A stretch of 61,786 bases of DNA from IMG/VR virus record IMGVR_UViG_3300021960_009997, positions 1-61,786 of that record. One strand, given 5' to 3'. This DNA comes from a virus. Positions within the stretch are counted from its first letter, which is position 1. The number at the start of each line of letters is the position of its first letter. The position numbers and the translations under genes are program-made. Of this stretch, positions 1 to 61,786 are shown piece by piece. The notes under the pieces are model-generated. The model made no database searches, was not told the DNA's origin, and worked only from the letters and a program-made list of their open reading frames with translations.

Positions 1-2
1 AG

Positions 3-10
3 TATAAATA
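3..10 (+). promoter_or_regulatory. T4-type late promoter motif TATAAATA
   Basis: The octamer TATAAATA, identical to the T4 late-promoter core, lies about 105 bases upstream of the DUF1552 gene on the same strand with no gene between. The phage encodes gp33, the coactivator that T4 uses at such sites. The window edge cuts off anything further upstream, so another start site is possible. Confidence 0.5.
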
Positions 11-114
11 GTAAACAAACTTTTAGTGGGGGCTAATGACCCTTTACGAACAGGTTAGCTTATTGTGATAATATCGCTAACTGTCAAAAGTAATTTAAAT
101 TACAGGAGACAGGT

Positions 115-1404
115 ATGCTTTTAAATCGCAGAACTATGCTAAGAGGTGCAGGTGCAACACTTGCACTGCCAATATTAGATGCTATGATTCCTTTAGCATC
201 AGCTAAAACTAACCCTCAATTCAGAGCCGCATTTGTATATGTTCCTCACGGTGTCATATTAGACGAGTGGAACTATGACGGCATTCTGAGACCATTACAA
301 CCTTACCAAGATCAAATAAGCATTTATCGTGGGATGAAGTTGAACACAAATAACCATGCGGGAAGTGGCCACGCTACGAGTTCCGCCACATGGTTATCGG
401 GAGCCGTTGCTAAAGACACAGCAGGAGCTGATGTAGAGGCAGGCAAAACTATTGACCAAATGATTGCAGATAAAATTCGTGGTGATACTGTATTGCCGAG
501 TATGCAATTAGGAATAGAAGATATATCACAGATGGTAGGTTCTTGTGATGGTACTTCAAGTTGTGCATACATTAATTCAATCAGTTGGGATACTGATACT
601 TCAAACTTACCAATGGAAATTAATCCACGCACATTGTTTGAAAGAATGTTTGGCTACGGTGCAACCCATGAAGAAAGACTAATGCGTACAAGTGTAGATA
701 GTAGTTTGCTTGATAGCATTATGAATTCATCAGCGAATTTAAGGAAGAAGTTGGGTAACCAAGACAAGGAAAGACTTGGGGACTTTTTAGAATCAGTGCG
801 AGAAGTAGAGCTAAGGATTGGTAACTTAGAGAACAAACTAAGGGCACAAGGATCTAATTTGTCTACTGCTCCTTTTGAAGTACCTGAATTGTATGAGGAT
901 CATGTAAGAGCTATGACTGATGTTATGGTTTTAGCATTGCAAACTGATACAAGTCGTGTACTTTCATTTATGTTAAGCAGAGAGCTTAACCAAAGAACAT
1001 ATCCGCAGATAGGAGTACCAGAGCAACATCATGGTGTTTCTCATCACGGATATAATCCAGAAAGACAAGCGTTACACGCTTTAATTAACACTTACCATGT
1101 CAAGTTATTCACAGAAGGTTTTGTGGACAGACTTGCAAACACACCTGACATAGACGGAAGTTTATTAGATAATACTCTGATTATGTACGGTGCTGGGATG
1201 GGAGACGGAAATGTACATAGTAAAGACCCTTTATCGAATCTACTTGTGGGTGGACGAAACCTTGGTGTGCGAGGAGGTCGAGACATCGACACAGTGCAGC
1301 CTGATGGTTCAAGCATGCCTAACGCTAACCTCCTCAGAGGAATGTTAGAGAAGTTTGATATTCACTTAGATGAGTTAGGACATTCCACTGGCGTCTTCAT
1401 TTGA
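115..1404 (+). CDS. DUF1552-family protein with Tat-like signal
   Basis: The 429-residue protein starts at an ATG preceded by AGGAGA. Residues 4-11 (NRRTMLRG) and the following hydrophobic stretch form a twin-arginine-type signal, suggesting export in a folded state. The body matches my memory of the DUF1552 family: an opening FVYVPHGV segment, a GHATSSATW segment and a C-terminal GAGMGDGNVHS segment near residues 359-369. DUF1552 is known mainly from Planctomycetes, Verrucomicrobia and marine Gammaproteobacteria, usually beside cytochrome-c-like DUF1592 genes, and is related to the DUF1501/sulfatase-like fold. Its biochemical role is not established. No DUF1592 partner is visible. The gene looks intact, has a T4-type late promoter motif upstream, and overlaps the convergent oxygenase gene by 30 bases, so it appears to be a real phage-borne host-type gene and not a remnant. 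A chimeric assembly cannot be fully excluded. Confidence 0.75.
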   Translation: MLLNRRTMLRGAGATLALPILDAMIPLASAKTNPQFRAAFVYVPHGVILDEWNYDGILRPLQPYQDQISIYRGMKLNTNNHAGSGHATSSATWLSGAVAKDTAGADVEAGKTIDQMIADKIRGDTVLPSMQLGIEDISQMVGSCDGTSSCAYINSISWDTDTSNLPMEINPRTLFERMFGYGATHEERLMRTSVDSSLLDSIMNSSANLRKKLGNQDKERLGDFLESVREVELRIGNLENKLRAQGSNLSTAPFEVPELYEDHVRAMTDVMVLALQTDTSRVLSFMLSRELNQRTYPQIGVPEQHHGVSHHGYNPERQALHALINTYHVKLFTEGFVDRLANTPDIDGSLLDNTLIMYGAGMGDGNVHSKDPLSNLLVGGRNLGVRGGRDIDTVQPDGSSMPNANLLRGMLEKFDIHLDELGHSTGVFI

Positions 1405-2031
1405 TATATCTTCTATCATGTTACGCCATATTTCAAGATGAGGGACAACAAACCCTAAAGTGATTCGAGGCTCATGGGACCCGGCACAGTGATAATACAC
1501 TTTGTCGGGTTCTCTACCTCTGCCGTAGTAACCTACTTTACAAGTCCAGCCTGATTTGTCAGGCATATTAACTATTTCTTTGGTGAGAGGATCCATGTAT
1601 CTAAAGAAACCATTGCCTGTAGGTGAATACGACAATAGTATATTATAACCAGAAGCATTCCAATTATTGTGCCAGCCCATGTATCCTCCCTCAGGATAGA
1701 ATACATTAACTGCTTGATTACGTGCGCCTAAATAAGCACAAAGATCGTCTGCCAATTTATTTCTTTTTTGTTTATGTTCTAAGGGAGCATTTTCAGAAGT
1801 ATTAATATCTACTGATAAAGTTCTTTCAGGATAACCAATGTGTTGTCCGTCTTTGTCTACTATTTCTTTTAAATAGTCTTCACCACACGCTTCTTCTAAC
1901 AACATACCCTGATGACGATCTTTACTGTTGGCAATTTCTGTCAGCTTAGTCAGATCAGATTGAAAAAACCAATCGCTATAATCAGTGAGCATTTTTAATA
2001 TTTCTTCGTTATTAATAGTTATCCACTTCAT
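1375..2031 (-). CDS. Putative 2OG-Fe(II) oxygenase
   Basis: The 218-residue protein resembles the 2-oxoglutarate/Fe(II) oxygenases common in marine T4-like phages. Candidate iron ligands are His121 (in GWHNNW) and His181 (in YYHCAG), with Arg189 (EPRITLGF) as the likely 2OG carboxylate ligand. The usual HxD aspartate is Asn123 here, so either Asn serves or another acidic residue does. Substrate is unknown; phage members of this group have been suggested to modify proteins, nucleic acids or cofactors. Its ATG overlaps the stop codon of the upstream glycosyltransferase gene (ATGA), so the two are translationally coupled in one early operon. Its 3' end overlaps the convergent DUF1552 gene. Confidence 0.7.
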   Translation of the reverse strand: MKWITINNEEILKMLTDYSDWFFQSDLTKLTEIANSKDRHQGMLLEEACGEDYLKEIVDKDGQHIGYPERTLSVDINTSENAPLEHKQKRNKLADDLCAYLGARNQAVNVFYPEGGYMGWHNNWNASGYNILLSYSPTGNGFFRYMDPLTKEIVNMPDKSGWTCKVGYYGRGREPDKVYYHCAGSHEPRITLGFVVPHLEIWRNMIEDISNEDASGMS

Positions 2032-2738
2032 TCTGCTAATTGATCCTTGGGTATAGTGTGATGATATAAAACTATTTCCTGTCCTTGTAATTCTTCATAA
2101 TGATAGCCATTGATAAAGTTCCAACGAGCATCAGGTTCTTCTACATACCCCCATTTAACTTTATGACCTCCGTACGTAAGGAGTTTCCACATTGTAAAAG
2201 TATCCCATTGTATAGCAGAAGGGGGATAGTGGGCAATATCATAATCAGATTTTCTTTGCGCTAAATATTCTGTCCACCAAGCTCCCATTAGAGACATAAC
2301 TGCAGGAGTCTTACGATAAACAAAGAAACCACAGTGACAAGTCATTTCTTCTGTAGCAGACAGTTTAGTGAGTTTTGCGTTGTAGGGCCTGTTCTTGGTA
2401 AATACAATATCTTTATTTTTTGGAAGAATGTCAAAAATGTTTTTAATATCTTCATGCTCACACATCATATCAGCATCAAGATAGCAAGTAATATCGTATG
2501 GAGTTTTATTAAGTGCCCAGAGTTTAGCACGAATGTGATCTGGAATTCCTTCACTTATAACATTATTAAATAATATATGGTCTTCAGGTTGTACCCATTC
2601 TTTGTGAGTGAATAAAGTAATATCAGCTTCAGGCCAAAAGTCTCTTATAGATTCAGCAAGTAATTTTCCGTGTCTATAGAATCCTTTTTGTTTTGATGCT
2701 ACTATTATGAATCCTTTAGTTTGTTTCTTTTTCGGCAT
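2028..2738 (-). CDS. Glycosyltransferase-like protein (GT-A fold)
   Basis: The protein is about 236 residues from the ATG at 2738, which has AAGGAAA upstream; a longer TTG start is less likely. The sequence has the N-terminal GFIIVASK strand of a nucleotide-sugar transferase and a DxD motif (CYLDADM, residues about 86-91), which binds the metal-nucleotide sugar in GT-A enzymes. A CHCGFFVYRK segment and a late HHT follow. Cytoplasmic; the acceptor cannot be deduced. It sits between a small unknown gene and a 2OG oxygenase in an operon driven by the promoter at 3237-3265, suggesting an early modification function (surface glycan, DNA or protein). The N-terminus overlaps the upstream gene by 23 bases. 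Confidence 0.65.
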   Translation of the reverse strand: MPKKKQTKGFIIVASKQKGFYRHGKLLAESIRDFWPEADITLFTHKEWVQPEDHILFNNVISEGIPDHIRAKLWALNKTPYDITCYLDADMMCEHEDIKNIFDILPKNKDIVFTKNRPYNAKLTKLSATEEMTCHCGFFVYRKTPAVMSLMGAWWTEYLAQRKSDYDIAHYPPSAIQWDTFTMWKLLTYGGHKVKWGYVEEPDARWNFINGYHYEELQGQEIVLYHHTIPKDQLAE

Positions 2739-3210
2739 TATCAATTTCCTTCATTAACAAAATTGTAGCATAAGCCTGGACTTCCATTATACTTTTAGAC
2801 TTTCTAATCATTCTTTTTAATTCATTATTTTTAGAATTTTTAATAGAATCAACTTCAAATGCTTGCAATTTTGCGTTAAAGAGAGCCTCTTGTTTTGCCC
2901 TTGCTCTTTGAGATTCACGCCTTTCAGCAGTCTTTTTAATATTGTCATTTCTTCTTTCTAAGGCTTTATTAGTATTGTCGTCAATTTGCTCTTCGGTATA
3001 TTCTTTTAATACCGATTTCATATCAGGGTTATCCCCATCTTTATCGTGTATGGAAGCAATACTTTCTTTACCATTTGGTTGTACGATGGTAACGATTAGA
3101 TGACGATTCTCCTTATTGGACCAATAAGGATTCTTATACTGCCTTATAATAGGGGGGTGTTCAACCTCTGTTACAGAGGTGTCAACAGGTACAGAAAGTT
3201 CTGCGGTCAT
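2716..3210 (-). CDS. Hypothetical protein, basic and helical
   Basis: The 164-residue protein has no recognisable domain. The second half is rich in Lys, Arg, Glu and Asn and looks mostly helical, possibly coiled coil. The ATG at 3210 has GGAG upstream at good spacing. It is the first gene behind the consensus sigma70 promoter at 3237-3265 and is followed by the glycosyltransferase and oxygenase genes, so it is probably expressed early. Function not inferred. Confidence 0.7.
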   Translation of the reverse strand: MTAELSVPVDTSVTEVEHPPIIRQYKNPYWSNKENRHLIVTIVQPNGKESIASIHDKDGDNPDMKSVLKEYTEEQIDDNTNKALERRNDNIKKTAERRESQRARAKQEALFNAKLQAFEVDSIKNSKNNELKRMIRKSKSIMEVQAYATILLMKEIDNAEKETN

Positions 3211-3236
3211 AATGTAACTCCATAATTAAAAACTAT

Positions 3237-3265
3237 ATTATATAACTATATAGTCCGTTTGTCAA
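3237..3265 (-). promoter_or_regulatory. Consensus sigma70-type early promoter
   Basis: On the minus strand this reads TTGACA, exactly 17 bases, then TATAAT: a perfect match to the bacterial housekeeping consensus. TGC directly precedes the -35 box, a feature shared with four other promoters in this window (37180, 52082, 60320, 61440). It overlaps the 3' end of the fibre-like gene and reads into the 164-residue gene, about 27 bases from -10 to ATG. Confidence 0.85.
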
Positions 3266-4539
3266 GCAGTTCTCAACCAAAGTTTAATGGTACTTACGTT
3301 TTCTGTGGTTCCCACAATACTGTCGCCTGCATAAGTGCCAGTAAAGTCAGAGGAGAAATACCCAGTAAATGAGCCAGTATATGTGCCGGAGTAGTTTGAA
3401 GTACCTACATAATCACCACTAAATGCCTGGTCAAATGAGCCAGTATATACACCGGTGTATGTTTTAGGACCACTAAAGAATCCTGTAAAGTCTTGTGAGT
3501 AAGTGCCGGTATAATAAGCACCTATAAATCCAGAGTAATACAGAATATACGCACCACTAAAGTCACCGGTGTATGCGCCTGAATAAGCAGAAGTACCTAC
3601 ATAATCTCCTGCATAGTCACCACTGAATGTACCGGTGTAAGCACCTGTATATGTTTTAGCACCTGAGTATTCACCGGTAAAGTTATCACTAAACTCTCCG
3701 GCAAAGGCGCCTGTGTACGCACCATCATAGTTCAGAGATTGGACCTGTTGTCTTGTATCAGTGAATCCAGCAACATCACCCATTTGTGTCCAAGTACCCG
3801 TTTCACTCGGAGTAGAGGTCTGTACAAGGTAGCACCCTACACCAGGAGTTGTTCCATATCCTTCAACAATTCTGTTTCTAAAGTTAGGAACCATTTGCTC
3901 GACTTCAGCAGAGGTCATCATTTTGAAACCGTCGCTGTATTTTAGTGAAGCAAGATCACTGTTAGCTGAAGAAGTAGGTGCTGTTTTCTGCCATAAATAT
4001 ATGACGTTGTTACCGCTTTGAGCGGTATTTGTAATTGTATAACGAGAAGTCCAGGTACCGCCTGCTGGGGATACTGTAGACATATGAAATTGGCCAACAG
4101 TATAATTAGATTCGGAAACCATGTCACTAATTACTTTATCTAAAATGTCAGTATCTAATTCACCATCAGTAAATTCATTGACACCGACATTACCTGTTCC
4201 TTCCCAGCCAAGAGGACGATTAGTAATACTTTCTGAAGCGGCTGAAGTTACTTGCTTGAAGTAGTATGTAGTAGAAGATGTTGCGCCGTCTGTGGGGTGA
4301 GTCCCTATAGAATCATCTCTGATAGTATCAACAAAAGTACCAATAGCAGAACCACTAAGAGCATTAGCAGTATCCATGTTCAGGTCACCGGTAATTGTAC
4401 CATCCCAGTCATTTGCATATTTGTTAGTAATAACATAAGAGAGATACTGCTGTATCTCAGCATCGGTCATTTCCTGCAAACCTTCAAAGTTAGCAGAAGT
4501 TATTGGACTACCGGAAGATTTAATTCGTAATGGGCGCAT
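3262..4539 (-). CDS. Tail-fibre/receptor-binding-like protein with YTG repeats
   Basis: The 425-residue protein opens with MRPLRIKSSG and a segment EMTDAEIQQYL, and carries a second similar segment, KMMTSAEVEQMV, near the middle. From about residue 268 to 410 it is a run of short Tyr/Phe-Thr/Ser-Gly units with two longer near-copies of about 36 residues, each beginning KTYTG. Such aromatic-Gly repeats suggest extended beta structure, as in phage fibre tips. Position at the end of the tail gene block fits a fibre or receptor-recognition role. No enzymatic motif is seen. The repeats could permit recombination-driven variation. Assignment is from context and composition only. Confidence 0.6.
   Translation of the reverse strand: MRPLRIKSSGSPITSANFEGLQEMTDAEIQQYLSYVITNKYANDWDGTITGDLNMDTANALSGSAIGTFVDTIRDDSIGTHPTDGATSSTTYYFKQVTSAASESITNRPLGWEGTGNVGVNEFTDGELDTDILDKVISDMVSESNYTVGQFHMSTVSPAGGTWTSRYTITNTAQSGNNVIYLWQKTAPTSSANSDLASLKYSDGFKMMTSAEVEQMVPNFRNRIVEGYGTTPGVGCYLVQTSTPSETGTWTQMGDVAGFTDTRQQVQSLNYDGAYTGAFAGEFSDNFTGEYSGAKTYTGAYTGTFSGDYAGDYVGTSAYSGAYTGDFSGAYILYYSGFIGAYYTGTYSQDFTGFFSGPKTYTGVYTGSFDQAFSGDYVGTSNYSGTYTGSFTGYFSSDFTGTYAGDSIVGTTENVSTIKLWLRTA
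3315..3735 (-). repeat. Degenerate short-unit coding repeats (YTG/YSG)
   Basis: Within the fibre-like gene the DNA repeats units coding for Y-T/S-G-x-Y/F. Two larger copies, around 3345-3460 and 3560-3675 and each coding a KTYTG-to-YVGTS-to-YSG segment, resemble each other closely. They are in-frame protein repeats, not a separate element. Confidence 0.7.
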
Positions 4540-4550
4540 TTATTTTTTCC

Positions 4551-5033
4551 TTAATTTAGTCTTGTCCCGGAGGAGTCATATATAACACTTTCTACCATCG
4601 TATTCCAATTAGTGGTAGAGGTTCCTACCAGTTCAACAGTTGTTCCTGCTGGAACAGAGATTGCCGCATTAGCTGAACCGCTATTAATACTTGCTGATGT
4701 AGCAGGATACAATTTTATACTAACTGAAGTAGCATTGATAACTACATATAATTTTCCGGCGGCCGCCGTTGGAAGTATAACTCCCTGATTGGCAGTTGCT
4801 GTACTAACTACACTATAGGTTTTGTCTAAAGTTGTGGCGTCTCCTTGCACCGTACCTGCAGCAGATACAGTGGCGCCGATTGAAGCGGTGTGGTCTCCGG
4901 ATGAAACAATGTTCCCTACAGATATGTTACTACCACTTTCGTACTTATCAGTATCAAGGTTGGTAAAGTTAGAGTCAACCTCGGAGTTTGTTAACGGACT
5001 GCCTTTACCAGATCGAGTAATTATTGTTGACAT
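4551..5033 (-). CDS. Fibre-like structural protein
   Basis: The 160-residue protein opens with STIITRSGKGSPLT and a segment ending in NFTNLDTDKYE, a pattern typical of the N-terminal attachment region of marine-phage tail fibres and appendages. The rest is Ala/Thr/Ser-rich and likely beta-structured. It lies between a coiled-coil gene and the YTG-repeat gene, with 11-15 base gaps, so it is probably a co-expressed virion component. A TATAAATA motif (5111-5118) is about 80 bases upstream. Confidence 0.6.
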   Translation of the reverse strand: MSTIITRSGKGSPLTNSEVDSNFTNLDTDKYESGSNISVGNIVSSGDHTASIGATVSAAGTVQGDATTLDKTYSVVSTATANQGVILPTAAAGKLYVVINATSVSIKLYPATSASINSGSANAAISVPAGTTVELVGTSTTNWNTMVESVIYDSSGTRLN

Positions 5034-5048
5034 TTACTTTTCCTGTCC

Positions 5049-5276
5049 TTATATTTTGTTAAGAATTTGTTTGAACATATCCTTAATTTCTTTAAGCTCA
5101 TTCTTTAATGTATTTATATCATCTTGTACTTCAACAATCTGATTTTTTTGCTCATTCTGAATATTTTTTTTCATTTTATATTCCTGTAAGGATTTGTAGT
5201 CTCTATTTAATAAAGCCTGATTTTTACCATCTCTTATAAGAGCTGGAGAATCCTTTACTAATTCATATCTACTCAT
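5049..5276 (-). CDS. Small coiled-coil protein
   Basis: The 75-residue protein opens MSRYELVKDSP and has a Lys/Glu/Gln-rich C-terminal half with heptad-like spacing (VQDDINTLKNELKEIKDMF), predicting a coiled coil. Small proteins of this type recur beside tail genes of marine T4-like phages. It lies 3 bases from the start of the giant structural gene's stop codon, within the tail block. Function unknown; possibly a small tail or assembly factor. Confidence 0.65.
   Translation of the reverse strand: MSRYELVKDSPALIRDGKNQALLNRDYKSLQEYKMKKNIQNEQKNQIVEVQDDINTLKNELKEIKDMFKQILNKI
5111..5118 (-). promoter_or_regulatory. Candidate late promoter TATAAATA
   Basis: On the minus strand this is TATAAATA, located inside the coiled-coil gene and 78 bases before the fibre-like gene at 5033. 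It may give extra late transcription of the two distal fibre genes. The motif also occurs by chance in AT-rich coding DNA, so this is tentative. Confidence 0.35.
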
Positions 5277-5279
5277 GGT

Positions 5280-8200
5280 TTATACCTGGAGAGCATATGC
5301 TCTCAAGTTCGATGAAAAAGGAATCTTAGCAGTATCTGTGCTCAAGTGTACAATCTTAATTGTATAATTTTTAAATCCAGTATACGTTTGAGTTGTAGTG
5401 ACCGGAGTACCTGCTGTAGCAGCAGAACCGCCGCCGCCTGAAAGTGTAACAGTAATTGTCCCACCATCATATCCTCTTCCAGGATTGGTTACTGTGATTG
5501 CTGTAACCGCACCGGCTGATATAGTTGCTGTTGCCTTTGCACCGTAACCTTCACCACTGTGAGTAATGTTTACAATGGGTGCTGAAGTATACCCGCTACC
5601 TCCTGTTGAAACTGGAATTGAAGTTAAACCAGTAACATCATATTCTATCACACCTGTACTTGAATCCAGTCCAAATGAGTTAGAACCTTTAGCAGGTACT
5701 TTATATGTATACTCCGCCCAACCAGTAGTTGATGTATTGAAAGGTGCCTGTTCAATTTCCATTTCACGCCAGAAAATATCAGTATCAAAGTCTGATTGTT
5801 CATCATCACCGTTGCGTATCTTATAATAAACTTTGACCGAACCTTCTGCAGGAATCTTATTGTCTAATATGACTTTAAGATCTTCAGCATCCTGGCCGTC
5901 TAAAAGTTCTACGCGTCTTGAAATGTAACGTGTTCTTGCACTACCGCCGCTTCTAACAGCCTCGCCGGACGCATCATTATTAACTTCATTCTTGTAAATG
6001 CCCATTATCAATGCTTCACCATTTATCATTGGGCTTAGATTCTCTCTTGTTGTATTTACTGTTATTTCATAATATGCTGTTGGTTTCTGAAGGCCTCGAA
6101 CAGTCTGATTAATTGCGCTACCGTAAGTTGCTACTTCATTTGAAAAACTCAGAATAGTCTTTTCGGTATCAAGATCAATAGTCTTAGCAGGATACAAGTC
6201 TGTTAAAGTAGTATTAACAGTTGCCGCACCTGTATTAGTTAGCGCAATTTTTGGAGTAACTATACCTTTGTTTCCATGATTTGCATATGGTAGTTTCATT
6301 GCATATGAGTTCACTACTCTGTTGTATATGTTTGCAGTAGTAGCAGTCTTGGTGCCGTTTCCTACAAGAGTTCTTGTTAAATCAGATGCACTGTTTGAGC
6401 TGTAGAACCTACCTTTCATTACTTTAATAGTAGAAGTATTATCGTAGGTATCGTTATGATACAATATTCTACCAAGATTAAGTTGTGCTGTAATTTCACC
6501 GTTAGTTGTGGGTGAACCGCCAGTAATTGTTACTACAAGATTCGACAATCCTGTATATCCAGATCCTACGTTAGGTAATGTCAATGCTGTAATTACACCC
6601 AATGACATTGTAGGTGTTACTGTTATAGGAGTACCCTGTCCAGTAGAGTCTGTTAGTGTAACTGTAGGCGTTCCAGCATAAACACCGCCGTTAACAATGT
6701 TGAAACTAAATCCATATACACGATCGCCGATAGCAAATTTGGTGCTTGAATCACTAAAATTATTGAAGTTAATCCAATCGTGCCTTGCATTAGCAAGTTT
6801 TATCTTATAATCAACATTAGGAGTAAAAGTATAACGCTTAATTCTAAACATCATATCTTCTTTTTGTCTTGGTGTCCATGTTCTGTTATTTGCAGAAGTA
6901 AACAATATACCGCTATGAGCCTGTTTAGAAACTACACTGGTTGATCCGTGTATAGGCTTACCGAGTTCTGCAATCCAAACAGTGTAGTTAGGATCGTCTC
7001 TTTCAGGAATAGGAACAATACAATATTCCTTATCCACTTCACACCATACAGGAGTCGGAAAATCAAACACTGTGCCTTTAGGACTGAATGTACCGTCGCC
7101 ATCAGCAGTAGAAGTGTTACAGTTGTGTCGATCTTTGCGACACTGTCCTAATACAGTAGGTCCTGGGAATCCATTAATCATTTCTCTTATTTCAAGAACA
7201 ATGCCGTTATTATCGGCTTCAGTTGAAATTGTATGGAAGAATATATCAACCGAAGAAATATAAATTCCTTCAGGTACCCCAGTTACTTTAAAGCTCTGAG
7301 CCATTGGGTCCCAACCACCACAATTCCAATCGTAAAATCCTTGTTGTGCTTTGTACCCAAGCTGGGCCATTTCATATTCCCAATACATATCCGCTGCGTT
7401 AAAATCTAATTCAACATTATCGACTACATTGTTTACAGTAGTTGTTACTGCACCACCTGATTTAAGAGTTGCTCCGCTATTAAAATTAGCATTATTAGTA
7501 TTGGAGCCATCAAGGCCTGTTTCCCAAGCAAGATCAGTAGATTCCCAAGTAGCAAATCCTTCAGTGTCAACGTCAATAAGCCCACTGCCAGTGTAAGTAG
7601 TCAGGATAGAAGATTGTAAAGCTTGCTGTGTGTTTGTAACATTACCTGACACGGTTGATCCATCGGCAAGTTGTTGTACAGTAACAACACTTCCATAGGT
7701 GCCACTTGCGTCTACATAAGCCTCACCGTATTTAATGTTTGGCATTCCTTCTACAATATACGGAGCCCCAACACTTTCGTAGTATGTCTCCCAACCAGGT
7801 TCTACAAGTTTAGATTCTGTAGAAGATTTCACTTCTTTGTTAGCCGGTACTGGAGGAGTAATAACTGAATATTCTTTACGTTTTTGTACCGTTGTTCCGC
7901 CGCCCGAGTAGAAAGTAGCTGTAGCAATAGAAGTTGACGCTGATAAATTATTACCAACAGTAGCAGAACACATAATGTCTATGACCCCTGCTTCAAACTC
8001 CCCCTGTCCAATTGAAATTGTTCCGGAAGCTCGGCCATTATGGTCAGTTGTTACAGACCCCTTAGAGCGGCCGCCCATGTATATATCATGTACTTGATTC
8101 TTACATAGACCACTAACGCTAAAGTCAATGCTTTGTGCTCTGGTGTAAGGAATATAAGATTCGTCTACAATAGATTCACCCACATACTCTGTGATAGTAT

Positions 8201-11200
8201 CTGGCAATGCCCCTGTATAAGTTTCAGTAAAGGTATCATACCCTGATTCCATACGATTTTTAGTTACCAGCTGTCTATCTTGAAACTCAGTGAAAGTTCT
8301 ATATATTTCACCAAACTGTTGGTATCGGTTTCCAGAACCGTCATAGGTTCCTAAAGTGTTTGATTCAGTGTGTGAGTATTCTTCCCAAGATCTTACCTCA
8401 TTAGTAGTAATATCGCCGAGTAAAGTTTCATAATATGTGTCTACTACAGTCCAGCCCTTCCACTGCCTATCCCATGCGTCCGCATATTCAAAGTTGTCAT
8501 ATGATCCTGTTATATTATTATAAACAGGTGAAACATATTCATAATCCGACCATGAATCTTCTGCTGGAGCTATAGCCATCATTCCAAATATAGTTGAGCC
8601 GCCGCATGGAGGTGGGGGTATTTCTTGTATACAAGTATTTGTAGCTGGATCATAATAATATCCAGCTCCGCAATTAATTACTTCTTCAGCCCTGTTAGAA
8701 TTATACAGTGTCACTACTGCACTCTGGCCAGGTACATTAGAAAGACTATCTGTTCCGAGTGTAAATGTCATAGCCACGGAAGCATCAGCATCAGTAATCC
8801 CGGTATCATCTGCTAAAGTAAAACTAACTGATGCCCCGCCGCCACTACCTATAGTAGCCGTACCGGACAAACTTCCTGATGTAAAATCTCCAGCAACCAA
8901 AGTATAACCAGAATCTCCTGCGAGAGTCCACGGAACAGTTGTTCCTGCAGGGACATTAGTTGCTTGAATATTGATACTAAACGAATCTCCTTCGTCAACC
9001 GCGTTCTGGGAACGAGTTAATCTATAAGTTACTACCGTCTCTCTGGGCACGGGGTCTATAACCACAGTTTCGTCTTCGTCAGGAGTACCAACAGCTTCAG
9101 TAGTATCGTATAATAGTTCCGTTACTATTGCTTCATACTTAGAGGCTAAAAGCTGTTCAGCATAAACTACTTCAGCAGCAGGAACATGGAAGTATTTTCC
9201 GGTCTGACCGGCTTCATCACTTGTCTCAGTGAACGCCGGGACAAGCTGAATGCTATCTTGAGTAAATTTAGATCTAACATACGCAGCGTCTTTGTCTAAA
9301 GAAGCATTATAATCAGGATTCATTACCGCTGAAACTGCAAATGAATTAAAAGGATCTACTAAAAGACCATTTTTAAATCTATCAACACCATTAGCGTTTA
9401 AGAATTTCTCGTTCTGCGCCTGTGATTCTAAAATAGAAAGCGAAGTATAGTATTCAAGATTTTTAATTCTTTGTTCCAAGGTACCTATTTTACGCATGGT
9501 ATATCTTGGATTTTCTATCTGTTTTACCTTAGTAGCAAGATCCTGTCTGCCATAATATTTTCCTGAGTCTGGGGACAATGAAGGAAAAGGCTTCAAAGAG
9601 AAAGTCGCCAAGGTCATATCTTTAGTGTTTTCTATAGCAGGAGGTACTACTTTCAAGGACTGTGGGCCTGGAATTACTTTAAAGTCTCCATTGCCTGAAC
9701 CAAGAACCACTCTAAATGCCTGAGCAAAGTATGATTCAATATCAGTTGTAAATTCTTGCACCGGTACAGGGTTGGTTAACCCTCCTGTTGGAGCTGCAAT
9801 AGTTAAGACTGAGCTTGGATTTGACGGAGCTGATGCTAATACAGAATTAGGTGTTGCCGTAGTAGCTGCATATGGTCTAAAATCGACCACGTTTCTCAGA
9901 TCTATTATCACACCAGTGCTACGTGTAAACAAAGGAATTTCTTGTAGCTTCATATCCCCAGCTGCAATAGTAGCAGCGTATGAGTCTACACACGCAAAAG
10001 TTGGACCCGCCGCAGCTGAGTTTGTAAAGTAATCAAATTTAACTAAAACATAAGGGGTTGCACTAAAGTCTACAGTGGAGGTAGATTTTTTAACAATATT
10101 TGACAACCCATAATAATTATCTTTTTGACCGTTATCCAAAGTAAACTGAGATGTAACTGCTGTACCCTCACTCCCTGTTGTAAAGGCCGAAGAGTGTACT
10201 CTTACTTCTTTTATTTTTAACACATCTGGAACACCGAGACAGAAGGTATCTTCTGAAGTCGCATATCCCGATGTACCGTCTATCGTAAGTTTTACATAAT
10301 GATCTTTTTGTAGTGTTTTTGTTATCGGACTTATGTTTCCGGAAACCTGTACATTGACATATGCTTTGGCTCTACGGTTTGGATAAGTAGAGGTATTTAT
10401 TGTGTCATCTAAATCAAATTCTACAGAATTTGATGCACCGGTAACAGTTCTTGTTCCGGAAGTCATGTCCAAAACTTCTCCGGCGGTTATAGTAGTTCCG
10501 CCTACTGTTTGAAAACTATCTTTTGCTACAACAATAATGTTTGCATTTATTATAGTATCAGATAAGCTACCGGTGCCATGTGGAAAAGAAATCGGAGTGG
10601 ACACTGTAGCAGTAGCAGTAGCAGTAGCATCAAAGTCTATATCAAACTCTTTTGTATATTTGAAGCTATAATCGAATGTTCCGCTCGGTGCAAGTGTTTT
10701 AATGTAAGTAGTGGGCAATGGGAATATAAGACGATTATAATCTTTTTCCTTTAACACAGCACTTTCAGGGGTACTGTCAAAATTTAAATCTTCTAAAACA
10801 ATATCAGCATGAGCATCTGCAATAGAATCATTATAATATATTCCTCGCACATCTTTAAACTGAGCATTGCCACTCATTTTTACATCATACAAATAAATTC
10901 TATATTGACCAGCGGCCGCACCGGGAGTTCCGGATGAATGTACAAGATGTCTTACTTTAGCAGTACCTATAGAAGTACCAGGAGCAGAAGTTCCAGAGAA
11001 AGTTCCTGCAGTAACAGCGGCCGCCGCCGCCGATCTTAATTCTACTGTTGCACCACCATCAACATCAAAATTACCACATAATTCATCAATAACAACATAA
11101 TTACCGTATGAAGTAGTAACAGATAATCCTTCATCAACATAAGAACTTGTTGGTTTGTTTACTGTTATCAGTTTAGGTGCATCAAGTGATTTAGTATACC

Positions 11201-12284
11201 CTGCAACATTAGCGGTACCGGGAGATATTTGCACAACAAATTTGCTTTCAGAACCGCCGTTCGCAGCAGTAAATGCTCCTCCATTAACACCATCATTTAA
11301 ATGTTCTCTGATTTTAACTTTCATTCCATTGACAACATAGTTGCCATTGGCATTGTAAAACTTTGTAGCAATACTATCATTGATTTTTTGTAAAGGATCT
11401 TCTTTAACTTTATTTCTAACCAATGCCCCATATTCAAATCTTGCATACTCGTAAAAGTTTCCCGGTACAGCAACCGTGGTCTTTAATGAAGTTAAAGAAA
11501 CAGCAAGGTTAAGTCTATCAGCACCGGGAGCATTAAAATTGAATGAACCTGAAGCAGGGTCTTTCAACGTAGGATCATCAGCTGCTGTTTTGATTGATTC
11601 TGTTACTTGGAAACCAATTTTTCTTTTTACACCATTACTAAAAGGATCTGCAAAACAAGATATCGCAGGTGTGACCGCAAATTGATTGTTTACATATACA
11701 ACACCGGCCGACAATTGAATTTTTGTAGCAGTGCCATAATAATTATTACCGAGAGTTGAGCTTGTAAAAGAATCTATAACAAACTCAGTGTCTCTATATG
11801 AACCAGATGAAATTATTTTAAATCTTGCATCTGTAGTCTGCACAAAATGATCGTTTGCCGTTCCGGCATGATCCATATATGCTAAATAAAATGCTTTAAT
11901 ATTGGGTCTTCCAGTGCCATCACTTTGACTAACTTCCAAGATCTTGGCTTTCATTCCTGAAGTTACACCTTGAACAGTCTCGCCAATATATTTACTAAGA
12001 TCGCTATTGTTAAGAGTAGTAGCAGTAGAGGTGCCGTTTGGATAATATGTATCGGTTATTTTAATATAAGGAATAAGACTAATATTTTCGGAACAACCAC
12101 TAATGACAGCGCCGTTTTTCAGGGTGAAGCTACCAAGTGAAGAAATCTGATTCTGCAATATAGTTTGTAGCTGTGTCAATTCCCTTGCTTGGACTGCGTA
12201 TCCTGGTTTAAATAAAACCCTGGTATAGTTGTCTCCAACATCAAAGTCGTCAAAATACGGAGTAGTGTTTAAATTCAGAGCCAT
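5280..12284 (-). CDS. Giant tail structural protein, DUF4815-like N-terminus
   Basis: The 2334-residue protein begins MALNLNTTPYFDDF and continues GYAVQARELTQLQTILQNQ, the hallmark of the DUF4815 tail proteins of T4-like cyanophages and other marine phages, which form baseplate-attached appendages. Around residues 1080-1180 there is a Calx-beta-like segment (AVDEGDSFSINI onwards). Two later regions (about 1880-1930 and 2240-2320) carry Gly-Ser-Gly-Tyr modules also seen in the gp8-like and 915-residue proteins. A proline/cysteine patch (CGAGYYYDPATNTC) occurs near residue 1210. It is likely a virion protein involved in host contact. It is the second largest type of gene expected in such phages after tape measures and fibres, and reads through without interruption. 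Confidence 0.8.
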   Translation of the reverse strand: MALNLNTTPYFDDFDVGDNYTRVLFKPGYAVQARELTQLQTILQNQISSLGSFTLKNGAVISGCSENISLIPYIKITDTYYPNGTSTATTLNNSDLSKYIGETVQGVTSGMKAKILEVSQSDGTGRPNIKAFYLAYMDHAGTANDHFVQTTDARFKIISSGSYRDTEFVIDSFTSSTLGNNYYGTATKIQLSAGVVYVNNQFAVTPAISCFADPFSNGVKRKIGFQVTESIKTAADDPTLKDPASGSFNFNAPGADRLNLAVSLTSLKTTVAVPGNFYEYARFEYGALVRNKVKEDPLQKINDSIATKFYNANGNYVVNGMKVKIREHLNDGVNGGAFTAANGGSESKFVVQISPGTANVAGYTKSLDAPKLITVNKPTSSYVDEGLSVTTSYGNYVVIDELCGNFDVDGGATVELRSAAAAAVTAGTFSGTSAPGTSIGTAKVRHLVHSSGTPGAAAGQYRIYLYDVKMSGNAQFKDVRGIYYNDSIADAHADIVLEDLNFDSTPESAVLKEKDYNRLIFPLPTTYIKTLAPSGTFDYSFKYTKEFDIDFDATATATATVSTPISFPHGTGSLSDTIINANIIVVAKDSFQTVGGTTITAGEVLDMTSGTRTVTGASNSVEFDLDDTINTSTYPNRRAKAYVNVQVSGNISPITKTLQKDHYVKLTIDGTSGYATSEDTFCLGVPDVLKIKEVRVHSSAFTTGSEGTAVTSQFTLDNGQKDNYYGLSNIVKKSTSTVDFSATPYVLVKFDYFTNSAAAGPTFACVDSYAATIAAGDMKLQEIPLFTRSTGVIIDLRNVVDFRPYAATTATPNSVLASAPSNPSSVLTIAAPTGGLTNPVPVQEFTTDIESYFAQAFRVVLGSGNGDFKVIPGPQSLKVVPPAIENTKDMTLATFSLKPFPSLSPDSGKYYGRQDLATKVKQIENPRYTMRKIGTLEQRIKNLEYYTSLSILESQAQNEKFLNANGVDRFKNGLLVDPFNSFAVSAVMNPDYNASLDKDAAYVRSKFTQDSIQLVPAFTETSDEAGQTGKYFHVPAAEVVYAEQLLASKYEAIVTELLYDTTEAVGTPDEDETVVIDPVPRETVVTYRLTRSQNAVDEGDSFSINIQATNVPAGTTVPWTLAGDSGYTLVAGDFTSGSLSGTATIGSGGGASVSFTLADDTGITDADASVAMTFTLGTDSLSNVPGQSAVVTLYNSNRAEEVINCGAGYYYDPATNTCIQEIPPPPCGGSTIFGMMAIAPAEDSWSDYEYVSPVYNNITGSYDNFEYADAWDRQWKGWTVVDTYYETLLGDITTNEVRSWEEYSHTESNTLGTYDGSGNRYQQFGEIYRTFTEFQDRQLVTKNRMESGYDTFTETYTGALPDTITEYVGESIVDESYIPYTRAQSIDFSVSGLCKNQVHDIYMGGRSKGSVTTDHNGRASGTISIGQGEFEAGVIDIMCSATVGNNLSASTSIATATFYSGGGTTVQKRKEYSVITPPVPANKEVKSSTESKLVEPGWETYYESVGAPYIVEGMPNIKYGEAYVDASGTYGSVVTVQQLADGSTVSGNVTNTQQALQSSILTTYTGSGLIDVDTEGFATWESTDLAWETGLDGSNTNNANFNSGATLKSGGAVTTTVNNVVDNVELDFNAADMYWEYEMAQLGYKAQQGFYDWNCGGWDPMAQSFKVTGVPEGIYISSVDIFFHTISTEADNNGIVLEIREMINGFPGPTVLGQCRKDRHNCNTSTADGDGTFSPKGTVFDFPTPVWCEVDKEYCIVPIPERDDPNYTVWIAELGKPIHGSTSVVSKQAHSGILFTSANNRTWTPRQKEDMMFRIKRYTFTPNVDYKIKLANARHDWINFNNFSDSSTKFAIGDRVYGFSFNIVNGGVYAGTPTVTLTDSTGQGTPITVTPTMSLGVITALTLPNVGSGYTGLSNLVVTITGGSPTTNGEITAQLNLGRILYHNDTYDNTSTIKVMKGRFYSSNSASDLTRTLVGNGTKTATTANIYNRVVNSYAMKLPYANHGNKGIVTPKIALTNTGAATVNTTLTDLYPAKTIDLDTEKTILSFSNEVATYGSAINQTVRGLQKPTAYYEITVNTTRENLSPMINGEALIMGIYKNEVNNDASGEAVRSGGSARTRYISRRVELLDGQDAEDLKVILDNKIPAEGSVKVYYKIRNGDDEQSDFDTDIFWREMEIEQAPFNTSTTGWAEYTYKVPAKGSNSFGLDSSTGVIEYDVTGLTSIPVSTGGSGYTSAPIVNITHSGEGYGAKATATISAGAVTAITVTNPGRGYDGGTITVTLSGGGGSAATAGTPVTTTQTYTGFKNYTIKIVHLSTDTAKIPFSSNLRAYALQV

Positions 12285-12294
12285 CTACTTTTTC

Positions 12295-13956
12295 CTAAAA
12301 TGTTAATATTGCCTTAATTGTTTCTACTTGGTCTTCCTGCCTGTTTATAAATGTACGGTTTTCAATATACATAACATCACCAGAATGTACGTTTAATTCA
12401 GGATTCTGAAAACTATTTATACTCAGGCTCGACACGCCTGTGTTGGTATTAGTCAAAATACTGCTTGCAGATATTAAATTTATAATGGGTTGTAACCACA
12501 CATAATAGTTGGAACCATCCACAGTTTTATGTATTACTCTAAATCTTCCATTTTCATTTGTAGTTATTATATCATCAGCATTATATTTTGCTTGTTCGAT
12601 TGCACTTCCCACTTCTATTCTTGTAGTATTATTTCCGGTTCCACTACTAAAATTAATTGAAGTGCTACCATATTGTTTTATATTTTTTACAAGACCTATT
12701 TGTCTAAAATCGTTGTTTAAAAATAAATCTGTATTATTTTCTTCATCTGTACTTAGAACAATAGCAAGTTTATTTGCAAACAATTCATTAATAGCATGTC
12801 CGCCATGTCCTTCTCTCGGCCCAAGAACAGCTCTTGCAGTAGCCTTTGCATCTCCTAAGTTTTCTACACCATTCAAGTTAGTAAATGTTATATCTGCAAA
12901 ACTATAACCGTACCCATAATCAGTAACAGTCACTCCAGTTATTTGTCCTTCAGAATTTAAAGTGGCAGTTGCTTCAGCACCAACACCGTCTCCGGTAATG
13001 ACTACCTTTATATCACCCAATATATAACCTGACCCCGTATTAATTACTTCTATTCTATCTATAGTTGCATAAGTTGTCACAGCTGCAGTTTCAACCGCCT
13101 CTTGTAGTGCTGGTGTCCCTACTGTATTTTTTAGATTGACTGTTGCTGTAGCACCTGCACCATCACCCGATATTGTAACACGAGCAAAAGAATACCCCGA
13201 ACCATTATTTGTAATTGTAAATCCCGTGACTTCCCCTGCTGCAATTGTTACAGATGCAGTGGCACCTGAGCCATCACCTGCAATCGTTGCCGTGGCAGTA
13301 GTATAGCCACTACCACCAGCTGTTTTAACAATAGTATCTACTTCTCCGTTAACATCTGCATATGGGTCAACCGTATATTTTCTTACGGGAATGTTACCTG
13401 AGTCCAAAAATTTTGTTTGGTCAGAAGAGGAAATCTGAAACATGAACTTCCATTTGTATCCATCGGCCATAGTTGAAATTACTGACGGATCCGTACTAAT
13501 CGGTTTGTCTGTACTTGGTTGTCCGAGATTGTTGTACATACATTTATATACTTTAAACTCGTCAGTGACAACATAAAAGTTAGCAGTTTTTAAACTTGAA
13601 GCACCAGAGGTTGCTGTGTGTGTTGTGACACCATTTAGAGCAGCTGAACCAAATACATCTATATAAGGTCTACCATATGAATTATCATACTGGTCATATA
13701 CTGTATTGCTGGTCCAATTAATTCTTCTTGCCAAGTGGCATATATCAGCACTATCAGCAAGCTGAGCATAAATGATATTCTTTTGAAAGTCATTTATTGT
13801 ATGCAAATCATCTGTTGGTGTTGGAGGTAACTCCTCATTAGACCAAGCCGTTGTTTTTCCCAACGTAATCCAAAAATAATCGTTGGTGTTTACAAGGTCA
13901 CGTCTAACAGATCTTGCTAACTGTATTCTGCCGCTATTGGCAAGAAGAATCGCCAT
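12295..13956 (-). CDS. Baseplate wedge protein, gp8-like
   Basis: The 553-residue protein has an N-terminal region resembling T4 gp8: after MAILLANSGRIQ comes YFWITLGKTTAWSNEELPP, then a YKWKFMFQI segment typical of gp8-like wedge proteins. In T4, gp8 dimers join the wedge arms of the baseplate. Residues about 215-370 contain four Gly-Ser-Gly-Tyr/GDGxGA modules inserted between the N-terminal part and a C-terminal domain that contains INRQEDQVETIKAIL. The protein is longer than T4 gp8 (334 residues) because of these insertions. Position between gp6/the 915-residue protein and the giant protein supports a baseplate role. Confidence 0.7.
   Translation of the reverse strand: MAILLANSGRIQLARSVRRDLVNTNDYFWITLGKTTAWSNEELPPTPTDDLHTINDFQKNIIYAQLADSADICHLARRINWTSNTVYDQYDNSYGRPYIDVFGSAALNGVTTHTATSGASSLKTANFYVVTDEFKVYKCMYNNLGQPSTDKPISTDPSVISTMADGYKWKFMFQISSSDQTKFLDSGNIPVRKYTVDPYADVNGEVDTIVKTAGGSGYTTATATIAGDGSGATASVTIAAGEVTGFTITNNGSGYSFARVTISGDGAGATATVNLKNTVGTPALQEAVETAAVTTYATIDRIEVINTGSGYILGDIKVVITGDGVGAEATATLNSEGQITGVTVTDYGYGYSFADITFTNLNGVENLGDAKATARAVLGPREGHGGHAINELFANKLAIVLSTDEENNTDLFLNNDFRQIGLVKNIKQYGSTSINFSSGTGNNTTRIEVGSAIEQAKYNADDIITTNENGRFRVIHKTVDGSNYYVWLQPIINLISASSILTNTNTGVSSLSINSFQNPELNVHSGDVMYIENRTFINRQEDQVETIKAILTF
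12414..12421 (-). promoter_or_regulatory. Candidate late promoter TATAAATA
   Basis: TATAAATA on the minus strand, within the 3' part of the gp8-like gene and about 130 bases before the giant tail gene. It could add transcription of that 7-kb gene. Chance occurrence is possible. Confidence 0.3.
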
Positions 13957-13967
13957 CTATCTACCTA

Positions 13968-14435
13968 TTAAGAAATAGTAATTGTCCAAGTGATCGTCAT
14001 TGAGTCTGCAGCACCTTTGTTGATTACTGAAAAAACAGTACGACAAAGCATTGTGCCTGCTGCTGAAGCATTAAAGATACCTGCTTCTGTAAGAGCACCA
14101 GTACCTACACCCGCACCAAAAGTAGCAACATAAGCAACGGAATTGTCAGTAACAGTGCCGCCCGCTGTAGTCAAAGCCGTACGTGAACCGGAAATAGGTG
14201 ATACCAAAGCTGTCTGTAAAGCACCGGCAGCAGTGGTATCATCACCTACTTCCATGTGTGACATTTCATCAGGAAGTGTGTGACCCCCGAGAGTGTCCTT
14301 CATACGTGCTGCGATAAAATCAAGACCAGCATCAACCACCAAGTTAGGTACTGTAAAATCACTTTTTACATTACCGTTTTCATCTTTAATCACGACATTT
14401 ACTTGTCCTGTCGCTTTCATTGTGTCTTTAAACAT
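13968..14435 (-). CDS. Small virion structural protein
   Basis: The 155-residue protein opens with a short region (TGQVNVVIKDENGNV) followed by NLVVDAGLDFIAARM and a C-terminal GALTEAGIFNASAAGTM segment. This pattern is familiar from phage tail-fibre-like or appendage proteins in marine myophages. No enzyme motif. The ATG at 14435 has GGAG upstream. It lies between the gp8-like and 915-residue baseplate genes, so a tail or baseplate location is likely. Confidence 0.6.
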   Translation of the reverse strand: MFKDTMKATGQVNVVIKDENGNVKSDFTVPNLVVDAGLDFIAARMKDTLGGHTLPDEMSHMEVGDDTTAAGALQTALVSPISGSRTALTTAGGTVTDNSVAYVATFGAGVGTGALTEAGIFNASAAGTMLCRTVFSVINKGAADSMTITWTITIS

Positions 14436-14450
14436 TATTGTTCTCCAATA

Positions 14451-17198
14451 TTAGAATGAGCCTAATGTAGTCCCTACTATGTAATCTTCTGCAAAGTAGG
14501 TGATATCTACATAGTCTTGTGGCCCTGTTATTGTTCCACTGTCTGAAGTTGTTGTTGTGTCAGACCGTGAAGTTGTAAAATTCTTAGCTACTATTTCAGA
14601 TGTTGTGCCCGTATCTGAAATAGGCTTACTTGTATTTATAACTGAAATATCGCTGTTTGTTATATCATCTACAGCAGTTTCATGTTGCAAATCTAAATTT
14701 AAAAATGTAGCATCATCTGAATGAGCATTGTCAGTAAATGATTTACTTATATGCAATGTCGCTGAATCTGTATTAGAAGTAGCGTCACTGAAAGTTCTTA
14801 TCAACGTCAATTGAGTAGAAATTACATCTGTAACAATTGCACTATCAGCAAAATCTCTATTCCACTGAACAGTTTTAACTACAGTTTCAAGTGTAGTTGC
14901 GCTATCACTAACATTTTTACCATAAGAGAAATATATACCACCATCTCTTACGTAGAAATCATTGTCAACATAATCTTCAGCAAAATAAGTTTGAGTACCA
15001 GCATCGCTTTCTCTTATATTTGTTGTTGCATCTGTATAAGACGGCGATATAAGTTTAGTAACAACATCTGTTTTAGTTACTGTTTCACTAAAAGAGATTT
15101 CATATTCAATGCTAAATGACTCTGAAGTTTCTCCGCCTTCTCCAGCAAATATATCTTCTTCAAAGAATCTAAAGTGTACTTGTGGAACTGTTATATCAAA
15201 GTCTTCAAAGGATATTTCATTTGTTATAACCAACTCACCAAACACTTCCCAACCAGCGGGATGCACTGTGTCTCTTAGATCTCTATTCCATTCTGATTGT
15301 GCGTGTGTAGATTTTACAATGTAGGAATAGGTTTGATACTTTCTATTATCTTGTAGTCTATTAACATCTGACAATTTGCCTCGGTCATCCGTATATTCTC
15401 CTTGATAAGAGAAAAGATATCCAGAATTAATGGTCACATTGACAGATTCACCAAGAGAGTCTGTTAAACTTATTACGGCTGACCCTACATTAAAATTATA
15501 GCCAGCTGTTATAACTGCAAATGAAGTAGGTATGCCTGATGAAACAGTTTCTACTTTAACAAACGCATTATTACTTCCTCCAATAATAACATAATCTTCA
15601 GCAAAATAATCTAAGGCATATCCTCTATCGTCATCTCCGCTTTCATTTATTAAGAAAACGTCTCCTACTCTAAAAGTCGGAGTACCACTACCTGAGTATG
15701 TACCAGAAGATACAGATGCTAAAGATCTAACTAAAGAGCTTCTTGCAACAGAAGAGCCTCTAAGTGTAATAAAACTATCAATGTTTAGATTGTTAATCGT
15801 TAAACTTGTTGTAGTAGAATTATAAAGTGTGCCTTTATTGGTAATAATAGCATCACGTATTTTTTCAGTTGTTGTGTTCAATGTCAGTCTTGCTGTAGCA
15901 TCCGAACCAGTACCCGTATCAATTATAGATACAGTCGGTGCGGCCACGTAACCAATACCTGTATTAGTTATAAGTATATCATTGACTTTTAACTGGCCTT
16001 CTACAAGAGTTGCAACATCAAAAGTAAGATCTGCTCCACCGCCGCCACCGAGGTTCGCATCTGCAATAGTAATAGTTTCGTCTATTACAAATCCTTGGCC
16101 ATCAACATCTATTGTAACAGTTGCATCACCTGAACCATCAACAACCACAGTAAACTCTGCAAGAGATCCTGCACCACTTGAGGTCCAATCAGATGCACCA
16201 ATAGTGTATGTTCCAGCAGATCTACTTACATCTGCTACACCTATAGTATCTACAGTAGCGATTGGTCCTTCAAATACTATTGTGCCGGCAGCGTCTGCTC
16301 CCGGGCCTGGAATAGAAGTTCTGAGAGTATCAAATTTTAAAAATACTTCCCACTGCTGAGGAGAGGTTGCATCAATTTTTATAACGTCGGTAACAGTTGC
16401 CGGTACTACTTGTGTTCTGTATCCGGAACCGAATGAAACGTAATAGTGTATATCAATTAAAGCACCTTTAAGATTTAATACTTCGTAACTGTTATTAGAG
16501 ATTACTTTGACAGATTGTTTTTCTTTCCATATACCGTCAGATGCTCTTAAAATATACCTACTTGGATATAATATAGATACATCTTCACCGTAAAATAAAC
16601 GGAAGAATGTTTCTACCGATGCTTTAGAACCTTTGCTCTCATACAAGTATTTTATGTTTTTGTAAAAAAACTTTTTATCTACTGGTAAATTTGAGGGCCA
16701 ACGCTTGGCAAGCATCTGACGCCATTTTTCAATTTCCGTAGAATTTGCTTCATCAATATCGTAAAACCTTTTATTCAACAGAACATTGATTGGATTACCA
16801 GGACGATCCATCCATTGGTAATATTTTTCAATAAACGTGACAAAGGTAGTATAATCTTCTCGTATGAATTCGGGAATAGAATACTTGATGTTGTCTGCAT
16901 TTTTTTCTACGTGTTCAGTAGTATCTCCAGAAGCAAAAGATAATACTGCTGTTAGCACCGCGCCGCCTGAACCGCTAACTGTTACAGTTGGGGCAGTTGT
17001 ATAACCGGTTCCAGGATTAGTAATAGTAACTGAGACTATTTGACCTGATGGTCCTACTACAGCAGTGGCAGCTGCATTTGTGCCGCCGCCGCCGGTAAAT
17101 GATATTGTTGGGGGAGTATTCGGAACGTAGCCGGAACCTGCATTAGATACAGTAACGGATTCTACATATCTGTAATAACTCGGTATCTTATGAGACAT
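14451..17198 (-). CDS. Large baseplate/tail protein (possible gp7 counterpart)
   Basis: The 915-residue protein begins with two GSGY-type modules (residues about 10-85), then a conserved region from about residue 108 (SIPEFIREDYTTFVTFIEKYY) through FYKNIKYLYESKGSKASVE to YPSRYILRASDGIWK. That region is shared by large baseplate-associated proteins of marine T4-like phages. The C-terminal 300 residues are Ser/Thr/Asp-rich and contain three copies of a YFAEDY(V/I) motif. Gene order (downstream of gp6 and gp25 in the same direction) matches the place of T4 gp7, but I cannot show homology to gp7. Its start overlaps the gp6 stop by one base. Confidence 0.65.
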   Translation of the reverse strand: MSHKIPSYYRYVESVTVSNAGSGYVPNTPPTISFTGGGGTNAAATAVVGPSGQIVSVTITNPGTGYTTAPTVTVSGSGGAVLTAVLSFASGDTTEHVEKNADNIKYSIPEFIREDYTTFVTFIEKYYQWMDRPGNPINVLLNKRFYDIDEANSTEIEKWRQMLAKRWPSNLPVDKKFFYKNIKYLYESKGSKASVETFFRLFYGEDVSILYPSRYILRASDGIWKEKQSVKVISNNSYEVLNLKGALIDIHYYVSFGSGYRTQVVPATVTDVIKIDATSPQQWEVFLKFDTLRTSIPGPGADAAGTIVFEGPIATVDTIGVADVSRSAGTYTIGASDWTSSGAGSLAEFTVVVDGSGDATVTIDVDGQGFVIDETITIADANLGGGGGADLTFDVATLVEGQLKVNDILITNTGIGYVAAPTVSIIDTGTGSDATARLTLNTTTEKIRDAIITNKGTLYNSTTTSLTINNLNIDSFITLRGSSVARSSLVRSLASVSSGTYSGSGTPTFRVGDVFLINESGDDDRGYALDYFAEDYVIIGGSNNAFVKVETVSSGIPTSFAVITAGYNFNVGSAVISLTDSLGESVNVTINSGYLFSYQGEYTDDRGKLSDVNRLQDNRKYQTYSYIVKSTHAQSEWNRDLRDTVHPAGWEVFGELVITNEISFEDFDITVPQVHFRFFEEDIFAGEGGETSESFSIEYEISFSETVTKTDVVTKLISPSYTDATTNIRESDAGTQTYFAEDYVDNDFYVRDGGIYFSYGKNVSDSATTLETVVKTVQWNRDFADSAIVTDVISTQLTLIRTFSDATSNTDSATLHISKSFTDNAHSDDATFLNLDLQHETAVDDITNSDISVINTSKPISDTGTTSEIVAKNFTTSRSDTTTTSDSGTITGPQDYVDITYFAEDYIVGTTLGSF
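14633..14640 (-). promoter_or_regulatory. Candidate late promoter TATAAATA
   Basis: TATAAATA on the minus strand near the 3' end of the 915-residue gene, about 200 bases upstream of the small structural gene at 14435. Position within coding sequence makes it only a candidate. Confidence 0.25.
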
Positions 17199-19120
17199 TA
17201 TTCATTTATTACCTGTTGACTAATAACAATGTCTAATCCTTTTCTTGCACCTGTTGTTGTGTTAAGTTGGGTGTCATCTAAAGTTAATACCGTATTCTTA
17301 GAAGGTAGTGCCACTACCGCAGATGTATTTACTTCTGAAACTCTTGTTAGCGTTTGTGTTTTTATATCTTTAACGTCATCATGTGGTTTGGCATTTATCC
17401 TGACAAATGAATCAGTGCCGGAATAAGAATTTATCTGAGTAATAAATGTAACACGGCCCGTGTCGTAATTAACAATGCCCACCAAACCAAGATTTTTATT
17501 ATCTTTTTTGCCATACAAATAAACATCACCTAAACCAGTATACTCGGGAGGATTGACCCCTGTTCGAGGAACATCTTGTAATTTTACATCATAATTTCCT
17601 GTACCAATGTTGACATTGAACCAAGTAGAATGTAAAGTCCTTGGCTCTATTTTATTATTAAAAGATAAGGTAAAACTTTCGCTTTTACCTAAGGTCATTG
17701 CAGATTTTCTAATTTGCAATTTTGGATTTATATTTACCGAAATTATAGAAGAGGAAGACTCTTTCACATAACGGTGCAAGTCTGATAAGTAAAAGTCTTT
17801 ATTTAAAACATTCAAACTATTTGTAAAGTAAGCACCAACTGCTGTGCTGATTGTTGAAGTAATTTCACCCATAGTCAATGCGGTTACTTTAGGATTATAA
17901 GTAGCCCCTATTCTAAGTTGTATATAAACGTAATTTGGATCAACAAACTCAGTCAATATACCCACAGGAGCTTTAGGGTCTAAAATTTCTGTTTGTATTT
18001 TAGCTTTGTCTGCATCTGTAATAATTTGATTTGGATACGGGTCTAATGAAATAAAGACCTTTCCGTATATGGGAGGATCATTAGTTTCTCCTCCCCAAAC
18101 AGCACAAGACTGGATGTTAGAATTACTTGCCAATATTAATGCCTGATAGTCAGCTGAGGTAATTGCTCTGTTTCTTGTCTGATTAAAACGAGGGGCAGTT
18201 TTTCTAATTGAGTCGATAGATTCTTTGCCAGAGCCGCCGCTTGCATTATATACAGTTGTTATAGTTATAACTTCATCATTAGATATAAATGTTCCGGAAT
18301 TGCCGGAAAATCTATTTGCACCATTAGCAGCCTCACCGTTAGATGCAATATAGTCTACAACAACAACATTTCCATCTGTTAATTTTTTACCTACATAGTT
18401 ATCACCAAAGCGAACCAAATATAAACCGTCAACATCTTCCTCAATAAAATACGCTTTAGTTGTAGTGCCTACATCTGTTAAATTTGTATACTGTAAGTAT
18501 GTTGAAATAGTTAAATCTGATTGAGATTCTCTTACTCTAACACGCATTGAGGAAGTATCAATATTATTATTAGGTATAGTAAAAGGACCGGATAATGTAT
18601 TAGATGTTACTACAAAACTATTAGAAATCCTGGTACCTTCTGTTATTTGTACATTATCAAAAAAGAATCCAGATATAGCTACTCCGCCAATTGTTCTGGT
18701 TTCTTTATTGACGGTAACCGAGTTTCTTGGATAAAAGAGGTAACTCGTAGAATTAATGACCGAGGTAAAAGCTGTATCTCTGGAAAGTGTTAGTGTTGAA
18801 TTACTATTTGACACCGGTGGCACTACTCTAAAGTTTATAGTTGCTGTAGAGCCTCTTACCGACCGAGGAGTGTATCCTAATCCTTTGGCTATAGAAACTA
18901 CTGAAGCTCTTTTTGTAGCAGTATCAATGAAGGCCTCATTACCTACCAAATGTGCAAGAACACTATTGTAATGCGTGTTGTATGCAAGAGTGTCCAAAAG
19001 AACATTCATAGCAGAACCTTCAAAATTGTAATCTTGAAATTCTGATTGTGCAGCCAAATACGCTTTTAAATTTGATTTTATTGTTTCAAAATCTAATTCT
19101 GTTACATCTAACTTTGCCAT
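17198..19120 (-). CDS. 6: Baseplate wedge protein gp6
   Basis: The 640-residue protein matches T4 gp6, the dimeric protein that forms the continuous inner ring of the baseplate and belongs to the baseplate J family. Diagnostic segments are the N-terminal DFETIKSNLKAYLAAQ, NVLLDTLAYNTHYNS near residue 40, and GSGKESIDSIRKTAPR and ITSADYQALI near residue 300. Its length is close to T4 gp6 (660). The gene follows gp25 by one base and is followed by the 915-residue gene with a one-base overlap, a typical T4-like wedge operon. Confidence 0.92.
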   Translation of the reverse strand: MAKLDVTELDFETIKSNLKAYLAAQSEFQDYNFEGSAMNVLLDTLAYNTHYNSVLAHLVGNEAFIDTATKRASVVSIAKGLGYTPRSVRGSTATINFRVVPPVSNSNSTLTLSRDTAFTSVINSTSYLFYPRNSVTVNKETRTIGGVAISGFFFDNVQITEGTRISNSFVVTSNTLSGPFTIPNNNIDTSSMRVRVRESQSDLTISTYLQYTNLTDVGTTTKAYFIEEDVDGLYLVRFGDNYVGKKLTDGNVVVVDYIASNGEAANGANRFSGNSGTFISNDEVITITTVYNASGGSGKESIDSIRKTAPRFNQTRNRAITSADYQALILASNSNIQSCAVWGGETNDPPIYGKVFISLDPYPNQIITDADKAKIQTEILDPKAPVGILTEFVDPNYVYIQLRIGATYNPKVTALTMGEITSTISTAVGAYFTNSLNVLNKDFYLSDLHRYVKESSSSIISVNINPKLQIRKSAMTLGKSESFTLSFNNKIEPRTLHSTWFNVNIGTGNYDVKLQDVPRTGVNPPEYTGLGDVYLYGKKDNKNLGLVGIVNYDTGRVTFITQINSYSGTDSFVRINAKPHDDVKDIKTQTLTRVSEVNTSAVVALPSKNTVLTLDDTQLNTTTGARKGLDIVISQQVINE

Positions 19121-19121
19121 G

Positions 19122-19535
19122 TTACCTTAACCTTTCAAGATTTATTACTAAATCTGTAACTTTTTGTATGCCCAAGACATAGAATCTAATAGTAATTATC
19201 AAACTGTTTCTATCTGATAAAGAAGCGGAAACAGGAACACTTATGTCCTCTATTCGCACTCTCTTGTCATATGTTTCTATTAAATTTTTTAAATGTCTTT
19301 TAATGGTTTGTGAGTTAAGCACGTCCATATTTTGAAAAAGATATCCTATTAGATGTCCGCCTTTATTAGGAGCAAACGGCCTCTCATAGAAGTTTGACAA
19401 TATCAAAGTGCGTAATGATTGCTTTACAGCATTAACGTCTAATTTTTTAGACACATCACCCGTGACCGGATTTGGAGTAAATGCTAAATCCAGATCACTG
19501 TATAGTATAGGTGTTTTTTGTTTTAGTTCAGCCAT
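19122..19535 (-). CDS. 25: Baseplate wedge protein gp25
   Basis: The 137-residue protein is a clear gp25 homologue (T4: 132 residues). The family signature is visible in SLRTLILSNFYERPFAPNKGG (residues about 40-60, split here into its parts: LRTLILSN, YERPF, GG). It also contains the later RVRIEDI segment; the family is conserved across contractile injection systems, where it nucleates the sheath on the wedge. It directly precedes gp6. A TATAAATA motif sits only 6 bases before the ATG. Confidence 0.95.
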   Translation of the reverse strand: MAELKQKTPILYSDLDLAFTPNPVTGDVSKKLDVNAVKQSLRTLILSNFYERPFAPNKGGHLIGYLFQNMDVLNSQTIKRHLKNLIETYDKRVRIEDISVPVSASLSDRNSLIITIRFYVLGIQKVTDLVINLERLR

Positions 19536-19540
19536 GTTAG

Positions 19541-19548
19541 TATTTATA
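19541..19548 (-). promoter_or_regulatory. TATAAATA motif 5-6 nt before the gp25 start
   Basis: The minus-strand octamer TATAAATA ends 5 bases before the gp25 ATG. If used like a T4 late promoter, transcription would start at about the start codon, giving a leaderless or nearly leaderless message. The same close arrangement recurs before gp2 and the 38869 gene. Confidence 0.35.
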
Positions 19549-19551
19549 CTG

Positions 19552-20298
19552 TTATATGCCCAACCTGCCTGCTATTTGGGAAAGTATTTTAGTTTTTTCA
19601 TTAGCTTCTAACTTATTATATAATGCTGGTTTTTCAATTTCCTCAAACTCAGCTAATATTTCGTTTACCCTTCTTTCAATATCTTGTGTAACTGTGGGTA
19701 CAGGAATATCCGGAACAGGTTCAGGGGCATCTGCCGGTGCAGGATCCTCATCAGGGGGTGTTATTGGTTTGCCTTTAAGAACATTTCTAAGACCATCAGC
19801 TGATTTTTGTAAATTATCTATTTTGTTACAAACACTTTCTAAATCCAAAGCTCCAGTTTTTATGAGACCAGGTAAAGCCTCAAGCCCCCCTGCACCAACA
19901 TCAATATCACCCCACTTGCTTTTAAGATTTTTTACTTCGTTTGCAATACCCTCAGCGTCTAAAACCACAGCTGATAAATTATTCACAGCAGGTTTCACTT
20001 TATTAATAACCTCTTTTACATCGGTATGTAAAGATTTTAATTTTGGGGGGATTAAATCCGTTGGTATAGGTATCATACCATTCTTAACATCAGCTATAAA
20101 TTGTTCTACTCTTTGTATATCAGTTGTCAGGGTGGCATATTTTGCGCCTACGCCTAAAGCCTCAGCTATGCCCTGACCAGAAGTAGGAAACGTAAATGGT
20201 GTCAGATCTAACAAACCTAAAACACCATCAGCAGAGGACAGTGAGGTTAATCGCCCCAATAATTCATTTTGCTTTTCACTTAATAGTCCGCAGCTCAT
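19552..20298 (-). CDS. Hypothetical baseplate-region protein
   Basis: The 248-residue protein is unrecognised. It opens MSCGLLSEKQNELLGRL and has long helical, Lys/Asp/Val-rich stretches (residues 55-175) likely to form coiled coils. A Pro/Asp-rich linker (DEDPAPADAPEPVPDIPVP, about 183-203) follows, then a short helical tail. It lies between the gp5-like spike gene and gp25, where related phages carry a structural gene of unknown role. Likely a virion or assembly protein. Confidence 0.6.
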   Translation of the reverse strand: MSCGLLSEKQNELLGRLTSLSSADGVLGLLDLTPFTFPTSGQGIAEALGVGAKYATLTTDIQRVEQFIADVKNGMIPIPTDLIPPKLKSLHTDVKEVINKVKPAVNNLSAVVLDAEGIANEVKNLKSKWGDIDVGAGGLEALPGLIKTGALDLESVCNKIDNLQKSADGLRNVLKGKPITPPDEDPAPADAPEPVPDIPVPTVTQDIERRVNEILAEFEEIEKPALYNKLEANEKTKILSQIAGRLGI

Positions 20299-20306
20299 AT
20301 ATTATC

Positions 20307-21806
20307 CTATGGTATAGGTGGTTTAGGAGTTGGCGTACCAGGTGCTGAGCCAATATGTGAGTGTGTACCAAGCCCAATACCTGTAACAGTTGTAACAGCT
20401 GTTGCGGCGACAAGACCGGTGACAGAAACCATACCTGTGTGTTGTGTAATGCCGGTAGTAATACTTCTTGCACCTGTCTTTGTTTCCTGATAACCAGCAG
20501 CAATAGTTTGTATTCCAAGTGTTTCAAGTAATTGTGCTGCGCCGCCTACAAGTTTCTGTTGGGCAACACCTAACAGCGACATATTAGTACCTGATGCTCG
20601 GTAAGTACCCACTGCGGTCTGTGTCATATTTAACAGTGAGGTAAGATTATATGACTGCAAGGTTGTCATTGACATATTACCTGTAGAGGTTAAATTATAC
20701 CCTCCATTAACAGTCATATTAAATCCATCGCCTACACTCATGGTATGTGAACCGACACACGTAATAGTCTGTACTCCACCGGTCCTTAAACTGTAATCTT
20801 CAGTAACATTCACACTCATACCTGTGCCTATTTCAGCAACACTATTGCCTTGTATCTTAGTATGATGAGAACCTGTAATAGTTGTAAACTTATTACCATT
20901 AATTTCTTCGTAGTAATCACCGTCTACTCTAAGTTTGCAGTCACCAACAATAGTGACATTACATCCGCCTGTTATAGAAACATTCTTACCACCAATTACT
21001 ATTTCATATTCATCACCGACAATCTTTGTGACTTTAGTTCCGTCAGCTTGTATTTCGTAAAAGGATCCTGAATTATGATACTCATGTATTCTTCCGTTGT
21101 CAGGTGTGTCGTCTACTTCAAACACATGACCGGATTCTGTTTCTGTTACTTTGTTGAAAGGATAAACCGAAGTAGTTCCTTTACCGAATGTAGGAACTGT
21201 GCCTGGCTCACTATAGGTTCCTGTGGCTGTAGAACCAAAACGAGGATGAGGTTCGTCCCAAGGAACAGAAGAATAATCCTTTCCTGTTATGTCAGGGGTG
21301 ACAGTAGTTATACTTGGTGCTTTAGCTGTAGGAATTGCCTTGGTTTGTTTTTTTCTTTTCTCTACAAGGCTTGCGTGTTTTTCTGCTGCACTTCCTCGAG
21401 CAAGGCGTGAAAGATCTGGTTCGTTAAGATCATTGTATCCCACGTCCTCTTCAGTTCTTGGAAACTTTCCATTAGGGTCGCTAAATCCTATTGTTGGGTC
21501 TTCTATTCTTTCAACAGGAATACCTGGAAGTGACCCTATAATAACAGGACTTTGTTCGTCATTACCATCAGCAAAAAAGCCAACAACAGTTGAACCGGGT
21601 AATAGCGCAGGAGTTTCAGAGACACCTGACATACTTGCTGAAGTGACAGGTAGCATTACAGTAGCCCAGGGCAAATCCTTTGTAGGAAGTGTAACAGTAT
21701 TGGCTGTGTGATATCCCAATACTCTTACTTTACATCTTCCTAAGTTTTCAGGATCGGCTCTACTTTCTACTACGCCTATCCACATTTTAAATTGTGGTAC
21801 TAACAT
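20307..21806 (-). CDS. 5: Baseplate hub spike protein, gp5-like, without lysozyme
   Basis: The 499-residue protein has an N-terminal gp5/VgrG OB-fold (residues about 5-115: MWIGVVESRADPENLGRCKVR split over the first strand, then PALLPGSTVVGFFADGND and SPVIIGSLPG). The C-terminal half from about residue 255 is a repetitive beta region (GNKFTTITGSHHTKI, GTYRASGTNMSLLG), as in the spike beta-helix. Between them lies a roughly 100-residue Lys/Pro/Thr-rich linker and no lysozyme domain, unlike T4 gp5. It should be the membrane-puncturing spike trimer. Four bases separate it from the gp27-like gene, its partner in the T4 hub. Confidence 0.85.
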   Translation of the reverse strand: MLVPQFKMWIGVVESRADPENLGRCKVRVLGYHTANTVTLPTKDLPWATVMLPVTSASMSGVSETPALLPGSTVVGFFADGNDEQSPVIIGSLPGIPVERIEDPTIGFSDPNGKFPRTEEDVGYNDLNEPDLSRLARGSAAEKHASLVEKRKKQTKAIPTAKAPSITTVTPDITGKDYSSVPWDEPHPRFGSTATGTYSEPGTVPTFGKGTTSVYPFNKVTETESGHVFEVDDTPDNGRIHEYHNSGSFYEIQADGTKVTKIVGDEYEIVIGGKNVSITGGCNVTIVGDCKLRVDGDYYEEINGNKFTTITGSHHTKIQGNSVAEIGTGMSVNVTEDYSLRTGGVQTITCVGSHTMSVGDGFNMTVNGGYNLTSTGNMSMTTLQSYNLTSLLNMTQTAVGTYRASGTNMSLLGVAQQKLVGGAAQLLETLGIQTIAAGYQETKTGARSITTGITQHTGMVSVTGLVAATAVTTVTGIGLGTHSHIGSAPGTPTPKPPIP

Positions 21807-21809
21807 TCT

Positions 21810-23180
21810 TTACTCGCTTAGATCTAAGTTCAAACCGTTTTTCACAATTTCAGCAGTGATGCTATGTTTATCATACTTTATTGTGTGTTTCAAAGCTGTT
21901 ATTATATAGGGACCTGAAAGATAAGGATCTAATACTGTTCCCTCATCATCTTCAGTTGTTTTGGATCTCGGTGACAAATATTTAAGATTAATTAATTGTC
22001 CCACTTCAATATCTGTTCTTCCAGGAATATTTATTGTGAATTTAAAATGATCTAACCCACTTAAATATGACTTTCTGTATTGTATTCTGTCTGTGTAAAA
22101 CTCTGCTGGATGACCGTTTGGTAATTCGCTATTGTCTGTAGTACCGTAATCGGTGTACAAGTTTGTGTTGAATACAACAAACTCTGTGTGCATCATCGGA
22201 TTACCACGAACATCATCAGGGATAGGTATTCCCTCTGAGGTTCTCACAAAAGCTTTGGCCTGATCCACAAAGTCAAAAGTAGATTCTGTCAATTTTTTTG
22301 TTGTTAAATCATATCCACGAATAGCATTTGCAAAGTAACCTGTCATTGTGCCTTCGATAATGTCAACCGTTTTAGGCATTTGAAATGAATCAATTTTAGT
22401 AAATGCTGGAGGTAAAACATTTCCTGTATATTTTAACCCATCTGCTCTACGTGGAAATGTTTCCTCTACAGGCTCATACACATATTCATCAAGCATTCCA
22501 AACTTTTGCCCTTTTTCGATTAGAGCCTCTACACTACTAAAATAAAATCCTTTATTAGACTCGAAAAACAGATAGTCGGACCCCTGCAATTTTCCTCCCC
22601 TAACTCTTTTAGATATGAAATTCATATTTTTAAAAGGAGACCAAAAATTAGAAGTATATTTTATCTTACTTGAATGAGGAGAGTCCGATATATACAAAGG
22701 AGTTTTTCTACCTGGATCATCAAACCTTCTGTCAAGTGAAATATAATCTTGATATACTGACGCAGCTACTTCATCAGTATTGCCTTTTAAACTACCATTA
22801 ACAGTTATTTGTAAGTCAGAATATCCTTCAACAGAAATTAGCTGTAGTGTGTAATAACTTTGAGTATCGTTATTATTAAATCTATCTGTTACTGAATAAA
22901 CTCTAAATTGCTTTTCAATAATATTAGCAGGCGCATCAACATATGTAGGTGTTCTAAACTTTATTACTACCAGTTCGTTTCCTCTGATTGGAAAGTTTGA
23001 AACAAGATCTATACCGTCTGATATTAACATTTTGGCTGTTAAACAGTTAGCAAAAATATCCTCATACAGGATAAATTCAACCATAAAGGTTTTTAGATCT
23101 AATACGTTACTGTCACTATTTACCAGAAGAATATCATCAAAGGTAATCTGACCAGCACCTGTTAAAATTTCGTTATCCAC
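21810..23180 (-). CDS. 27: Baseplate hub protein, gp27-like
   Basis: The 456-residue protein is placed exactly between gp53 and the gp5-like spike gene. It has the tube-domain-like start of hub proteins: LDLKTFMVEFILYEDIFANCLTAKMLISDG, given here in parts (FMVEFILYEDIF, TAKMLISDG), followed by a NFPIRGNELVVIKF segment. Near the C-terminus it has GRTDIEVGQLINL, typical of gp27/gpD-type hub folds. T4 gp27 is 391 residues. It is predicted to form the trimer that adapts the sixfold tube to the threefold spike. Confidence 0.8.
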   Translation of the reverse strand: MDNEILTGAGQITFDDILLVNSDSNVLDLKTFMVEFILYEDIFANCLTAKMLISDGIDLVSNFPIRGNELVVIKFRTPTYVDAPANIIEKQFRVYSVTDRFNNNDTQSYYTLQLISVEGYSDLQITVNGSLKGNTDEVAASVYQDYISLDRRFDDPGRKTPLYISDSPHSSKIKYTSNFWSPFKNMNFISKRVRGGKLQGSDYLFFESNKGFYFSSVEALIEKGQKFGMLDEYVYEPVEETFPRRADGLKYTGNVLPPAFTKIDSFQMPKTVDIIEGTMTGYFANAIRGYDLTTKKLTESTFDFVDQAKAFVRTSEGIPIPDDVRGNPMMHTEFVVFNTNLYTDYGTTDNSELPNGHPAEFYTDRIQYRKSYLSGLDHFKFTINIPGRTDIEVGQLINLKYLSPRSKTTEDDEGTVLDPYLSGPYIITALKHTIKYDKHSITAEIVKNGLNLDLSE

Positions 23181-23181
23181 A

Positions 23182-23691
23182 CTACCTCACCAGACGTCTA
23201 TATATTTTAACAAAATCTCCAATGAATTTATTTTTTATCAAATAAATATGTCTTTTAGATTCATTAAGGTCTATTTCATAATCCATGTTTGTAACAGCGC
23301 TGTGAGTTCCTGCTGTTAATTTAGCAGCATCATAATCTACTACAAGTTCAGGGTTGCTACCAGTTATCATATAATGATGGACTGCTGATTCATTTCCTGC
23401 ACCGTATTTTGTTTTAACGTATTCTGTCAACGCAACTGAAGATTTTGGCCACTCCTCGTATGGATTGATTATATTATTAACCAGTAAGATTGTCCAGTGA
23501 TATAATGGCGTACCATATACTCTGTTAGATAGATGTTCAGGTGTTTCCCCGTCATCTAAATAATAAGCATCCATGTTTAAATTACTTACGTTACCACTTC
23601 TAAAACCAGTTCTAACAAAAATATCTCTTACTGCAATATTTTTATTTTGAGGAGTAGTGTAAATTAATGTCGGTAGATATTTAAAATACAT
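23182..23691 (-). CDS. 53: Baseplate wedge protein gp53
   Basis: The 169-residue protein matches gp53: residues about 45-85 contain YYLDDGETPEHLSNRVYG and LYHWTILLVNNIINP, a LysM-like pattern seen in all gp53 homologues, where the chain clamps wedges together. T4 gp53 is 196 residues. The start codon overlaps the stop of gp48 by one base, and the hub gene follows directly. Confidence 0.9.
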   Translation of the reverse strand: MYFKYLPTLIYTTPQNKNIAVRDIFVRTGFRSGNVSNLNMDAYYLDDGETPEHLSNRVYGTPLYHWTILLVNNIINPYEEWPKSSVALTEYVKTKYGAGNESAVHHYMITGSNPELVVDYDAAKLTAGTHSAVTNMDYEIDLNESKRHIYLIKNKFIGDFVKIYRRLVR

Positions 23692-24992
23692 TATCTGCTT
23701 GTCCTATAGCTATCAGTAATACCGCCTTCTTTTCTAACCAACATCTCAAGTTCAGTAAATTGCAATCTCATACTAATTTGAGATGGGCCGCCTGGCTTAC
23801 TAATAAATGTTGTAAAGTCTGCACCGCCATATGATACATCCATATTAGTCAGCGCACAAGAAGAAATTTGATTGACGTACTCGTTACGTTGATCTTTGTA
23901 CATATATTCGATGTTAAACTCTGAAGGGTAAATCATAATAGTTTTGCCTTCAGCGAGTTCTGGGTGCATATGGTATTTAAATAACTGAATAATATTCATC
24001 ACATCTTCAAATTCTGTGTCATTCTTCGGTGCAAAAATATAATTAAAAGCAAATGATCTAAAATCCATTTGTTCAAAAAGCTGTTCTCTAAATGGATTCA
24101 AAGTCGTCTTAGTTGATACATCAAAAACATCACCGAAACTTCCGCCGCCGAGTTGAGATGGCAAATTTGCAGCTCCTTGTATAACACTTCTTGCCATGGC
24201 GTTTGCAGTGTTGTTGTTTCCTGCAAGAGTATTTTTAACAATCCCCAACAAGTCATCTGAAGATTCCGGCATAGGAATGTTGCCGTTAAGGATTCCTCCA
24301 CCAAATGTACCTAATGAAGTATTTTGCCATTTAGCCCCGTATGATACAGTAGGCGGAGCTGCAATGTGTAACTGTATTGTATTAAGAAGACGTATAGTTT
24401 CATTTGCCTGGATAACTGCTTCACCAATGTTTTCTGCTATTTCATAGCCACCATAGGCAGTTGCAACACCTACAGCTGTTCTTAAAGCAGGAGAACCGGT
24501 ACCAGCTGTTATAAAGTTTGCAACAGCTTTACCTGCTTTGAATCCCGCATAAACACCGGCAGCTTTAAATAAAGAACCGAGGATATCAATTTGTTCTCCA
24601 GTTGCCCTGCTTTCGTCTCCTACTTGCTCTTTTCTTTGTCTGTCAGCTTGTGACCATTCTCCAAAACCACCCAGGAGATTATCTAAATCTTTTTGAAACT
24701 TGGCCTCACTTCCAACTGAGCTTCTTTCTCTCGCATTAATATAAAATATAATACTGTGCGGTTGTTCCGGATTCTCTCCAATATCTTGAGGATACCTAAA
24801 ACTTAGGTTCGTCAACAAATTGTCTACTTTGTGAGTATTTGCTGCGGTGCTATCTTCTGCAGGAGAAGTTTCAGGTTCAGCTGCGGCTACAGCTGGCTGC
24901 TGTTGTGCAGCGACCTCTTGTCGCTGTTCTTCCCGGCGAGCTCTTCTCCGTGCGCCAGCAGGTAATGTTGATTGCTCGTCATCATCAGCCAT
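23691..24992 (-). CDS. 48: Baseplate tail tube cap gp48
   Basis: The 433-residue protein has a charged, Gln/Ala/Arg-rich N-terminus (residues 1-50), then the gp48 pattern: NLSFRYPQDIGENPEQPHS, IIFYINARERSS, and a C-terminal tube-like domain with MDFRSFAFNYIFAPKN and IMIYPSEFNIEYMY. In T4, gp48 sits on the hub and primes tail-tube assembly with gp54. The central Ala/Gly-rich region (about 125-180) is probably helical. It is the first gene of the minus-strand tail operon and has a late promoter motif 43 bases upstream. Confidence 0.85.
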   Translation of the reverse strand: MADDDEQSTLPAGARRRARREEQRQEVAAQQQPAVAAAEPETSPAEDSTAANTHKVDNLLTNLSFRYPQDIGENPEQPHSIIFYINARERSSVGSEAKFQKDLDNLLGGFGEWSQADRQRKEQVGDESRATGEQIDILGSLFKAAGVYAGFKAGKAVANFITAGTGSPALRTAVGVATAYGGYEIAENIGEAVIQANETIRLLNTIQLHIAAPPTVSYGAKWQNTSLGTFGGGILNGNIPMPESSDDLLGIVKNTLAGNNNTANAMARSVIQGAANLPSQLGGGSFGDVFDVSTKTTLNPFREQLFEQMDFRSFAFNYIFAPKNDTEFEDVMNIIQLFKYHMHPELAEGKTIMIYPSEFNIEYMYKDQRNEYVNQISSCALTNMDVSYGGADFTTFISKPGGPSQISMRLQFTELEMLVRKEGGITDSYRTSR

Positions 24993-25005
24993 TTTTTTTA
25001 ACCTC

Positions 25006-25013
25006 TATAAATA
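25006..25013 (+). promoter_or_regulatory. Late promoter motif for the gp4 operon
   Basis: TATAAATA on the plus strand 39 bases before the gp4 start codon, in the 60-base gap between divergent gp48 and gp4. It pairs with a minus-strand copy at 25035-25042; the two transcripts would overlap for about 20 bases. Confidence 0.65.
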
Positions 25014-25034
25014 ACCTTTAATATGGGTTTACAT

Positions 25035-25042
25035 TATTTATA
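25035..25042 (-). promoter_or_regulatory. Late promoter motif for the baseplate operon
   Basis: TATAAATA on the minus strand 42 bases before the gp48 start codon. With the plus-strand copy at 25006-25013 it forms a pair of face-to-face late promoters reading past each other into divergent structural operons. Confidence 0.65.
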
Positions 25043-25052
25043 ACAGGAACTT

Positions 25053-25499
25053 ATGACATATACCAAAGACTTACATCAAGGAAGGTTTAGGCCTCGTAAT
25101 CCAGCAAAGTATAAGGGAGACATAACAAACATTATTTATCGTTCCGGCTATGAATTAAAATTTATGAATTGGTGTGATCTCAATGATTCGGTGACCGAAT
25201 GGGGAAGTGAAGAAATTGTTATACCTTATCGTTCACCATTAGACAATAGATATCATAGATATTTTGTTGACTTTTATGTTAAAGTATGTAATAATAATAT
25301 AACTGAAATGTATCTTGTAGAGGTAAAACCTTATCGGTTTACACAAGAACCTAAGATCCCAAAACGTCGGACTAAAAGGTTTATAAATGAAGTAAAGCAA
25401 TGGGGAGTTAATCTCGCCAAATGGGAAGCGGCTGAAGAATTTTGTAAAGACCGCAAGTGGAAATTCAAGATTATAACTGAAAAAGAATTAAAATTATGA
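25053..25499 (+). CDS. 4: Head completion protein gp4
   Basis: The 148-residue protein matches T4 gp4 (head completion, 150 residues). It has the TnsA/VSR-like nuclease pattern: the opening HQGRFRPRNPAKYKGD, YRSGYELKFMNWCD around residue 35, then YHRYFVDFYVK and YLVEVKPYR, which hold the acidic and Lys active-site positions of this fold. It acts on filled heads before tail joining. It leads the plus-strand operon and overlaps the radical SAM gene by four bases (ATGA). Confidence 0.9.
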   Translation: MTYTKDLHQGRFRPRNPAKYKGDITNIIYRSGYELKFMNWCDLNDSVTEWGSEEIVIPYRSPLDNRYHRYFVDFYVKVCNNNITEMYLVEVKPYRFTQEPKIPKRRTKRFINEVKQWGVNLAKWEAAEEFCKDRKWKFKIITEKELKL

Positions 25500-26464
25500 A
25501 ATTAGAGCGTGTTGTTTTAGAAGTTGCGGGTGGTTGTAACTATTCATGTGCTATGTGTCCTCATTCAGATCCAGGAAGAGGTAAAGAATGGACTCGTATC
25601 ATGCCATTAGATATGTTTGAAGATATCCTTGATCAAATAGTAGGTAAGTACGGAACCCCTGTAATCAATCTCGAAGGCAGTGGCGAACCTACAATGAACA
25701 AACGTCTGCCTCTGTACGTAGAAGCAGTAACAAAACGTGGCCTCAAATCATTCATGTATTCTAATGGCAGTTTTCTTCGTGGTCAGTTTATGCAGGATGT
25801 TGTTGATGCAGGATTAGATTTCATGCGTTTCAGTTTCATAGGCTACAATAGAGAGATGTACAAGAAGTGGATGAGCATGGATAACTTTGACATGGTCACC
25901 GAAAATGCTATCAAGTTGAAAGAGTATATTAAAGAGTCGGGCAGTAGTTGTGAAGTAAGTTCCTATCATCTTATTCTTAACAACAATCAGATTGAGTTTG
26001 AAGTAGAAGAATACAGACGTAATGTTATTAACAAAATAGGCACTATCGGTTACATTTGGAAGATGCACAATTGGAGCGGTAACTACAAACCTGAATACGG
26101 CAGAGAAACAGATAAACGTAGAACGTGTGGTCGCCCTTTCGCACCAGAGCTGACTGTACGTGCAGGCGGTAACAACGGGCAAACAGCAGCAGTAACACCG
26201 TGCTGTCAAACTCTCGGTCCTCCCAATGAAGCAAAAAGTGTACTCGGTCATTTCTCAGAGCAATCCTTTGAAGAAATATACTTTGGTGAAAAGTATGAGG
26301 AGTTACGTAGACTACACAAAGAAAAACGCTTTGATGAGATTGATTATTGTAAAAACTGTGACTTCTTATATGAAAACCCAGAAGTTTTAGTGTGGAGTAA
26401 TGCTCCAGAAGCTAAAACTGATTATATGTTAGGAACTAACTTTTCTCTAAAGGATTACCAGTAA
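25496..26464 (+). CDS. Radical SAM protein with C-terminal Cys cluster (SPASM-like)
   Basis: The 322-residue protein carries the radical SAM 4Fe-4S motif C14-x3-C18-x2-C21 (GGCNYSCAMCPHS), then NLEGSGEPTMN (the GGE-like motif) and YSNGSF. The C-terminal third has more cysteines (TCGRPF, PCCQT, DYCKNCDF), as in SPASM/twitch enzymes that bind extra clusters and often modify peptides or proteins. Substrate unknown. Its start overlaps the gp4 stop (ATGA) and it is followed by gp2, so an enzyme gene sits inside the head-completion operon, presumably expressed late with virion proteins. Confidence 0.85.
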   Translation: MKLERVVLEVAGGCNYSCAMCPHSDPGRGKEWTRIMPLDMFEDILDQIVGKYGTPVINLEGSGEPTMNKRLPLYVEAVTKRGLKSFMYSNGSFLRGQFMQDVVDAGLDFMRFSFIGYNREMYKKWMSMDNFDMVTENAIKLKEYIKESGSSCEVSSYHLILNNNQIEFEVEEYRRNVINKIGTIGYIWKMHNWSGNYKPEYGRETDKRRTCGRPFAPELTVRAGGNNGQTAAVTPCCQTLGPPNEAKSVLGHFSEQSFEEIYFGEKYEELRRLHKEKRFDEIDYCKNCDFLYENPEVLVWSNAPEAKTDYMLGTNFSLKDYQ

Positions 26465-26469
26465 ACCAT

Positions 26470-26477
26470 TATAAATA
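26470..26477 (+). promoter_or_regulatory. TATAAATA motif 5 nt before gp2
   Basis: TATAAATA on the plus strand lies in the 18-base gap between the radical SAM gene and gp2, ending 5 bases before the gp2 ATG. It is embedded in a short palindrome (CCATTATAAATAATGG). If used, the transcript would be leaderless. Confidence 0.4.
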
Positions 26478-26482
26478 ATGGT

Positions 26483-27058
26483 ATGGCTAATCCATTCCAA
26501 GACATACGAGCCAAAGCTGGCGAGCAAGACCGTTCATTCAGATGGTACCAAGATGCTGTCCGAAAAATGGCTAACGGTATCAATACGTTTGCTGAAGTGT
26601 CTCGTACAGACATAGGAAGTTTTACAAGCAAGTTAGAACCCGGTAATATGTATATGTTTCAATACGATCCTAAGTATAAAGAAACATTACCATATTATGA
26701 CAGGTTCCCTCTTTGTCTACCCTTTGACGATATTAGCGGGGGTTTCGTAGGCATAAACTTTCACTATCTACCTTATTTAAGAAGGGCCCAGCTTCTTGGT
26801 AATCTAATGGACTTTACAGATAGAGCATTAACTGAAAAAAGTAAAATTGAAATCAGTTGGAGTTTGTTAAAAAACTTTGGTAGATTTCCGGAAGTAAAAC
26901 CTTCAGTAAAAAAATATCTATACAGTCAAGTACAAAGCAGATTTGTAAAAATAGAACCTGAGCATTGGAAAGCCTCTATCTTTTTGCCAACACATGATTT
27001 TGCAAAAGCAACCCAAGATAAAGTTTATAGAGACAGCAGAGACAAAATAAATGGCTAA
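26483..27058 (+). CDS. 2: DNA end protector protein gp2-like
   Basis: The 191-residue protein matches the gp2 family of T4-like marine phages: LEPGNMYMFQYDPKYKE, LPYYDRFPLCLPF and GFVGINFHYLPYLRR (residues 50-95). A C-terminal VYRDSR is typical. In T4, gp2 binds the ends of packaged DNA and protects the injected genome from RecBCD. Placement next to gp4 agrees, since both act at head completion. Its stop overlaps the start of the tube-initiator gene by 8 bases. Confidence 0.8.
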   Translation: MANPFQDIRAKAGEQDRSFRWYQDAVRKMANGINTFAEVSRTDIGSFTSKLEPGNMYMFQYDPKYKETLPYYDRFPLCLPFDDISGGFVGINFHYLPYLRRAQLLGNLMDFTDRALTEKSKIEISWSLLKNFGRFPEVKPSVKKYLYSQVQSRFVKIEPEHWKASIFLPTHDFAKATQDKVYRDSRDKING

Positions 27059-27680
27059 GTCCTACTTTAACAATAAAAATTTTTCAGCATTTATAGCTTC
27101 AAACGCCCCGCAAAGAAGCGATAGGTTTGAAGTGCTAATAACAATACCTGATATACTAAGAGATGCTTATCCAGGAACAGGCAGTCAAACCATCAGCTTG
27201 ATGTGTGAAGAGGCTCAGTTACCAGGATACAGTGCAACAAATGTTCCTGTAAAAATAGGCGCATGGACAGAATTTAGAAATCAAAATCTTGAATTTTTAA
27301 CTCAAGATGTGGTATTTACTTTTGTATCAGACGACAGCCTCGCTATTCGAGGACTATTTGAAAAGTGGATTGAATTAACAGTAAGTCCCGTATCAAAAGA
27401 AATAGAATTTCCTGTATTGATACAAAAAAATATAATAGTACGAGCTTTAGATAGGCAAGATAATGTAAGGGCAGAATATCTTTTACTCGATTGTACCCCT
27501 AAACTTATCAATATCAATCAGTTATCTTGGAGTAACACATCTTTGATGAGAATATCTGTTTCATTTTCAGCGAGAAAGTGGGTAAGACTTGGCCTCGAAG
27601 GTGCAGTAACAGATGAATTAAAAGAAAAATTGAGATCAACGGGATTACTTAATAGATTATTTAATGCAATTTTTGATTAG
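27051..27680 (+). CDS. 54: Tail tube-like baseplate protein (gp54-like)
   Basis: The 209-residue protein has tube-protein features: RSDRFEVLITIPDILRDAYPG near the start, MCEEAQLPGYS at about residue 50, FVSDDSLAIRGLFEKWIE, and a C-terminal RISVSFSARKW. These fit the gp19/gp54/gp48 tube fold. As gp48 is found elsewhere and this gene is followed by gp26 and the tape measure, the tail-tube initiator gp54 is the best match; a tube paralogue is the alternative. T4 gp54 is longer (320 residues). Confidence 0.65.
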   Translation: MAKSYFNNKNFSAFIASNAPQRSDRFEVLITIPDILRDAYPGTGSQTISLMCEEAQLPGYSATNVPVKIGAWTEFRNQNLEFLTQDVVFTFVSDDSLAIRGLFEKWIELTVSPVSKEIEFPVLIQKNIIVRALDRQDNVRAEYLLLDCTPKLININQLSWSNTSLMRISVSFSARKWVRLGLEGAVTDELKEKLRSTGLLNRLFNAIFD

Positions 27681-27696
27681 AATATAGGAGATTATA

Positions 27697-28389
27697 ATGA
27701 AGTTACCTACAGTGGTGGTACCGGAGTTTGAAATAGAGGTACCCGGAATGAAAGAGGCTTTAAAGTTTAGGCCTTTTTTAGTGAAAGAAAATAAAATATT
27801 AACACTTGCGCTTGAAGGCGGAGAAGTGATAGATCAGGTTAGAGCTGTACAGCAGGTTATTTCTAATTGTTGTATAACAGAAATTGCTGTAGATACTTTA
27901 CCGTTGTATCAGTTACAGTGGATATTTATAAAATTGAAAAGTAAATCAGTAGGAGACGTTCAATCATATATATTGACCTGTGGTAAGTGCGAAAACAAAA
28001 TAAACTACGATATGGATATAAACGATTTTAAGGTTTACGGAAATGTTGAAGAATCTAAGAAAAAAATAGAAATTACTGAAGAAGCGGGAATTGTTTTTAA
28101 ATACCCATCAGCGCTCAAACAGGCCAACAGTGCAAATGAAAAAGATGAAGACCTAATATATTCCTGCATTGAGTACATTTATAATGACCAAGAAGTTATT
28201 TACAAAGATGATATAACAAAAGAAGAATTAACAGAATGGATTGATAATTTACCTGTTACAATGACAGAAAAAATAGGTGAGTTTTTTGTTGATATGCCGT
28301 TGTTAGGACACCGGTTAGAATATAAATGCAATGAGTGTGGCAACAATAACATTACAGCTATAAATGGTTATGAGCATTTTTTCGTTTAA
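27697..28389 (+). CDS. 26: Baseplate hub assembly protein gp26-like
   Basis: The 230-residue protein matches T4 gp26 (208 residues): residues 24-35 read FRPFLVKENKIL, typical of the T4 baseplate Pfam family. Cys95, Cys98 (TCGKC) and Cys211, Cys214 (CNEC) form a likely zinc ribbon. A GGAG ribosome site precedes the ATG. The last codons contain a perfect T TTT TTC slippery heptamer (28377-28383), and the -1 frame continues open for 61 codons into a 43+ residue downstream frame, so part of the translation products may be a fusion of about 290 residues. Likely a chaperone or hub factor acting in tail assembly before the tape measure encoded next. Confidence 0.8.
   Translation: MKLPTVVVPEFEIEVPGMKEALKFRPFLVKENKILTLALEGGEVIDQVRAVQQVISNCCITEIAVDTLPLYQLQWIFIKLKSKSVGDVQSYILTCGKCENKINYDMDINDFKVYGNVEESKKKIEITEEAGIVFKYPSALKQANSANEKDEDLIYSCIEYIYNDQEVIYKDDITKEELTEWIDNLPVTMTEKIGEFFVDMPLLGHRLEYKCNECGNNNITAINGYEHFFV
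28377..28383 (+). promoter_or_regulatory. Candidate -1 ribosomal frameshift site T TTT TTC
   Basis: In the gp26 reading frame the sequence is CAT TTT TTC GTT TAA, so the heptamer T-TTT-TTC has the X-XXY-YYZ form used for -1 frameshifting, two codons before the stop. Slippage leads into the open frame ending at 28568. No strong downstream pseudoknot is obvious to me by eye. Confidence 0.55.
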
Positions 28390-28439
28390 CTCTTTCTCAG
28401 GATTCGTTAGAAAATTATTATAAAACGAATTTCTTATTA

Positions 28440-28568
28440 ATGCAAGAACATCAATGGGGTTTGAGTGAAATAGAAAATATGATGCCCTGGGAAAGAGAGA
28501 TATATGTAGCAATGTTAGTACAACACCTAAAGAAAAAGGCTGAAAAACAAAAAGAGCAAAATAGATGA
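28440..28568 (+). CDS. Short frame after gp26 (frameshift extension or small protein)
   Basis: From the ATG at 28440 this codes 42 residues beginning MQEHQWGLSEIENMMPW and ending in a Lys/Gln/Glu-rich helix. The frame is open back to 28374 and the upstream part, SLENYYKTNFLLMQEH, reads like real protein, yet has no ATG and no ribosome site. This suggests translation by -1 frameshifting from gp26 at 28377-28383. The arrangement recalls tail-assembly chaperone pairs (gpG/gpGT type) directly before a tape measure. Its stop overlaps the tape-measure ATG (ATGA). Independent initiation at 28440 is the alternative. Confidence 0.65.
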   Translation: MQEHQWGLSEIENMMPWEREIYVAMLVQHLKKKAEKQKEQNR

Positions 28569-30493
28569 AAATAGAAGGTAGAAACATATTAGATGAAGGA
28601 TTTGGCCCCTCCAATATAAGAAATGAAAAGGGACGATTCGGCAACAAGGAAAATGTAGCCAATTTATCAAATATGATAAGACAGGGCGCAGGCGAAGGGT
28701 TCGCTGCTATCGGTGCAAAACAATCTGCTATTTCGAGAGGTGCGGGTGTAGTTGCTCAAAACATGGGCAGCAATACTTTAGAAGTCCAGCGTATATTAGA
28801 ATCTACAAATGATGCAACAAAAGAAGAATTTAAGAAACTAACAGAGTTAATGGCAAATCGAATAGGTGCAACAGGAAAGGCACAAGAAAAAGCCTTGAAA
28901 GATATTGCTGTACAAATGGAAAAGATAAAAATTGTTGCGGGTGAAGAAGGCGAAAACATTTCTAAAGCTCTTGGTTTTGACGAAGCAAATAAGCAAATGC
29001 AAGGAAGTGCTTTTTCTGCTGTTGCTAAAGCTACTGTTGTAGATCCGGTTAAAGATTTCTTTGGATACGGTCCTAAAAATAATAAAGGATTCTTAGGAGA
29101 CAAAGGTATAGGTAAACCCTTTGCAGTAATGAGAGCCCGTAGAAATTTCAATGCTAAAGAGCAGGCAGCGCAAAACCTTGCAGAAGATTCACAAAGCGCT
29201 GCATTAAAATCTATGGGTGGTGGATTAGATGTAGAAAACAATTCTGTTCCTGAATTGTTGCAAGAATCAAAAGTCATATTAGAAGAAATTAGAGACGGAC
29301 AAAACACCGGTTCTGGTCCTATGTTTGGTCCTATGGGTTTTGGTGGGTTATTCACTGCTTTACTGCCTTTAGCAAAACTTGCAGGAATAGCAGTTGCTAT
29401 AGCTTCTTTATTGGCAGTTGCTAAATTAATAGCAGATGCTATTCCAGGTATTGAGATGACAGACGTTATCAATGCGGAATCCAACGCGTTAAGGGGGATG
29501 GACGCTGCAAGGAATCCCCCGGATACCAATGCTGCCCCGGATACCAATGGTGTAACTTCTGCTATTGATGATACAACAAAAGTTTTGAGTGAGGCTGAAT
29601 TCGTGGGTCCGTCAAAGCCCCCTTCAATTATGAACCGAGTTGTGAGCGCAGGAAGTGATCTGATTAGCGGCGCAAAAGGTATGGTAGGCAAGGGTTTAGA
29701 TTTCCTGGGGAGTAACAAAGTGTCAGGAACATTGACCGGCGTACAAGTAGCTATGGATTTGCGCGAACAATATAATACTATTGAAGAAGCAAATGCTGCT
29801 TTAGAAATGGGCGAAATAACACCAGAAGAACACCAACTCGTTGTTGATGATATACGAAACACCACCACTGGAAGATTAAGTGGCACAGCTTTAGGTACTG
29901 CTGGTGCAATCATCGCCGGCGCCGCGACCTCTGTAGCTGTCGGTGGTATTGCTGCGCCCATAGCTGCCGCGGCAGCTGTTGGTGTTGGTCTTTACAAAGC
30001 AGGTGAAGCTATCGGTGATTCTTTTGTCACAACCCCCGAGGAAGCAGCATTTGACGAAGCTAAAGAAAAAGGTTTGTATGACGAAAACTTGTTTTCAAAA
30101 AGTACGATAAACGAAGATCTGTTAGCAGAAGAAACAAACCCTCGGATATTAAAAGCAATTATAGATGATGCTGATTTGACTGAAGAAGACATGAAAAAGG
30201 TTCAAGCAAGACTTTTTGAGATTCAAAATCCTTCTATGGATGTGTCTTCTTTAGAAAGCACAACACAAACTTCAGCAGACAGTATAGACACAATGCCTAT
30301 TCCTACAGGAGATGCTGTTGAACACACCACTGCCTTGGCATCAAACACCAACACCCAAGCTCCTGTAGTCAATAATGTGACTAACAATAACAATAATAGT
30401 TCAAGTAGCAATGCTACTAATGTGTTTAGTCAGCCCCTGAGAAATGATAATAATAGTTGGAGTTTATATTCAACACAGAGAGTCTTAGGATAA
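28565..30493 (+). CDS. 29: Tape measure / baseplate hub protein, gp29-like
   Basis: The 642-residue protein occupies the gp29 position after gp26. It has an Ala/Lys/Glu-rich helical first part (residues 60-210), a hydrophobic segment near residues 262-295 (LLPLAKLAGIAVAIASLLAV), and a second around 435-475 (Ala/Gly/Val-rich). The C-terminus is Asn/Ser-rich (VVNNVTNNNNNSSSS) and ends WSLYSTQRVLG, as in tape-measure tails of T4-like phages. T4 gp29 (590 residues) sets tail length. Followed at once by a strong bidirectional terminator, so it closes the plus-strand operon. Confidence 0.75.
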   Translation: MKIEGRNILDEGFGPSNIRNEKGRFGNKENVANLSNMIRQGAGEGFAAIGAKQSAISRGAGVVAQNMGSNTLEVQRILESTNDATKEEFKKLTELMANRIGATGKAQEKALKDIAVQMEKIKIVAGEEGENISKALGFDEANKQMQGSAFSAVAKATVVDPVKDFFGYGPKNNKGFLGDKGIGKPFAVMRARRNFNAKEQAAQNLAEDSQSAALKSMGGGLDVENNSVPELLQESKVILEEIRDGQNTGSGPMFGPMGFGGLFTALLPLAKLAGIAVAIASLLAVAKLIADAIPGIEMTDVINAESNALRGMDAARNPPDTNAAPDTNGVTSAIDDTTKVLSEAEFVGPSKPPSIMNRVVSAGSDLISGAKGMVGKGLDFLGSNKVSGTLTGVQVAMDLREQYNTIEEANAALEMGEITPEEHQLVVDDIRNTTTGRLSGTALGTAGAIIAGAATSVAVGGIAAPIAAAAAVGVGLYKAGEAIGDSFVTTPEEAAFDEAKEKGLYDENLFSKSTINEDLLAEETNPRILKAIIDDADLTEEDMKKVQARLFEIQNPSMDVSSLESTTQTSADSIDTMPIPTGDAVEHTTALASNTNTQAPVVNNVTNNNNNSSSSNATNVFSQPLRNDNNSWSLYSTQRVLG

Positions 30494-30494
30494 A

Positions 30495-30520
30495 AAAAAG
30501 GGGGCCTAAGCCCCCTTTTT
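30495..30520. terminator. Bidirectional Rho-independent terminator
   Basis: A run of A, then GGGGGC, a CTAA loop, GCCCCC and a run of T form a hairpin with U-tracts on both strands. It ends the plus-strand tape-measure operon and the minus-strand gp32 transcript, whose stops are 2 and 14 bases away. Confidence 0.95.
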
Positions 30521-30533
30521 GTCTGACTAACTA

Positions 30534-31448
30534 TTAGTCATCATTTGCAAGTTTAGCAAAGTATGATAGTGTATCATCCTCGTCATCAGCATCAACCTGT
30601 GTGGGTGCTGTAGGTGTTGCCAGCTTAGTAACCTTTTCCATGAAGTTATCATCAGCAGCGTCTCCTGTTTGAGAGGAAATACTTTCTGCTGTGCCTACCC
30701 TGGCACTGTTACCCAACACAAAGTCCAACTTCTTCTTCAATTCATCATATGACTTGAAGTTGCTTGGATCAGTAATTGCTGCAAGTGAGTGTTGCTGATT
30801 CCAAATAGCCTCGATAGCGTCATCGCTATCTGATACAGGACTTGGAGCTGCAAACTCAGACTTGTCGTAGTTACGATATCCTTCTACCTGACGAATCTTC
30901 AATTTGAAGTTAGCACCATCCCAAAAGTCAAAAGGATTCATTGGTGCTTCATCTTGGAACTCAGGCTGCATGGCATCTTTAATCTTGTCAAAGATCTTCT
31001 TGCCAAACTTGTAAAGGAATACCTTGCCGTTGTTAGAAGGATTACCTGAATCCTCAACAACAAGAATGTTAGCGTAGTAAGAGAGGCGACGCTTCTGCTT
31101 ACGTGCAATTTCTTTATTAGCTTCTACACCACTGTTCCAAAGCTCTGAGTTGAGTTCTGATACAGGGTCAGTCTGCTTGAGTGTAGTAAGTGAGTTTTCA
31201 ATATACCACTTACCTGTAGGACCTTGGAACCCGTGATTGAACATCTGTACCCAAGGCATATCCTCGCCTTGAGGTGCAGGAAGGAATCGAATAACAGCGT
31301 ATCCGTTGCCTGCGTTATCTACTGTGGGTTTCCACTCGTTAGAATCATCATTACGTTGCTGAGGGGCGTCAAGTTTTTCGACTTCCTTCATCAATGAATC
31401 AAAGTTGCCACGAGCCTTGCGAAGGTCTGAAAGGGAATTAAAAGCCAT
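30534..31448 (-). CDS. 32: Single-stranded DNA-binding protein gp32
   Basis: The 304-residue protein (T4: 301) is a clear gp32. The N-terminus has the basic cooperative-binding motif (LRKARGNFDSL), and the core has YAVIRFLPAP, WVQMFNHGFQG and YYANILVVED, the OB-fold of this family. Zinc-binding Cys/His residues seen in T4 gp32 are not evident in the expected region, as in many marine homologues. The C-terminal tail is acidic (DDEDD), the region through which gp32 contacts gp59 and other replication proteins. It is followed by the terminator at 30495 and preceded by the gp59-gp33 block. Confidence 0.93.
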   Translation of the reverse strand: MAFNSLSDLRKARGNFDSLMKEVEKLDAPQQRNDDSNEWKPTVDNAGNGYAVIRFLPAPQGEDMPWVQMFNHGFQGPTGKWYIENSLTTLKQTDPVSELNSELWNSGVEANKEIARKQKRRLSYYANILVVEDSGNPSNNGKVFLYKFGKKIFDKIKDAMQPEFQDEAPMNPFDFWDGANFKLKIRQVEGYRNYDKSEFAAPSPVSDSDDAIEAIWNQQHSLAAITDPSNFKSYDELKKKLDFVLGNSARVGTAESISSQTGDAADDNFMEKVTKLATPTAPTQVDADDEDDTLSYFAKLANDD

Positions 31449-31487
31449 ATTATTTCTCCGTATATGCGTTATATGTGCGATGTATGT

Positions 31488-31664
31488 TTAGTTATTACTT
31501 CTTGTATATTCGTATGTGTCAAGGACTTCATCTAAATCAATTTCTTTTAGATCCTCAATACTATTTATACTCTTTAAAACCTTGTCGATTTCTCGTTCAG
31601 GTTTTTCTTTTCCAACCTTATGGATTCTTTTTTCCTCAGGTTTTCTTTTTACTGATTTAGACAT
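31488..31664 (-). CDS. Small charged protein between gp59 and gp32
   Basis: The 58-residue protein runs from an ATG inside the last 16 bases of gp59 to a TAA at 31488. It is Lys/Glu-rich (VKRKPEEKRIHKVG) at the N-terminus and acidic at the C-terminus (EIDLDEVLDTYEY). No family recognised. The overlap with gp59 and colinearity with gp32 support a coupled replication-region gene. The short length leaves some doubt. Confidence 0.6.
   Translation of the reverse strand: MSKSVKRKPEEKRIHKVGKEKPEREIDKVLKSINSIEDLKEIDLDEVLDTYEYTRSNN
31562..31569 (-). promoter_or_regulatory. Candidate late promoter upstream of gp32
   Basis: TATAAATA on the minus strand within the 58-residue gene, 114 bases before the gp32 ATG. 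T4 gp32 also has several promoters, including late ones. Tentative because the site is in coding sequence. Confidence 0.35.
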
Positions 31665-32233
31665 TGTGCAAATTTTCCTGCAAATCTCTGTTTAACATTG
31701 TCTTTGTCAAACCTGACAAAGGGTTTGTATTTCTTCACTAACAAACAAATGTGTTCCAATACAAAGTCATTAGCGTAATCTTCAACATAAGGATATAACT
31801 TTTCCATAATAACAAGTGTCTCAATTTGTATATCCCCACCCATGTACATTCTGAAGATTAAAGGGTGTGTGCCTTCCATTGCTGACTTAGACCCTTCTTT
31901 TTCCATCCTAAATAAGATATTATCTAAGTCAGTATCTAAAGTATACAACATTCTTTTACGTCTTGTCAAGTAGTTTTTGTAATTATCTAAAAAATTTCCT
32001 GTATAGATATTGGCCGTTTCATTGCCCGATACAAAGTTGGCAACAAGTATTTCTATGATTTCAGATCTTTTATATGTGCAGGCCAAGTCATACATATATT
32101 TGGTGTCTTTCCGTTTCTCAAAAGAAGCTCTTAGGTTGCCTATACGACCCTTAGTAACAGTAATATCATACTTAGGATCGGTAAAGTGCAACCTTAAGGC
32201 CGCATATAATTTGTAGACTTCAAAAGCCGTCAT
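31649..32233 (-). CDS. 59: Helicase loader gp59
   Basis: The 194-residue protein (T4: 217) matches gp59, which loads the gp41 helicase on gp32-coated DNA. It opens TAFEVYKLYAALRLHF, followed by SFEKRKDTKYMYDLAC and later YLTRRKRMLYTLDTDL, typical of the helical gp59 fold. The gene order gp33-gp59-gp32 on one strand resembles T4's 33-59-32 group. It is 1 base from gp33. Confidence 0.88.
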   Translation of the reverse strand: MTAFEVYKLYAALRLHFTDPKYDITVTKGRIGNLRASFEKRKDTKYMYDLACTYKRSEIIEILVANFVSGNETANIYTGNFLDNYKNYLTRRKRMLYTLDTDLDNILFRMEKEGSKSAMEGTHPLIFRMYMGGDIQIETLVIMEKLYPYVEDYANDFVLEHICLLVKKYKPFVRFDKDNVKQRFAGKFAQCLNQ

Positions 32234-32234
32234 G

Positions 32235-32528
32235 TTAAAAAGGTAGCTTGTTAGATTTAACCTTAAGTAGATTCAAGTCTTGTGCTTCTGCTTCAAGTTT
32301 TTGCTTCAAGCTACTATTGATAATCTTGTTCACACTGTCCGCTTCAATTTCATTTTTTAAGCAATAGTCTAATAATACATCCATACAAGATTGTTCTGTG
32401 CGAAATGAATTGTTTTCTATATACTTTGAAAACTCAGCAGGGGTTCTGAATTCTTTGGTGATAAGAAATGTGTCTGTTGGTTTTTGTGTTTCAGCCATAA
32501 ATTCGTTTGTTATTACTTCTAAGTTCAC
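32235..32528 (-). CDS. 33: Late transcription coactivator gp33
   Basis: The 97-residue protein has the layout of T4 gp33 (112 residues): a helical core (TEQSCMDVLLDYCLKNEIEAD), a LKQKLEAEAQDLNLLK segment near residue 80 that parallels T4's IQSEAIDENLL, and a short hydrophobic C-terminus (KLPF) suited to bind the sliding clamp. gp33 bridges RNA polymerase, the clamp and late promoters such as TATAAATA. Position beside gp59 supports the assignment. Confidence 0.8.
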   Translation of the reverse strand: MNLEVITNEFMAETQKPTDTFLITKEFRTPAEFSKYIENNSFRTEQSCMDVLLDYCLKNEIEADSVNKIINSSLKQKLEAEAQDLNLLKVKSNKLPF

Positions 32529-32539
32529 TTACTACTCCA

Positions 32540-33097
32540 TTATCTATAAAATACGTGATTCTCTATTTCAGCCGTTGTAAATTCAACAAACTGCCATTGT
32601 GGATCTATTGTATTGTTATGATACCACAACGCTCCGTCTGTAGGATCGTTGTATATACCATTTATAACACCTGCAGCTACGTCCATAGCACGACCCCATG
32701 CCCACATATCTACAGGTATATCACTTTTACCATCACAATACCAACTAAACTGACATTGGTTTTTGAGAGGAACTATCTTATTACGCTCCATCAAAAACCA
32801 CGATGATATTGGTCCTTGATATATAACATCACAAAGATCGCCAGGATATCTTTCATCATTTTTACGATTAACTGCTACATAAGCAACAGCTACTTGTCCG
32901 TCTATAGGCTCACCTCGTGCTTCAAAGTAAATGTTTTTTGCTAAACATTCTACTTCTCTGTAAGTGGGGCCTGCTTCAAATACAAATTCTATGTTAATAG
33001 GATTAACTTGTTTTACAGGTTCATCTTTAACTACTAATTGTAGTACAGCTAATAAAAACGCTGCTGTCATTGCTGTTAAAAGTATTACCTTTTTCAT
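32540..33097 (-). CDS. SleB-type cell wall hydrolase (endolysin candidate)
   Basis: The 185-residue protein has an N-terminal membrane/signal segment (residues 4-22, VILLTAMTAAFLLAVLQLV) and a Hydrolase_2/SleB catalytic domain: ECLAKNIYFEARGEP with the catalytic Glu near residue 60, then AVAYVAVNRK, CQFSWYCDG and ALWYHNN. SleB enzymes are lytic transglycosylases acting on peptidoglycan. The signal anchor suggests a secreted or signal-arrest endolysin. AAGGAG precedes the ATG. It lies between gp33 and the tmRNA. As the gp5-like spike lacks lysozyme, this is the only peptidoglycan hydrolase recognised in the window. Confidence 0.85.
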   Translation of the reverse strand: MKKVILLTAMTAAFLLAVLQLVVKDEPVKQVNPINIEFVFEAGPTYREVECLAKNIYFEARGEPIDGQVAVAYVAVNRKNDERYPGDLCDVIYQGPISSWFLMERNKIVPLKNQCQFSWYCDGKSDIPVDMWAWGRAMDVAAGVINGIYNDPTDGALWYHNNTIDPQWQFVEFTTAEIENHVFYR

Positions 33098-33119
33098 ACA
33101 ATCTCCTTAGTAATTGGGC

Positions 33120-33345
33120 CCTTTTGCTTACAAGGTGGAACCCATACCCCGCTTAGCTTAAGCTGCTAAGGCGTAAACGTCATCATTTGCGTTTATTTTA
33201 AGTAGTTTTAACGTCTACTCTGACGACCCTCAAATTGTCTATTCTCTCGTCTGTCGAATCCAAAACGCCCCCTCATGTTTTATTGGTGGAGGCGAGGGGA
33301 GTCGAACCCCTGTCCAAACTCGTTTTACTTCAATCGTCAACGGGT
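33120..33345 (-). ncRNA. ssrA: Circularly permuted (two-piece) tmRNA
   Basis: On the minus strand the acceptor part comes first: a T arm (AGGGG-TTCGACT-CCCCT) and CGCCTCC-ACCA ending at 33284. After an 11-base spacer the second piece starts with GGGGGCG at 33272, then TTTTGGATTCGACAG. GGGGGCG pairs with CGCCTCC over seven pairs, with a G-U at the third pair, the alanyl-tRNA synthetase identity element. The tag frame starts with resume codon GCA at 33190 and ends with TAA at 33158, coding ANDDVYALAA. This is the inverted order of permuted tmRNA genes known from Alphaproteobacteria and Cyanobacteria. The mature 5' and 3' ends are estimates. A TATAAATA motif (33350-33357) lies just upstream. Confidence 0.93.
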
Positions 33346-33349
33346 AATA

Positions 33350-33357
33350 TATTTATA
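33350..33357 (-). promoter_or_regulatory. Late promoter motif for the tmRNA
   Basis: TATAAATA on the minus strand, directly after the stop codon of the AMP-ligase gene and about 6-8 bases before the start of the tmRNA acceptor piece. It suggests late expression of the tmRNA and the SleB hydrolase downstream. Confidence 0.55.
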
Positions 33358-34710
33358 TTATAACACTTTTAGTGCTTGCTTGTCAACCTTTCCATTGACA
33401 TTTAAAGGCAAGCTTTCCACAAAAGTGTAGTATTTTGGTTTTTTGTATTTGGTTAAAGTAGCCTCACACAAAGTATTCAGATCTTCTTCTGTCGCATTAC
33501 CGACAACAAAAGCATGAGGAACCTCTCCCCACAATCTGTCAGCTACACCTATCACAGCAACCTGGGATACCGCTGAGTGTGAGAGTAATACATTTTCAAT
33601 TTCTGTTGGGTATATGTTTATGCCCCCTGAAATAATCATGTCCGTTACTCTTCCAACAAGTTTATATTCGTTCCCTTCTTTAATTACTGCGTCTCCTGTA
33701 TGATACCAACCATCAGTAAACACTTTATCTGTTAGTTCCGAATTATGCCAATAGCCCCTCATAAGTGTTGGACTTCTTAACATAAGTTCTCCGGAAACAA
33801 TCTTAGCATCCATATGAGAAAACAATTTATTATTACACAATATAGTACCTGATTCTGTGCTACCATAAGAATCATAAAATTCTACATCTGTAAAAATTTC
33901 TTTTAATTCAGCTAACAAACTTTCAGACATAGGTGAACCAGAGTGTTGAATATTTTTTACAGATGAAATATCATACTCAAAAAAAGTTTTTGAATCTATC
34001 AACATTCTCAACATAGTAGGAGCGAGGGTAAAAGTATTTACCTTATATTTTTCAATGTGACGTAAAAATTCTTCAGGGGTAAATTTTTCCATAAGTATAA
34101 TATGATTGTTCGTAAACAAAGAGGTGAACAATCTGTTTATAACACCTGCAAATGTTAAAGGGCCTGAAATTAAAGTTACATATTCCTCTTTAAGATTGAA
34201 CATTGTCTTAGAAACAACCGAATTAAGATATTGCCCTTTATGGGTACACATCACCCCCTTAGGCTTACCGGTTGATCCACTTGTATAAAGTATCTGGTGC
34301 ATATCGTCATTTGCCCCCGGAGTAAATATTGCGCTTTTGTCAGTAAAAGCATAATATGAATCTGGGATATCTTGTAACACCAGTTTAGGCATACAATTAT
34401 CTAATATATTTTGTATTTCCAATTCAGACAATTTCGGACTTACTGGTACAATAATAGCGCCGAGCAAATGACAAGCAAAAAACAAATCAACAAGCTGTAC
34501 TGAATTGTACCCAATAAAAACTACTCTGTCACCTTGATTTACTCCTGTATCTTTTAGATATGATGCAAGACTGTGACCTCTATCATACATTTGAGAACAA
34601 GTGTATGTTTGATTATTAATTGTAAGTAGGGGGCTGTCTGGTGTTTGTTTATTGGATTTATCTAAAAATGCAGTGAGACTTATATCATTAGGGGAATCGT
34701 ATGTTAGCAT
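33358..34710 (-). CDS. AMP-dependent ligase (acyl/aryl-CoA synthetase-like)
   Basis: The protein is about 450 residues from the ATG at 34710; an ATG at 34731 lies further upstream in the same frame. Both starts lie inside the 3' end of the nuclease gene. ANL-superfamily motifs are all present: P-loop LYTSGSTGKPKGV, YGSTESG, GWYHTGD, and hinge/C-terminal GRVTDMIISGGINIYPTEIE, with a late GKVDKQ Lys. It should adenylate a carboxylate and transfer it to CoA or a carrier thiol. No acyl-carrier protein is visible here. The substrate might be a fatty, aromatic or amino acid. It lies downstream of the SGNH and nuclease genes and upstream of the tmRNA, and may supply acyl groups for the modification cluster. 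Confidence 0.88.
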   Translation of the reverse strand: MLTYDSPNDISLTAFLDKSNKQTPDSPLLTINNQTYTCSQMYDRGHSLASYLKDTGVNQGDRVVFIGYNSVQLVDLFFACHLLGAIIVPVSPKLSELEIQNILDNCMPKLVLQDIPDSYYAFTDKSAIFTPGANDDMHQILYTSGSTGKPKGVMCTHKGQYLNSVVSKTMFNLKEEYVTLISGPLTFAGVINRLFTSLFTNNHIILMEKFTPEEFLRHIEKYKVNTFTLAPTMLRMLIDSKTFFEYDISSVKNIQHSGSPMSESLLAELKEIFTDVEFYDSYGSTESGTILCNNKLFSHMDAKIVSGELMLRSPTLMRGYWHNSELTDKVFTDGWYHTGDAVIKEGNEYKLVGRVTDMIISGGINIYPTEIENVLLSHSAVSQVAVIGVADRLWGEVPHAFVVGNATEEDLNTLCEATLTKYKKPKYYTFVESLPLNVNGKVDKQALKVL

Positions 34711-35368
34711 AAAGTTTTTCGTACCTTTCATAATCTAAACGTAAGTCCAATAGCTGCTCTGCGTAGTTATCTCGTTTTTCAACAAAGATTTGAGGCTGTT
34801 CACCCTCTACAGTAATAGCAACAACAATTTGTGACACAGGAATGTCTGTCATTTCTTCAAACATAATTGCGTATGAAGTACATTGCATAAAGTAATTATC
34901 AATCCATTCTTTTCTTTTAGGCTTGCGAGAAGTCTTAAAGTCAATGACTGATAATTTCCCATCCCATTCAGCAATACAATCAACACGACCTGCCATACGT
35001 AAATGATTACTGTATAGTGGGTCTTCGATTGCGTGAATGTTGTCTATCCTGTCGAGTTCAGGACGAAAGCGATCCCACATCTGTTTGTCTAACAAACTGA
35101 GATTGCTTGTATCAATATCATTATTCAGCAACACGTTCTCGCACAAGTCGTGTATCTTTGTGCCTCTTGTTGCTGCCTGATTACTGATTTTGTTAGCTTC
35201 TTCTTCACCCACACGTTCACGCCAAGCCTTGATAGACTCTTTTGACGCATGAGACATAACGGTAGTAACTGAAGGGTATAACTTTCCTTCAGGTGTACGA
35301 TAGAATCTACCGTGTGGGTGAATTTCTGCTTCCGGTGCTTTTAGTTCTATAGGTATTCTTGTAAACAT
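34688..35368 (-). CDS. RecB/Cas4-type PD-(D/E)XK exonuclease
   Basis: The 226-residue protein has the phage exonuclease pattern: YPSVTTVMSHASKESIKAW near residue 35, RGTKIHDLCENVL near 95, then MAGRVDCIAEWDGKLSVIDFKTSR in parts (GRVDCIAEW, VIDFKTSR), containing the Asp and D-x-K catalytic residues. QCTSYA near 190 follows, as in the RecB-like QxxxY motif. Such enzymes are common in marine T4-like phages near replication genes and probably take part in recombination or DNA processing. Its start overlaps the upstream SGNH gene and its end the AMP-ligase gene. Confidence 0.85.
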   Translation of the reverse strand: MFTRIPIELKAPEAEIHPHGRFYRTPEGKLYPSVTTVMSHASKESIKAWRERVGEEEANKISNQAATRGTKIHDLCENVLLNNDIDTSNLSLLDKQMWDRFRPELDRIDNIHAIEDPLYSNHLRMAGRVDCIAEWDGKLSVIDFKTSRKPKRKEWIDNYFMQCTSYAIMFEEMTDIPVSQIVVAITVEGEQPQIFVEKRDNYAEQLLDLRLDYERYEKLYANIRFP

Positions 35369-36057
35369 TCTATTAGTGTATCCGCTATCAATGTGTGTCC
35401 TTCAGGTGAAGGATGATTACATTCTGTGATGTATTTATTGTGGCTGTAATCCCACGTTCTGCCTATACGTGTGTCCCTTGGATCAATAGCAGTAAACTTA
35501 ATCTTTTTGCTTTCCTGTGTACAATAATCACTCAATAAAATATCAAGTAATGTATTATTCACAAACCTTGCATTTATAAATCCCATTGACAATAATTCAG
35601 TATAATATATGTTTGAATATACACTATAAGGTTCAAAAGCACTAATAAACAAGTGTCTTATATTTCTTTGCCTTAACTGATTGTGAATCCAACATATCAT
35701 CATATCAGTTTGCCATACCGGACTTCTTTTTGCTATTGTGTGTTCTTCTTCATTTACTACCCTAACATATTCATCCATAGTAGAGTTATATTTTGAAGCA
35801 CGTGTGCTATGTGACAAAGCAATAATAACAAAATCTTGCTGATGAAAATTGTCCAAGTTTTTCTGAACCTGATACAATATCATTTCATTGTTAGATCCTC
35901 GTTCAGCAAGATTGTTACAGGAGTCAAACAGTTTGCTTCTCTTAACTATTTGCGTAGGATAGCATATACTCTCCCGTTCATCAGGAGAGTTCTCTTTTGG
36001 TAGTTTTATAAAACCTTCAGTAAAACTATCACCGAATGTCCATAATATTGTTTTCAT
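35347..36057 (-). CDS. SGNH/GDSL-like hydrolase
   Basis: The 236-residue protein opens ILWTFGDSFTEGF, the GDS block I with nucleophile Ser, has ERGSNNEM (Gly/Asn block) and ends with CNHPSPEGHTLIADTL, the catalytic His block. SGNH enzymes remove or transfer acyl groups on carbohydrates and other substrates. A second SGNH-like protein is encoded at 40316-41242. No signal peptide, so cytoplasmic action is expected. It begins 15 bases after the tRNA-Leu 3' end, so its mRNA may arise by tRNA processing. Confidence 0.75.
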   Translation of the reverse strand: MKTILWTFGDSFTEGFIKLPKENSPDERESICYPTQIVKRSKLFDSCNNLAERGSNNEMILYQVQKNLDNFHQQDFVIIALSHSTRASKYNSTMDEYVRVVNEEEHTIAKRSPVWQTDMMICWIHNQLRQRNIRHLFISAFEPYSVYSNIYYTELLSMGFINARFVNNTLLDILLSDYCTQESKKIKFTAIDPRDTRIGRTWDYSHNKYITECNHPSPEGHTLIADTLIECLQEYL

Positions 36058-36071
36058 ATTCTTACTTATAT

Positions 36072-36157
36072 TGGTGCCTCGGGTCGGACTTGAACCGACA
36101 ATCCCAATGGGAGACAGATTTTAAGTCTGTTGTGTATACCAATTCCACCACCGAGGC
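36072..36157 (-). tRNA. tRNA-Leu (UAA)
   Basis: The minus strand folds as an 86-base class II tRNA with CCA encoded: acceptor GCCTCGG/CCGAGGC, anticodon loop CTTAAAA giving anticodon TAA, and a variable arm. It would read the TTA codon, favoured in AT-rich phage genes. It is five bases from tRNA-Arg. Confidence 0.95.
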
Positions 36158-36162
36158 TAATT

Positions 36163-36239
36163 TGGTACACCCTGCAGGAATCGAACCTGCAACCTACGGC
36201 TTAGAAGGCCGTTGCTCTATCCGATTGAGCTAAGGGTGC
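36163..36239 (-). tRNA. tRNA-Arg (UCU)
   Basis: The minus strand gives a 77-base tRNA with CCA encoded: acceptor GCACCCT/AGGGTGT (first pair G-U), D arm TAGCTCAATCGGATAGAGCA, anticodon loop CTTCTAA giving TCT, and T loop TTCGATT. It reads AGA codons. The 5' end abuts the stop codon of the 36240 gene. Confidence 0.95.
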
Positions 36240-36545
36240 TTATCTGTTGTTAAGCAAATACTGTGCTTTATTTAATACCCAAGGATCTCGGTGAGGCAAG
36301 TTGAAACCAGAGGAGCTGTCCCATTCTTTAAAGGCATAATCAAACCTGTCACTGTAAGCATCAGGGTGATCCTTCATTAGCTGCTCAAGTTCTTTTGCCC
36401 AGCCATCAAACACGTGGTCAGGTACAATGCTATCATCTAAAGCATAATAGATGCAGGAGTGTACAAGTACCTGCAACCGACGGCGCTTAATCAATTCGGC
36501 CGTCGGATTTGTAGGATTTGGGAATGTATAGCGTTCCTTACTCAT
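36240..36545 (-). CDS. Small LigA-related protein
   Basis: The 101-residue protein resembles the small phage proteins annotated as DNA ligase LigA-related. The segment YYALDDSIVPDHVFDGWAKEL recalls the Ia domain of NAD-dependent ligase (Y-x-L-D-x-P-x-x-D), which binds NMN, but there is no adenylation domain. The C-terminus SGFNLPHRDPWVLNKAQYLL is typical of the phage group. Function is unproven. It is followed by the tRNA genes on the same strand and overlaps the upstream 46-residue frame by 8 bases. Confidence 0.7.
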   Translation of the reverse strand: MSKERYTFPNPTNPTAELIKRRRLQVLVHSCIYYALDDSIVPDHVFDGWAKELEQLMKDHPDAYSDRFDYAFKEWDSSSGFNLPHRDPWVLNKAQYLLNNR

Positions 36546-36678
36546 TACTAAAACTCAAGGTCAGCTGAGAGTGCTCATGATTCATAAGAGCCATGAAAGT
36601 CTCCTGACCAAAAAAGTCAATGACTTCCTGATGACAAGAAAAAATCTGCTTGATGAAACCATTAGATACAATCAACAT
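36538..36678 (-). CDS. Tiny hypothetical protein
   Basis: This 46-residue frame starts at an ATG sharing bases with the stop of the upstream gene (TAATG) and its end overlaps the next gene by 8 bases, a pattern of coupled translation repeated through this operon. The sequence begins MLIVSNGFIKQIFSCHQE. No family recognised. Coupling on both sides is the main support. Confidence 0.6.
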   Translation of the reverse strand: MLIVSNGFIKQIFSCHQEVIDFFGQETFMALMNHEHSQLTLSFSNE

Positions 36679-36908
36679 TAATCACGCACCTCCGTAATAT
36701 ACTTGTGGTCAACAATAACAACCTCGCCTGCATCACGCTTGATGACAACCTTACCAGCAGAATTTTTCCACTGGAACCCATTGTCCAGTTTAACGTGGTG
36801 AGATACATTACCACCGTACTCAACATGACTGAGGGTTACTTTACCACTAACGGGTACATCACCGCTGAGATAAAGACCTTTAACACGCATACCTTCTAAG
36901 TTCCACAT
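36678..36908 (-). CDS. Small conserved phage protein, beta-rich
   Basis: The 76-residue protein (MWNLEGMRVKGLYLSGDVPV onward) appears to be a small beta-barrel-like protein: alternating hydrophobic strands, GKVTLSHVEYGGNVSHHVKLD, then GEVVIVDHKYITEV. Similar short proteins are common in marine T4-like phages, without known role. It is the second gene behind the promoter at 37180-37207. Confidence 0.7.
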   Translation of the reverse strand: MWNLEGMRVKGLYLSGDVPVSGKVTLSHVEYGGNVSHHVKLDNGFQWKNSAGKVVIKRDAGEVVIVDHKYITEVRD

Positions 36909-36909
36909 A

Positions 36910-37167
36910 TTAGCAACACTCCTGTAAACGATTCAATTCAAATTCATCAGCGAGTTCATTAAAGATTATATGATAATCCTCAGGCAATGTCAAGCCCGCG
37001 TCGCCTGCATCCAAGTGAATATCAGCATCCACAAAGTTCCAGTTAATGTCGCCGCGCTCGTCTAAGTTCTCAGGATTAACTACTGCGTTATTGAAGCTAA
37101 CTATTAGCTCTTGATATTTTACTACGTTGCTACTCATAATATAAGCCCTCACAGCTTGTTTTTTCAT
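36910..37167 (-). CDS. Hypothetical early protein
   Basis: The 85-residue protein is acidic (rich in Asp and Asn) and opens MKKQAVRAYIMSSNVV. An internal ATG (MSSNVV) could be the start. It is the first gene behind the sigma70-type promoter at 37180-37207, with the -10 box 13 bases before the ATG, so the leader is very short. No domain recognised. Confidence 0.65.
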   Translation of the reverse strand: MKKQAVRAYIMSSNVVKYQELIVSFNNAVVNPENLDERGDINWNFVDADIHLDAGDAGLTLPEDYHIIFNELADEFELNRLQECC

Positions 37168-37179
37168 TTTATAATGCTT

Positions 37180-37207
37180 ATTATACAGCCTTTTCAGGAA
37201 AAGTCAA
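37180..37207 (-). promoter_or_regulatory. Sigma70-type early promoter
   Basis: Minus strand TTGACT, 16 bases, TATAAT, with TGC before the -35 box. The sequence from -35 to -10 is nearly the same as the promoter at 61440-61467 (both contain GACTTTTC and GTATAATAAGCA). It starts the operon that holds the 85- and 76-residue genes, the LigA-related gene and the tRNAs. Confidence 0.85.
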
Positions 37208-37225
37208 GCACTTTTTGGCCTAAGG

Positions 37226-37263
37226 AAAACAAGCACTTAGGCCATTTCTGACGTAAGTGCTTG
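37226..37263 (-). terminator. Terminator hairpin with overlapping alternative stem
   Basis: On the minus strand CAAGCACTTA, a 14-base loop and TAAGTGCTTG form a perfect 10-bp stem followed by TTTT. A second, mutually exclusive hairpin (37217-37243; GGCCTAAG with CTTAGGCC) uses the downstream arm. The pair could act as a terminator/antiterminator between PhoH and the early promoter. Confidence 0.65.
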
Positions 37264-37282
37264 ATTTTGTTGGAGAAATTAA

Positions 37283-37305
37283 AAGCGCTTATAAATCAAG
37301 CACTT
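37283..37305 (-). terminator. Terminator overlapping the PhoH stop codon
   Basis: On the minus strand AAGTGCTT and AAGCGCTT pair (one G-U) around a 7-base loop, followed by TTAATTT. The stem includes the last codons and stop of PhoH. A close copy stands at 61481-61507, also overlapping a stop codon. Confidence 0.6.
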
Positions 37306-38039
37306 AGGTAATTTGAGTCCTCGTATTTCATTCTGGCCTCAATATACTCCCGGACCAGGGCAGATCTGACTATATCCTCAGGGCCAAATTCTACTGACGC
37401 AAAGGATGGCATATTCTCAACAGTTACCATAAACTGCTTCAGGCCAGACAAGTCATTCCTCTTGTAAAGGTCTGTCTGCCTAAAGTCTCCACAAAATATG
37501 ATCTTTGTATTGACTCCCACTCTTGTCATTATAGAATTAATTTCCATGTCATTTAAATTTTGACATTCATCAACAATAACAATAGCGTGATCTAATGTAA
37601 TACCTCTGACAAATGAAGTACACATAAACTCCAGATACTTTTGTTCTACCAAACGATGATATGCTTGTGGCTTGTTTGGGAAAAGTTCCTGGCACATTGA
37701 TTGATACGGTGCGCTATACACCTCGGTCTTCTCATCTTGATCTCCGGGTAAATGCCCGATCTCACGGGACGGCACAGCAGACCTAACAATAATTACTCGG
37801 TCTCTTGTTGCCGATTTGTTCATTACTTCTTCCAGAGCTCTGTAAAGTGCAATAAAGGTTTTACCTGTACCAGCACAACCGTGTAGCAAAAAGGCCGGTT
37901 TATAGTCATACTGCGACATAAACTGGCCTTGAGTTTCGGTTTTGGCTTGAATAGTCCTGAGGTCTTCAATCCTCATCTTTAGACTATTGTTTATAGGTAG
38001 TCCTTCGTTTTGTACAAGGTGAAGATTCTTCTTTGCCAT
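37296..38039 (-). CDS. phoH: PhoH-like ATPase
   Basis: The 247-residue protein has the PhoH Walker A segment FLLHGCAGTGKTFIAL (near residue 55), RDRVIIVRSAVPSREIG, and the Walker B-like AIVIVDECQNLN, then IIFCGDFRQTD. PhoH-like proteins are widespread in marine phages; bacterial PhoH is an ATP-binding protein of the phosphate regulon, linked to RNA metabolism, but the phage role is unclear. The last codons (YLSA) overlap a terminator stem. AGGAAG precedes the ATG. Confidence 0.92.
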   Translation of the reverse strand: MAKKNLHLVQNEGLPINNSLKMRIEDLRTIQAKTETQGQFMSQYDYKPAFLLHGCAGTGKTFIALYRALEEVMNKSATRDRVIIVRSAVPSREIGHLPGDQDEKTEVYSAPYQSMCQELFPNKPQAYHRLVEQKYLEFMCTSFVRGITLDHAIVIVDECQNLNDMEINSIMTRVGVNTKIIFCGDFRQTDLYKRNDLSGLKQFMVTVENMPSFASVEFGPEDIVRSALVREYIEARMKYEDSNYLSA

Positions 38040-38087
38040 ATTACTTCCTATCTGTCGGTTATTGGTTAAAGAATCATAATGTATTAC

Positions 38088-38399
38088 TTACTCATCAGAT
38101 AACATTGTACTTTTTACTTTCTGTACTGCCTCCCTTACTTTTACCGATTTATGATCTTTTTTGCCGTAGTCATTTGCTAAGGCGCTGTTAGGATTGGATT
38201 CTGAAATTTTTGATAGGACTTCTTTAAAACCTGAGGGTGGTTTAGTTCGGTCACCTGTAGTTGCTACGAGCCCAGGTGCACCAGTAATTATAGATTGTAT
38301 AGTGGGATTTTGTTCTAAGTATTCTACTTTAGCATCCCAGCTCATTATCTTATCTTCTATTTCGCCTGTTTCCGTATTTAAAAAACTATACGTTGGCAT
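38088..38399 (-). CDS. Conserved small phage protein (MPTYxF type)
   Basis: The protein is 103 residues from the ATG at 38399 (an in-frame ATG three codons earlier lies in the upstream gene's end). It opens MPTYSFLNTETGEIEDK, the form of FmdB-like regulators, but the zinc Cys pairs of that family are absent. The C-terminus has SNPNSALANDYGKKDHKS, a pattern shared by many T4-like marine phages. Function unknown. Lies downstream of two small conserved genes. Confidence 0.7.
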   Translation of the reverse strand: MPTYSFLNTETGEIEDKIMSWDAKVEYLEQNPTIQSIITGAPGLVATTGDRTKPPSGFKEVLSKISESNPNSALANDYGKKDHKSVKVREAVQKVKSTMLSDE

Positions 38400-38592
38400 T
38401 AAGCACACCCCGTTTTACGAGTTCTTTTTTGAGTTTGTCCCTGTACTTGGGACTGCGAGTTGATTCATATGCCTTCGTTATTTCATCAGTAGAAGTGCAT
38501 CTCATATAAAAGTGTTCCTTAAACTTTTTTTGAGTTCCGTTACTTTGCTTTTCATACTTAGCAACGCTGGGTCTGAATTTAATTGGCATCAC
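38386..38592 (-). CDS. Small conserved phage protein (MPIKFRPS type)
   Basis: The 68-residue basic protein opens MMPIKFRPSVAKYEK and contains FYMRCTSTDEITKAYEST and KKELVKRGVL. Short proteins with this same opening and ending are typical of T4-like marine phages near PhoH. Role unknown. Its start overlaps the gene upstream by 14 bases and its end overlaps the next gene. Confidence 0.7.
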   Translation of the reverse strand: MMPIKFRPSVAKYEKQSNGTQKKFKEHFYMRCTSTDEITKAYESTRSPKYRDKLKKELVKRGVLNANV

Positions 38593-38869
38593 GTATTTCC
38601 TCCATGTTATTAATAATCATATTTATCACTCTTTTACCGAGAGAAGATATGAGGTCACTATTTCTTAATTTATTTAGACAAGATTTTATGTACAAAGGAT
38701 CCAGAGATTTCATAGTGTCTACTGTGTATCTCAGTTTGTCAAACCCAAACATATTGAGAGCTAAAAGAGTTATATCAATTTCGTCATCCGTATAAAATGA
38801 CATTCTATGACCTATAACTTTCGCTTCAGGTACTGTGGGCTTTCTTTTAAAAGGTATTACTTGTCCCAT
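38579..38869 (-). CDS. Hypothetical protein before the PhoH group
   Basis: The 96-residue protein begins MGQVIPFKRKPTVPEAK, continues into a helical region (LLALNMFGFDKLRYTVDTM), and ends RVINMIINNMEEIR. No family recognised. Start at the ATG 6 bases after a TATAAATA motif. It heads a group of three small overlapping genes ending before PhoH. Confidence 0.65.
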   Translation of the reverse strand: MGQVIPFKRKPTVPEAKVIGHRMSFYTDDEIDITLLALNMFGFDKLRYTVDTMKSLDPLYIKSCLNKLRNSDLISSLGKRVINMIINNMEEIRDAN

Positions 38870-38875
38870 ATCAGA

Positions 38876-38883
38876 TATTTATA
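38876..38883 (-). promoter_or_regulatory. TATAAATA motif 6 nt before the 38869 gene
   Basis: Minus-strand TATAAATA ends 6 bases before the ATG at 38869, in the 16-base gap after the carbamoyltransferase gene. It matches the arrangement before gp25 and gp2 and would give a leaderless late transcript into the PhoH group. Confidence 0.4.
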
Positions 38884-38885
38884 CC

Positions 38886-40319
38886 TCAGTATACCTTCAC
38901 ACCGTAGTGTTGAGCGAATTTCTCCGCATCTAATCTATTATTGACAATTGGTTGTCCCTTTATGTTCAAACTTGTATTGAGTAGCATAGGACACCCTGTT
39001 TCTTCATACCACTTTGTTAATAACAGATATAATCCAGGGTGTGAAGCGTATGTCACTGTTTGTACCCTACTTGTTCCGTCTTTATGAACAATAGCTGGGT
39101 ATGTTTCTTTATTTTTACACTTTACAACCTGTTGCATATAAGGTGAGTGAAAAAACTTATCTACTTCAAAGTATTCTGAAACATCGTGCTGTCTTATTAC
39201 AGGAGCGAAAGGTCTAAACTCTTGCCGTTGTTTTATTTTGTTGACCTCATCTTTCATTTCTTGTCCACGAGGGTCAGCTAACAAACTACGGTTGCCCAAT
39301 GCTCTTGGACCAAACTCTGCTCGCCCACTTGCTACACCCACTATACCCGATTGTAACAGTTCTTGTAATAGTTTGTCAACCGGATATTCACTTTTTATCT
39401 CATGTCCTAAAAAGGCTGTATGAAATTTTACACGTTCTTTAGTCCCAGCAAGTACAGCACCGAGTGATGAACCTGCATCACCTGGGTTAGGCATTATCCA
39501 ATGCTCTTTGAAGTATTGAGGTATTAGTCTGTTAGCAAGACAGTTCAAAGCGCATCCGCCCATGTAAACAAGTTTATTATGACCTGTTATTTCTTTTGTC
39601 TTGTTTAACAAGCCATGTAGGTATGATTCAAATACTTTTTGTACAGCGGCCGCTATGTCAAACTTATCCTGTTCGCTTGTAAGTTCTGGTCTCCACCAAC
39701 GGACGCCTTTGTGCAGATTCTTTTCTTTGTGGGTTAGATTTTCTATTTCATTATAGAACCTATTAGGATCACCGTATGCCGCCATACCCATAAGGATATA
39801 TTCATCTTCGTTTGGCTTGAGTCCTAACCTGTCTGTGAAGGCAGTATAAAATAATCCTAAAGATTTTGGATAACGTGACGACCAAACTTTTTTCTCATTT
39901 TTCCAGATTGAGGTGGTTGTCCATTCCCCGATTGCGTCAATGACAAGTGTAGCACAATCAACAAAATGAGAGGGTCTTGTATAGTATCCTGCCGCCCAAT
40001 GTGACTTGTGATGATTGCCCCATTCTATAGGACACTTGAAATCATAGCCGGCTGCGTGAAAATATTTTTTAGGATTTATATACCAGTCTTTTTGTCCTGC
40101 CCAGATTCTACGGGTTGCTTTTAGTAGAGGATTTTCGTACCAAAAAATAATATCAGGTTGCCCAAACTCTAATGCCGCCCTCAACAGCCCAGGTGAAAGA
40201 TTCTTATCGTTTTTAATTCTACTGTATCTTTCGGAATGTGAGGCAAAGGTAATATACCCATCATTGATAACTGTCAATGCGGCATCGTGAAATCCTGCGC
40301 TAACTCCCCATGAAATCAT
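38886..40319 (-). CDS. Carbamoyltransferase (NodU/TobZ family)
   Basis: The 477-residue protein shows both parts of the family: an N-terminal YrdC-unrelated, ASKHA-like domain (ISWGVSAGFHDAALTVINDG, then HHKSHWAAGYY with metal-binding His residues, and LVIDAIGEWTTTSIW) and a C-terminal region (GRAEFGPRALGNRSLLADPR, FRPFAPVI, and LNTSLNIKGQPIV). Family members carbamoylate hydroxyl groups of sugars, nodulation factors and antibiotics using carbamoyl phosphate. Phage homologues are common in marine T4-like phages. It is the last gene of the modification operon and overlaps the SGNH gene by four bases. Confidence 0.9.
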   Translation of the reverse strand: MISWGVSAGFHDAALTVINDGYITFASHSERYSRIKNDKNLSPGLLRAALEFGQPDIIFWYENPLLKATRRIWAGQKDWYINPKKYFHAAGYDFKCPIEWGNHHKSHWAAGYYTRPSHFVDCATLVIDAIGEWTTTSIWKNEKKVWSSRYPKSLGLFYTAFTDRLGLKPNEDEYILMGMAAYGDPNRFYNEIENLTHKEKNLHKGVRWWRPELTSEQDKFDIAAAVQKVFESYLHGLLNKTKEITGHNKLVYMGGCALNCLANRLIPQYFKEHWIMPNPGDAGSSLGAVLAGTKERVKFHTAFLGHEIKSEYPVDKLLQELLQSGIVGVASGRAEFGPRALGNRSLLADPRGQEMKDEVNKIKQRQEFRPFAPVIRQHDVSEYFEVDKFFHSPYMQQVVKCKNKETYPAIVHKDGTSRVQTVTYASHPGLYLLLTKWYEETGCPMLLNTSLNIKGQPIVNNRLDAEKFAQHYGVKVY

Positions 40320-41242
40320 TTTGAATATTTTATTTCATATCCTTTTCTGTATAGTATCTCGCCGGCGTCTACTGATTTAAGATATTCTTCGGCAGTAGTA
40401 GGCACGTGCCAATGATTGTTAAGATATTTAGATTTTCTAACGTGTTTAAAATTCCAGTTTTGAATACCAATAAAAAGATCTTCTACAAAAATTTTCATAT
40501 TGGGAACTGTAAGATGATTTATTCTTGGATCACTACCAGAATATTTCGTAAGGAGCTGATGTGCTGGCATATTTTTTCTTAGCATAAAGTTTTTTATTTC
40601 AGCGCTCCACTTTGCTTCTGCTTGATCAATTTCTGACATATATACTGGAAAAAATATACAATTGTCTGGCATCTTAGGTAAATATTTTTTATCATCATCA
40701 TACCTGCCTACTGATGCAAAAACAAATTTTTTATCTTGATGTTTTTCTGCGATCCCAAAAAGTAGTGCCATTAATCCCATGTGTTGTATTTTATCAACAA
40801 AATAATCCTTTTCCATTATAAGATGTATAAGCCCTTCCTTGTTTTCTCTTGCATACCTATCTAATTCCACATTACCCTTATGAATTAATGTGTCAGACTC
40901 TAAATTGTAATGCAATAATGCACTACCACCAGAGGCTAACTTAGGAAATCTTCCGTGTCCGGTTACATTTATATCACAGGTGGATTTCAAAGCAAATCTA
41001 CCACTTGTTGTTATACAAAAGATTATCAACTCACCCGATTCTATTTCTCCGCTGTCCAATCTGTGAAGTAAATTTTTTACAGAAAATTCTAAACAACTAC
41101 CGTGAGCCGCATGATTTTTGTGAACCAGATTCATCTTTTCGGCCAATTGAAGTGCAATACCCTGCCTTTCCTTTCCTACTATATGGCCCTCAAATTCAGG
41201 AGCAACATAGCTATCACCAAAAAAACGTAATTTACTAATCAT
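40316..41242 (-). CDS. SGNH-like hydrolase/acyltransferase
   Basis: The 308-residue protein begins ISKLRFFGDSYVAPEF, the GDS block with the nucleophile Ser. It has AAHGSCLEFSVKNL as a possible Gly/Asn block and RINHLTVPNMKIFVEDL as the likely His block near residue 250. The middle contains IIFCITTSGRFALKS. It may esterify or de-esterify a sugar product of the cluster. Cytoplasmic, no signal. It overlaps the 34-residue gene by 8 bases and the carbamoyltransferase gene by 4. Confidence 0.65.
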   Translation of the reverse strand: MISKLRFFGDSYVAPEFEGHIVGKERQGIALQLAEKMNLVHKNHAAHGSCLEFSVKNLLHRLDSGEIESGELIIFCITTSGRFALKSTCDINVTGHGRFPKLASGGSALLHYNLESDTLIHKGNVELDRYARENKEGLIHLIMEKDYFVDKIQHMGLMALLFGIAEKHQDKKFVFASVGRYDDDKKYLPKMPDNCIFFPVYMSEIDQAEAKWSAEIKNFMLRKNMPAHQLLTKYSGSDPRINHLTVPNMKIFVEDLFIGIQNWNFKHVRKSKYLNNHWHVPTTAEEYLKSVDAGEILYRKGYEIKYSK

Positions 41243-41339
41243 AGGTATAAGGATCCTGTTCTCTCAGCTCTTTTAGTTTTTTCTTTAATTCCCTTTTACG
41301 TTTCCAATTCTTCCACCAATCTTTTATTCTTTGTATCAT
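41235..41339 (-). CDS. Very small basic amphipathic protein
   Basis: The 34-residue frame starts with an ATG overlapping the radical SAM stop (ATGA) and its end overlaps the SGNH start. It reads as a Trp/Lys/Arg-rich helix (IKDWWKNWKRKRELKKKL) with a tail REQDPYTYD. Similar tiny proteins ending in DPF/DPY-Y are familiar to me from marine phages, so I take it as real. Function unknown; being adjacent to a SPASM-like enzyme it could also be a peptide substrate, which is only speculation. Confidence 0.65.
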   Translation of the reverse strand: MIQRIKDWWKNWKRKRELKKKLKELREQDPYTYD

Positions 41340-42652
41340 TTGATTTCCTTTATGATGATGGTGTTTTTATCAGCTTCTTCCACCGCCTCTCTTACATAGT
41401 TCATCTCAGGTACAGTAGCATACATATCTTCGTTACGTATTTTATCAATTACCTCAGTGTCTTTAACAAACTTTCTTGCATAAGTTAAATCAAAAGGTTT
41501 TGTGAGTTCGTGTAAAACGTGATCAAACCTGTAACGAATAGAAGTATTATATTTCTTATCATAACTTGTAATAAAATTATTAAGTTTTTTAATTGTTTCT
41601 TGTTTAAACCAATCAGGAAGTATTCTTACATTATATTTTTCAGGCATATCTAAATAATTTAAAAAGAAATTGTTGTGCTGTAGTCCAAGACGCTTATCAG
41701 TTTTTATAACCCCTAACTCAAGTAGCCTATCAACAATTTCAGGAATACGGAATACATTCCAGGCACCTGTTGTGATACCAGGACGAATAACAATGTTATC
41801 TAACTTAACCATATCCTTAAGATTCTGTTCTACTTTAGGCCAATCAGTTCCTGATCTGATAAGTTCACCTCGTTCATCAATCTCATCTAAACTTGACCAA
41901 ACTTCGATCTTACCCGGCTCCCACTGTGACCAATAATCTAATACATTCTTGCCCTGATATATTAATTTTGAAGTATTGGTATTATATGAGATTCTCACAT
42001 CAAATCTTTTTGCTTCAACCAACATATCTAAAATATACCAGTGTTCGGGCATGAGTAGAGGTTCACCACCTGCAAAATAAATTTTTTCAACCTCGTCAAT
42101 CTGTTTCTCAAGGAACTTATAGTTATCAAGTCCGTCAATGGCATCAGTAGTAACAACCTTCTGCCAATCTTCTACGGGCCAGTTTAATTTTTTAGCATCG
42201 GGCAACCAACTGGAACTGTATGTAGGCCCACATGAGCGACATTTAAAGTTACAAAGATTGCTAAAACGAAAATCCCAATACTTCAGCTTCATTTCGGTTA
42301 CAGTGCCGTCTGCAAGTGTAGTTTCAGGTATGCGATCAATTACATGAGGAAACTCTCTATTGTGAAAAACCCTACTACTATCACCTGTAATAGGTTCTCT
42401 ATCAGTACAAGTTTTACAGTAACTCGGTATCTTACCATTCAACATATCCAAACGCATATGACGCATTCGTTGAGAATTCCAAATATCCTCGAAAGGTGTT
42501 TCGTTGATGTTACCAAAGTTTGCGGATTCGTGTTGTGAGGTTAAACAACAAGGAATAATCTTGCCGTCAGGTTCCAATGCCATGTGCATCCAGGGCACAG
42601 GACATATTGTATCCATGTTAATATCTTCACGTTTAAATGGCTTGTCACTCAT
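41336..42652 (-). CDS. Radical SAM/SPASM-like protein
   Basis: The 438-residue protein has an unusual order: an N-terminal set of cysteines (C17, C35, C36, C79, C82; CPVPWMHMALEPDGKIIPCC in parts) resembling a SPASM/twitch cluster site, then the radical SAM motif C134-x3-C138-x2-C141 (SNLCNFKCRSCGP). A GGEPLL motif (near residue 195, FAGGEPLLMPE) follows. This matches a group of twitch-domain radical SAM proteins common in marine T4-like phages. Reaction unknown; peptide or sugar modification is plausible. It is coupled to the 233-residue gene upstream (8-base overlap) and the 34-residue gene downstream. Confidence 0.85.
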   Translation of the reverse strand: MSDKPFKREDINMDTICPVPWMHMALEPDGKIIPCCLTSQHESANFGNINETPFEDIWNSQRMRHMRLDMLNGKIPSYCKTCTDREPITGDSSRVFHNREFPHVIDRIPETTLADGTVTEMKLKYWDFRFSNLCNFKCRSCGPTYSSSWLPDAKKLNWPVEDWQKVVTTDAIDGLDNYKFLEKQIDEVEKIYFAGGEPLLMPEHWYILDMLVEAKRFDVRISYNTNTSKLIYQGKNVLDYWSQWEPGKIEVWSSLDEIDERGELIRSGTDWPKVEQNLKDMVKLDNIVIRPGITTGAWNVFRIPEIVDRLLELGVIKTDKRLGLQHNNFFLNYLDMPEKYNVRILPDWFKQETIKKLNNFITSYDKKYNTSIRYRFDHVLHELTKPFDLTYARKFVKDTEVIDKIRNEDMYATVPEMNYVREAVEEADKNTIIIKEIK

Positions 42653-43346
42653 TGTTTAATCCTTTCACGTATTGCTTTTGATTGAAGTTATTTACTAAAC
42701 TTTCGTCTTTGTTTTCTATTGCGTTGTATAAACTGTCTGATTCAAACTCAGGATAGATATACAACCTACATTTTCTCATTTCGTCTGTAAAGTTATCTAT
42801 ACGCATTTTGTTTTTCAATGCTGCTTTTAGAAAACCCCAGCCTGGGTGTACTACTCGTCTTTCTGTTTCACCCTCAGTACCCTGTATCCAATGAGGAGTA
42901 TACTTATCATGGAAGTTCTCCTCTGATCTAACATAGTTAGGCACTGTTTGTATTGTATCAATCCAGTCACCGTATTCAGGACAACCTAACTGTCGCCACA
43001 CCTTTGTATTGATGACCATCATTTGGCCATGTATTTCAATCCAATAGTTCTCGCCTTTCTCAGGCTCCCAATCCAGTGTAAATGCCAAAGCAAAAAAGTC
43101 TGGATTGTTTCTTATATATTCGTCAACATAATCTATAAAGTTTGGGTCAGTTATAAAGTTACCTACGTGTTGTATGATAACAATGCCGTCAGAATGTTTT
43201 ACTGCTTCGTCTACTGTGTTGTAGACTTCAATATTAGATGACAGTTTGCTTGTATGCTCATACGTTTTATCTAATACGTACTGATATAGCTTTTCGTTTG
43301 CTACTTTGTTTTGATTTACAATAGCAAAACTATATTCTGTTAGCAT
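42645..43346 (-). CDS. Conserved phage protein sharing a domain with the 47024 gene
   Basis: The 233-residue protein has no assigned function. It resembles the N-terminal half of the 460-residue product at 47024-48406: both contain a strand predicting a Rossmann or GT-A fold (IVIIQHVGN here; VLILSAGMK there), then FALAFTLDWE/FFVAGNLRDGE, H-x-x-x-x-x-N/D-x-K-x-W, C-P-x-x-G-x-W and a GWGF/GWGY segment. The family may be a glycosyltransferase-like fold. It lies between the Asp-hydroxylase-like gene and the radical SAM gene with overlaps on both sides. Confidence 0.65.
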   Translation of the reverse strand: MLTEYSFAIVNQNKVANEKLYQYVLDKTYEHTSKLSSNIEVYNTVDEAVKHSDGIVIIQHVGNFITDPNFIDYVDEYIRNNPDFFALAFTLDWEPEKGENYWIEIHGQMMVINTKVWRQLGCPEYGDWIDTIQTVPNYVRSEENFHDKYTPHWIQGTEGETERRVVHPGWGFLKAALKNKMRIDNFTDEMRKCRLYIYPEFESDSLYNAIENKDESLVNNFNQKQYVKGLNNE

Positions 43347-43980
43347 CTAATCCACCCAATAATATAAGATGATACCTTGCCTCATCACTGTTATTGATTA
43401 CAATGTGTCTATTTGACACATCTACAACAAACCCTGTGCCTGCTTTGAAAGGCACGACACCTTTGTTTTCAAATACAAACTCACACCCTTCTGGATTATT
43501 TATAGCTATGTTCAAAGGACCAAACATTCTTTGTTTGCCGTCAGAATGTGGCATAATGTAACCACCCGGACCCACTTTCATTATTCTAACCCTGTCAAAA
43601 AAGTTATAAGGTAATGATTGACAAAACTTAGCAATGTTTGGAACAAGGTCACATAACTCTGTCCAATGATAGTTTGCTTCTTCTACACTGTCATAATCAT
43701 AAGCGTCACAGTGCATAGTTTTATTCATATCAATGCCGTGTAATGTAAGACTCTGCCACGATTCATGGCCATAGCCTGATAACCTTTCGCCTTTTCTGTG
43801 ATCGCTGAATAAATGATCTATACCTTTGCACTCATTCAAAAAGAGTTCAGTGTCAAAGTTAAAATCAAACTGATAATAGGCGCACTCAACATCATTATAT
43901 GACTCGTTGAATGTTTTATGTGAAACATTTTTACAGTCTTTATTTTGATTGTAAAAATCTAAAAGTTCGACAGGAAACAT
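43330..43980 (-). CDS. Aspartyl/asparaginyl beta-hydroxylase-like 2OG oxygenase
   Basis: The 216-residue protein has a complete cupin Fe/2OG site of the Asp_Arg_Hydrox family: H145-x-D147 (GGYIMPHSDGK), H192 (VSNRHIVINNSDE) and Arg202 (ARYHLI). LNIAINNPEGCEF and PFKAGTGFVVD are family segments. It would hydroxylate an Asp/Asn side chain in a peptide or protein, or another small substrate. Start overlaps the stop of the 355-residue gene by one base, and its 3' end overlaps the next gene by 17 bases. Confidence 0.85.
   Translation of the reverse strand: MFPVELLDFYNQNKDCKNVSHKTFNESYNDVECAYYQFDFNFDTELFLNECKGIDHLFSDHRKGERLSGYGHESWQSLTLHGIDMNKTMHCDAYDYDSVEEANYHWTELCDLVPNIAKFCQSLPYNFFDRVRIMKVGPGGYIMPHSDGKQRMFGPLNIAINNPEGCEFVFENKGVVPFKAGTGFVVDVSNRHIVINNSDEARYHLILLGGLDANRI
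43497..43504 (-). promoter_or_regulatory. Candidate late promoter TATAAATA
   Basis: Minus-strand TATAAATA inside the hydroxylase gene, about 150 bases before the 233-residue gene. Could be chance. Confidence 0.2.
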
Positions 43981-45047
43981 TACTTGTTCTCAATATATAG
44001 ATTGTCTACTGTGTCGTATTTACTCCACACTTCTTTGTTCCAATCTATCTTGTCTTTTTTACTACCAAACCACAAGTCAGTCATGGGTATCATTTCACCG
44101 TCATTCTCTTTGTATAGACATAACTGACCAAGAGGAATGTATCCAAGACAATATTCGTTTAGTTTCATGTGTGGGTCTTTCAGTTTCTTAAAGTCGTTGT
44201 CTACCCACCACTTGTGAAGACGTACCTGTGTGGTGTTAGGATATGCAGGAACAAGATTGATAAACAGTTCGGCAGCAAATCTTTGTTGTGGTCGTATCTC
44301 ATCACGTTCTACAGCAGCTATGTCATTGTCAAGTGAAGTAGACATCCAGTTTTTACCTAACGTGTTGTAACCCAAGTACAACCAACCCCAATCAATAGTA
44401 GGATTGAATAACATATAATCTTCAGGCTCCAAAGGTACGTGAATGTAGCCGTCTTTCTCATTAGGGAGAAAATCTGTCAGGCAAGTACAGGAAGTTTCTA
44501 CTTCAGGATTCAGCCTTCGTCTTATGATTGTTTCTGTATTGTGTATCTGTTCGTTAAGCAACAAAAAGGATTCATGTAAGACTAAATTGTGGGCATCGCC
44601 GGGCCAAGAACCGGGAAACTCGCCGCCGGGATAGGTGTTTCCGTAGTGTTCGTTATTTGTTGGATCATTCCAATAACCTGATTCAATAACTTCTGCCAAC
44701 CTATCACCATATATCTCAAACTCCTCATGTAAGTCATTCAAAAGATGCTCTGACTCCATCAAGGACTCAATGGTGGTTAATTGAGGAAGTTTTCTGTCAT
44801 AGTTATCATTGATATACTGTATGTTATCTTTAAATTCCTCAAACTCTGCTTCTTGTTCTTCTACATTTTTATAGCGACGGTAGTTTGCTTTAAGAGGATA
44901 TCCTCTTTTGTTATTTTCATCAATAACATCTACCCATTTTTTAGTAATATCAATATCTATCAAGTTAGCCCAAAGAGTAAGTTTATCACCCGTTTTGCTA
45001 TTTGACATTATAATTTTGGCTATATAATCTTGTCTAAAAAATTTCAT
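43980..45047 (-). CDS. Conserved hypothetical phage protein
   Basis: The 355-residue protein is unrecognised. The first third is helical and charged; the second half has a conserved-looking aromatic region (DYMLFNPTIDWGWLYLGYNTLGKNW in parts, then RPQQRFAAELF and VRLHKWWVD). A GGAAG ribosome site favours the ATG at 45047 over the ATG at 45008. It lies between the B12-radical SAM gene (14-base overlap) and the Asp-hydroxylase-like gene, so it likely belongs to the same pathway. It has an acidic composition and no membrane segment. Confidence 0.6.
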   Translation of the reverse strand: MKFFRQDYIAKIIMSNSKTGDKLTLWANLIDIDITKKWVDVIDENNKRGYPLKANYRRYKNVEEQEAEFEEFKDNIQYINDNYDRKLPQLTTIESLMESEHLLNDLHEEFEIYGDRLAEVIESGYWNDPTNNEHYGNTYPGGEFPGSWPGDAHNLVLHESFLLLNEQIHNTETIIRRRLNPEVETSCTCLTDFLPNEKDGYIHVPLEPEDYMLFNPTIDWGWLYLGYNTLGKNWMSTSLDNDIAAVERDEIRPQQRFAAELFINLVPAYPNTTQVRLHKWWVDNDFKKLKDPHMKLNEYCLGYIPLGQLCLYKENDGEMIPMTDLWFGSKKDKIDWNKEVWSKYDTVDNLYIENK

Positions 45048-47034
45048 ATACTTCCACGTCTTGTGTCTTACCTTTCACCAAATTTCTTTTCTCATATGAA
45101 AGATCCATAGGAAGCACAGCATTCTCTCCTTGTGAATCTCCTGTGCCTGTAAATTCTGTAATCACAAAGGTATTTTCATCCCATTTTCCTTTGACCTCAA
45201 ACTCACATTCAAAAGACTTGTTGCCTATTAACCACCACTCTCCTTGATGTACAAACTTGTGGTTTGCCTTACAATGGAAATTCCCTTCTTTATCTACTTT
45301 AAACCATTGCTTAGAATTATAATTTGACAGTGTTATACTTGTTCCAAATTCATCTAAATCCTCTTCGTGGTCAAAGTGTGTAGACAATTCAAACCCGCCA
45401 CGTACTCTCCAAAACATTCGGCAAAGACCGAAAAATTCATTTACAACAGTATCAGCAAAAGTTCCCATATTTAATTGAACAATATTATGGTCAAATTCTT
45501 CATAAGGCACTTCATTAATTATACTATCTTCATCATCAAAGTCAAGCGTAAAGTGATTACCAATATTAGGCCTGTCCTGAGCATTTTGTATAGTACCTTG
45601 TTTTTTACACTCCTCTAACCATATATAAAAATATTTAAGTCGCAAAGCTCGATGAAGTTTTGTGTTTGACCAATCTAAAGACCACCACACCCCCTCAAAA
45701 AGTCTATCCCAAGGAGACATATTATATCTTTCTCGGTTAAATTCAAAATCCGTTTGTTTTGCATCTGACATTCCCATACCAGGACTGATGGCAAAGATTC
45801 TATTTCTATTGTTCCATACAAGATTCATACTATGAGCAATGGCCTGTATATCCTCACCTTGTGCACCGACAATCCAATTAGCATGAGCATCAATGCCATA
45901 TTTCGCACAATGCAACAAATTATTGTTGACATCTTCTAAGTCAATATTCTTGCGCATGACATCTAAAACTTTTTGACTGCCACTTTCAATACCAAAACTT
46001 AAATTTACACAGCCGCCCGCTTTTAATGCTCTAAAATAGTCATCATCCATTCGTTTGTCACAGCGAGCATATCCCATCCATTTAATGTCCATCTTTCGTT
46101 CTACAACACCCTCAACAAACTCTCGCAATGTTTTAAGGTTGCCGTTTGTAAGACTGTCAATAAACCAAACAAAATTCATACCATACTTTTCTGTTTGTTC
46201 TTGTAGTTCATCAAGTATTCTTTCGGAATGCCTATCACGGTATTTCCAAAACCAAGTTTCCTTACAGAAAGAACATTTAGCAACACACCCTCGACTAAGT
46301 TCAGCACTAATACCAAATGTTGATGTATATTTGCCAAGGTTATAATCAGTATAATCGGGAAAAGGTAAACTATCAATATCAACCCGTGACATATTAAATG
46401 TCTCTCCAAGCTGTCTTGGGATGCCTATCAAGTTTTTTTCTTTCTTATCTAAGAAATCAATAAGTACCTGTTCTCCCTCGCCTCTTACGTAATGGTCTAC
46501 AAAATCTGGGGGAATATACTCTGGGGTATGACACTGTGGACCCCCATATATAATAGTTAAGTTCGGTCTCAATTTTTTGATTTTTTTAGTTATCATATGT
46601 GTACACATATAATTGGTGTCGTACACACTAAAACCCAATACATCTGGATTGCTATCTAATACACTCTGTATCCACTTATCTAATACTTTTTCATAACCAG
46701 GCAATACTCTACTTTCCCATTCGCCTGCGTGCCACCAAAACCAATGGTTAGAATCCCAGGCCTCGGGTACTCCCATATCATGGTAGCCTTCTACATTAAA
46801 ATCAAAAACCGTTGTTGTATACCCTGCTGATCGAGTCAATGCGGCCAGTCTGGCTAAATTGTAAGGAGGAAAAAACACGCCCCATGAAGGCATGATACAC
46901 ATCGTGAGTTTTGTTTTTCTTGGCTCAACATCATATACAATGGGGTTGACATTTTTCTTTGGCTTAAATGCCTTCTTAGAAGGCAATACTTTGTTGGCTA
47001 AGTATACGTGTTTGTCATGTACTTCAGTCGCCAT
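45034..47034 (-). CDS. B12-binding-domain radical SAM protein
   Basis: The 666-residue protein has an N-terminal cobalamin-binding-like domain (residues about 35-190: MCIMPSWGVFFPPYNLARLA, DVLGFSVYDTNY, TIIYGGPQCHTP, VRGEGE) and a radical SAM core with C-x3-C-x2-C near residues 250-257 (SRGCVAKCSFCKE), WFIDS, and SFGIESGSQKVLD. The C-terminal 200 residues are an unassigned beta-rich domain. B12-dependent radical SAM enzymes methylate unreactive carbons or rearrange skeletons. The canonical DxHxxG is not obvious, so cobalamin binding may be non-canonical. It overlaps neighbours by 11 and 14 bases. Confidence 0.85.
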   Translation of the reverse strand: MATEVHDKHVYLANKVLPSKKAFKPKKNVNPIVYDVEPRKTKLTMCIMPSWGVFFPPYNLARLAALTRSAGYTTTVFDFNVEGYHDMGVPEAWDSNHWFWWHAGEWESRVLPGYEKVLDKWIQSVLDSNPDVLGFSVYDTNYMCTHMITKKIKKLRPNLTIIYGGPQCHTPEYIPPDFVDHYVRGEGEQVLIDFLDKKEKNLIGIPRQLGETFNMSRVDIDSLPFPDYTDYNLGKYTSTFGISAELSRGCVAKCSFCKETWFWKYRDRHSERILDELQEQTEKYGMNFVWFIDSLTNGNLKTLREFVEGVVERKMDIKWMGYARCDKRMDDDYFRALKAGGCVNLSFGIESGSQKVLDVMRKNIDLEDVNNNLLHCAKYGIDAHANWIVGAQGEDIQAIAHSMNLVWNNRNRIFAISPGMGMSDAKQTDFEFNRERYNMSPWDRLFEGVWWSLDWSNTKLHRALRLKYFYIWLEECKKQGTIQNAQDRPNIGNHFTLDFDDEDSIINEVPYEEFDHNIVQLNMGTFADTVVNEFFGLCRMFWRVRGGFELSTHFDHEEDLDEFGTSITLSNYNSKQWFKVDKEGNFHCKANHKFVHQGEWWLIGNKSFECEFEVKGKWDENTFVITEFTGTGDSQGENAVLPMDLSYEKRNLVKGKTQDVEVYEIF

Positions 47035-48406
47035 TTTCTATCTCCTTGTCTATTCTACGACAATACGCATCTTGACCCAAAATTCTAAAATTGGTGTTTA
47101 TACTTTTTACAAAATTTTGCAAACACTTTTGATTTTCAAAAACGGGTTGATTTATTGCACTAAAATCTGTTGAAAAAATATTAGATACACTGACCAAGGT
47201 GTGCCCCTCAAAATAACTTGTTAGACTTTTTGGGTCATTGAACAAATCACATTCTATAAACTGTACTCTTGCTTTTCTAAACTTTTCTAAGGTTGTATAA
47301 AAATCATCAGTGAAAAAAGAAGAGCCACTTCCAAACGCATCTATACTTCTTTGTATAGAATCACTTGCTTCTTTTGTGTATATTGTATTTTCTTTATCGG
47401 AAAAAACTTTGCTACCTGCTACAAAAAAGTATTGTCTGTCTTTCCATTGTTTTGCCAGTTCTTTAATATCTGTTGATTCACTTTCATATATAAATTTAGC
47501 CCATGCCAAACTTAAAGGGTTATAATCATATATTAATAATGTACCGGTATCTTTCATATAATTAACTGCATTAATCATTTTAAATCCGGATGCTGGTAAA
47601 GCAACTGTGTCATAAAAGGGGTTGTTATATATTTCAAAGTCTATAGACTCTGTGTTAGTTAACCATATTTTCGGAAATGATACTGATCTTATTTGTTTAA
47701 TTACATTTTGCTGTACAATCAGTAAATCTATATTTTTTTCTGGTTTTATAATATTGTCCCAGAACTCAGCACTTCTATGTTCTGGATAACAATACTCATA
47801 TTTTCTTGAGGGTTGTAAGGAAATAACTCGCATATTATTATTTCCGGCAGCTTCAATGTAACCCCAACCCTGTCGCTGATGATGCTGTTCCTTTTTTTCA
47901 CCGGTGAAGTTTATAGTGATATGTTTGTCATTTATTACTTTTTCTACAACTGGTAATTCTCTTACCTCGTTTTCCCAACCGCCGAAACAAGGAGACCCTG
48001 CTCGACACCATCTTTTAACATCTACAAGTAAAATAGAATGATGTATTTCACAATAAGAATCTTCGCCGTCTCTTAAATTGCCGGCAACAAAAAAATCATC
48101 TTCATTGTCTATAATATCCTTAAAGTCAAACAAAGCAGACATATCCGATATTTTCATTCCGGCCGACAATATCAAAACATATTCATGTTTATCCTGAAGA
48201 TCAACTAAAGCAGAATCAATGTGAGTCGATTCATAAATTTTGATTGGATTATCAGGATGTACTAATTGATTCAATCTATGAGCATAAAATTTTGTATACT
48301 CTGTCATTTTATTTTGCAATGGAGTATGTCTTAGTGTGTCCGGTGGACAAATACATATTGCTAAATTATAATTGTCATTATAAAATGTAGTAGTTATTAT
48401 ATCCAT
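47024..48406 (-). CDS. Two-domain conserved phage protein (methyltransferase-like C-half)
   Basis: The 460-residue protein has an N-terminal half related to the 42645 gene product (VLILSAGMK, SPCFGGWENE, RQGWGYIEAAGNNN) and a C-terminal half with a Rossmann-like pattern (TVALPASGFKMINAVNYM, GTLLIYDYNPLSLAWAKF, VSVSNIFSTDF) resembling class I SAM-dependent enzymes with degenerate motifs. No catalytic residues can be assigned. The start overlaps the upstream radical SAM gene by one base. Such proteins recur in marine T4-like phages beside radical SAM and oxygenase genes. Confidence 0.6.
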   Translation of the reverse strand: MDIITTTFYNDNYNLAICICPPDTLRHTPLQNKMTEYTKFYAHRLNQLVHPDNPIKIYESTHIDSALVDLQDKHEYVLILSAGMKISDMSALFDFKDIIDNEDDFFVAGNLRDGEDSYCEIHHSILLVDVKRWCRAGSPCFGGWENEVRELPVVEKVINDKHITINFTGEKKEQHHQRQGWGYIEAAGNNNMRVISLQPSRKYEYCYPEHRSAEFWDNIIKPEKNIDLLIVQQNVIKQIRSVSFPKIWLTNTESIDFEIYNNPFYDTVALPASGFKMINAVNYMKDTGTLLIYDYNPLSLAWAKFIYESESTDIKELAKQWKDRQYFFVAGSKVFSDKENTIYTKEASDSIQRSIDAFGSGSSFFTDDFYTTLEKFRKARVQFIECDLFNDPKSLTSYFEGHTLVSVSNIFSTDFSAINQPVFENQKCLQNFVKSINTNFRILGQDAYCRRIDKEIENGD

Positions 48407-49503
48407 TATATATTTTTTAACCTAATTATATTTTCGATTCTTCTGTCAAGATCGTATTCAGACTTGACTTTATGTGGTTGGAATATTTTAGATTCACCAA
48501 ACTTTTCTTTATACCAGCCGGTATTTTTGTCGAATATTGGAAACTTTGTAATGTTTACATCTGTTGTACATAAACATTTGGTTTGTGTACAAATTTCAGC
48601 ACTGTCAGGCAGTCTATAACTCTCATGGTCATTGATATGAAACAAGTCGCCTCCCTGAAAACAGTTTCCTTTTTTCACATACCCATTAAAGTGTATAAAC
48701 AAAGATTCCAATCCTATATTACAGGCCCAACCTCTAAAATCATTTTCTTGGTTCATAACTAATTTATTTAGATCTGCCAGTGGTTCTACAGACCCGTCTC
48801 GTCTATAAACTGTAGAGCTTATATCAGCAGCTCTATATCTTTTATCTTTTATTGCGTGAAGTCCAGGTGCTGTCTGAATAACTGCTGAATTTTTTTGTAA
48901 CCATTCTTCCATTTCAGGTGTATAGTTTGCCCCACAGTTTCCAACATTTGCCTGTTCTTCATATATTCTAACAGCCTCAAAGCTAATAGTTCCGAGTCTT
49001 TTTAATTTTTCCCAAAAAGCAACACACCTGTCCCATCTATCAGAATCCATCATTACTCTAATAGAATTGCCCGTATATTTTTGACAATATACAACTTTGT
49101 CAACCCACTCATCTTCTTTAGCTTCATCTAACATAGCACAATGGTAACTCCAACTTATATGCCCACAATAAGGAGCAACCCTGTCCCAATATTTTTTTGT
49201 TCTCGCACCGTTAGTGGTTACAGTAGTAGTACCGTTTCCGTCATAAATTGTTTTTACAAGATCTGGGAAAAAAGGACTAACGGTTGGTTCACCCCCTGAT
49301 ATACTACACGTTATTGAGGGGTATGTATTTTGAAGTCTTTTTATAAAAGACAATAATTTTTCTTGTTCATAATGATGGTTAGTACCACTCCACAGTGAAG
49401 GCGGGCAATACCTACATTTGTTAGTGCATATATTGTTAATTACCAAGGTAAGTAATAAAGATTTAGAATCGTTTTTTATGTATGATACTGTGTTGTCAAT
49501 CAT
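48406..49503 (-). CDS. Radical SAM protein
   Basis: The 365-residue protein has C26-x3-C30-x2-C33 (NICTNKCRYCPPS), the GGEPT motif (ISGGEPTVSPFF, near residue 70) and TTNGAR. The C-terminal part carries clustered cysteines (WACNIGLES, GNCFQGG, CTQTKCLCTTD), as in SPASM-type auxiliary cluster domains. It is likely a peptide- or small-molecule-modifying enzyme; target unknown. Overlaps the methyltransferase-like gene by 8 bases. Confidence 0.85.
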   Translation of the reverse strand: MIDNTVSYIKNDSKSLLLTLVINNICTNKCRYCPPSLWSGTNHHYEQEKLLSFIKRLQNTYPSITCSISGGEPTVSPFFPDLVKTIYDGNGTTTVTTNGARTKKYWDRVAPYCGHISWSYHCAMLDEAKEDEWVDKVVYCQKYTGNSIRVMMDSDRWDRCVAFWEKLKRLGTISFEAVRIYEEQANVGNCGANYTPEMEEWLQKNSAVIQTAPGLHAIKDKRYRAADISSTVYRRDGSVEPLADLNKLVMNQENDFRGWACNIGLESLFIHFNGYVKKGNCFQGGDLFHINDHESYRLPDSAEICTQTKCLCTTDVNITKFPIFDKNTGWYKEKFGESKIFQPHKVKSEYDLDRRIENIIRLKNI

Positions 49504-50083
49504 TTTTTGTACCTATAGCCATGTATCTTTTAAAATTGTTGCAAGGCAAAATACCTGAATAGTCTGGGTCGTCTGAGTAGTTTTGATTTAAGAAATGTTC
49601 TAATGATTCACTGCACCGAATGTGTTCTTCACAATCAAAGTAATCGTTTCCCTGTATAATGTAGGTAGTGCCGTTAGGTATATTATCCCACCACTTACTA
49701 TATATATCTTGTGTCATGTGTTCACATGAAGTGTTGATAACTAACCCTGGTTTTGAGGAATACTGATATTTGCTTGCGCATGAAGTGATAGAAGTAATAT
49801 TATCTCCACATGAAATTTGTTTAAATACATTCTCACAATGAGGATCCAAGTCCACTGTAATAATCTTAATTCCTGGAAATTTATCAGATATAAGCTGAGC
49901 AAGAATCCCGTACCAACCACCAAATATAACTACATTGGTTATCTGCATATCTTGAATTTTTGATAACAACCACTGTTTACTGTCAAATTGACTGGGCCAA
50001 AAACATTCAGTAAATCTTTTCGCTTCTTCAGGATTATTGCGAATATACTCCATCCATTTTAAAACATACTTGTCCGAAATCAC
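49496..50083 (-). CDS. SAM-dependent methyltransferase-like protein
   Basis: The 195-residue protein has a class I Rossmann pattern: VVIFGGWYGILAQLI (motif I-like, residues about 50-64), IITVDLDP (acidic end of strand 2) and LVINTSCEHM (motif IV region). Length is short for a full methyltransferase, so a binding or degenerate role is possible. The gene follows the glycosyltransferase gene directly and overlaps the radical SAM gene. Substrate unknown. Confidence 0.65.
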   Translation of the reverse strand: MISDKYVLKWMEYIRNNPEEAKRFTECFWPSQFDSKQWLLSKIQDMQITNVVIFGGWYGILAQLISDKFPGIKIITVDLDPHCENVFKQISCGDNITSITSCASKYQYSSKPGLVINTSCEHMTQDIYSKWWDNIPNGTTYIIQGNDYFDCEEHIRCSESLEHFLNQNYSDDPDYSGILPCNNFKRYMAIGTKND

Positions 50084-50887
50084 TTATTCACCACTATTAA
50101 AATTACCAATTATTGTTGTTTTGGATTGTGAAAAATCTAAAGAGCTTACTCTATCAAAAAAAGGTATCATATTTTGAGTATTATCCTCACTAACAAATGC
50201 GTGTAATGTGCCACCTTCTTGTAAATCGTAATGATAGAATTCTCTACCTCTAATTAGGAAATAGTTTATTGTAGGTGTCTGACTGTACAACTCAAACATT
50301 GCTAAATAATCATCCGCTGCTTTTAGTTCTTCATTATAACGAAAACTTTTAGCTGCATGAGATGACAATAAAAGAAACCTATTAAAGGGTAAAATGTCCT
50401 CGGTCAATTTATTCAATTGACGTAACATTCTCCAGTTAGGTTTGGACTTAGCAGCAAATGTAGAGCCTGACATATTTTTAGCAAAGTCTTTCCATTCTGT
50501 TTGTTTCCCATTATATGTCATTGTGTTTTTTAACTCACCAAACACATCAGGCATAGTGTCGGGTTCTAAAATTTTTGCGTAACGTACAATTTCTTTGACA
50601 GCTCCTTTAACATAGTAATCGTCACCATCAATAGGCAATAGATATTGATAGCGTTTTTGAATAAAATAATCCAACACACTATTCTTACCTCTGCCCGGTG
50701 TCCCGTTACATGGTGTTTCGATTACTGTATAGCCAGCACAGCTCTCCTCAACCTGCTTTAAATAATGCGGATCGGGAGAGTTCACAATAACTACAATATC
50801 TACATCTTTACAGTCTACTGAGTCTATACATCTTCGTGCTTTTTCTGCGTCTCTTGTAGTCAATACTCCAACTAAAAACTTAGACAC
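50084..50887 (-). CDS. Family 2-type glycosyltransferase
   Basis: The 267-residue protein opens KFLVGVLTTRDAEKARRCIDSV, the GT2 nucleotide-binding strand, then VDIVVIVNSPDP, GRGKNSVLDYF and LLPIDGDDYY with the DxD motif (near residue 93). A GT-A inverting or retaining sugar transfer to a surface glycan or other acceptor is expected. Cytoplasmic. It overlaps the TauD-like gene by 8 bases, in the promoter-proximal part of the operon. Confidence 0.75.
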   Translation of the reverse strand: MSKFLVGVLTTRDAEKARRCIDSVDCKDVDIVVIVNSPDPHYLKQVEESCAGYTVIETPCNGTPGRGKNSVLDYFIQKRYQYLLPIDGDDYYVKGAVKEIVRYAKILEPDTMPDVFGELKNTMTYNGKQTEWKDFAKNMSGSTFAAKSKPNWRMLRQLNKLTEDILPFNRFLLLSSHAAKSFRYNEELKAADDYLAMFELYSQTPTINYFLIRGREFYHYDLQEGGTLHAFVSEDNTQNMIPFFDRVSSLDFSQSKTTIIGNFNSGE

Positions 50888-51752
50888 TATTTCTCCTTAA
50901 AATCCATTCCGGGTCGTCCCTGTTACTTATAGGAAACGTATACCGGTGTAATACCCGTTTTTCTAATATGTCATTATTATAGTACGGCCGACGGTGCAAT
51001 GTCAATAGTTGATCGCTTAAAACTATGTCACCGTATTCCCAAAAGTGTCGGTAAATAAATTTATCCTGATACAGATACTCCATGAGTTCATCATAGAAGT
51101 CTTTGTCCGTAACAAGGTCATTATTGTGATACCAATACAGGCCTTTGACACCTGCAACATTTTCCTGTAAGATATACATCTCATATTCTTCGATATTCTG
51201 TGACATATATTTTAACTGATACTCAGGTGGTTTGTCAGCCCATTTACTCGCAGCAGTATACTTATACCTGCATTTTACACCCTCAAGTTTTTGTTTGAGT
51301 TCAATTGGCATTTCTTCTAATGCTCGAGCAGTATTCAGCCATTGAGTTTCAGTACCAACACTTCCATCAATACCCTGTAGTGCAACACCGTCTGCTCGTG
51401 TTGGCCCGTTTAGATTAGCGTGCCATTTGAGTTCGCCTGTTGGGAATATGCCACCAAATTTGCCAGCATCTGTCTTACCACCGGTGACACGCTGGCAAGG
51501 AAATGTATCTACACTTGTAGGGTCTACATAGTCACCGGGAAGCCCTATCAAATCCCCGTGTCTATTCCACAGCATTTGTTTGTAATTGGATATGCGACTC
51601 ATTTTGTGAATGAGTCTTGTTAGGTAAATATTATTGGTCGATTGTTTTGGAATAACAACAATCAATTCTTCTGATAGTGTCTTAAAAATGTCCTGTGCTA
51701 ATTCATCACTTACATCTCTAATGTCAATATCAAGCTCTACATGATTATCCAC
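50880..51752 (-). CDS. TauD/TfdA-like 2OG oxygenase
   Basis: The 290-residue protein resembles TauD-type dioxygenases: ELIVVIPKQ near the start, GELKWHANLNG (residues 107-117) in the iron-binding position, and LSDQLLTLHRRPYYN with a late Arg (RVLHRYTFP) for the distal His and 2OG Arg. As in the 1375 gene, the expected Asp of HxD is Asn (H111-A-N113). Substrate unknown. It is the second gene of the modification operon and overlaps its neighbours on both sides. Confidence 0.75.
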   Translation of the reverse strand: MDNHVELDIDIRDVSDELAQDIFKTLSEELIVVIPKQSTNNIYLTRLIHKMSRISNYKQMLWNRHGDLIGLPGDYVDPTSVDTFPCQRVTGGKTDAGKFGGIFPTGELKWHANLNGPTRADGVALQGIDGSVGTETQWLNTARALEEMPIELKQKLEGVKCRYKYTAASKWADKPPEYQLKYMSQNIEEYEMYILQENVAGVKGLYWYHNNDLVTDKDFYDELMEYLYQDKFIYRHFWEYGDIVLSDQLLTLHRRPYYNNDILEKRVLHRYTFPISNRDDPEWILRRNSV

Positions 51753-52053
51753 GTCTCATCCTCGAAATGTCTTTAGCTTGCTCCTCGTTGATAATAGGAA
51801 CAGCATTAGACTTGTGCATTGTAGCAATGCCCTTGACAAGGGTACCTGTGTACTCCTTACGCTCGGGCTTCGAGGTATTTATAGAGCCTGAAGTAGTCAT
51901 GCTCGGATATTGGGGGGTCTCACGGTAATGTGGATTAGGAGGCGGAGTATAGGCCTGAAACGGCGGCGGAGTATATTTCTGATACACTTCGCCTTTGGGT
52001 TTACTGGCCTTGCGTCTACGGGATTTATTATTAGCTGAAAGATCTAAAAACAT
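51745..52053 (-). CDS. Conserved Pro-rich small phage protein
   Basis: The protein is 102 residues from the ATG at 52053, which has GAGGAAT upstream; a longer frame to 52110 would run into the promoter and is rejected. It begins MFLDLSANNKSRRRKASK, has a Pro/Tyr-rich middle (YTPPPFQAYTPPPNPHY), and ends EYTGTLVKGIATMHKSNAVPIINEEQAKDISRM in parts. That C-terminal part is a conserved element of marine T4-like phages. First gene after the early promoter at 52082-52110. Confidence 0.75.
   Translation of the reverse strand: MFLDLSANNKSRRRKASKPKGEVYQKYTPPPFQAYTPPPNPHYRETPQYPSMTTSGSINTSKPERKEYTGTLVKGIATMHKSNAVPIINEEQAKDISRMRRG
51876..51883 (-). promoter_or_regulatory. Candidate late promoter TATAAATA
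   Basis: Minus-strand TATAAATA inside the small Pro-rich gene, 124 bases before the TauD-like gene. It may add late expression to the modification operon, or be chance. Confidence 0.3.
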
Positions 52054-52081
52054 ACCATATTCCTCATTAAATAGTCCGACT

Positions 52082-52110
52082 ATTATGACACATATATGTC
52101 GATTTGTCAA
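52082..52110 (-). promoter_or_regulatory. Sigma70-type early promoter of the modification operon
   Basis: Minus strand TTGACA, 17 bases, CATAAT, with TGC directly before TTGACA as in four other promoters here. The transcript would cover about 14 overlapping genes down to the carbamoyltransferase. It lies back-to-back with a plus-strand late promoter at 52141. Confidence 0.8.
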
Positions 52111-52140
52111 GCATTTTTCGGCCTAACAAAATCAATGACT

Positions 52141-52148
52141 TATAAATA
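52141..52148 (+). promoter_or_regulatory. Late promoter motif for the nitroreductase operon
   Basis: TATAAATA on the plus strand, 27 bases before the ATG of the nitroreductase gene, which has an AGGAGG ribosome site. It sits in the divergent gap shared with the early promoter at 52082. Confidence 0.65.
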
Positions 52149-52175
52149 GTAGACAAAATCCTATAGGAGGAAAAC

Positions 52176-52808
52176 ATGGAAACTCGTAAGTTTACAAATA
52201 ACGACATAAGAAAGGCTATTCATCGTAGCCAACATACTCAACGCAACTGGGATCTTGACAAACAAATAACCGCAGAGGATTTAGATACTATCATTGAAGC
52301 GGCTACTCAATGTCCAAGCAAACAGGGACGCCCTTTTTACAAAACTCATGTAATTACTAACAGGGATTTGATTGAGAAGATTCATGCCGGAACAGAAGGA
52401 TTTGGTTTATTATTTACTGATGAGGGTGTAAAAGCTCAGACTAATCCTCAAACACTTGCAAATGTTGTACTTGTGTTTGAAAGAAACAATGAAACAAAAT
52501 CACACATGAAACATCCTGCGGGTGAAAAGCACGCAGATTTAACACAAAGAGATACTGATGTGGCTATTGGTATTGCAGCAGGTTATGTAAACCTTGTTTC
52601 GTCATTGTTGGGATACAAAACTGGCTGTTGCCAATGTTTTGACCCAGCCAAAATGTCAGAAACTATTGGACTTGAAGGTGATACCTTGCTTATCATGGGT
52701 GTCGGTAATGGACAAGAAGGTGTCAACCGTAGAGTTCATCATAAAGACGGAAGTTACGTCTTTAGCAGTAAAAGAAAAGAGGAAATGCCGGTTACATACG
52801 TAGCCTAA
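52176..52808 (+). CDS. Nitroreductase-family flavoprotein
   Basis: The 210-residue protein has the nitroreductase fold pattern: an N-terminal IRKAIHRSQHTQRNWD (FMN phosphate-binding Arg/Ser), EAATQCPSKQGRPFY (substrate loop), DVAIGIAAGYVNLV helix, and LEGDTLLIMGVGNGQEG near the C-terminus. It would use FMN and NAD(P)H to reduce a quinone, nitro or other acceptor. Phage examples are known in marine T4-like phages. First gene of the late plus-strand group, with AGGAGG before its ATG. Confidence 0.85.
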   Translation: METRKFTNNDIRKAIHRSQHTQRNWDLDKQITAEDLDTIIEAATQCPSKQGRPFYKTHVITNRDLIEKIHAGTEGFGLLFTDEGVKAQTNPQTLANVVLVFERNNETKSHMKHPAGEKHADLTQRDTDVAIGIAAGYVNLVSSLLGYKTGCCQCFDPAKMSETIGLEGDTLLIMGVGNGQEGVNRRVHHKDGSYVFSSKRKEEMPVTYVA

Positions 52809-52832
52809 AAAACTAAACACAAGGAAAAATAC

Positions 52833-53816
52833 ATGAAACGCTCCACAGCGTTTATCATGCTTTTGATGACCAATATAGCTTATGGACAAGTAGCAAACGA
52901 TGCAGATGGTAACTTTGACTCAACAACATACGTAGAAACAAACAATACTACCAATACGAGTAGTACGTCTGCATCTACCTCAAATAACACCAACTTAAAC
53001 ACTAACAACACAACCATTAGTGCAACAAACACTAATAACAACACTAACCTAAATACCAACAACACAACAATCAACGCCACTAATACGAATACTAATAATA
53101 ATATTCTGTCTGGTGGCACCAACAATACTAACACCAACAACAATACAAATGTAAACTTTAATAACACATCTGTAACAGCAACAAACAGCAACACCAACAC
53201 TAACAACAATACTAATGTTAGTACAAGCACGGCGAATAATACCAATGTTAATACTAATAACAGCACGGTAGACTCGACTGCTACAACTAACAATACAAAT
53301 ACCACAACCAGTGATAATACAAACACTAACTATAATGAAAGTGTTGCTACAAACAACAATACCAATGTAAACGAAAACAGAAACTTGAGCGAGTCTAATC
53401 AGACTCAGGATATCAATCAAAAAATTGAATCACCTCCTCCCTCTGCCATCGCTCCAAGTATTGGTAGTTCTTACTCACAAGACTTATGTACTACGGGTGT
53501 TGGTGGTGCAGTACAAACTCAGATCATAGGTATTTCTGCAGGTAAATCTGTAACAGATGAAAACTGTGAAAGAATCAAACTGAGCAAGACACTGTATGAC
53601 ATGGGTATGCGTGTAGCTGCTGTTTCTCTTATGTGTCAAGACGAGCGTGTGTGGACTGCTATGAAAATGGCAGGCACTCCTTGTCCGTGGCAAGGACTAA
53701 TCGGTGACGAAGCAGGTGCAGCGTGGGAAGAAAACTTAACTGACATTCCTGGTGTCAGTGAAAGAGATGTAGACAGAGGAAGAGTTACCTCATCACCTAA
53801 CAGCCCAACAAGATGA
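52833..53816 (+). CDS. Signal-peptide protein with Asn/Thr repeat region
   Basis: The 327-residue protein has a signal peptide (residues 1-19, ending AYGQ), then from about 30 to 195 a low-complexity stretch of N-T-N-N/T-x-N units with regular returns of NTNLN/NTNVN, suggesting a beta-helix or flexible exported region. The C-terminal 110 residues are a separate conserved domain (SSYSQDLCTTGVGGAVQTQI, ENCERIKLSKTLYDMGM, CQDERVW and GTPCPW) with paired cysteines and found in other marine T4-like phages. Function unknown. Its stop overlaps the next signal-peptide gene (ATGA), implying joint export, perhaps to the periplasm of the dying host or as a virion component. Confidence 0.75.
   Translation: MKRSTAFIMLLMTNIAYGQVANDADGNFDSTTYVETNNTTNTSSTSASTSNNTNLNTNNTTISATNTNNNTNLNTNNTTINATNTNTNNNILSGGTNNTNTNNNTNVNFNNTSVTATNSNTNTNNNTNVSTSTANNTNVNTNNSTVDSTATTNNTNTTTSDNTNTNYNESVATNNNTNVNENRNLSESNQTQDINQKIESPPPSAIAPSIGSSYSQDLCTTGVGGAVQTQIIGISAGKSVTDENCERIKLSKTLYDMGMRVAAVSLMCQDERVWTAMKMAGTPCPWQGLIGDEAGAAWEENLTDIPGVSERDVDRGRVTSSPNSPTR
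52975..53390 (+). repeat. Asn/Thr-coding low-complexity repeats
   Basis: Units of AAY/ACN codons (asparagine and threonine) recur in-frame, giving DNA rich in AACACT/AATACC. The repeats explain the open frames on the opposite strand here, which are therefore not genes. Confidence 0.85.
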
Positions 53817-55765
53817 AAAAACTTTTACTAACATTATTGTTTTTTAGTAACTTGGTCTTAGGTCAAGGAGCTGACTATCTTTCACCCGGTGGTATGACTC
53901 AGATTATGGATGGTCGAGATGACGCTACACAACATATATCATTGGGCCATGCCTTTCCTTATTACGGCGGAGTGTTCACAGACGCTTGGATGTCTACTAA
54001 CGGATTCATTCTGTTGTATGACCCAGTAAAACAATTTGGTAATCAATGGACTGATGATAGCCGTTGTTGTTCTGGGTTTGACCCCACTGGTTATGATGGG
54101 TATTTTAGCTTTATGCTTGCTCCCCTATGGACTGACCTTATAGACCTCAACAATACCCTGGATGACGGATATTGGTATAAAACAAATGAAGGTGTTTCTT
54201 CATTTCTCTGGTACAATGTAAACGAGTTTGGTAGCACCAACACCAATACCTTTCAAATAGATCTTTGGCCTGATGGTTCGTTTGATTTTATCTATGATGA
54301 AGTAGATATAGTGGGGCATGACACATGGATTGGTTTTACAGGTGATGCTACTATAGACGTAACCCAATTACAGTTTTCCCAAGGCAGTGTGGATGAATTT
54401 AGCTTAGACTTTATATCACAAACCTTTTCTGGCGGCAGGGCTTGGTATGGACAAGATGGTGGATACGAAAGTTCACTGGATTGTACTGATGCTTTAAACG
54501 ATAGCCGTTGTCCAAAATACCAAGAAGCATATTTTGCATATGAGTGTGACATGGATCCTTTGTATGATACAAATTGCCCAGGGTATGACCAAGAAATATT
54601 AATACAAGAGATGTCTGATACAGATTTTATCTTTGGTGATGACATTTCAGACTTTTATTATGAGGAGGAAACAGAGATGTTTCTTTTTGAAGAGGATGAA
54701 ACATATATGTTTACTGAGGAGGATATCTATGGAGATGACTACGACGGATTTACATACAACGATGAATCAGAAGACCCTTTTGGAGATGGCGGATATGAGG
54801 AAGAGACTTTTGAAGAAGCGTGGGACTTATCAGGCGAAGAATTGGATGAATTTTATTCCGATGACCTATTACCAGAAGAAGAAGAATTTTACGCCGAATC
54901 AGATGAGCTCGGAGAAGAAGGGGATATTTACACCGAATCCTTTGATGAATCGCTCGAAGAAGAAATGGGAGCCTTTGACTATAGTGAAGATTTTATTGTA
55001 GAAGAAGATATATTTGTCGAGGATATTTTGATAATAGAGGAAGAAAAAGCGGCTGGTCCGAATGTGAACCCTGTTTCTATAGCAATGGCCCAAGTAGAAG
55101 ATGCCATTGCACAGACCGAAGAAAATATGAGTAAGATGAATAGTGAATTTACATCTGAAGATGACGATATGAGTAATAATGATGGAAATTTACTCACAAC
55201 CTTTGGAGATGAAACAGCTTTCTATGAAGATGCCACATTAAACCTAATAGTAGACCCAACTATTACAGTAATGGTAGATTCAGAAGAACAATCAGAAACA
55301 GTAGAAGTTATGAGCGACAATACTGTGGCCTCAAGCGAACAAGGTTTCCAAGAACAACAAAATCAATCATTCAGTACAGGACAAAGTATAACTGCTGTAC
55401 TGAATAACGTAACTCCAAACTTTTCACAGTTTGACGTAGCCCCTCCCTCTCAACAAGAACAACAAACATCAGACCGAGCAGCGTCACAGGCTAACAATAT
55501 GTCAGAAGAACAGTTAGCAAGCAACTTGGATGAGTTTACTGACCAAATGCAAGACTCAGGCGGTTTCACTGACCAAAGTCTGACTATGTTTCTAATGGGA
55601 CGAGTAAGTGGATTTGACGCTTACAATACTACCTTACAAGATGTCTCTTTTTACACTGATAGAGGTATACCAGGCGGCAGGGTACAGAATGACCGAAACA
55701 CTATGCTTCAGCTAATAGGTTCGAGCGGCAAGCATGAAGAAATGATTTCTCAGCAGTATAAATAA
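53813..55765 (+). CDS. Secreted acidic protein with NIDO-like domain
   Basis: The 650-residue protein has a signal peptide (LLLTLLFFSNLVLGQ), then a region of about 200 residues (residues 25-215) with DAWMSTNGFILLYD, FMLAPLWTDLID, FQIDLWPDGSFDFIYDEVDI and WIGFTGDAT. This pattern resembles NIDO (nidogen-like) extracellular domains. Next come Cys pairs (CTDALNDSRCPKYQE; CDMDPLYDTNCPGYD), a long Glu/Asp/Tyr/Phe stretch (residues 265-420), and a Gln/Ser/Asn-rich C-terminus. It overlaps the preceding gene (ATGA). Exported adhesive or virion-decorating role is possible; the acidic part may bind Ca2+. TATAAATA (55757-55764) lies in its stop region. Confidence 0.65.
   Translation: MKKLLLTLLFFSNLVLGQGADYLSPGGMTQIMDGRDDATQHISLGHAFPYYGGVFTDAWMSTNGFILLYDPVKQFGNQWTDDSRCCSGFDPTGYDGYFSFMLAPLWTDLIDLNNTLDDGYWYKTNEGVSSFLWYNVNEFGSTNTNTFQIDLWPDGSFDFIYDEVDIVGHDTWIGFTGDATIDVTQLQFSQGSVDEFSLDFISQTFSGGRAWYGQDGGYESSLDCTDALNDSRCPKYQEAYFAYECDMDPLYDTNCPGYDQEILIQEMSDTDFIFGDDISDFYYEEETEMFLFEEDETYMFTEEDIYGDDYDGFTYNDESEDPFGDGGYEEETFEEAWDLSGEELDEFYSDDLLPEEEEFYAESDELGEEGDIYTESFDESLEEEMGAFDYSEDFIVEEDIFVEDILIIEEEKAAGPNVNPVSIAMAQVEDAIAQTEENMSKMNSEFTSEDDDMSNNDGNLLTTFGDETAFYEDATLNLIVDPTITVMVDSEEQSETVEVMSDNTVASSEQGFQEQQNQSFSTGQSITAVLNNVTPNFSQFDVAPPSQQEQQTSDRAASQANNMSEEQLASNLDEFTDQMQDSGGFTDQSLTMFLMGRVSGFDAYNTTLQDVSFYTDRGIPGGRVQNDRNTMLQLIGSSGKHEEMISQQYK
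55757..55764 (+). promoter_or_regulatory. Late promoter motif before the 55787 gene
   Basis: TATAAATA on the plus strand overlaps the stop of the acidic gene and lies 22 bases before the ATG at 55787. It probably gives a second late start for the following group. Confidence 0.5.
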
Positions 55766-55786
55766 GATAAACTCAGGAGCGTGAAC

Positions 55787-56251
55787 ATGGTAGAATTAGC
55801 AGCCGCTTTGAGTATGGCAAGTGCCGCTTTTAATGGAATCAAGCGAGCAGTAGATGCCGGTAAAGAAGTAGAAGATGTCGCAAGTTATTTTGGTCGTTTC
55901 TTTGATGCAAAAGACCAGGTCAATGCAGCAAGACAACTCGTACAACATCAACCGGTAGTGAACAAAATATTTCAAGGAGACAGTGTAGAAGCTCAGGCAT
56001 TGGAAGCAACTGCCGCCAAACACAAAATGGAACAGCTTGAAAAGGATTTACGAGAATACCTCATATGGAGTGGACAAGGTGCCTTCTATGAGGATATGAT
56101 GATAGAAAGACGAAGAATAAAGCAAGTAAGAGCAGACGCGGCAAGACGCAAAGCTGAAAACAGAAAATTTTGGATTGATGTGTCTACAATAGGTTTAGCA
56201 GCGTTGGTTTTTACAGGTTTGATTTTAAGTATGTTAATAGCTATACTATAG
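55787..56251 (+). CDS. Membrane-anchored helical protein
   Basis: The protein is 154 residues from the ATG at 55787, chosen over a GTG at 55781 because AGGAG at 55775 is 7 bases upstream of it. The body is helical (AFNGIKRAVDAGKEVEDVASYFGRFFDAKDQVNAAR in parts) with a basic patch (ERRRIKQVRADAARRK) and a C-terminal membrane segment (STIGLAALVFTGLILSMLIAI). Related proteins accompany the neighbouring genes in other marine phages. Function unknown; tail-anchored inner-membrane orientation likely. Confidence 0.7.
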   Translation: MVELAAALSMASAAFNGIKRAVDAGKEVEDVASYFGRFFDAKDQVNAARQLVQHQPVVNKIFQGDSVEAQALEATAAKHKMEQLEKDLREYLIWSGQGAFYEDMMIERRRIKQVRADAARRKAENRKFWIDVSTIGLAALVFTGLILSMLIAIL

Positions 56252-56262
56252 GATAAAACATT

Positions 56263-57375
56263 ATGGCATTTAGAGGGGCGTCTAACGATCCAACCGGTGC
56301 AGGTTCCTACGCAACTGTAGGTATAAGTTCTCGAGCAGACTATGTTGCTGAAGAGCTCGATGCTCGTATAATGGAGTGGTCAGGTCACCTGACAAATATT
56401 GATGGGGTTTTCAAATCCTATGTAGAATTACATCCAGCTTTTGCTGACGAAAAGGCAAGCGTGTTAGCAACAATGTATCTTTTCTATACTGAGTTAGAAA
56501 GAGCAAGAAATGAAGTAGTTCCTTTTTATGATTTGTATTGGATCGAAGAAGGTTTAGTTAATACAGAAATTAAGCGTCTTGAGGATGTAAGGGCCGCATA
56601 CGCTGCTGAGTCCGCAAGAATAACTGGTGCTATAGGAGAACTCGATACCATATTAGACGCAGCTGAAATTGCCACACTTACTGCTGATCGAACTACTGTA
56701 AACGGTAGGGCGGCAACCTCAGAAACCTATCGAAATAATGTAAAGACTAATGCTGATGATGCGTTTGGTGTTTATCCGGACGGTGTGTGTACCGACACTG
56801 CAAGTGGTAATTACGAATTTGAAGATTTACTTGATGACGTTGTAGACGCTTTTGATGCGTGTAGAAAAAGAGTAGGTATTAAAGAAGGATTGACAGACAC
56901 TGCTGTTGCTTTATTGAATTATTTTGATACGTTTATAAGACTTACAGAATCAGGCGAGTCTGTAGACAAGTTAGATGCAGTAACATTCATAAGCCCTGAA
57001 TATCAATCTGTTTCTAACAATTTGGTTGGATTGGATATAGGTACAGAGTCAACAAACTATACAGATAGTGACGGTAACCCAGCGGTAGCTACTTATCCAA
57101 AACTAAACACACCGTCAGATCACAAAACAGCAATTGTCACAACTTATCTAACTACTGGAGTGTCACCAAAATATTACAACGATCCACAACCAGCATTATC
57201 GTCATTGACAAATCAAATTTCATCCTCTAAAAGCACTATAGAGGCACAGTACGCAGTTTTACAAGGATTGCCTACAGCAACACATGAAGCAAGATGGAAT
57301 TCATATCTTTCTGACCTTGAGACTGCAAGAACACAATACAGCAGCTGGACATACGAAAACGTATCAGGTTTATAA
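56263..57375 (+). CDS. Hypothetical helical protein
   Basis: The 370-residue protein is unrecognised. It contains long helical, coiled-coil-like segments (FYTELERARNEVVPFYDL, then RLEDVRAAYAAESARITGAIGEL) and a variable C-terminal half with DDVVDAFDACRKRVG. No signal or membrane segment. It follows the membrane-anchored gene by 11 bases and precedes the bL33-like gene, in a group probably transcribed late. Confidence 0.6.
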   Translation: MAFRGASNDPTGAGSYATVGISSRADYVAEELDARIMEWSGHLTNIDGVFKSYVELHPAFADEKASVLATMYLFYTELERARNEVVPFYDLYWIEEGLVNTEIKRLEDVRAAYAAESARITGAIGELDTILDAAEIATLTADRTTVNGRAATSETYRNNVKTNADDAFGVYPDGVCTDTASGNYEFEDLLDDVVDAFDACRKRVGIKEGLTDTAVALLNYFDTFIRLTESGESVDKLDAVTFISPEYQSVSNNLVGLDIGTESTNYTDSDGNPAVATYPKLNTPSDHKTAIVTTYLTTGVSPKYYNDPQPALSSLTNQISSSKSTIEAQYAVLQGLPTATHEARWNSYLSDLETARTQYSSWTYENVSGL

Positions 57376-57387
57376 TAGGAAAATACT

Positions 57388-57582
57388 ATGGCAGGTAATA
57401 AAAGAAAAAATATTGTTTGGTTGATACCAGAGAATGAAACAAGAGAATCACACACATATCACTATTCGGTTGTAAAGACAAAAAATACAACAACTGAGAA
57501 GTTTAGATTCAAAAAATACAACCCCGTGAAAAGGGTACACGAATGGTTCAAGGAAGTAAAAGCGCCAAGTCACAGTAAATAG
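57388..57582 (+). CDS. Ribosomal protein bL33-like
   Basis: The 64-residue basic protein aligns over its whole length with bacterial bL33. The family segment K-x-N-x-R-T-x-T/P-E-K-L-x-x-K-K-Y/F-D-P-V is matched by KNTTTEKFRFKKYNPVKR, and the ending RxHxxxKEAK by HEWFKEVK. The zinc Cys pairs of some bL33 forms are absent, as in the E. coli type. Cellular bL33 is about 55 residues and sits in the E-site region of the 50S subunit. The phage copy has a longer charged N-terminus (MAGNKRKN). It may replace host bL33 and alter translation in infected cells, as proposed for other phage ribosomal proteins. AGGAAA precedes the ATG. Confidence 0.75.
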   Translation: MAGNKRKNIVWLIPENETRESHTYHYSVVKTKNTTTEKFRFKKYNPVKRVHEWFKEVKAPSHSK

Positions 57583-57590
57583 GAGGCTAC

Positions 57591-58094
57591 ATGGCAGAAG
57601 TAGAATTTGGTGATGTTAAAGTAAGTGGCGGAAAATTATTACTTATTATTCCATTACTCGGTTCTATTGCAGGGGCCTTGTGGGGTGGCTTTGAATTGTA
57701 TCAGCGTTTATTAGACGCTGAGGAAGCCGTTACTGCTTACGTTGCGCCTGATATGTCAGGTATCAACCAACAGTTGGCCGTTCAAGCTGAGACGCTTACA
57801 GGGCTTGCTGAGGACGTTAAAACACAGTTCGATACACTGACAATACTTGTAGATAACTTGCAGGCAGATGTTGACCGAATCAGAGAAGACGTAGATGAGG
57901 TTGATGGTTTTGTCCGTGACATAGACGAGAACACAAACGATACTCAACGTGACCTGCGTAATGATGTTTACGCTATGGAAACTACTTTGAACGACCGTTT
58001 AAGAGAGTTAGACGGAGAGTTACGTGAAATGCGTGAAGATCTCGAGGAAAAGATTGAGCGAATCTTAGACAACCCGCTCAACGATTCCGAATAG
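57591..58094 (+). CDS. Membrane protein with C-terminal coiled coil
   Basis: The 167-residue protein has one membrane segment (residues 16-34: LLLIIPLLGSIAGALWGGF) and then a long acidic coiled coil (LAEDVKTQFDTLTILVDNL, RLRELDGELREMREDLEEKI). AGGAGG at good spacing precedes the ATG. It belongs to a family conserved next to the membrane-anchored and exported genes in marine T4-like phages. Possible role in holin/spanin-like or envelope remodelling, but no such motif is seen. It converges with the 58099 gene. Confidence 0.7.
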   Translation: MAEVEFGDVKVSGGKLLLIIPLLGSIAGALWGGFELYQRLLDAEEAVTAYVAPDMSGINQQLAVQAETLTGLAEDVKTQFDTLTILVDNLQADVDRIREDVDEVDGFVRDIDENTNDTQRDLRNDVYAMETTLNDRLRELDGELREMREDLEEKIERILDNPLNDSE

Positions 58095-58098
58095 ACAA

Positions 58099-58389
58099 TT
58101 AGTCTTCGTCTATATCCAGTTCCATTTGCCTGAGCATTTCAGCTTCAAGCATTTCTACAGGATCTGTCAGCGTGATGCTAATTTTATCCCCTGTAGCATA
58201 CATGGTATTGTCCCAAGTATGATTATACGGAACATCTACTGTCATAGTGTCAATACCTGACAAATCAATATTATCAGCTGACAGGGTATAGGTTACAGGT
58301 ACTGAATCACCAAAGCTGACTGTAAGTGTATCAGGCACGTTTGCCTTAGTTGGAAACTGAATTACGTTATCTTTCTTTTTATCGCTCAT
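58099..58389 (-). CDS. Hypothetical acidic small protein
   Basis: The protein is 96 residues from the ATG at 58389, which has AAAGGAG upstream and overlaps the nuclease stop (ATGA); a longer start would run far into the nuclease gene. The sequence is DNVIQFPTK..., then beta-rich segments (TLTVSFGDSVPVTYTLSADN) and an acidic end (LEAEMLRQMELDIDED). It is the last gene of the nuclease operon and might be a partner or immunity-like protein, but nothing proves this. Confidence 0.7.
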   Translation of the reverse strand: MSDKKKDNVIQFPTKANVPDTLTVSFGDSVPVTYTLSADNIDLSGIDTMTVDVPYNHTWDNTMYATGDKISITLTDPVEMLEAEMLRQMELDIDED

Positions 58390-59000
58390 ACAATGCTCCT
58401 TTGCATAAAATCTGGGTTGTAAACATAACAAATCATTTTCTTGGGCACGTATTTAACAACAAGAGTCACATCTTCGTCTGCGTGATTGTGTACGTGGCCT
58501 TTAAATACACTTCCTTCGGGTTTTACTTGTACTGGATGGTCTCCTATCCACGCATCTATGCCCTCTGACTCCTCTTCCGGAGTGCCAAACCGATAATCTT
58601 GACCAAAATGAGCGGCAACCACCTCAACCGCCATCTCCTCACCGCCCATTCCCATGTGCGTTTTGTTATAGATGACTTCTTTAATGTAGTCAAGGCACAT
58701 TTCTTCCGAAATTCCGCCTATTTTCATCAATTTTATCATCTCGTAGGTCTTTTTTCCGGCCTCAGCAAGGTTTTTTTCGCCAAACTTACCATTGTAGTAG
58801 TTTGTCCAGTTATCAAGCGTGCCAGGTATGCCTTTATCCTTCATTTCAAGCCATGTTTCCTTCATGGAACCGACAAATTTGGCACGTAGAGCCTGAGAAT
58901 TCTGAGTAGCGATGTTTAAAAGCTGCGTAGAATACTTGGGCCACGTCCTACGTGACGGTACTACCACTGTTTTGTAGTTTTTCGCTGTTAGCTTGAGCAT
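58386..59000 (-). CDS. MjaI-family restriction endonuclease-like protein
   Basis: The 204-residue protein matches the MjaI family (Pfam RE_MjaI): KYSTQLLNIATQNSQALRAK and KFVGSM near the start, TLDNWTNYYNGKFG, CLDYIKEVIYNKTHMGMGG in the middle, and the active-site region FGTPEEESEGIDAWIGDHPV followed by QVKPEGS. E153, D158 and K170 (approximate) could form the PD-(D/E)XK site. MjaI itself cuts C^TAG. No cognate methyltransferase is seen. Instead, I could find no CTAG in this window. It lies in an early operon behind the promoter at 60320. A homing-type or host-DNA-degrading role is likely. Confidence 0.78.
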   Translation of the reverse strand: MLKLTAKNYKTVVVPSRRTWPKYSTQLLNIATQNSQALRAKFVGSMKETWLEMKDKGIPGTLDNWTNYYNGKFGEKNLAEAGKKTYEMIKLMKIGGISEEMCLDYIKEVIYNKTHMGMGGEEMAVEVVAAHFGQDYRFGTPEEESEGIDAWIGDHPVQVKPEGSVFKGHVHNHADEDVTLVVKYVPKKMICYVYNPDFMQRSIV

Positions 59001-59193
59001 ATTCTTCTATCCATACTTTTTCAAACTTCCGCCCTCGCTTATCGAAGGAAGAAGGTTTCTTATTATATATGATAACGTCAGTTCCTTTTTTGATGTACGC
59101 AGTCATTCGCCCCGACTCATTTAGAAAATACGTATGGTTCGGTTGAAAGTCCAAGTCCCAAACAGTTATCTCACGTAGTGCGTTATATTTCAT
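58948..59193 (-). CDS. Small hypothetical protein
   Basis: The protein is 81 residues from the ATG at 59193 (AGGACG upstream); a longer frame would invade the upstream gene. Contains YNALREITVWDLDFQPNHTY and KKPSSFDKRGRKFEKV; basic at the C-terminus. The 3' end overlaps the nuclease gene by 53 bases, so translation is closely linked to it. Function unknown. Confidence 0.6.
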   Translation of the reverse strand: MKYNALREITVWDLDFQPNHTYFLNESGRMTAYIKKGTDVIIYNKKPSSFDKRGRKFEKVWIEEYAQANSEKLQNSGSTVT

Positions 59194-59633
59194 CGTCCTG
59201 TCACCATTGATACTCCAACGAGTCGAGGAGAGACATCGTATATTGTCCAATTACTATTCGCATTTAGATACGTCACTCTAACAACAGTACCGATATGCCA
59301 CTTATGCAGCTGTGGGACCTCATAGTCAGTAAAGTGATTGTGCTGAAACTGAGAACAGGTGTCTTCCCACATATAATACTGTGGATAGATCTCAATATCA
59401 ACCATCTGCAGATAACTTCGAGCATCACACTCGTGGCAGTCAGTATCAACCTTTACTTTTGTGATCTTTCCATCAATGTAGCATATAGGATTACTTACTT
59501 CCATAATATCGTGTATAGAATCATGGTCCATAGTCTGAGCAGAAGCTTCCATTACAATAGCAAGTGTACATAAGATCATAATAGTAACACACACGATATA
59601 GCCCACATAAATTACTTTATCAAATATCTTCAT
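59190..59633 (-). CDS. Membrane-anchored small protein
   Basis: The protein is 147 residues from the ATG at 59633, preceded by GAGGAAG. A membrane/signal segment (residues 8-30: VGYIVCVTIMILCTLAIVMEASA) with an A-S-A-Q-like end suggests export or an anchor. The outer part has Cys pairs (ICYIDGK; DCHECDARS; DTCSQF) that could form disulfides. Unknown function; lies in the nuclease operon. Confidence 0.65.
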   Translation of the reverse strand: MKIFDKVIYVGYIVCVTIMILCTLAIVMEASAQTMDHDSIHDIMEVSNPICYIDGKITKVKVDTDCHECDARSYLQMVDIEIYPQYYMWEDTCSQFQHNHFTDYEVPQLHKWHIGTVVRVTYLNANSNWTIYDVSPRLVGVSMVTGR

Positions 59634-59727
59634 TGTCTTCCTCAATCATAATAGTCTTAACAAGAACCCATGTAAGTAGAATACCGAACGCAAAAATAAT
59701 GGATAAGATAGCCGTTACTGTTTCCAT
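59620..59727 (-). CDS. Tiny single-pass membrane protein
   Basis: The 35-residue frame runs from an ATG with AGGAGAAG upstream to a TGA overlapping the next gene. It is nearly all membrane segment (VTAILSIIFAFGILLTWVLV) with an acidic tail (MIEEDNEDI). Overlaps with both neighbours support expression. It may act on the host envelope; exact role unknown. Confidence 0.6.
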   Translation of the reverse strand: METVTAILSIIFAFGILLTWVLVKTIMIEEDNEDI

Positions 59728-59936
59728 AACACTTCTCCTGTTTTCATGTCCTTCATCTCAATCACTGTATAGTTTACCCGTGGTGATTCACTAACAGAAG
59801 ATGCCCATGTAATAGCATCTTTGCGTGCCATAAAGCCCATATGGTCACCGTGTGTCATACCTCGTAAATGTCCATCAGTAAATTGCCTAACTACGGTTAC
59901 CTGACATGGATAGCGTGTATAGCTACGTTTCATCAT
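59715..59936 (-). CDS. Small hypothetical protein
   Basis: The protein is about 73 residues from the ATG pair at 59936/59933, preceded by GAGGAG; a longer frame without a ribosome site is rejected. Sequence RYPCQVTVVRQFTDGHL, then MTHGDHMGFMARKDAITWA. No domain recognised. Its start overlaps the 52-residue gene upstream. Confidence 0.6.
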   Translation of the reverse strand: MMKRSYTRYPCQVTVVRQFTDGHLRGMTHGDHMGFMARKDAITWASSVSESPRVNYTVIEMKDMKTGEVLWKQ

Positions 59937-60081
59937 TTTCTCCTCGAAAACATCTACCATAATAATCTGTCTTACCTTCGTGGTATGCTTTACGTTTCCC
60001 ATGTACCATAAGAGAAGAACCGATAGCAAACCATGCTGATATAACAAGAATCAAAATTTTAATAATAACAAGTTCCATCAT
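59923..60081 (-). CDS. Tiny membrane protein
   Basis: The 52-residue frame begins MMELVIIKILILVISAWF, a membrane segment, then a basic region (HGKRKAYHEGK) and an acidic end. AAGGAG lies at good distance before the ATG. It overlaps the DUF7220-like gene and the 59715 gene. One of a row of membrane proteins in this early operon. Confidence 0.6.
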   Translation of the reverse strand: MMELVIIKILILVISAWFAIGSSLMVHGKRKAYHEGKTDYYGRCFRGENDET

Positions 60082-60293
60082 GCTCTCCTTGAAAAGTGTA
60101 CGCGAACCATTGTTTTACGAATAACTGCTAAGACTGTAAAGGATAGTGTCATAAAGACTGAAGTAGCAACAATGCTAAGGGCCATTAAATTTGCTATGTA
60201 CAAGAACAGTATATTCAGTGGTAAGTTAATAACAAACGCTATGGCAGTATCGCTCATAGCTTCTTTAAGTGCGACTCTATATTCTTTAGACAT
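60078..60293 (-). CDS. DUF7220-like small membrane protein
   Basis: The protein is 71 residues from the ATG at 60293 (AAGGAT upstream). It opens MSKEYRVALKEAMSDTAIAF, the typical beginning of a small membrane protein family common in marine phages, then has two membrane segments (VINLPLNILFLYIANLMAL; VFMTLSFTVLAVI) and ends RKTMVRVHF. First gene behind the promoter at 60320-60348, with a leader of about 20 bases. Confidence 0.75.
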   Translation of the reverse strand: MSKEYRVALKEAMSDTAIAFVINLPLNILFLYIANLMALSIVATSVFMTLSFTVLAVIRKTMVRVHFSRRA

Positions 60294-60319
60294 ATGTATC
60301 CTTTTTTGTTTACAGAACA

Positions 60320-60348
60320 AGTATAGCACATAGTAGAGGACTTGTCAA
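60320..60348 (-). promoter_or_regulatory. Sigma70-type early promoter of the nuclease operon
   Basis: Minus strand TTGACA, 17 bases, TATACT, with TGC before TTGACA. It reads through eight overlapping genes (60293 to 58099), including the MjaI-like nuclease, so that the nuclease should be made early. Confidence 0.85.
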
Positions 60349-60492
60349 GCACTGATTTTGCTGGGAAAAAAATTTCCAAAAAAATTTTAAATATGACCAA
60401 GAAAGGTAGCCCTGAGGTATATACCCTTATATAGGCCACGGTAACAATCTCAGTCCATACCTCACTTCCTGGGTCTTAGGCCTCACGCTTGC
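60349..60492. other. Intergenic gap between two early operons
   Basis: About 144 bases without a gene. On the minus strand it is downstream of the 39-residue gene and upstream of the 60320 promoter, and includes runs of T and A (AAATTTTTTT-like) and a TATATAAGGG segment. I see no clear hairpin terminator; transcription may read through. Confidence 0.5.
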
Positions 60493-60612
60493 TTAGAGCG
60501 AGAGTACCAGTACCACAAGAACATACGCTACGGGGACTAACAGCAGCCCGCCTACTACCTCGCCTACGATTTCCCAATTGCTCATATCTCCAAACAGTTC
60601 TTGTCTACTCAT
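60493..60612 (-). CDS. Tiny membrane protein
   Basis: The 39-residue frame has GGAGGACG upstream and starts in a TAATG overlap with the 60612 gene. It begins MSRQELFGDMSNWEIVGEVV and ends as a membrane segment (LLLVPVAYVLVVLVL). Expected to be a small early inner-membrane protein, function unknown. Confidence 0.6.
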   Translation of the reverse strand: MSRQELFGDMSNWEIVGEVVGGLLLVPVAYVLVVLVLSL

Positions 60613-60815
60613 TATACGTCCTCCACTTCACGTCTTTGTGCGAAGTCCAACAGGTCTGCTGCCAACGCTGCTGCTTGTGCTCGTGTCAACGCAATGTTTT
60701 TCTCAAACGCTTTGCCCTGATTAACTGTAACCTGTACGCACGTACCCCTGTCACTGCCTCCATTGAAGCGGGTTAATGCTACACGGGGTGCGTGTGATTT
60801 CAATTCAGTGCTCAT
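60612..60815 (-). CDS. Small hypothetical early protein
   Basis: The protein is 67 residues from the ATG at 60815 (GAGGAAT upstream), which overlaps the previous stop (TAATG). Sequence STELKSHAPRVALTRFNGG, then RGTCVQVTVNQGKAF and RAQAAALAADLLDFA, suggesting a short beta-hairpin plus helix. Unknown function. Confidence 0.65.
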   Translation of the reverse strand: MSTELKSHAPRVALTRFNGGSDRGTCVQVTVNQGKAFEKNIALTRAQAAALAADLLDFAQRREVEDV

Positions 60816-61006
60816 TATACATTCCTCGTCATAAAGTTTTCCAAACGCCATGCTTCCTGCATACTACGGGGATCTATTTCATTAGCGTGTAGCATATCCT
60901 CTACATCATCTCTGCTCATGTACTTCACACACATAATTGCGAAGTCTCGTGCGTTGAGTGAACCCTCGTCTATCAGTTCTAATGCGTAGTCTCTTGGGTC
61001 AATCAT
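60815..61006 (-). CDS. Small hypothetical early protein
   Basis: The 63-residue protein reads MIDPRDYALELIDEGSLNARDFAIMCVKYMSRDDVEDML in parts, with AAGGAG before the ATG. Acidic and helical. Coupled to the next gene by TAATG. Similar short acidic proteins are common in marine phages. Confidence 0.65.
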   Translation of the reverse strand: MIDPRDYALELIDEGSLNARDFAIMCVKYMSRDDVEDMLHANEIDPRSMQEAWRLENFMTRNV

Positions 61007-61018
61007 ATTATACTCTCC

Positions 61019-61402
61019 TTATGCTGCGTTGCTTATTAAAGTGTCTTTGCCTACAAACTCGAAGCCGAAAATGTCACATACGTAGATGTCGCCTTTTTCG
61101 TCTATGAGTAGGTCGCCTACTGACATGCTATGCTGATTAGTGTAGCGAGTAATTTGCTCCTCGAGGATTGGGTCACCATGAGGGTTGTTGTGCATGAAGA
61201 AAGCGTCTTCAAGGGTGTTTGCGTCAATGTCCGCTACGTGCGTGAAGTGTGGGAGAAAAGTAATGCTAAACTTGTCAGCGCCCATTCGAGCGTTCAAATA
61301 CGCGTCTACAGCGGGATACTTGTCTGCTGCAGCGTCCCAGCCTAAGTCATTGATTTCCTCATGTAATTTGCTAACTGCTTGATTTTGAAGTAATTTATAC
61401 AT
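61019..61402 (-). CDS. Early protein with YodL-like C-terminus
   Basis: The 127-residue protein has an N-terminal helical part (VSKLHEEINDLGWDAAADKYP) and ends SMSVGDLLIDEKGDIYVCDIFGFEFVG, which resembles the SxSVxDVI...YYVDxxGF pattern of YodL-like domains found in phages and mobile elements. Role unknown. First gene behind the promoter at 61440-61467; AAAGGAAAAA precedes the ATG. Confidence 0.65.
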   Translation of the reverse strand: MYKLLQNQAVSKLHEEINDLGWDAAADKYPAVDAYLNARMGADKFSITFLPHFTHVADIDANTLEDAFFMHNNPHGDPILEEQITRYTNQHSMSVGDLLIDEKGDIYVCDIFGFEFVGKDTLISNAA

Positions 61403-61439
61403 AGTGTTTTTCCTTTCTCTTTTTTAGTTTACAGTGCTT

Positions 61440-61467
61440 ATTATACACGGATTTTCCGAAAAGTCAA
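61440..61467 (-). promoter_or_regulatory. Sigma70-type early promoter
   Basis: Minus strand TTGACT, 16 bases, TATAAT, with TGC before the -35 box; almost identical to the promoter at 37180-37207. It drives the operon of small genes from 61402 to 60493. Confidence 0.85.
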
Positions 61468-61480
61468 GCATTTTTTACCA

Positions 61481-61507
61481 CTAAAAGCGCTTGACAATCA
61501 AGCACTT
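61481..61507 (-). terminator. Terminator overlapping a stop codon
   Basis: Minus strand AAGTGCTTGA, a TTG loop and TCAAGCGCTT form a 10-bp stem (one G-U pair) followed by TTTTAG. The stem includes the SA-stop codons of the 61498 gene. It mirrors the PhoH terminator at 37283-37305 in sequence and in placement just upstream of an early promoter. Confidence 0.75.
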
Positions 61508-61785
61508 ACACGATACGTAATATTCTTTTTCAGCTCCCAGCGCTCGAGGATTGGGCCCGCCGGACCCTCGTCTACTATGATATAAGCGACTGTTTTTTTG
61601 ACATTCGCATATCTATAGCCCCACATACCGCAGACGCCCTCGCCCCCTACCCACACTTTATGAGGGTAAAATGCTCGGTTGCCAGTGAATTCTGGACAGT
61701 CATTTTCTGAATATTCAAAATAGTTGCCGGTGTCTTTCTCATAGAAGACGCCTATTGGGTTTTTAGTGTGGGTGAAATATGGCAT
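61498..61785 (-). CDS. Hypothetical protein at the window edge
   Basis: The 95-residue protein starts at an ATG one base from the window end, so its upstream ribosome site is not visible and the true start could lie beyond. It reads PYFTHTKNPIGVFYEKDTG, ENDCPEFTGNRAFYPHKVW and ILERWELKKNITYRVSA. No domain recognised. Its last codons are part of a terminator stem. Confidence 0.65.
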   Translation of the reverse strand: MPYFTHTKNPIGVFYEKDTGNYFEYSENDCPEFTGNRAFYPHKVWVGGEGVCGMWGYRYANVKKTVAYIIVDEGPAGPILERWELKKNITYRVSA

Positions 61786-61786
61786 A

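Follow-up and report, generated by a model that had tools for sequence, protein, structure and literature searches.

A putative tailoring island with constant ends and an exchanged middle in a T4-like aquatic phage

The usual explanation for hypervariable regions in phages is tail fibres or simple glycosyltransferases. The pelagimyophage host recognition cluster (HRC) is a hypervariable region of T4-like aquatic phages with glycosyltransferases alongside, located together with the tail fibres in the interval from VrlC to gp14; radical SAM cassettes are mentioned there briefly and differ between the two closest pelagimyophage genomes (PMC7029224). In the passages on these cassettes, neither a core nor island ends nor a micro-protein is described. 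The island reported here shares the phage type, the hypervariability and the accompanying glycosyltransferases with the HRC but sits between p121 and phoH rather than at the HRC location.

A related island lies beside tail fibres in the cultured Pelagibacter phage Mosig EXVC030M. It contains distant homologues of the TauD (with the same H-x-N motif), carbamoyltransferase, MT195, nitroreductase and AspH-type genes, together with aminotransferases, a desaturase and an epimerase, but searches of it with N_Twi, p355, p460 and the B12 radical SAM protein found nothing. Phage gtr seroconversion cassettes encode a membrane flippase and membrane glycosyltransferases, whereas no protein of the present operon contained a membrane-span-like stretch (no 19-residue Kyte-Doolittle mean above 1.45). 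The O-carbamoyltransferases NodU, NovN, GdmN and TobZ have both domains and an EFGPRALGNRS-type motif in common with the enzyme encoded here, which differs in being paired with a DPFIY micro-protein. A phage carbamoyltransferase of the same superfamily acts on 5hmC, and MetaGPA flags residues G421 and R423, which, judging by their spacing, would map to TobZ numbering (PMC8670742). The present enzyme is only 23% identical to the 5hmC enzyme; in the GNR region it carries ALGNRS, as does NovN, against ALCNTT in the 5hmC enzyme. No published description of the core, the replacement island or the micro-protein was found.

The window analysed, 61,786 nucleotides of IMG/VR record IMGVR_UViG_3300021960_009997, derives from a T4-like aquatic phage. 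The region, searched with Megablast, matched no phage record, and sequenced phage records offered no close match to the phage. No matches were obtained by tblastn of p355, p460 and AspH against 50,697 phage records, or by exact-peptide searches of viral contigs with B12 radical SAM and p355. A p355 profile, applied without a positive control, found nothing in Atu_ph07, K566, HTVC008M, C48C1 and S-SSM7. Relatives were instead recovered by alignment and motif baits.

Operon organisation and enzyme families

The minus-strand operon running from 52110 to 38886 comprises 13 ORFs and an overlooked 34-residue micro-gene, in agreement with the initial annotation of about 14 overlapping genes (Table 1). 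ORFs overlap by 1–17 nt or abut (50084/50083), the sole exception being a 93-nt gap at 41243–41335, which the 34-codon micro-gene fills exactly. The micro-protein was absent from the earlier gene reading. Position 52110, previously taken as the end of the operon, belongs to the promoter −35 box, and p121 starts at ATG 52053 rather than TTG 52110. The single early promoter that had been proposed was retained, since similar promoters occupy the same place in relatives (L183 and L039, 11/12; L179, 10/12) and not because of hit frequency; sigma70-like hits overall were no commoner than in shuffles. The late-promoter motif TAAATA was not enriched (78 versus 93 expected), and no claim is built on it.

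Table 1 Features of the island and its outer flank, in order of transcription.
Feature	Coordinates	Strand	Evidence
sigma70-like early promoter, TTGACA-17-CATAAT, TG before −10	52082..52110	-	11/12 consensus
p121, small basic Pro/Tyr-rich protein; first gene, fixed 5' island boundary	51745..52053	-	41–56% identical in G001, L179, L183, Phage C48C1
TauD-like Fe/2OG oxygenase, H-x-N variant	50880..51752	-	PF02668 3.4e-16
GT2-like glycosyltransferase, DGDD motif	50084..50887	-	PF00535 3.1e-4, below curated cut-off
MT195, SAM methyltransferase-like (GGWxG), kept near island 5' end	49496..50083	-	PF00891 7e-4, weak
rSAM365, radical SAM, C-terminal SPASM-like cysteines; core	48406..49503	-	PF04055 2e-10
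p460, GT-A-like domain (~10–238) and class I methyltransferase-like domain (~240–458), predicted; core	47024..48406	-	AlphaFold pLDDT 81
B12-binding radical SAM; accessory	45034..47034	-	PF02310 2.7e-9, PF04055 1.3e-14
p355, predicted cyclophilin-like fold with helical insert; core	43980..45047	-	AlphaFold pLDDT 88.5
AspH-like Fe/2OG hydroxylase; core	43330..43980	-	PF05118 (Asp_Arg_Hydrox) 3.1e-10
p233, stand-alone copy of p460 GT-A-like domain, 233 aa	42645..43346	-	29% identity, E 3e-13 to p460; alignment A2
N_Twi radical SAM, N-terminal SPASM/twitch domain; hallmark gene	41336..42652	-	NF033640 1.6e-106
Micro-gene, 34 aa, MIQRIKDWWKNWKRKRELKKKLKELREQDPYTYD	41235..41339	-	overlaps both neighbours
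SGNH-like protein (SGNH_b), GDS block; accessory	40316..41242	-	motif; distant relatives in arrays
NodU/TobZ-type O-carbamoyltransferase, fixed 3' island end	38886..40319	-	PF16861 4.5e-53, PF02543 4.9e-35
phoH, conserved outer island flank, outside pathway	37296..38039	-	PF02562 8.6e-46; synteny

Profile searches bore out the SPASM-like and B12-type radical SAM assignments, with N_Twi scoring 356.8 bits against a curated cut-off of 170 and a SPASM profile match in the operon at 1.3e-16. The N_Twi cysteines C134/C138/C141 (CxxxCxxC) and the auxiliary-cluster C17, C35, C79 and C82 were invariant in 40 sequences, and identity to other phage arrays reached 81%. Its motif was found in more than 120 viral contigs and at only two loci, both in one MAG, among 84,980 species genomes; on these counts the N_Twi enzymes are virus-specific. 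In rSAM365, C26/C30/C33 were invariant and C261/281/305/310/312 were present in 90%. The B12 radical SAM protein was 57% identical to its relative in L163 and 53% to that in L160.

Both proposed oxygenases were also recovered by their profiles. The AspH iron triad (H145-x-D147...H192) is intact and formed by invariant residues. TauD carries H-x-N where H-x-D is expected, a replacement of Asp by Asn seen also in Pelagibacter phage Mosig, L262 and L346. As regards cofactors, the cysteines that bind the clusters, the iron triad of AspH and the motif of the carbamoyltransferase are intact, whereas TauD lacks the usual carboxylate ligand. The GT2 and methyltransferase-like calls were backed by weak matches, below curated cut-off; MT195 was 49% identical in G001, L179 and L183, and no relatives of the GT2-like protein were found among the loci fetched. 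The annotated SGNH protein retains its GDS block but gave no Pfam hit.

The second methyltransferase-like protein proved to be the C-terminal half of the 460-aa p460, whose N-terminal half is GT-A-like. Structural matches to p460 reached Z 10.6 with the PBCV-1 capsid glycosyltransferase 2p73 and Z ~10 with NNMT, COLGALT1 and R699. Both assignments, GT-A-like and methyltransferase, depend on predicted folds whose Z values are intermediate, and no obvious DxD is seen in the former domain. For p355, previously unassigned, the model shows a cyclophilin-like fold: it matched cyclophilins at Z 9.9 over 141–142 residues (rmsd 3.5–3.6), with unrelated rows dropping to Z 5.6. This match came solely from a second structure comparison (VIA), since Foldseek against the PDB returned nothing significant; matches in the viral library were unnamed phage proteins. 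H107/E111/H169/E172 of the helical insert were invariant in alignment A1.

Constant ends and a replaced middle in relatives

The operon is more than a chance arrangement, as the island is collinear in relatives. G001 carries N_Twi-family radical SAM genes at the same spot, and N_Twi was present in 18/18 islands with at least 9 kb of upstream sequence, at a mean of 3.9 per island. One island end is conserved as p121-MT and the other as carbamoyltransferase-phoH, the DPFIY micro-protein also belonging to the latter constant end. Between close relatives the middle is swapped wholesale, and the cassette changes more rapidly than the genes on either side. In L225 the carbamoyltransferase (79%), phoH (87%) and s327 (89% over 35 aa) are well conserved versus 26% for N_Twi, and in L226 phoH and the nuclease are both 90% identical versus 25% for N_Twi. 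A role for p121 as dedicated substrate was considered and dropped as first choice, p121 being present also in phages without the cassette, such as C48C1.

An independent p355 bait recovered 44 non-redundant loci with recurrent gene order, in which N_Twi was present in 43, AspH in 34, p460 in 33 and rSAM365 in 32. Distance matrices of p355, AspH and p460 correlated at 0.87–0.89, to which shared descent contributes. About ten of the 44 loci continue directly from same-strand tail-fibre-like genes with gaps of at most ~60 nt; the PHROGs annotation of these neighbours as tail fibres is weak in c19 and c22 and absent in c9. Comparison of gene neighbourhoods found the core linked and the accessory genes (TauD, GT267, B12 radical SAM, SGNH and carbamoyltransferase) independently gained and lost. 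The AMP-ligase, second SGNH and 25.5-kb radical SAM genes, which the initial annotation had placed nearby, are separate insertions, none being present in collinear G001; the 25.5-kb gene is from a family often met in arrays of this kind (69% identity). A tailoring pathway encoded in one transcription unit, as first proposed, is supported by the gene set and by the core being kept together in relatives; the scattering and independent loss that would have refuted the proposal was not seen for the core, while support is partial where the accessory genes and nearby enzymes are concerned. The operon represents one instance of a virus-specific system that is widespread.

The carbamoyltransferase and its micro-protein

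The carbamoyltransferase assignment was upheld by both N- and C-terminal domains and the catalytic motif EFGPRALGNRS. Identity was 55–59% in G001, L179 and L183 and up to 87% in L223. Immediately upstream of SGNH, the micro-gene overlaps the N_Twi stop with its ATG and the SGNH start with its TAG. The micro-protein has a variable N-terminus and a constant C-terminus, ending in DP(F/Y)(I/T)Y plus one residue. Its tail codons showed 180 synonymous and 59 nonsynonymous differences, and the micro-protein is under purifying selection.

The micro-gene accompanies the carbamoyltransferase and not the radical SAM genes. It was present in 75 of 79 carbamoyltransferase loci, and the carbamoyltransferase in 103 of 120 loci baited by the micro-protein tail alone, only 33 of which contained N_Twi. 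Some loci carry the pair but lack N_Twi, one example being a pair flanked by primase- and helicase-like genes, so the two may serve a separate function. Against phages, tblastn of the micro-protein gave no match, a result that the low-complexity filter alone could produce; the tail pattern was absent from six cultured or deposited phages.

Candidate substrates of the pathway

For the substrate, the order of steps and the purpose of the pathway, our leading though tentative reading is decoration of a polypeptide by a hypervariable tailoring island, most likely on tail-fibre or other host-recognition virion proteins. The island is laid out for early reading from one promoter, with a middle built round the virus-specific N_Twi and here also holding the recurrent core p355–rSAM365–AspH–p460. 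Soluble enzymes would act on the polypeptide in the cytoplasm, where radical SAM enzymes and AspH/TauD-type oxygenases would functionalise unreactive positions and GT-A-like and methyltransferase domains could extend or cap them. The carbamoyltransferase would add the final carbamoyl group, with the DPFIY micro-protein probably serving as its guide or its substrate, and swapping the middle would change the chemical type.

A polypeptide is favoured because proteins are the usual targets of SPASM-type radical SAM, AspH and cyclophilin-like folds and because the GT-A-like half of p460 is similar in structure to the capsid glycosyltransferase of PBCV-1, to COLGALT1 and to R699 of mimivirus. The lack of membrane-span-like stretches and the position of some p355 loci and the Mosig island next to tail-fibre genes point the same way. 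Against a virion protein stand the distance of the window cassette from tail-fibre-like genes (2.7–12 kb) and its early-type promoter, and no acceptor site was identified. That promoter would suit a pathway that alters the glycan on the surface of the infected host, whether to exclude superinfection or to change the receptor, with radical SAM, oxygenase and SGNH steps yielding unusual sugars that are carbamoylated and methylated. NodU/NovN-type enzymes carbamoylate sugars, carbamoyltransferase loci elsewhere contain epimerase- and nucleotidyltransferase-like genes, and the Mosig island has a sugar aminotransferase and an epimerase. The pelagimyophage authors read HRC glycosyltransferases as O-chain modification (PMC7029224). 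The operon nevertheless contains no membrane-anchored glycosyltransferase, flippase, polymerase or nucleotide-sugar genes, and we regard a host glycan as a doubtful target.

We also consider it unlikely that the product is a RiPP-like modified peptide or a small molecule, with the micro-protein as precursor, scaffold or carrier. Such a product would fit a short peptide gene that is strongly conserved with the carbamoyltransferase, and proteusin-type RiPPs typically combine radical SAM and B12 radical SAM enzymes with a hydroxylase. Their precursors, however, have a conserved leader and a variable core, the reverse of what the micro-protein displays, and the micro-gene tracks the carbamoyltransferase instead of radical SAM genes. 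Neither an exporter nor a leader protease stood out among the annotated products of the operon. Hypermodification of phage DNA, in which the carbamoyltransferase would cap hydroxymethylated bases, is very improbable. The known 5hmC enzyme (PMC8670742) and a Tet_JBP gene 10 kb from the G001 island offer precedent, but the low identity and differing motif noted above speak against it, as do hydroxylase and cyclophilin-like members that would be out of place. Searches of nine long relatives, whose records may be incomplete, gave just one positive each for PF00303 (thymidylate-synthase-type) and PF12851 (Tet_JBP).

The gene set probably builds a variable chemical decoration, through which phage surface or host-takeover chemistry would become testable; should the product be a decoration, phages would have chemical serotypes as bacteria have O-antigens. 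The variable content here is demanding oxygen and radical chemistry, drawn from virus-specific families in large copy numbers. For expression tests the conserved core offers a minimal gene set, and the DPFIY micro-protein provides a short, testable handle on the pathway. More speculatively, and with considerable doubt, the system may represent a virus-only post-translational chemistry in which phages exchange N_Twi cassettes (up to 16 genes per genome) to place unusual modifications on their own host-recognition proteins, the widely shared micro-protein linking the carbamoyltransferase with any pathway that happens to be inserted. Two phage genomes carried 16 and 15 N_Twi genes.

Layout of the operon and the phage record

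The initial annotation proposed one overlapping operon behind a single promoter, and the operon proved even tighter than described, with 13 minus-strand ORFs that overlap or abut. A 34-codon gene occupies the sole gap (93 nt); it overlaps the stop of N_Twi (radical SAM family NF033640) with its start and the beginning of the SGNH gene with its TAG. The sigma70-like promoter (11/12 consensus with TG) was upheld, but the proposed operon end is its -35 hexamer and not the start of p121, the small first gene. Promoters of 10-11/12 were found at the same place, ahead of p121, in three relative loci (L183, L039 and L179).

The linear virus record of 61,786 bases carries T4-type genes (gp32, gp59, gp26-like baseplate, several baseplate wedge and hub proteins, phoH), two tRNAs and a permuted tmRNA. 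No nucleotide relative of its 38-61.8 kb portion was found by Megablast among 50,697 phage records.

Coordinates of features in the record and in relatives (G001, collinear relative; L numbers, relative loci)
Feature	Position (strand)	Observation
Operon	52110 to 38886 (-)	
Promoter, -35 hexamer	52110 (-)	
p121 start	52053 (-)	ATG
Micro-gene	41339..41235 (-)	
TauD-like gene	50880-51752 (-)	Phage subgroup with L221, L262, L346: Asn for Asp in iron triad; L298: Ala
tmRNA	33107-33385 (-)	Two-piece; Rfam RF04321, 110.8 bits vs 47; near gp59 gene; tag ANDDVYALAA
DUF1552 (HXXSHH) gene	115-1404 (+)	3.6e-75; complete, twin-arginine-like signal; unusual phage cargo; no match in G001
2OG-oxygenase-like and GT-like genes, small upstream gene	1375-4539 (-)	Directly after tail-fibre-like gene with YTG/FSG repeats; every gene kept in G001; TTGACA/TATAAT promoter ahead of small gene
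Gene block for a signal-peptide-like N/T-repeat protein, a signal-bearing 650-aa protein and small proteins containing membrane-span-like stretches	52833-58094 (+)	No specific Pfam match; part of first gene 89% identical (35 aa) in L225
Stray radical SAM gene	25496-26464 (+)	Amid baseplate genes; 69% identity to radical SAM array members in other phages; missing from corresponding place in G001
Tet_JBP oxygenase gene (L303)	G001 95858-96241	86.6 bits; island-bearing relative
N_Twi-family genes (L004)	Vibrio phage K566, 161.5-179 kb	Five, two over curated cut-off

Enzymes of the operon

Curated models back the carbamoyltransferase, N_Twi, AspH, the B12 radical SAM protein, rSAM365 (radical SAM with SPASM-like cysteines) and TauD. 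Cluster cysteines were conserved in all N_Twi sequences compared and in 90-100% of those of rSAM365, as was the AspH iron motif H-x-D...H among sequences compared. The TauD protein has H-x-N, also found in the cultured Pelagibacter phage Mosig, L262 and L346, and classical hydroxylation is therefore not to be assumed. Since loss of the Asp is known in Fe/2OG halogenases, another reaction is conceivable by analogy.

Structures were predicted for p355 and p460, both without any family assignment. The p355 model (pLDDT 88.5) matches cyclophilins with Z 9.9, a score that unrelated folds fall well short of, and its helical insert contains invariant H107, E111, H169 and E172. The p460 model (pLDDT 81) predicts a fusion of a GT-A-like with a class I methyltransferase-like domain, and the GT-A-like first half is present a second time as the 233-aa protein.

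An island with a variable middle

G001 is collinear with the window across ~50 kb. Its island, at the corresponding place, ends in p121 and the methyltransferase-like MT195 (48%) on one side and in the carbamoyltransferase (57%) and phoH on the other, with a different middle. The same ends enclose N_Twi-N_Twi-p355-rSAM365-AspH-p460 in L179 and L183. Among closer relatives, added through carbamoyltransferase bait, L225 shares 87% (phoH) and 79% (carbamoyltransferase) identity with the window but 26% in N_Twi, and L226 shares 90% in phoH and nuclease but 25% in N_Twi. Given such flanks, the middle has been replaced and has not simply diverged in step with the ends. N_Twi genes (mean 3.9) occurred in 18/18 islands for which 9 kb or more lay upstream of the carbamoyltransferase. 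Cassette exchange would fit, because the window's core genes resemble those of arrays elsewhere (identity 81% for N_Twi, 62% for AspH, 46% for p355) more than those of their island relatives (28-32%, 45-47% and 30%).

The first locus set was chosen for N_Twi, whose presence there is uninformative. An independent bait, p355, brought in 148 relatives; the 44 non-redundant loci contained N_Twi (43/44), AspH (34/44), p460 (33/44) and rSAM365 (32/44). Distance matrices of p355, AspH and p460 correlate at 0.87-0.89, which supports linkage and not function because common descent contributes. The N_Twi motif was detected in at least 120 viral contigs, with 16 and 15 matches in two phage genomes, and, in 84,980 species genomes, at two loci that belong to a single Rickettsiales MAG; one of these lies on a 46,940-base contig, the same size as a viral contig among the matches listed. 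Vibrio phage K566 is a possible laboratory model.

According to a 2020 paper, radical SAM cassettes distinguish the host recognition clusters of two pelagimyophages (PMC7029224). A search of largely open-access literature turned up no account of the core, of the micro-protein or of a replacement island between p121 and phoH.

Possible roles of the island and its micro-protein

Polypeptides are the usual targets of radical SAM/SPASM, AspH-type and cyclophilin-like proteins. Together with the apparent solubility of all operon proteins, judged by sequence, the ~10/44 p355 loci running on directly from tail-fibre-like genes (with weak PHROG support) and the partly homologous island of Mosig, flanked by baseplate VrlC and tail fibres, this tentatively favours decoration of a virion host-recognition protein. 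The early-type promoter, the distance of the window's island from tail fibres and the sugar-type genes seen at other loci with the carbamoyltransferase keep a changed host glycan in play as a less probable reading; a peptide product is possible at slightly lower probability still. Phage DNA modification is least likely, because the carbamoyltransferase shares ALGNRS with NovN and differs from the 5hmC enzyme, which has ALCNTT.

An ORF of ~30-50 codons ending in DP(F/Y)(I/T)Y plus one residue was present in 75/79 carbamoyltransferase loci, usually directly ahead of that gene. When the 27-nt tail pattern was the sole bait, 120/120 matches were ORFs of 33-72 codons; 103 loci contained a carbamoyltransferase (within 200 bp in 74) and 33 contained N_Twi, so the micro-protein tracks the former. 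The tail draws on every Pro codon (four) and every Ile codon (three). Across 39 close pairs, synonymous differences outnumbered nonsynonymous ones in the final 14 codons (180 to 59), the reverse of the codons before them (154 to 320). This pattern indicates a genuine protein that is constrained in its tail but free to vary at its N-terminus. The simplest inference is an adaptor or acceptor of the carbamoyltransferase. The pair may also have an independent role, since ~20 loci (L253-L301) carry it between primase-like and helicase-like genes, mostly without N_Twi nearby.

Follow-up and report, generated by a model that had tools for sequence, protein, structure and literature searches.

Why would a phage carry the gene for a restriction-type nuclease in DNA that lacks the presumed target of this enzyme, and with no recognisable methyltransferase to protect it? 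This question is raised by the IMG/VR virus record IMGVR_UViG_3300021960_009997, whose whole linear sequence of 61,786 bases was analysed and is here called the window. It probably represents only part of the genome of a T4-like myovirus. The closest matches of its baseplate gene gp6 are in marine T4-like phages of Pelagibacter, Synechococcus and Methylophilales. A second IMG/VR record, 3300021962_000111 (G010), is 99.98% identical to positions 1-35802 (35.8 kb) of the window, and adds 24.2 kb to this phage, including the T4-like genes gp20 and gp23. Besides phage genes, the window encodes an unexpected passenger, a DUF1552 (HXXSHH) protein (115-1404, plus strand, E=3.6e-75), which adjoins phage structural genes. 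Furthermore, positions 33358-53816 hold a long metabolic-type cassette, in which Pfam recognised an AMP-binding ligase, a carbamoyltransferase and a nitroreductase, and in which radical-SAM-like and glycosyltransferase-like open reading frames were assigned by eye. An Asn/Thr-repeat protein (52833-53816) comes after the metabolic-type genes.

The nuclease gene lies on the minus strand at 58386-59000 and encodes a product of 204 amino acids. As the initial annotation had proposed, this product belongs to the MjaI restriction family, matching positions 1-151 of the 164 in the Pfam profile RE_MjaI (PF09568) with E=2.2e-28 and 99.6 bits (cut-off 22.7). MjaI, the founder of the family, cleaves at CTAG. 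RE_MjaI was the only Pfam match above cut-off; the other one listed, MMS21_N, stayed below its own, and Pfam detected no homing endonuclease domain (HNH, GIY-YIG, LAGLIDADG). The window nuclease shares 60% identity with nine viral-contig homologues, and its clade has N- and C-terminal extensions of its own relative to the cyanophage forms. Among 73 family members, E144, I148, D149 and K160 are invariant, and E143 and G147 are conserved in at least 90%. These residues outline a probable catalytic core, EE..GID..(8-9 aa)..(Q/S)xK, at residues 143-160 (58521-58574, minus strand), which appears PD-(D/E)xK-like, with E144, D149 and K160 as the putative catalytic residues. AlphaFold models of fair confidence (pLDDT 81 and 87) had no significant Foldseek match in the PDB in two attempts, and a sequence search of the PDB returned no relevant match for the nuclease. 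The homologues are under strong purifying selection (dN/dS about 0.03-0.1), which indicates that the nuclease is in use. Its specificity is likely CTAG, as suggested by the family founder and by the comparative CTAG pattern described below. Two small open reading frames without Pfam matches flank the gene on the same strand. The one directly upstream (58948-59193) overlaps the nuclease start and has no assigned function, and the one directly downstream (58099-58389), which shares a 4-base overlap with the nuclease stop, is not a methyltransferase.

The window contains no CTAG from position 1 to 61786. Both the absence, previously noticed by eye, and the accompanying estimate of about 200 sites from independently drawn bases held up, with 213 sites expected from base composition and 145 from a second-order (trimer) model. 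CTAG is the sole 4-mer with a zero count, and the other palindromes said to be present are indeed there (GATC 136, CATG 137, GTAC 199, TCGA 75). A synonymous codon shuffle (51 genes, 55 kb, 500 trials) gave a mean of 112 CTAG (sd 8.4, minimum 89) against the 0 observed; therefore, neither protein sequence and composition nor codon usage explains the loss, and they were ruled out as its cause. Elsewhere in the genome the picture is the same: the 24.2-kb extension is free of CTAG, and the 60 kb examined of the second record have 0 against 147 expected.

The methyltransferase search covered four Pfam families, N6_N4 (PF01555), D12 (PF02086), C5 (PF00145) and Dam (PF05869). None of them was matched in the window record, in agreement with the earlier reading that no methyltransferase is recognisable there, nor in the second record. 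A cognate methyltransferase in the genome, the mark of a Type II restriction-modification system, is thus missing from the window record, itself a fragment. What the window and its 24.2-kb extension present for CTAG is a PacI-like situation, with neither a cognate methyltransferase nor the site. The same four families are absent from the complete 190.8-kb genome of the cyanophage S-SM2, and from a 160-kb and a 115-kb record with a nuclease of the family. In S-SM2, the annotation of the whole genome includes no DNA methyltransferase either, and the nuclease (ADO97408.1) stands alone. An immunity gene linked to such solitary nucleases was ruled out, as no neighbour family is common to their distant carriers.

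The sample of the MjaI family comprised 66 viral-contig loci and GenBank phages, and records with at least 20 expected CTAG were scored after near-duplicates had been partly collapsed. Where the nuclease occurs without an N6_N4 methyltransferase, 15 of 17 records have zero CTAG, with 12 sites observed versus 2,275 expected. Where an N4/N6 methyltransferase is adjacent, none of 19 records reaches zero (535 versus 1,673). The two groups differ with a Fisher p = 2e-8, records being treated as independent. Observed and expected numbers among the solitary carriers are 0/145 for the window, 0/325 for the 160-kb record (G040), 0/127 (G041), 0/165 (G042), 0/196 (G044), 0/304 (G045), 0/290 for S-SM2 and 0/106 (G064). 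These carriers represent several unrelated backbones, namely the window phage with its T4-like gp20 and gp23, the distant T4-like 160-kb record, the 115-kb record of another type (0/304), and S-SM2.

The phages with a methyltransferase paint the complementary picture. A single nuclease of the window clade (L118) is followed, 28 bases downstream, by a methyltransferase, and CTAG was kept there (76/119). In the cyanophages S-CAM3, S-RIM32 and S-H9-2, a DNA methylase comes directly after the nuclease. Records with both genes have an overall observed/expected ratio (O/E) for CTAG of 0.32, and among cyanophages the ratio goes down to 0.08. There is therefore some pressure on the site despite the methyltransferase, and part of the CTAG avoidance may come from another source. 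Taken together, these comparisons show that the absence of CTAG depends on the presence of the nuclease and the lack of a methyltransferase. The initial annotation had suggested that the phage is immune by motif avoidance, and the sequence tests support such a tie to the nuclease gene: CTAG is lost without a methyltransferase and kept, usually in reduced number, with one.

The 12 CTAG of the solitary set are confined to two records, nine in a single patch of G069 and three at a contig end of G001. In G069, the patch spans 2.8 kb (L222-L223, 19853-22618), mostly inside a long virion-type gene, and is about 81% identical to the CTAG-free relative G064, compared with about 84-91% in the flanks. 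In G001, all three sites fall within the initial 610 bases; there the record matches its relative at about 88%, versus 95% elsewhere. The remainder of both records is free of CTAG. These exceptions could be accounted for by recent recombination or by chimeric contigs.

Phages that are related but have no detected nuclease show ordinary CTAG frequencies, not the equal absence that would have spoken against a tie to this gene. We compiled four sets, each with at most 80 relatives and each based on a gene that was taken either from the window phage or from one of the other backbones with the nuclease; their median CTAG O/E values were 0.84-1.13. The phages whose gp6 is most similar to that of the window (42-50% identity) have ratios of 0.77-1.19. 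Across these phages, 298 of 301 stretches with at least 20 expected sites contain CTAG. In the three exceptions (L598, L599, L656), all of them fragments, no nuclease was seen within their 16.6-29 kb; the marker genes of L598 and L599 are 100% and 91% identical to that of the nuclease-bearing G045, and L656 is a CTAG-free fragment of 29 kb. The CTAG-bearing relatives include 44 long records (60-383 kb), none of which has the nuclease. Bellamy and SynMITS9220M01, which among the phages without the nuclease are closest to S-SM2, have 59/78 and 65/86 CTAG, respectively. T4-like phages that do not carry the gene, cyanophages for the most part, have O/E values of 0.75-1.17. These values and the medians of the relative sets rule out that T4-like or cyanophage genomes are generally poor in CTAG.

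A tree of 118 nucleases indicates at least four changes of methyltransferase state among viruses, with the solitary state in the window clade, in the S-SM2 group and in the L159/L164 group. An independent-pairs test yielded four pairs, of which on average 2.0 agreed with the prediction and 0.1 contradicted it; with only four pairs, significance is out of reach. Most bacterial and archaeal homologues adjoin a methyltransferase gene, and the ancestral form was therefore probably a restriction-modification pair. Among the cellular homologues, one clade (L263, L269, L271, L272, L277, L279, L288, L292), mostly on Desulfobacteraceae-type contigs, had no N6_N4 methyltransferase detected nearby. These may be solitary chromosomal enzymes.

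The reading that we favour, with a probability of about 0.8, is that a solitary and active CTAG nuclease attacks non-self DNA, while the phage is immune through the absence of the site. The phage would produce a Type II-like enzyme from the MjaI family, predicted to be active in the cell and to cleave CTAG. The methyltransferase that is normally the shield of the owner does not seem to accompany it. Instead, self-immunity would have been reached by the removal of every CTAG from the phage DNA, which is proposed to be immune because CTAG is missing from its genome. DNA with CTAG would be cut, be it the host chromosome, the genomes of co-infecting phages, or both. Cleavage of the host chromosome would yield nucleotides and shut off the host.

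Alternatively, a host enzyme that restricts CTAG might have driven the loss, leaving the phage nuclease incidental, or acquirable only once the sites were gone. When lytic phages lose a palindrome completely, the cause is usually host restriction-modification (PMC6286503). In addition, other phages in the same sets are without CATG, GATC, ACGT or GTAC, and CCGG has a zero count in several cyanophages that have no MjaI-type gene. A host CTAG enzyme had been considered from the beginning and stays as a rival, but it does not predict that the loss depends on the methyltransferase of the phage itself, with CTAG being retained where nuclease and methyltransferase are paired. Nor does it fit the ordinary CTAG content of relatives that share hosts at the broad level of marine Synechococcus, or the rarity of CTAG-zero stretches, otherwise about 1% of the 301 relatives. 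We consider it clearly the less probable account, although the strongest of the rivals. A prior loss of CTAG, followed by acquisition of the nuclease, is possible as a form of pre-adaptation and is compatible with a solitary nuclease acting on non-self DNA.

It is a good deal less probable again that the phage has a separate protection, through a distant methyltransferase or modified bases, so that the two halves of a restriction-modification system are split and the absence of CTAG is strong but ordinary avoidance. The window record is a fragment, and therefore a methyltransferase could be encoded elsewhere in the phage. Moreover, separated restriction and modification genes are known in bacteria (PMC3488263), and cyanophages with both genes are CTAG-poor as well (O/E down to 0.08). 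Such a split is at odds, however, with the lack of the four methyltransferase families in S-SM2 and in the 160-kb and 115-kb records, and with the S-SM2 annotation. It is also at odds with the distribution of zero counts, found in no record with both genes (expected at least 20) and in nearly all solitary ones. Finally, the nuclease could be inactive or have another role, and the scarcity of CTAG could have mutational or structural causes, as in many bacteria. Many bacterial genomes indeed have few CTAG, the bacterial contigs that encode MjaI homologues are poor in the site, and the fold comparison gave no match. Yet a count of exactly zero in up to 190 kb, the ordinary ratios in relatives of the nuclease-bearing backbones, the 112 sites of the synonymous shuffle versus 0, and the low dN/dS all speak against this account, which we regard as very improbable.

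How does this arrangement compare with known systems? With the MjaI family (PF09568), the window protein shares the profile match (151 of 164 positions) and the invariant E144, D149 and K160, but not the methyltransferase partner that most bacterial and archaeal homologues have next door. The pairs in S-CAM3, S-RIM32 and S-H9-2, annotated as 'restriction enzyme, type II R/M system 1' and 'DNA methylase', include a homologous nuclease (about 32% identity), also in T4-like marine phages. They have an adjacent methyltransferase and have retained CTAG (81/424 in S-CAM3), whereas the window phage has neither. The site of another enzyme, PacI, is a rare one of 8 bp. PacI is functional in a bacterium without a methyltransferase, and is tolerated because the genome does not contain its site (PMC3488263). 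It is a bacterial HNH enzyme, whereas here a presumed 4-bp cutter is encoded by a phage, which had hundreds of sites to lose. Among viruses, Type II-like restriction enzymes are credited with the breakdown of host DNA in chloroviruses (PMC7019647), and those of marseilleviruses are proposed to attack rival viruses (PMC7253447). Both groups protect themselves by methylation, in contrast to the self-protection through absence of the site that is proposed for the window phage. The phage homing endonuclease gp210 of PhiPA3 damages the DNA of a co-infecting relative (PMC11620839). It is an intron-encoded HNH enzyme with one target in one gene, while the presumed target here is a 4-bp word throughout non-self DNA. 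In the open-access literature, searched by keyword, we found no report of a phage-encoded restriction enzyme with CTAG avoidance or with a site-free genome.

Other words are missing, or nearly so, in some of the phages compared. In many marine T4-like contigs (L016-L094, L356-L595), another palindrome (CATG, ACGT, GATC, GTAC or TCGA) is fully missing and CTAG is ordinary. AGCT is nearly missing in the nuclease-bearing L002-L009 (records G001, G003, G006 and G007), with 3-7 sites versus about 75-107 expected, a second avoidance. CCGG is absent or nearly so in S-CAM3 (1/158), S-RIM32, S-H9-2, S-SCSM1, P-SSM2, S-MbCM100 and P-HM2, regardless of an MjaI-type gene. In the three phages with the pair, it was ruled out as a footprint of this gene, as gene-free cyanophages are also without CCGG.

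The loss of sites by phages is usually read as a defence against host restriction, and in the present case it accompanies a weapon of the phage itself. The methyltransferase provides a natural experiment: with the nuclease alone there are zero sites, with a methyltransferase added the sites persist, and without the nuclease they are ordinary. This suggests that the lack of a four-letter word works as a mark of 'self'. A tentative generalisation, which we hold to be somewhat less likely than its opposite, is that a missing short word is a recurrent self mark of phages. Restriction-modification pairs would repeatedly have shed the methyltransferase after the sites had been purged, so that a single gene remained as a weapon against the DNA of hosts and rivals, and marine phages fully without CATG, GATC, ACGT or GTAC may carry unrecognised solitary nucleases of matching specificity. 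If confirmed, the solitary nuclease would represent a minimal, one-gene system of self/non-self discrimination, and the specificity of such a nuclease would be predictable from the missing word in the genome of its phage. Its roles in host degradation and in competition between phages could then be tested directly in an existing isolate, S-SM2.
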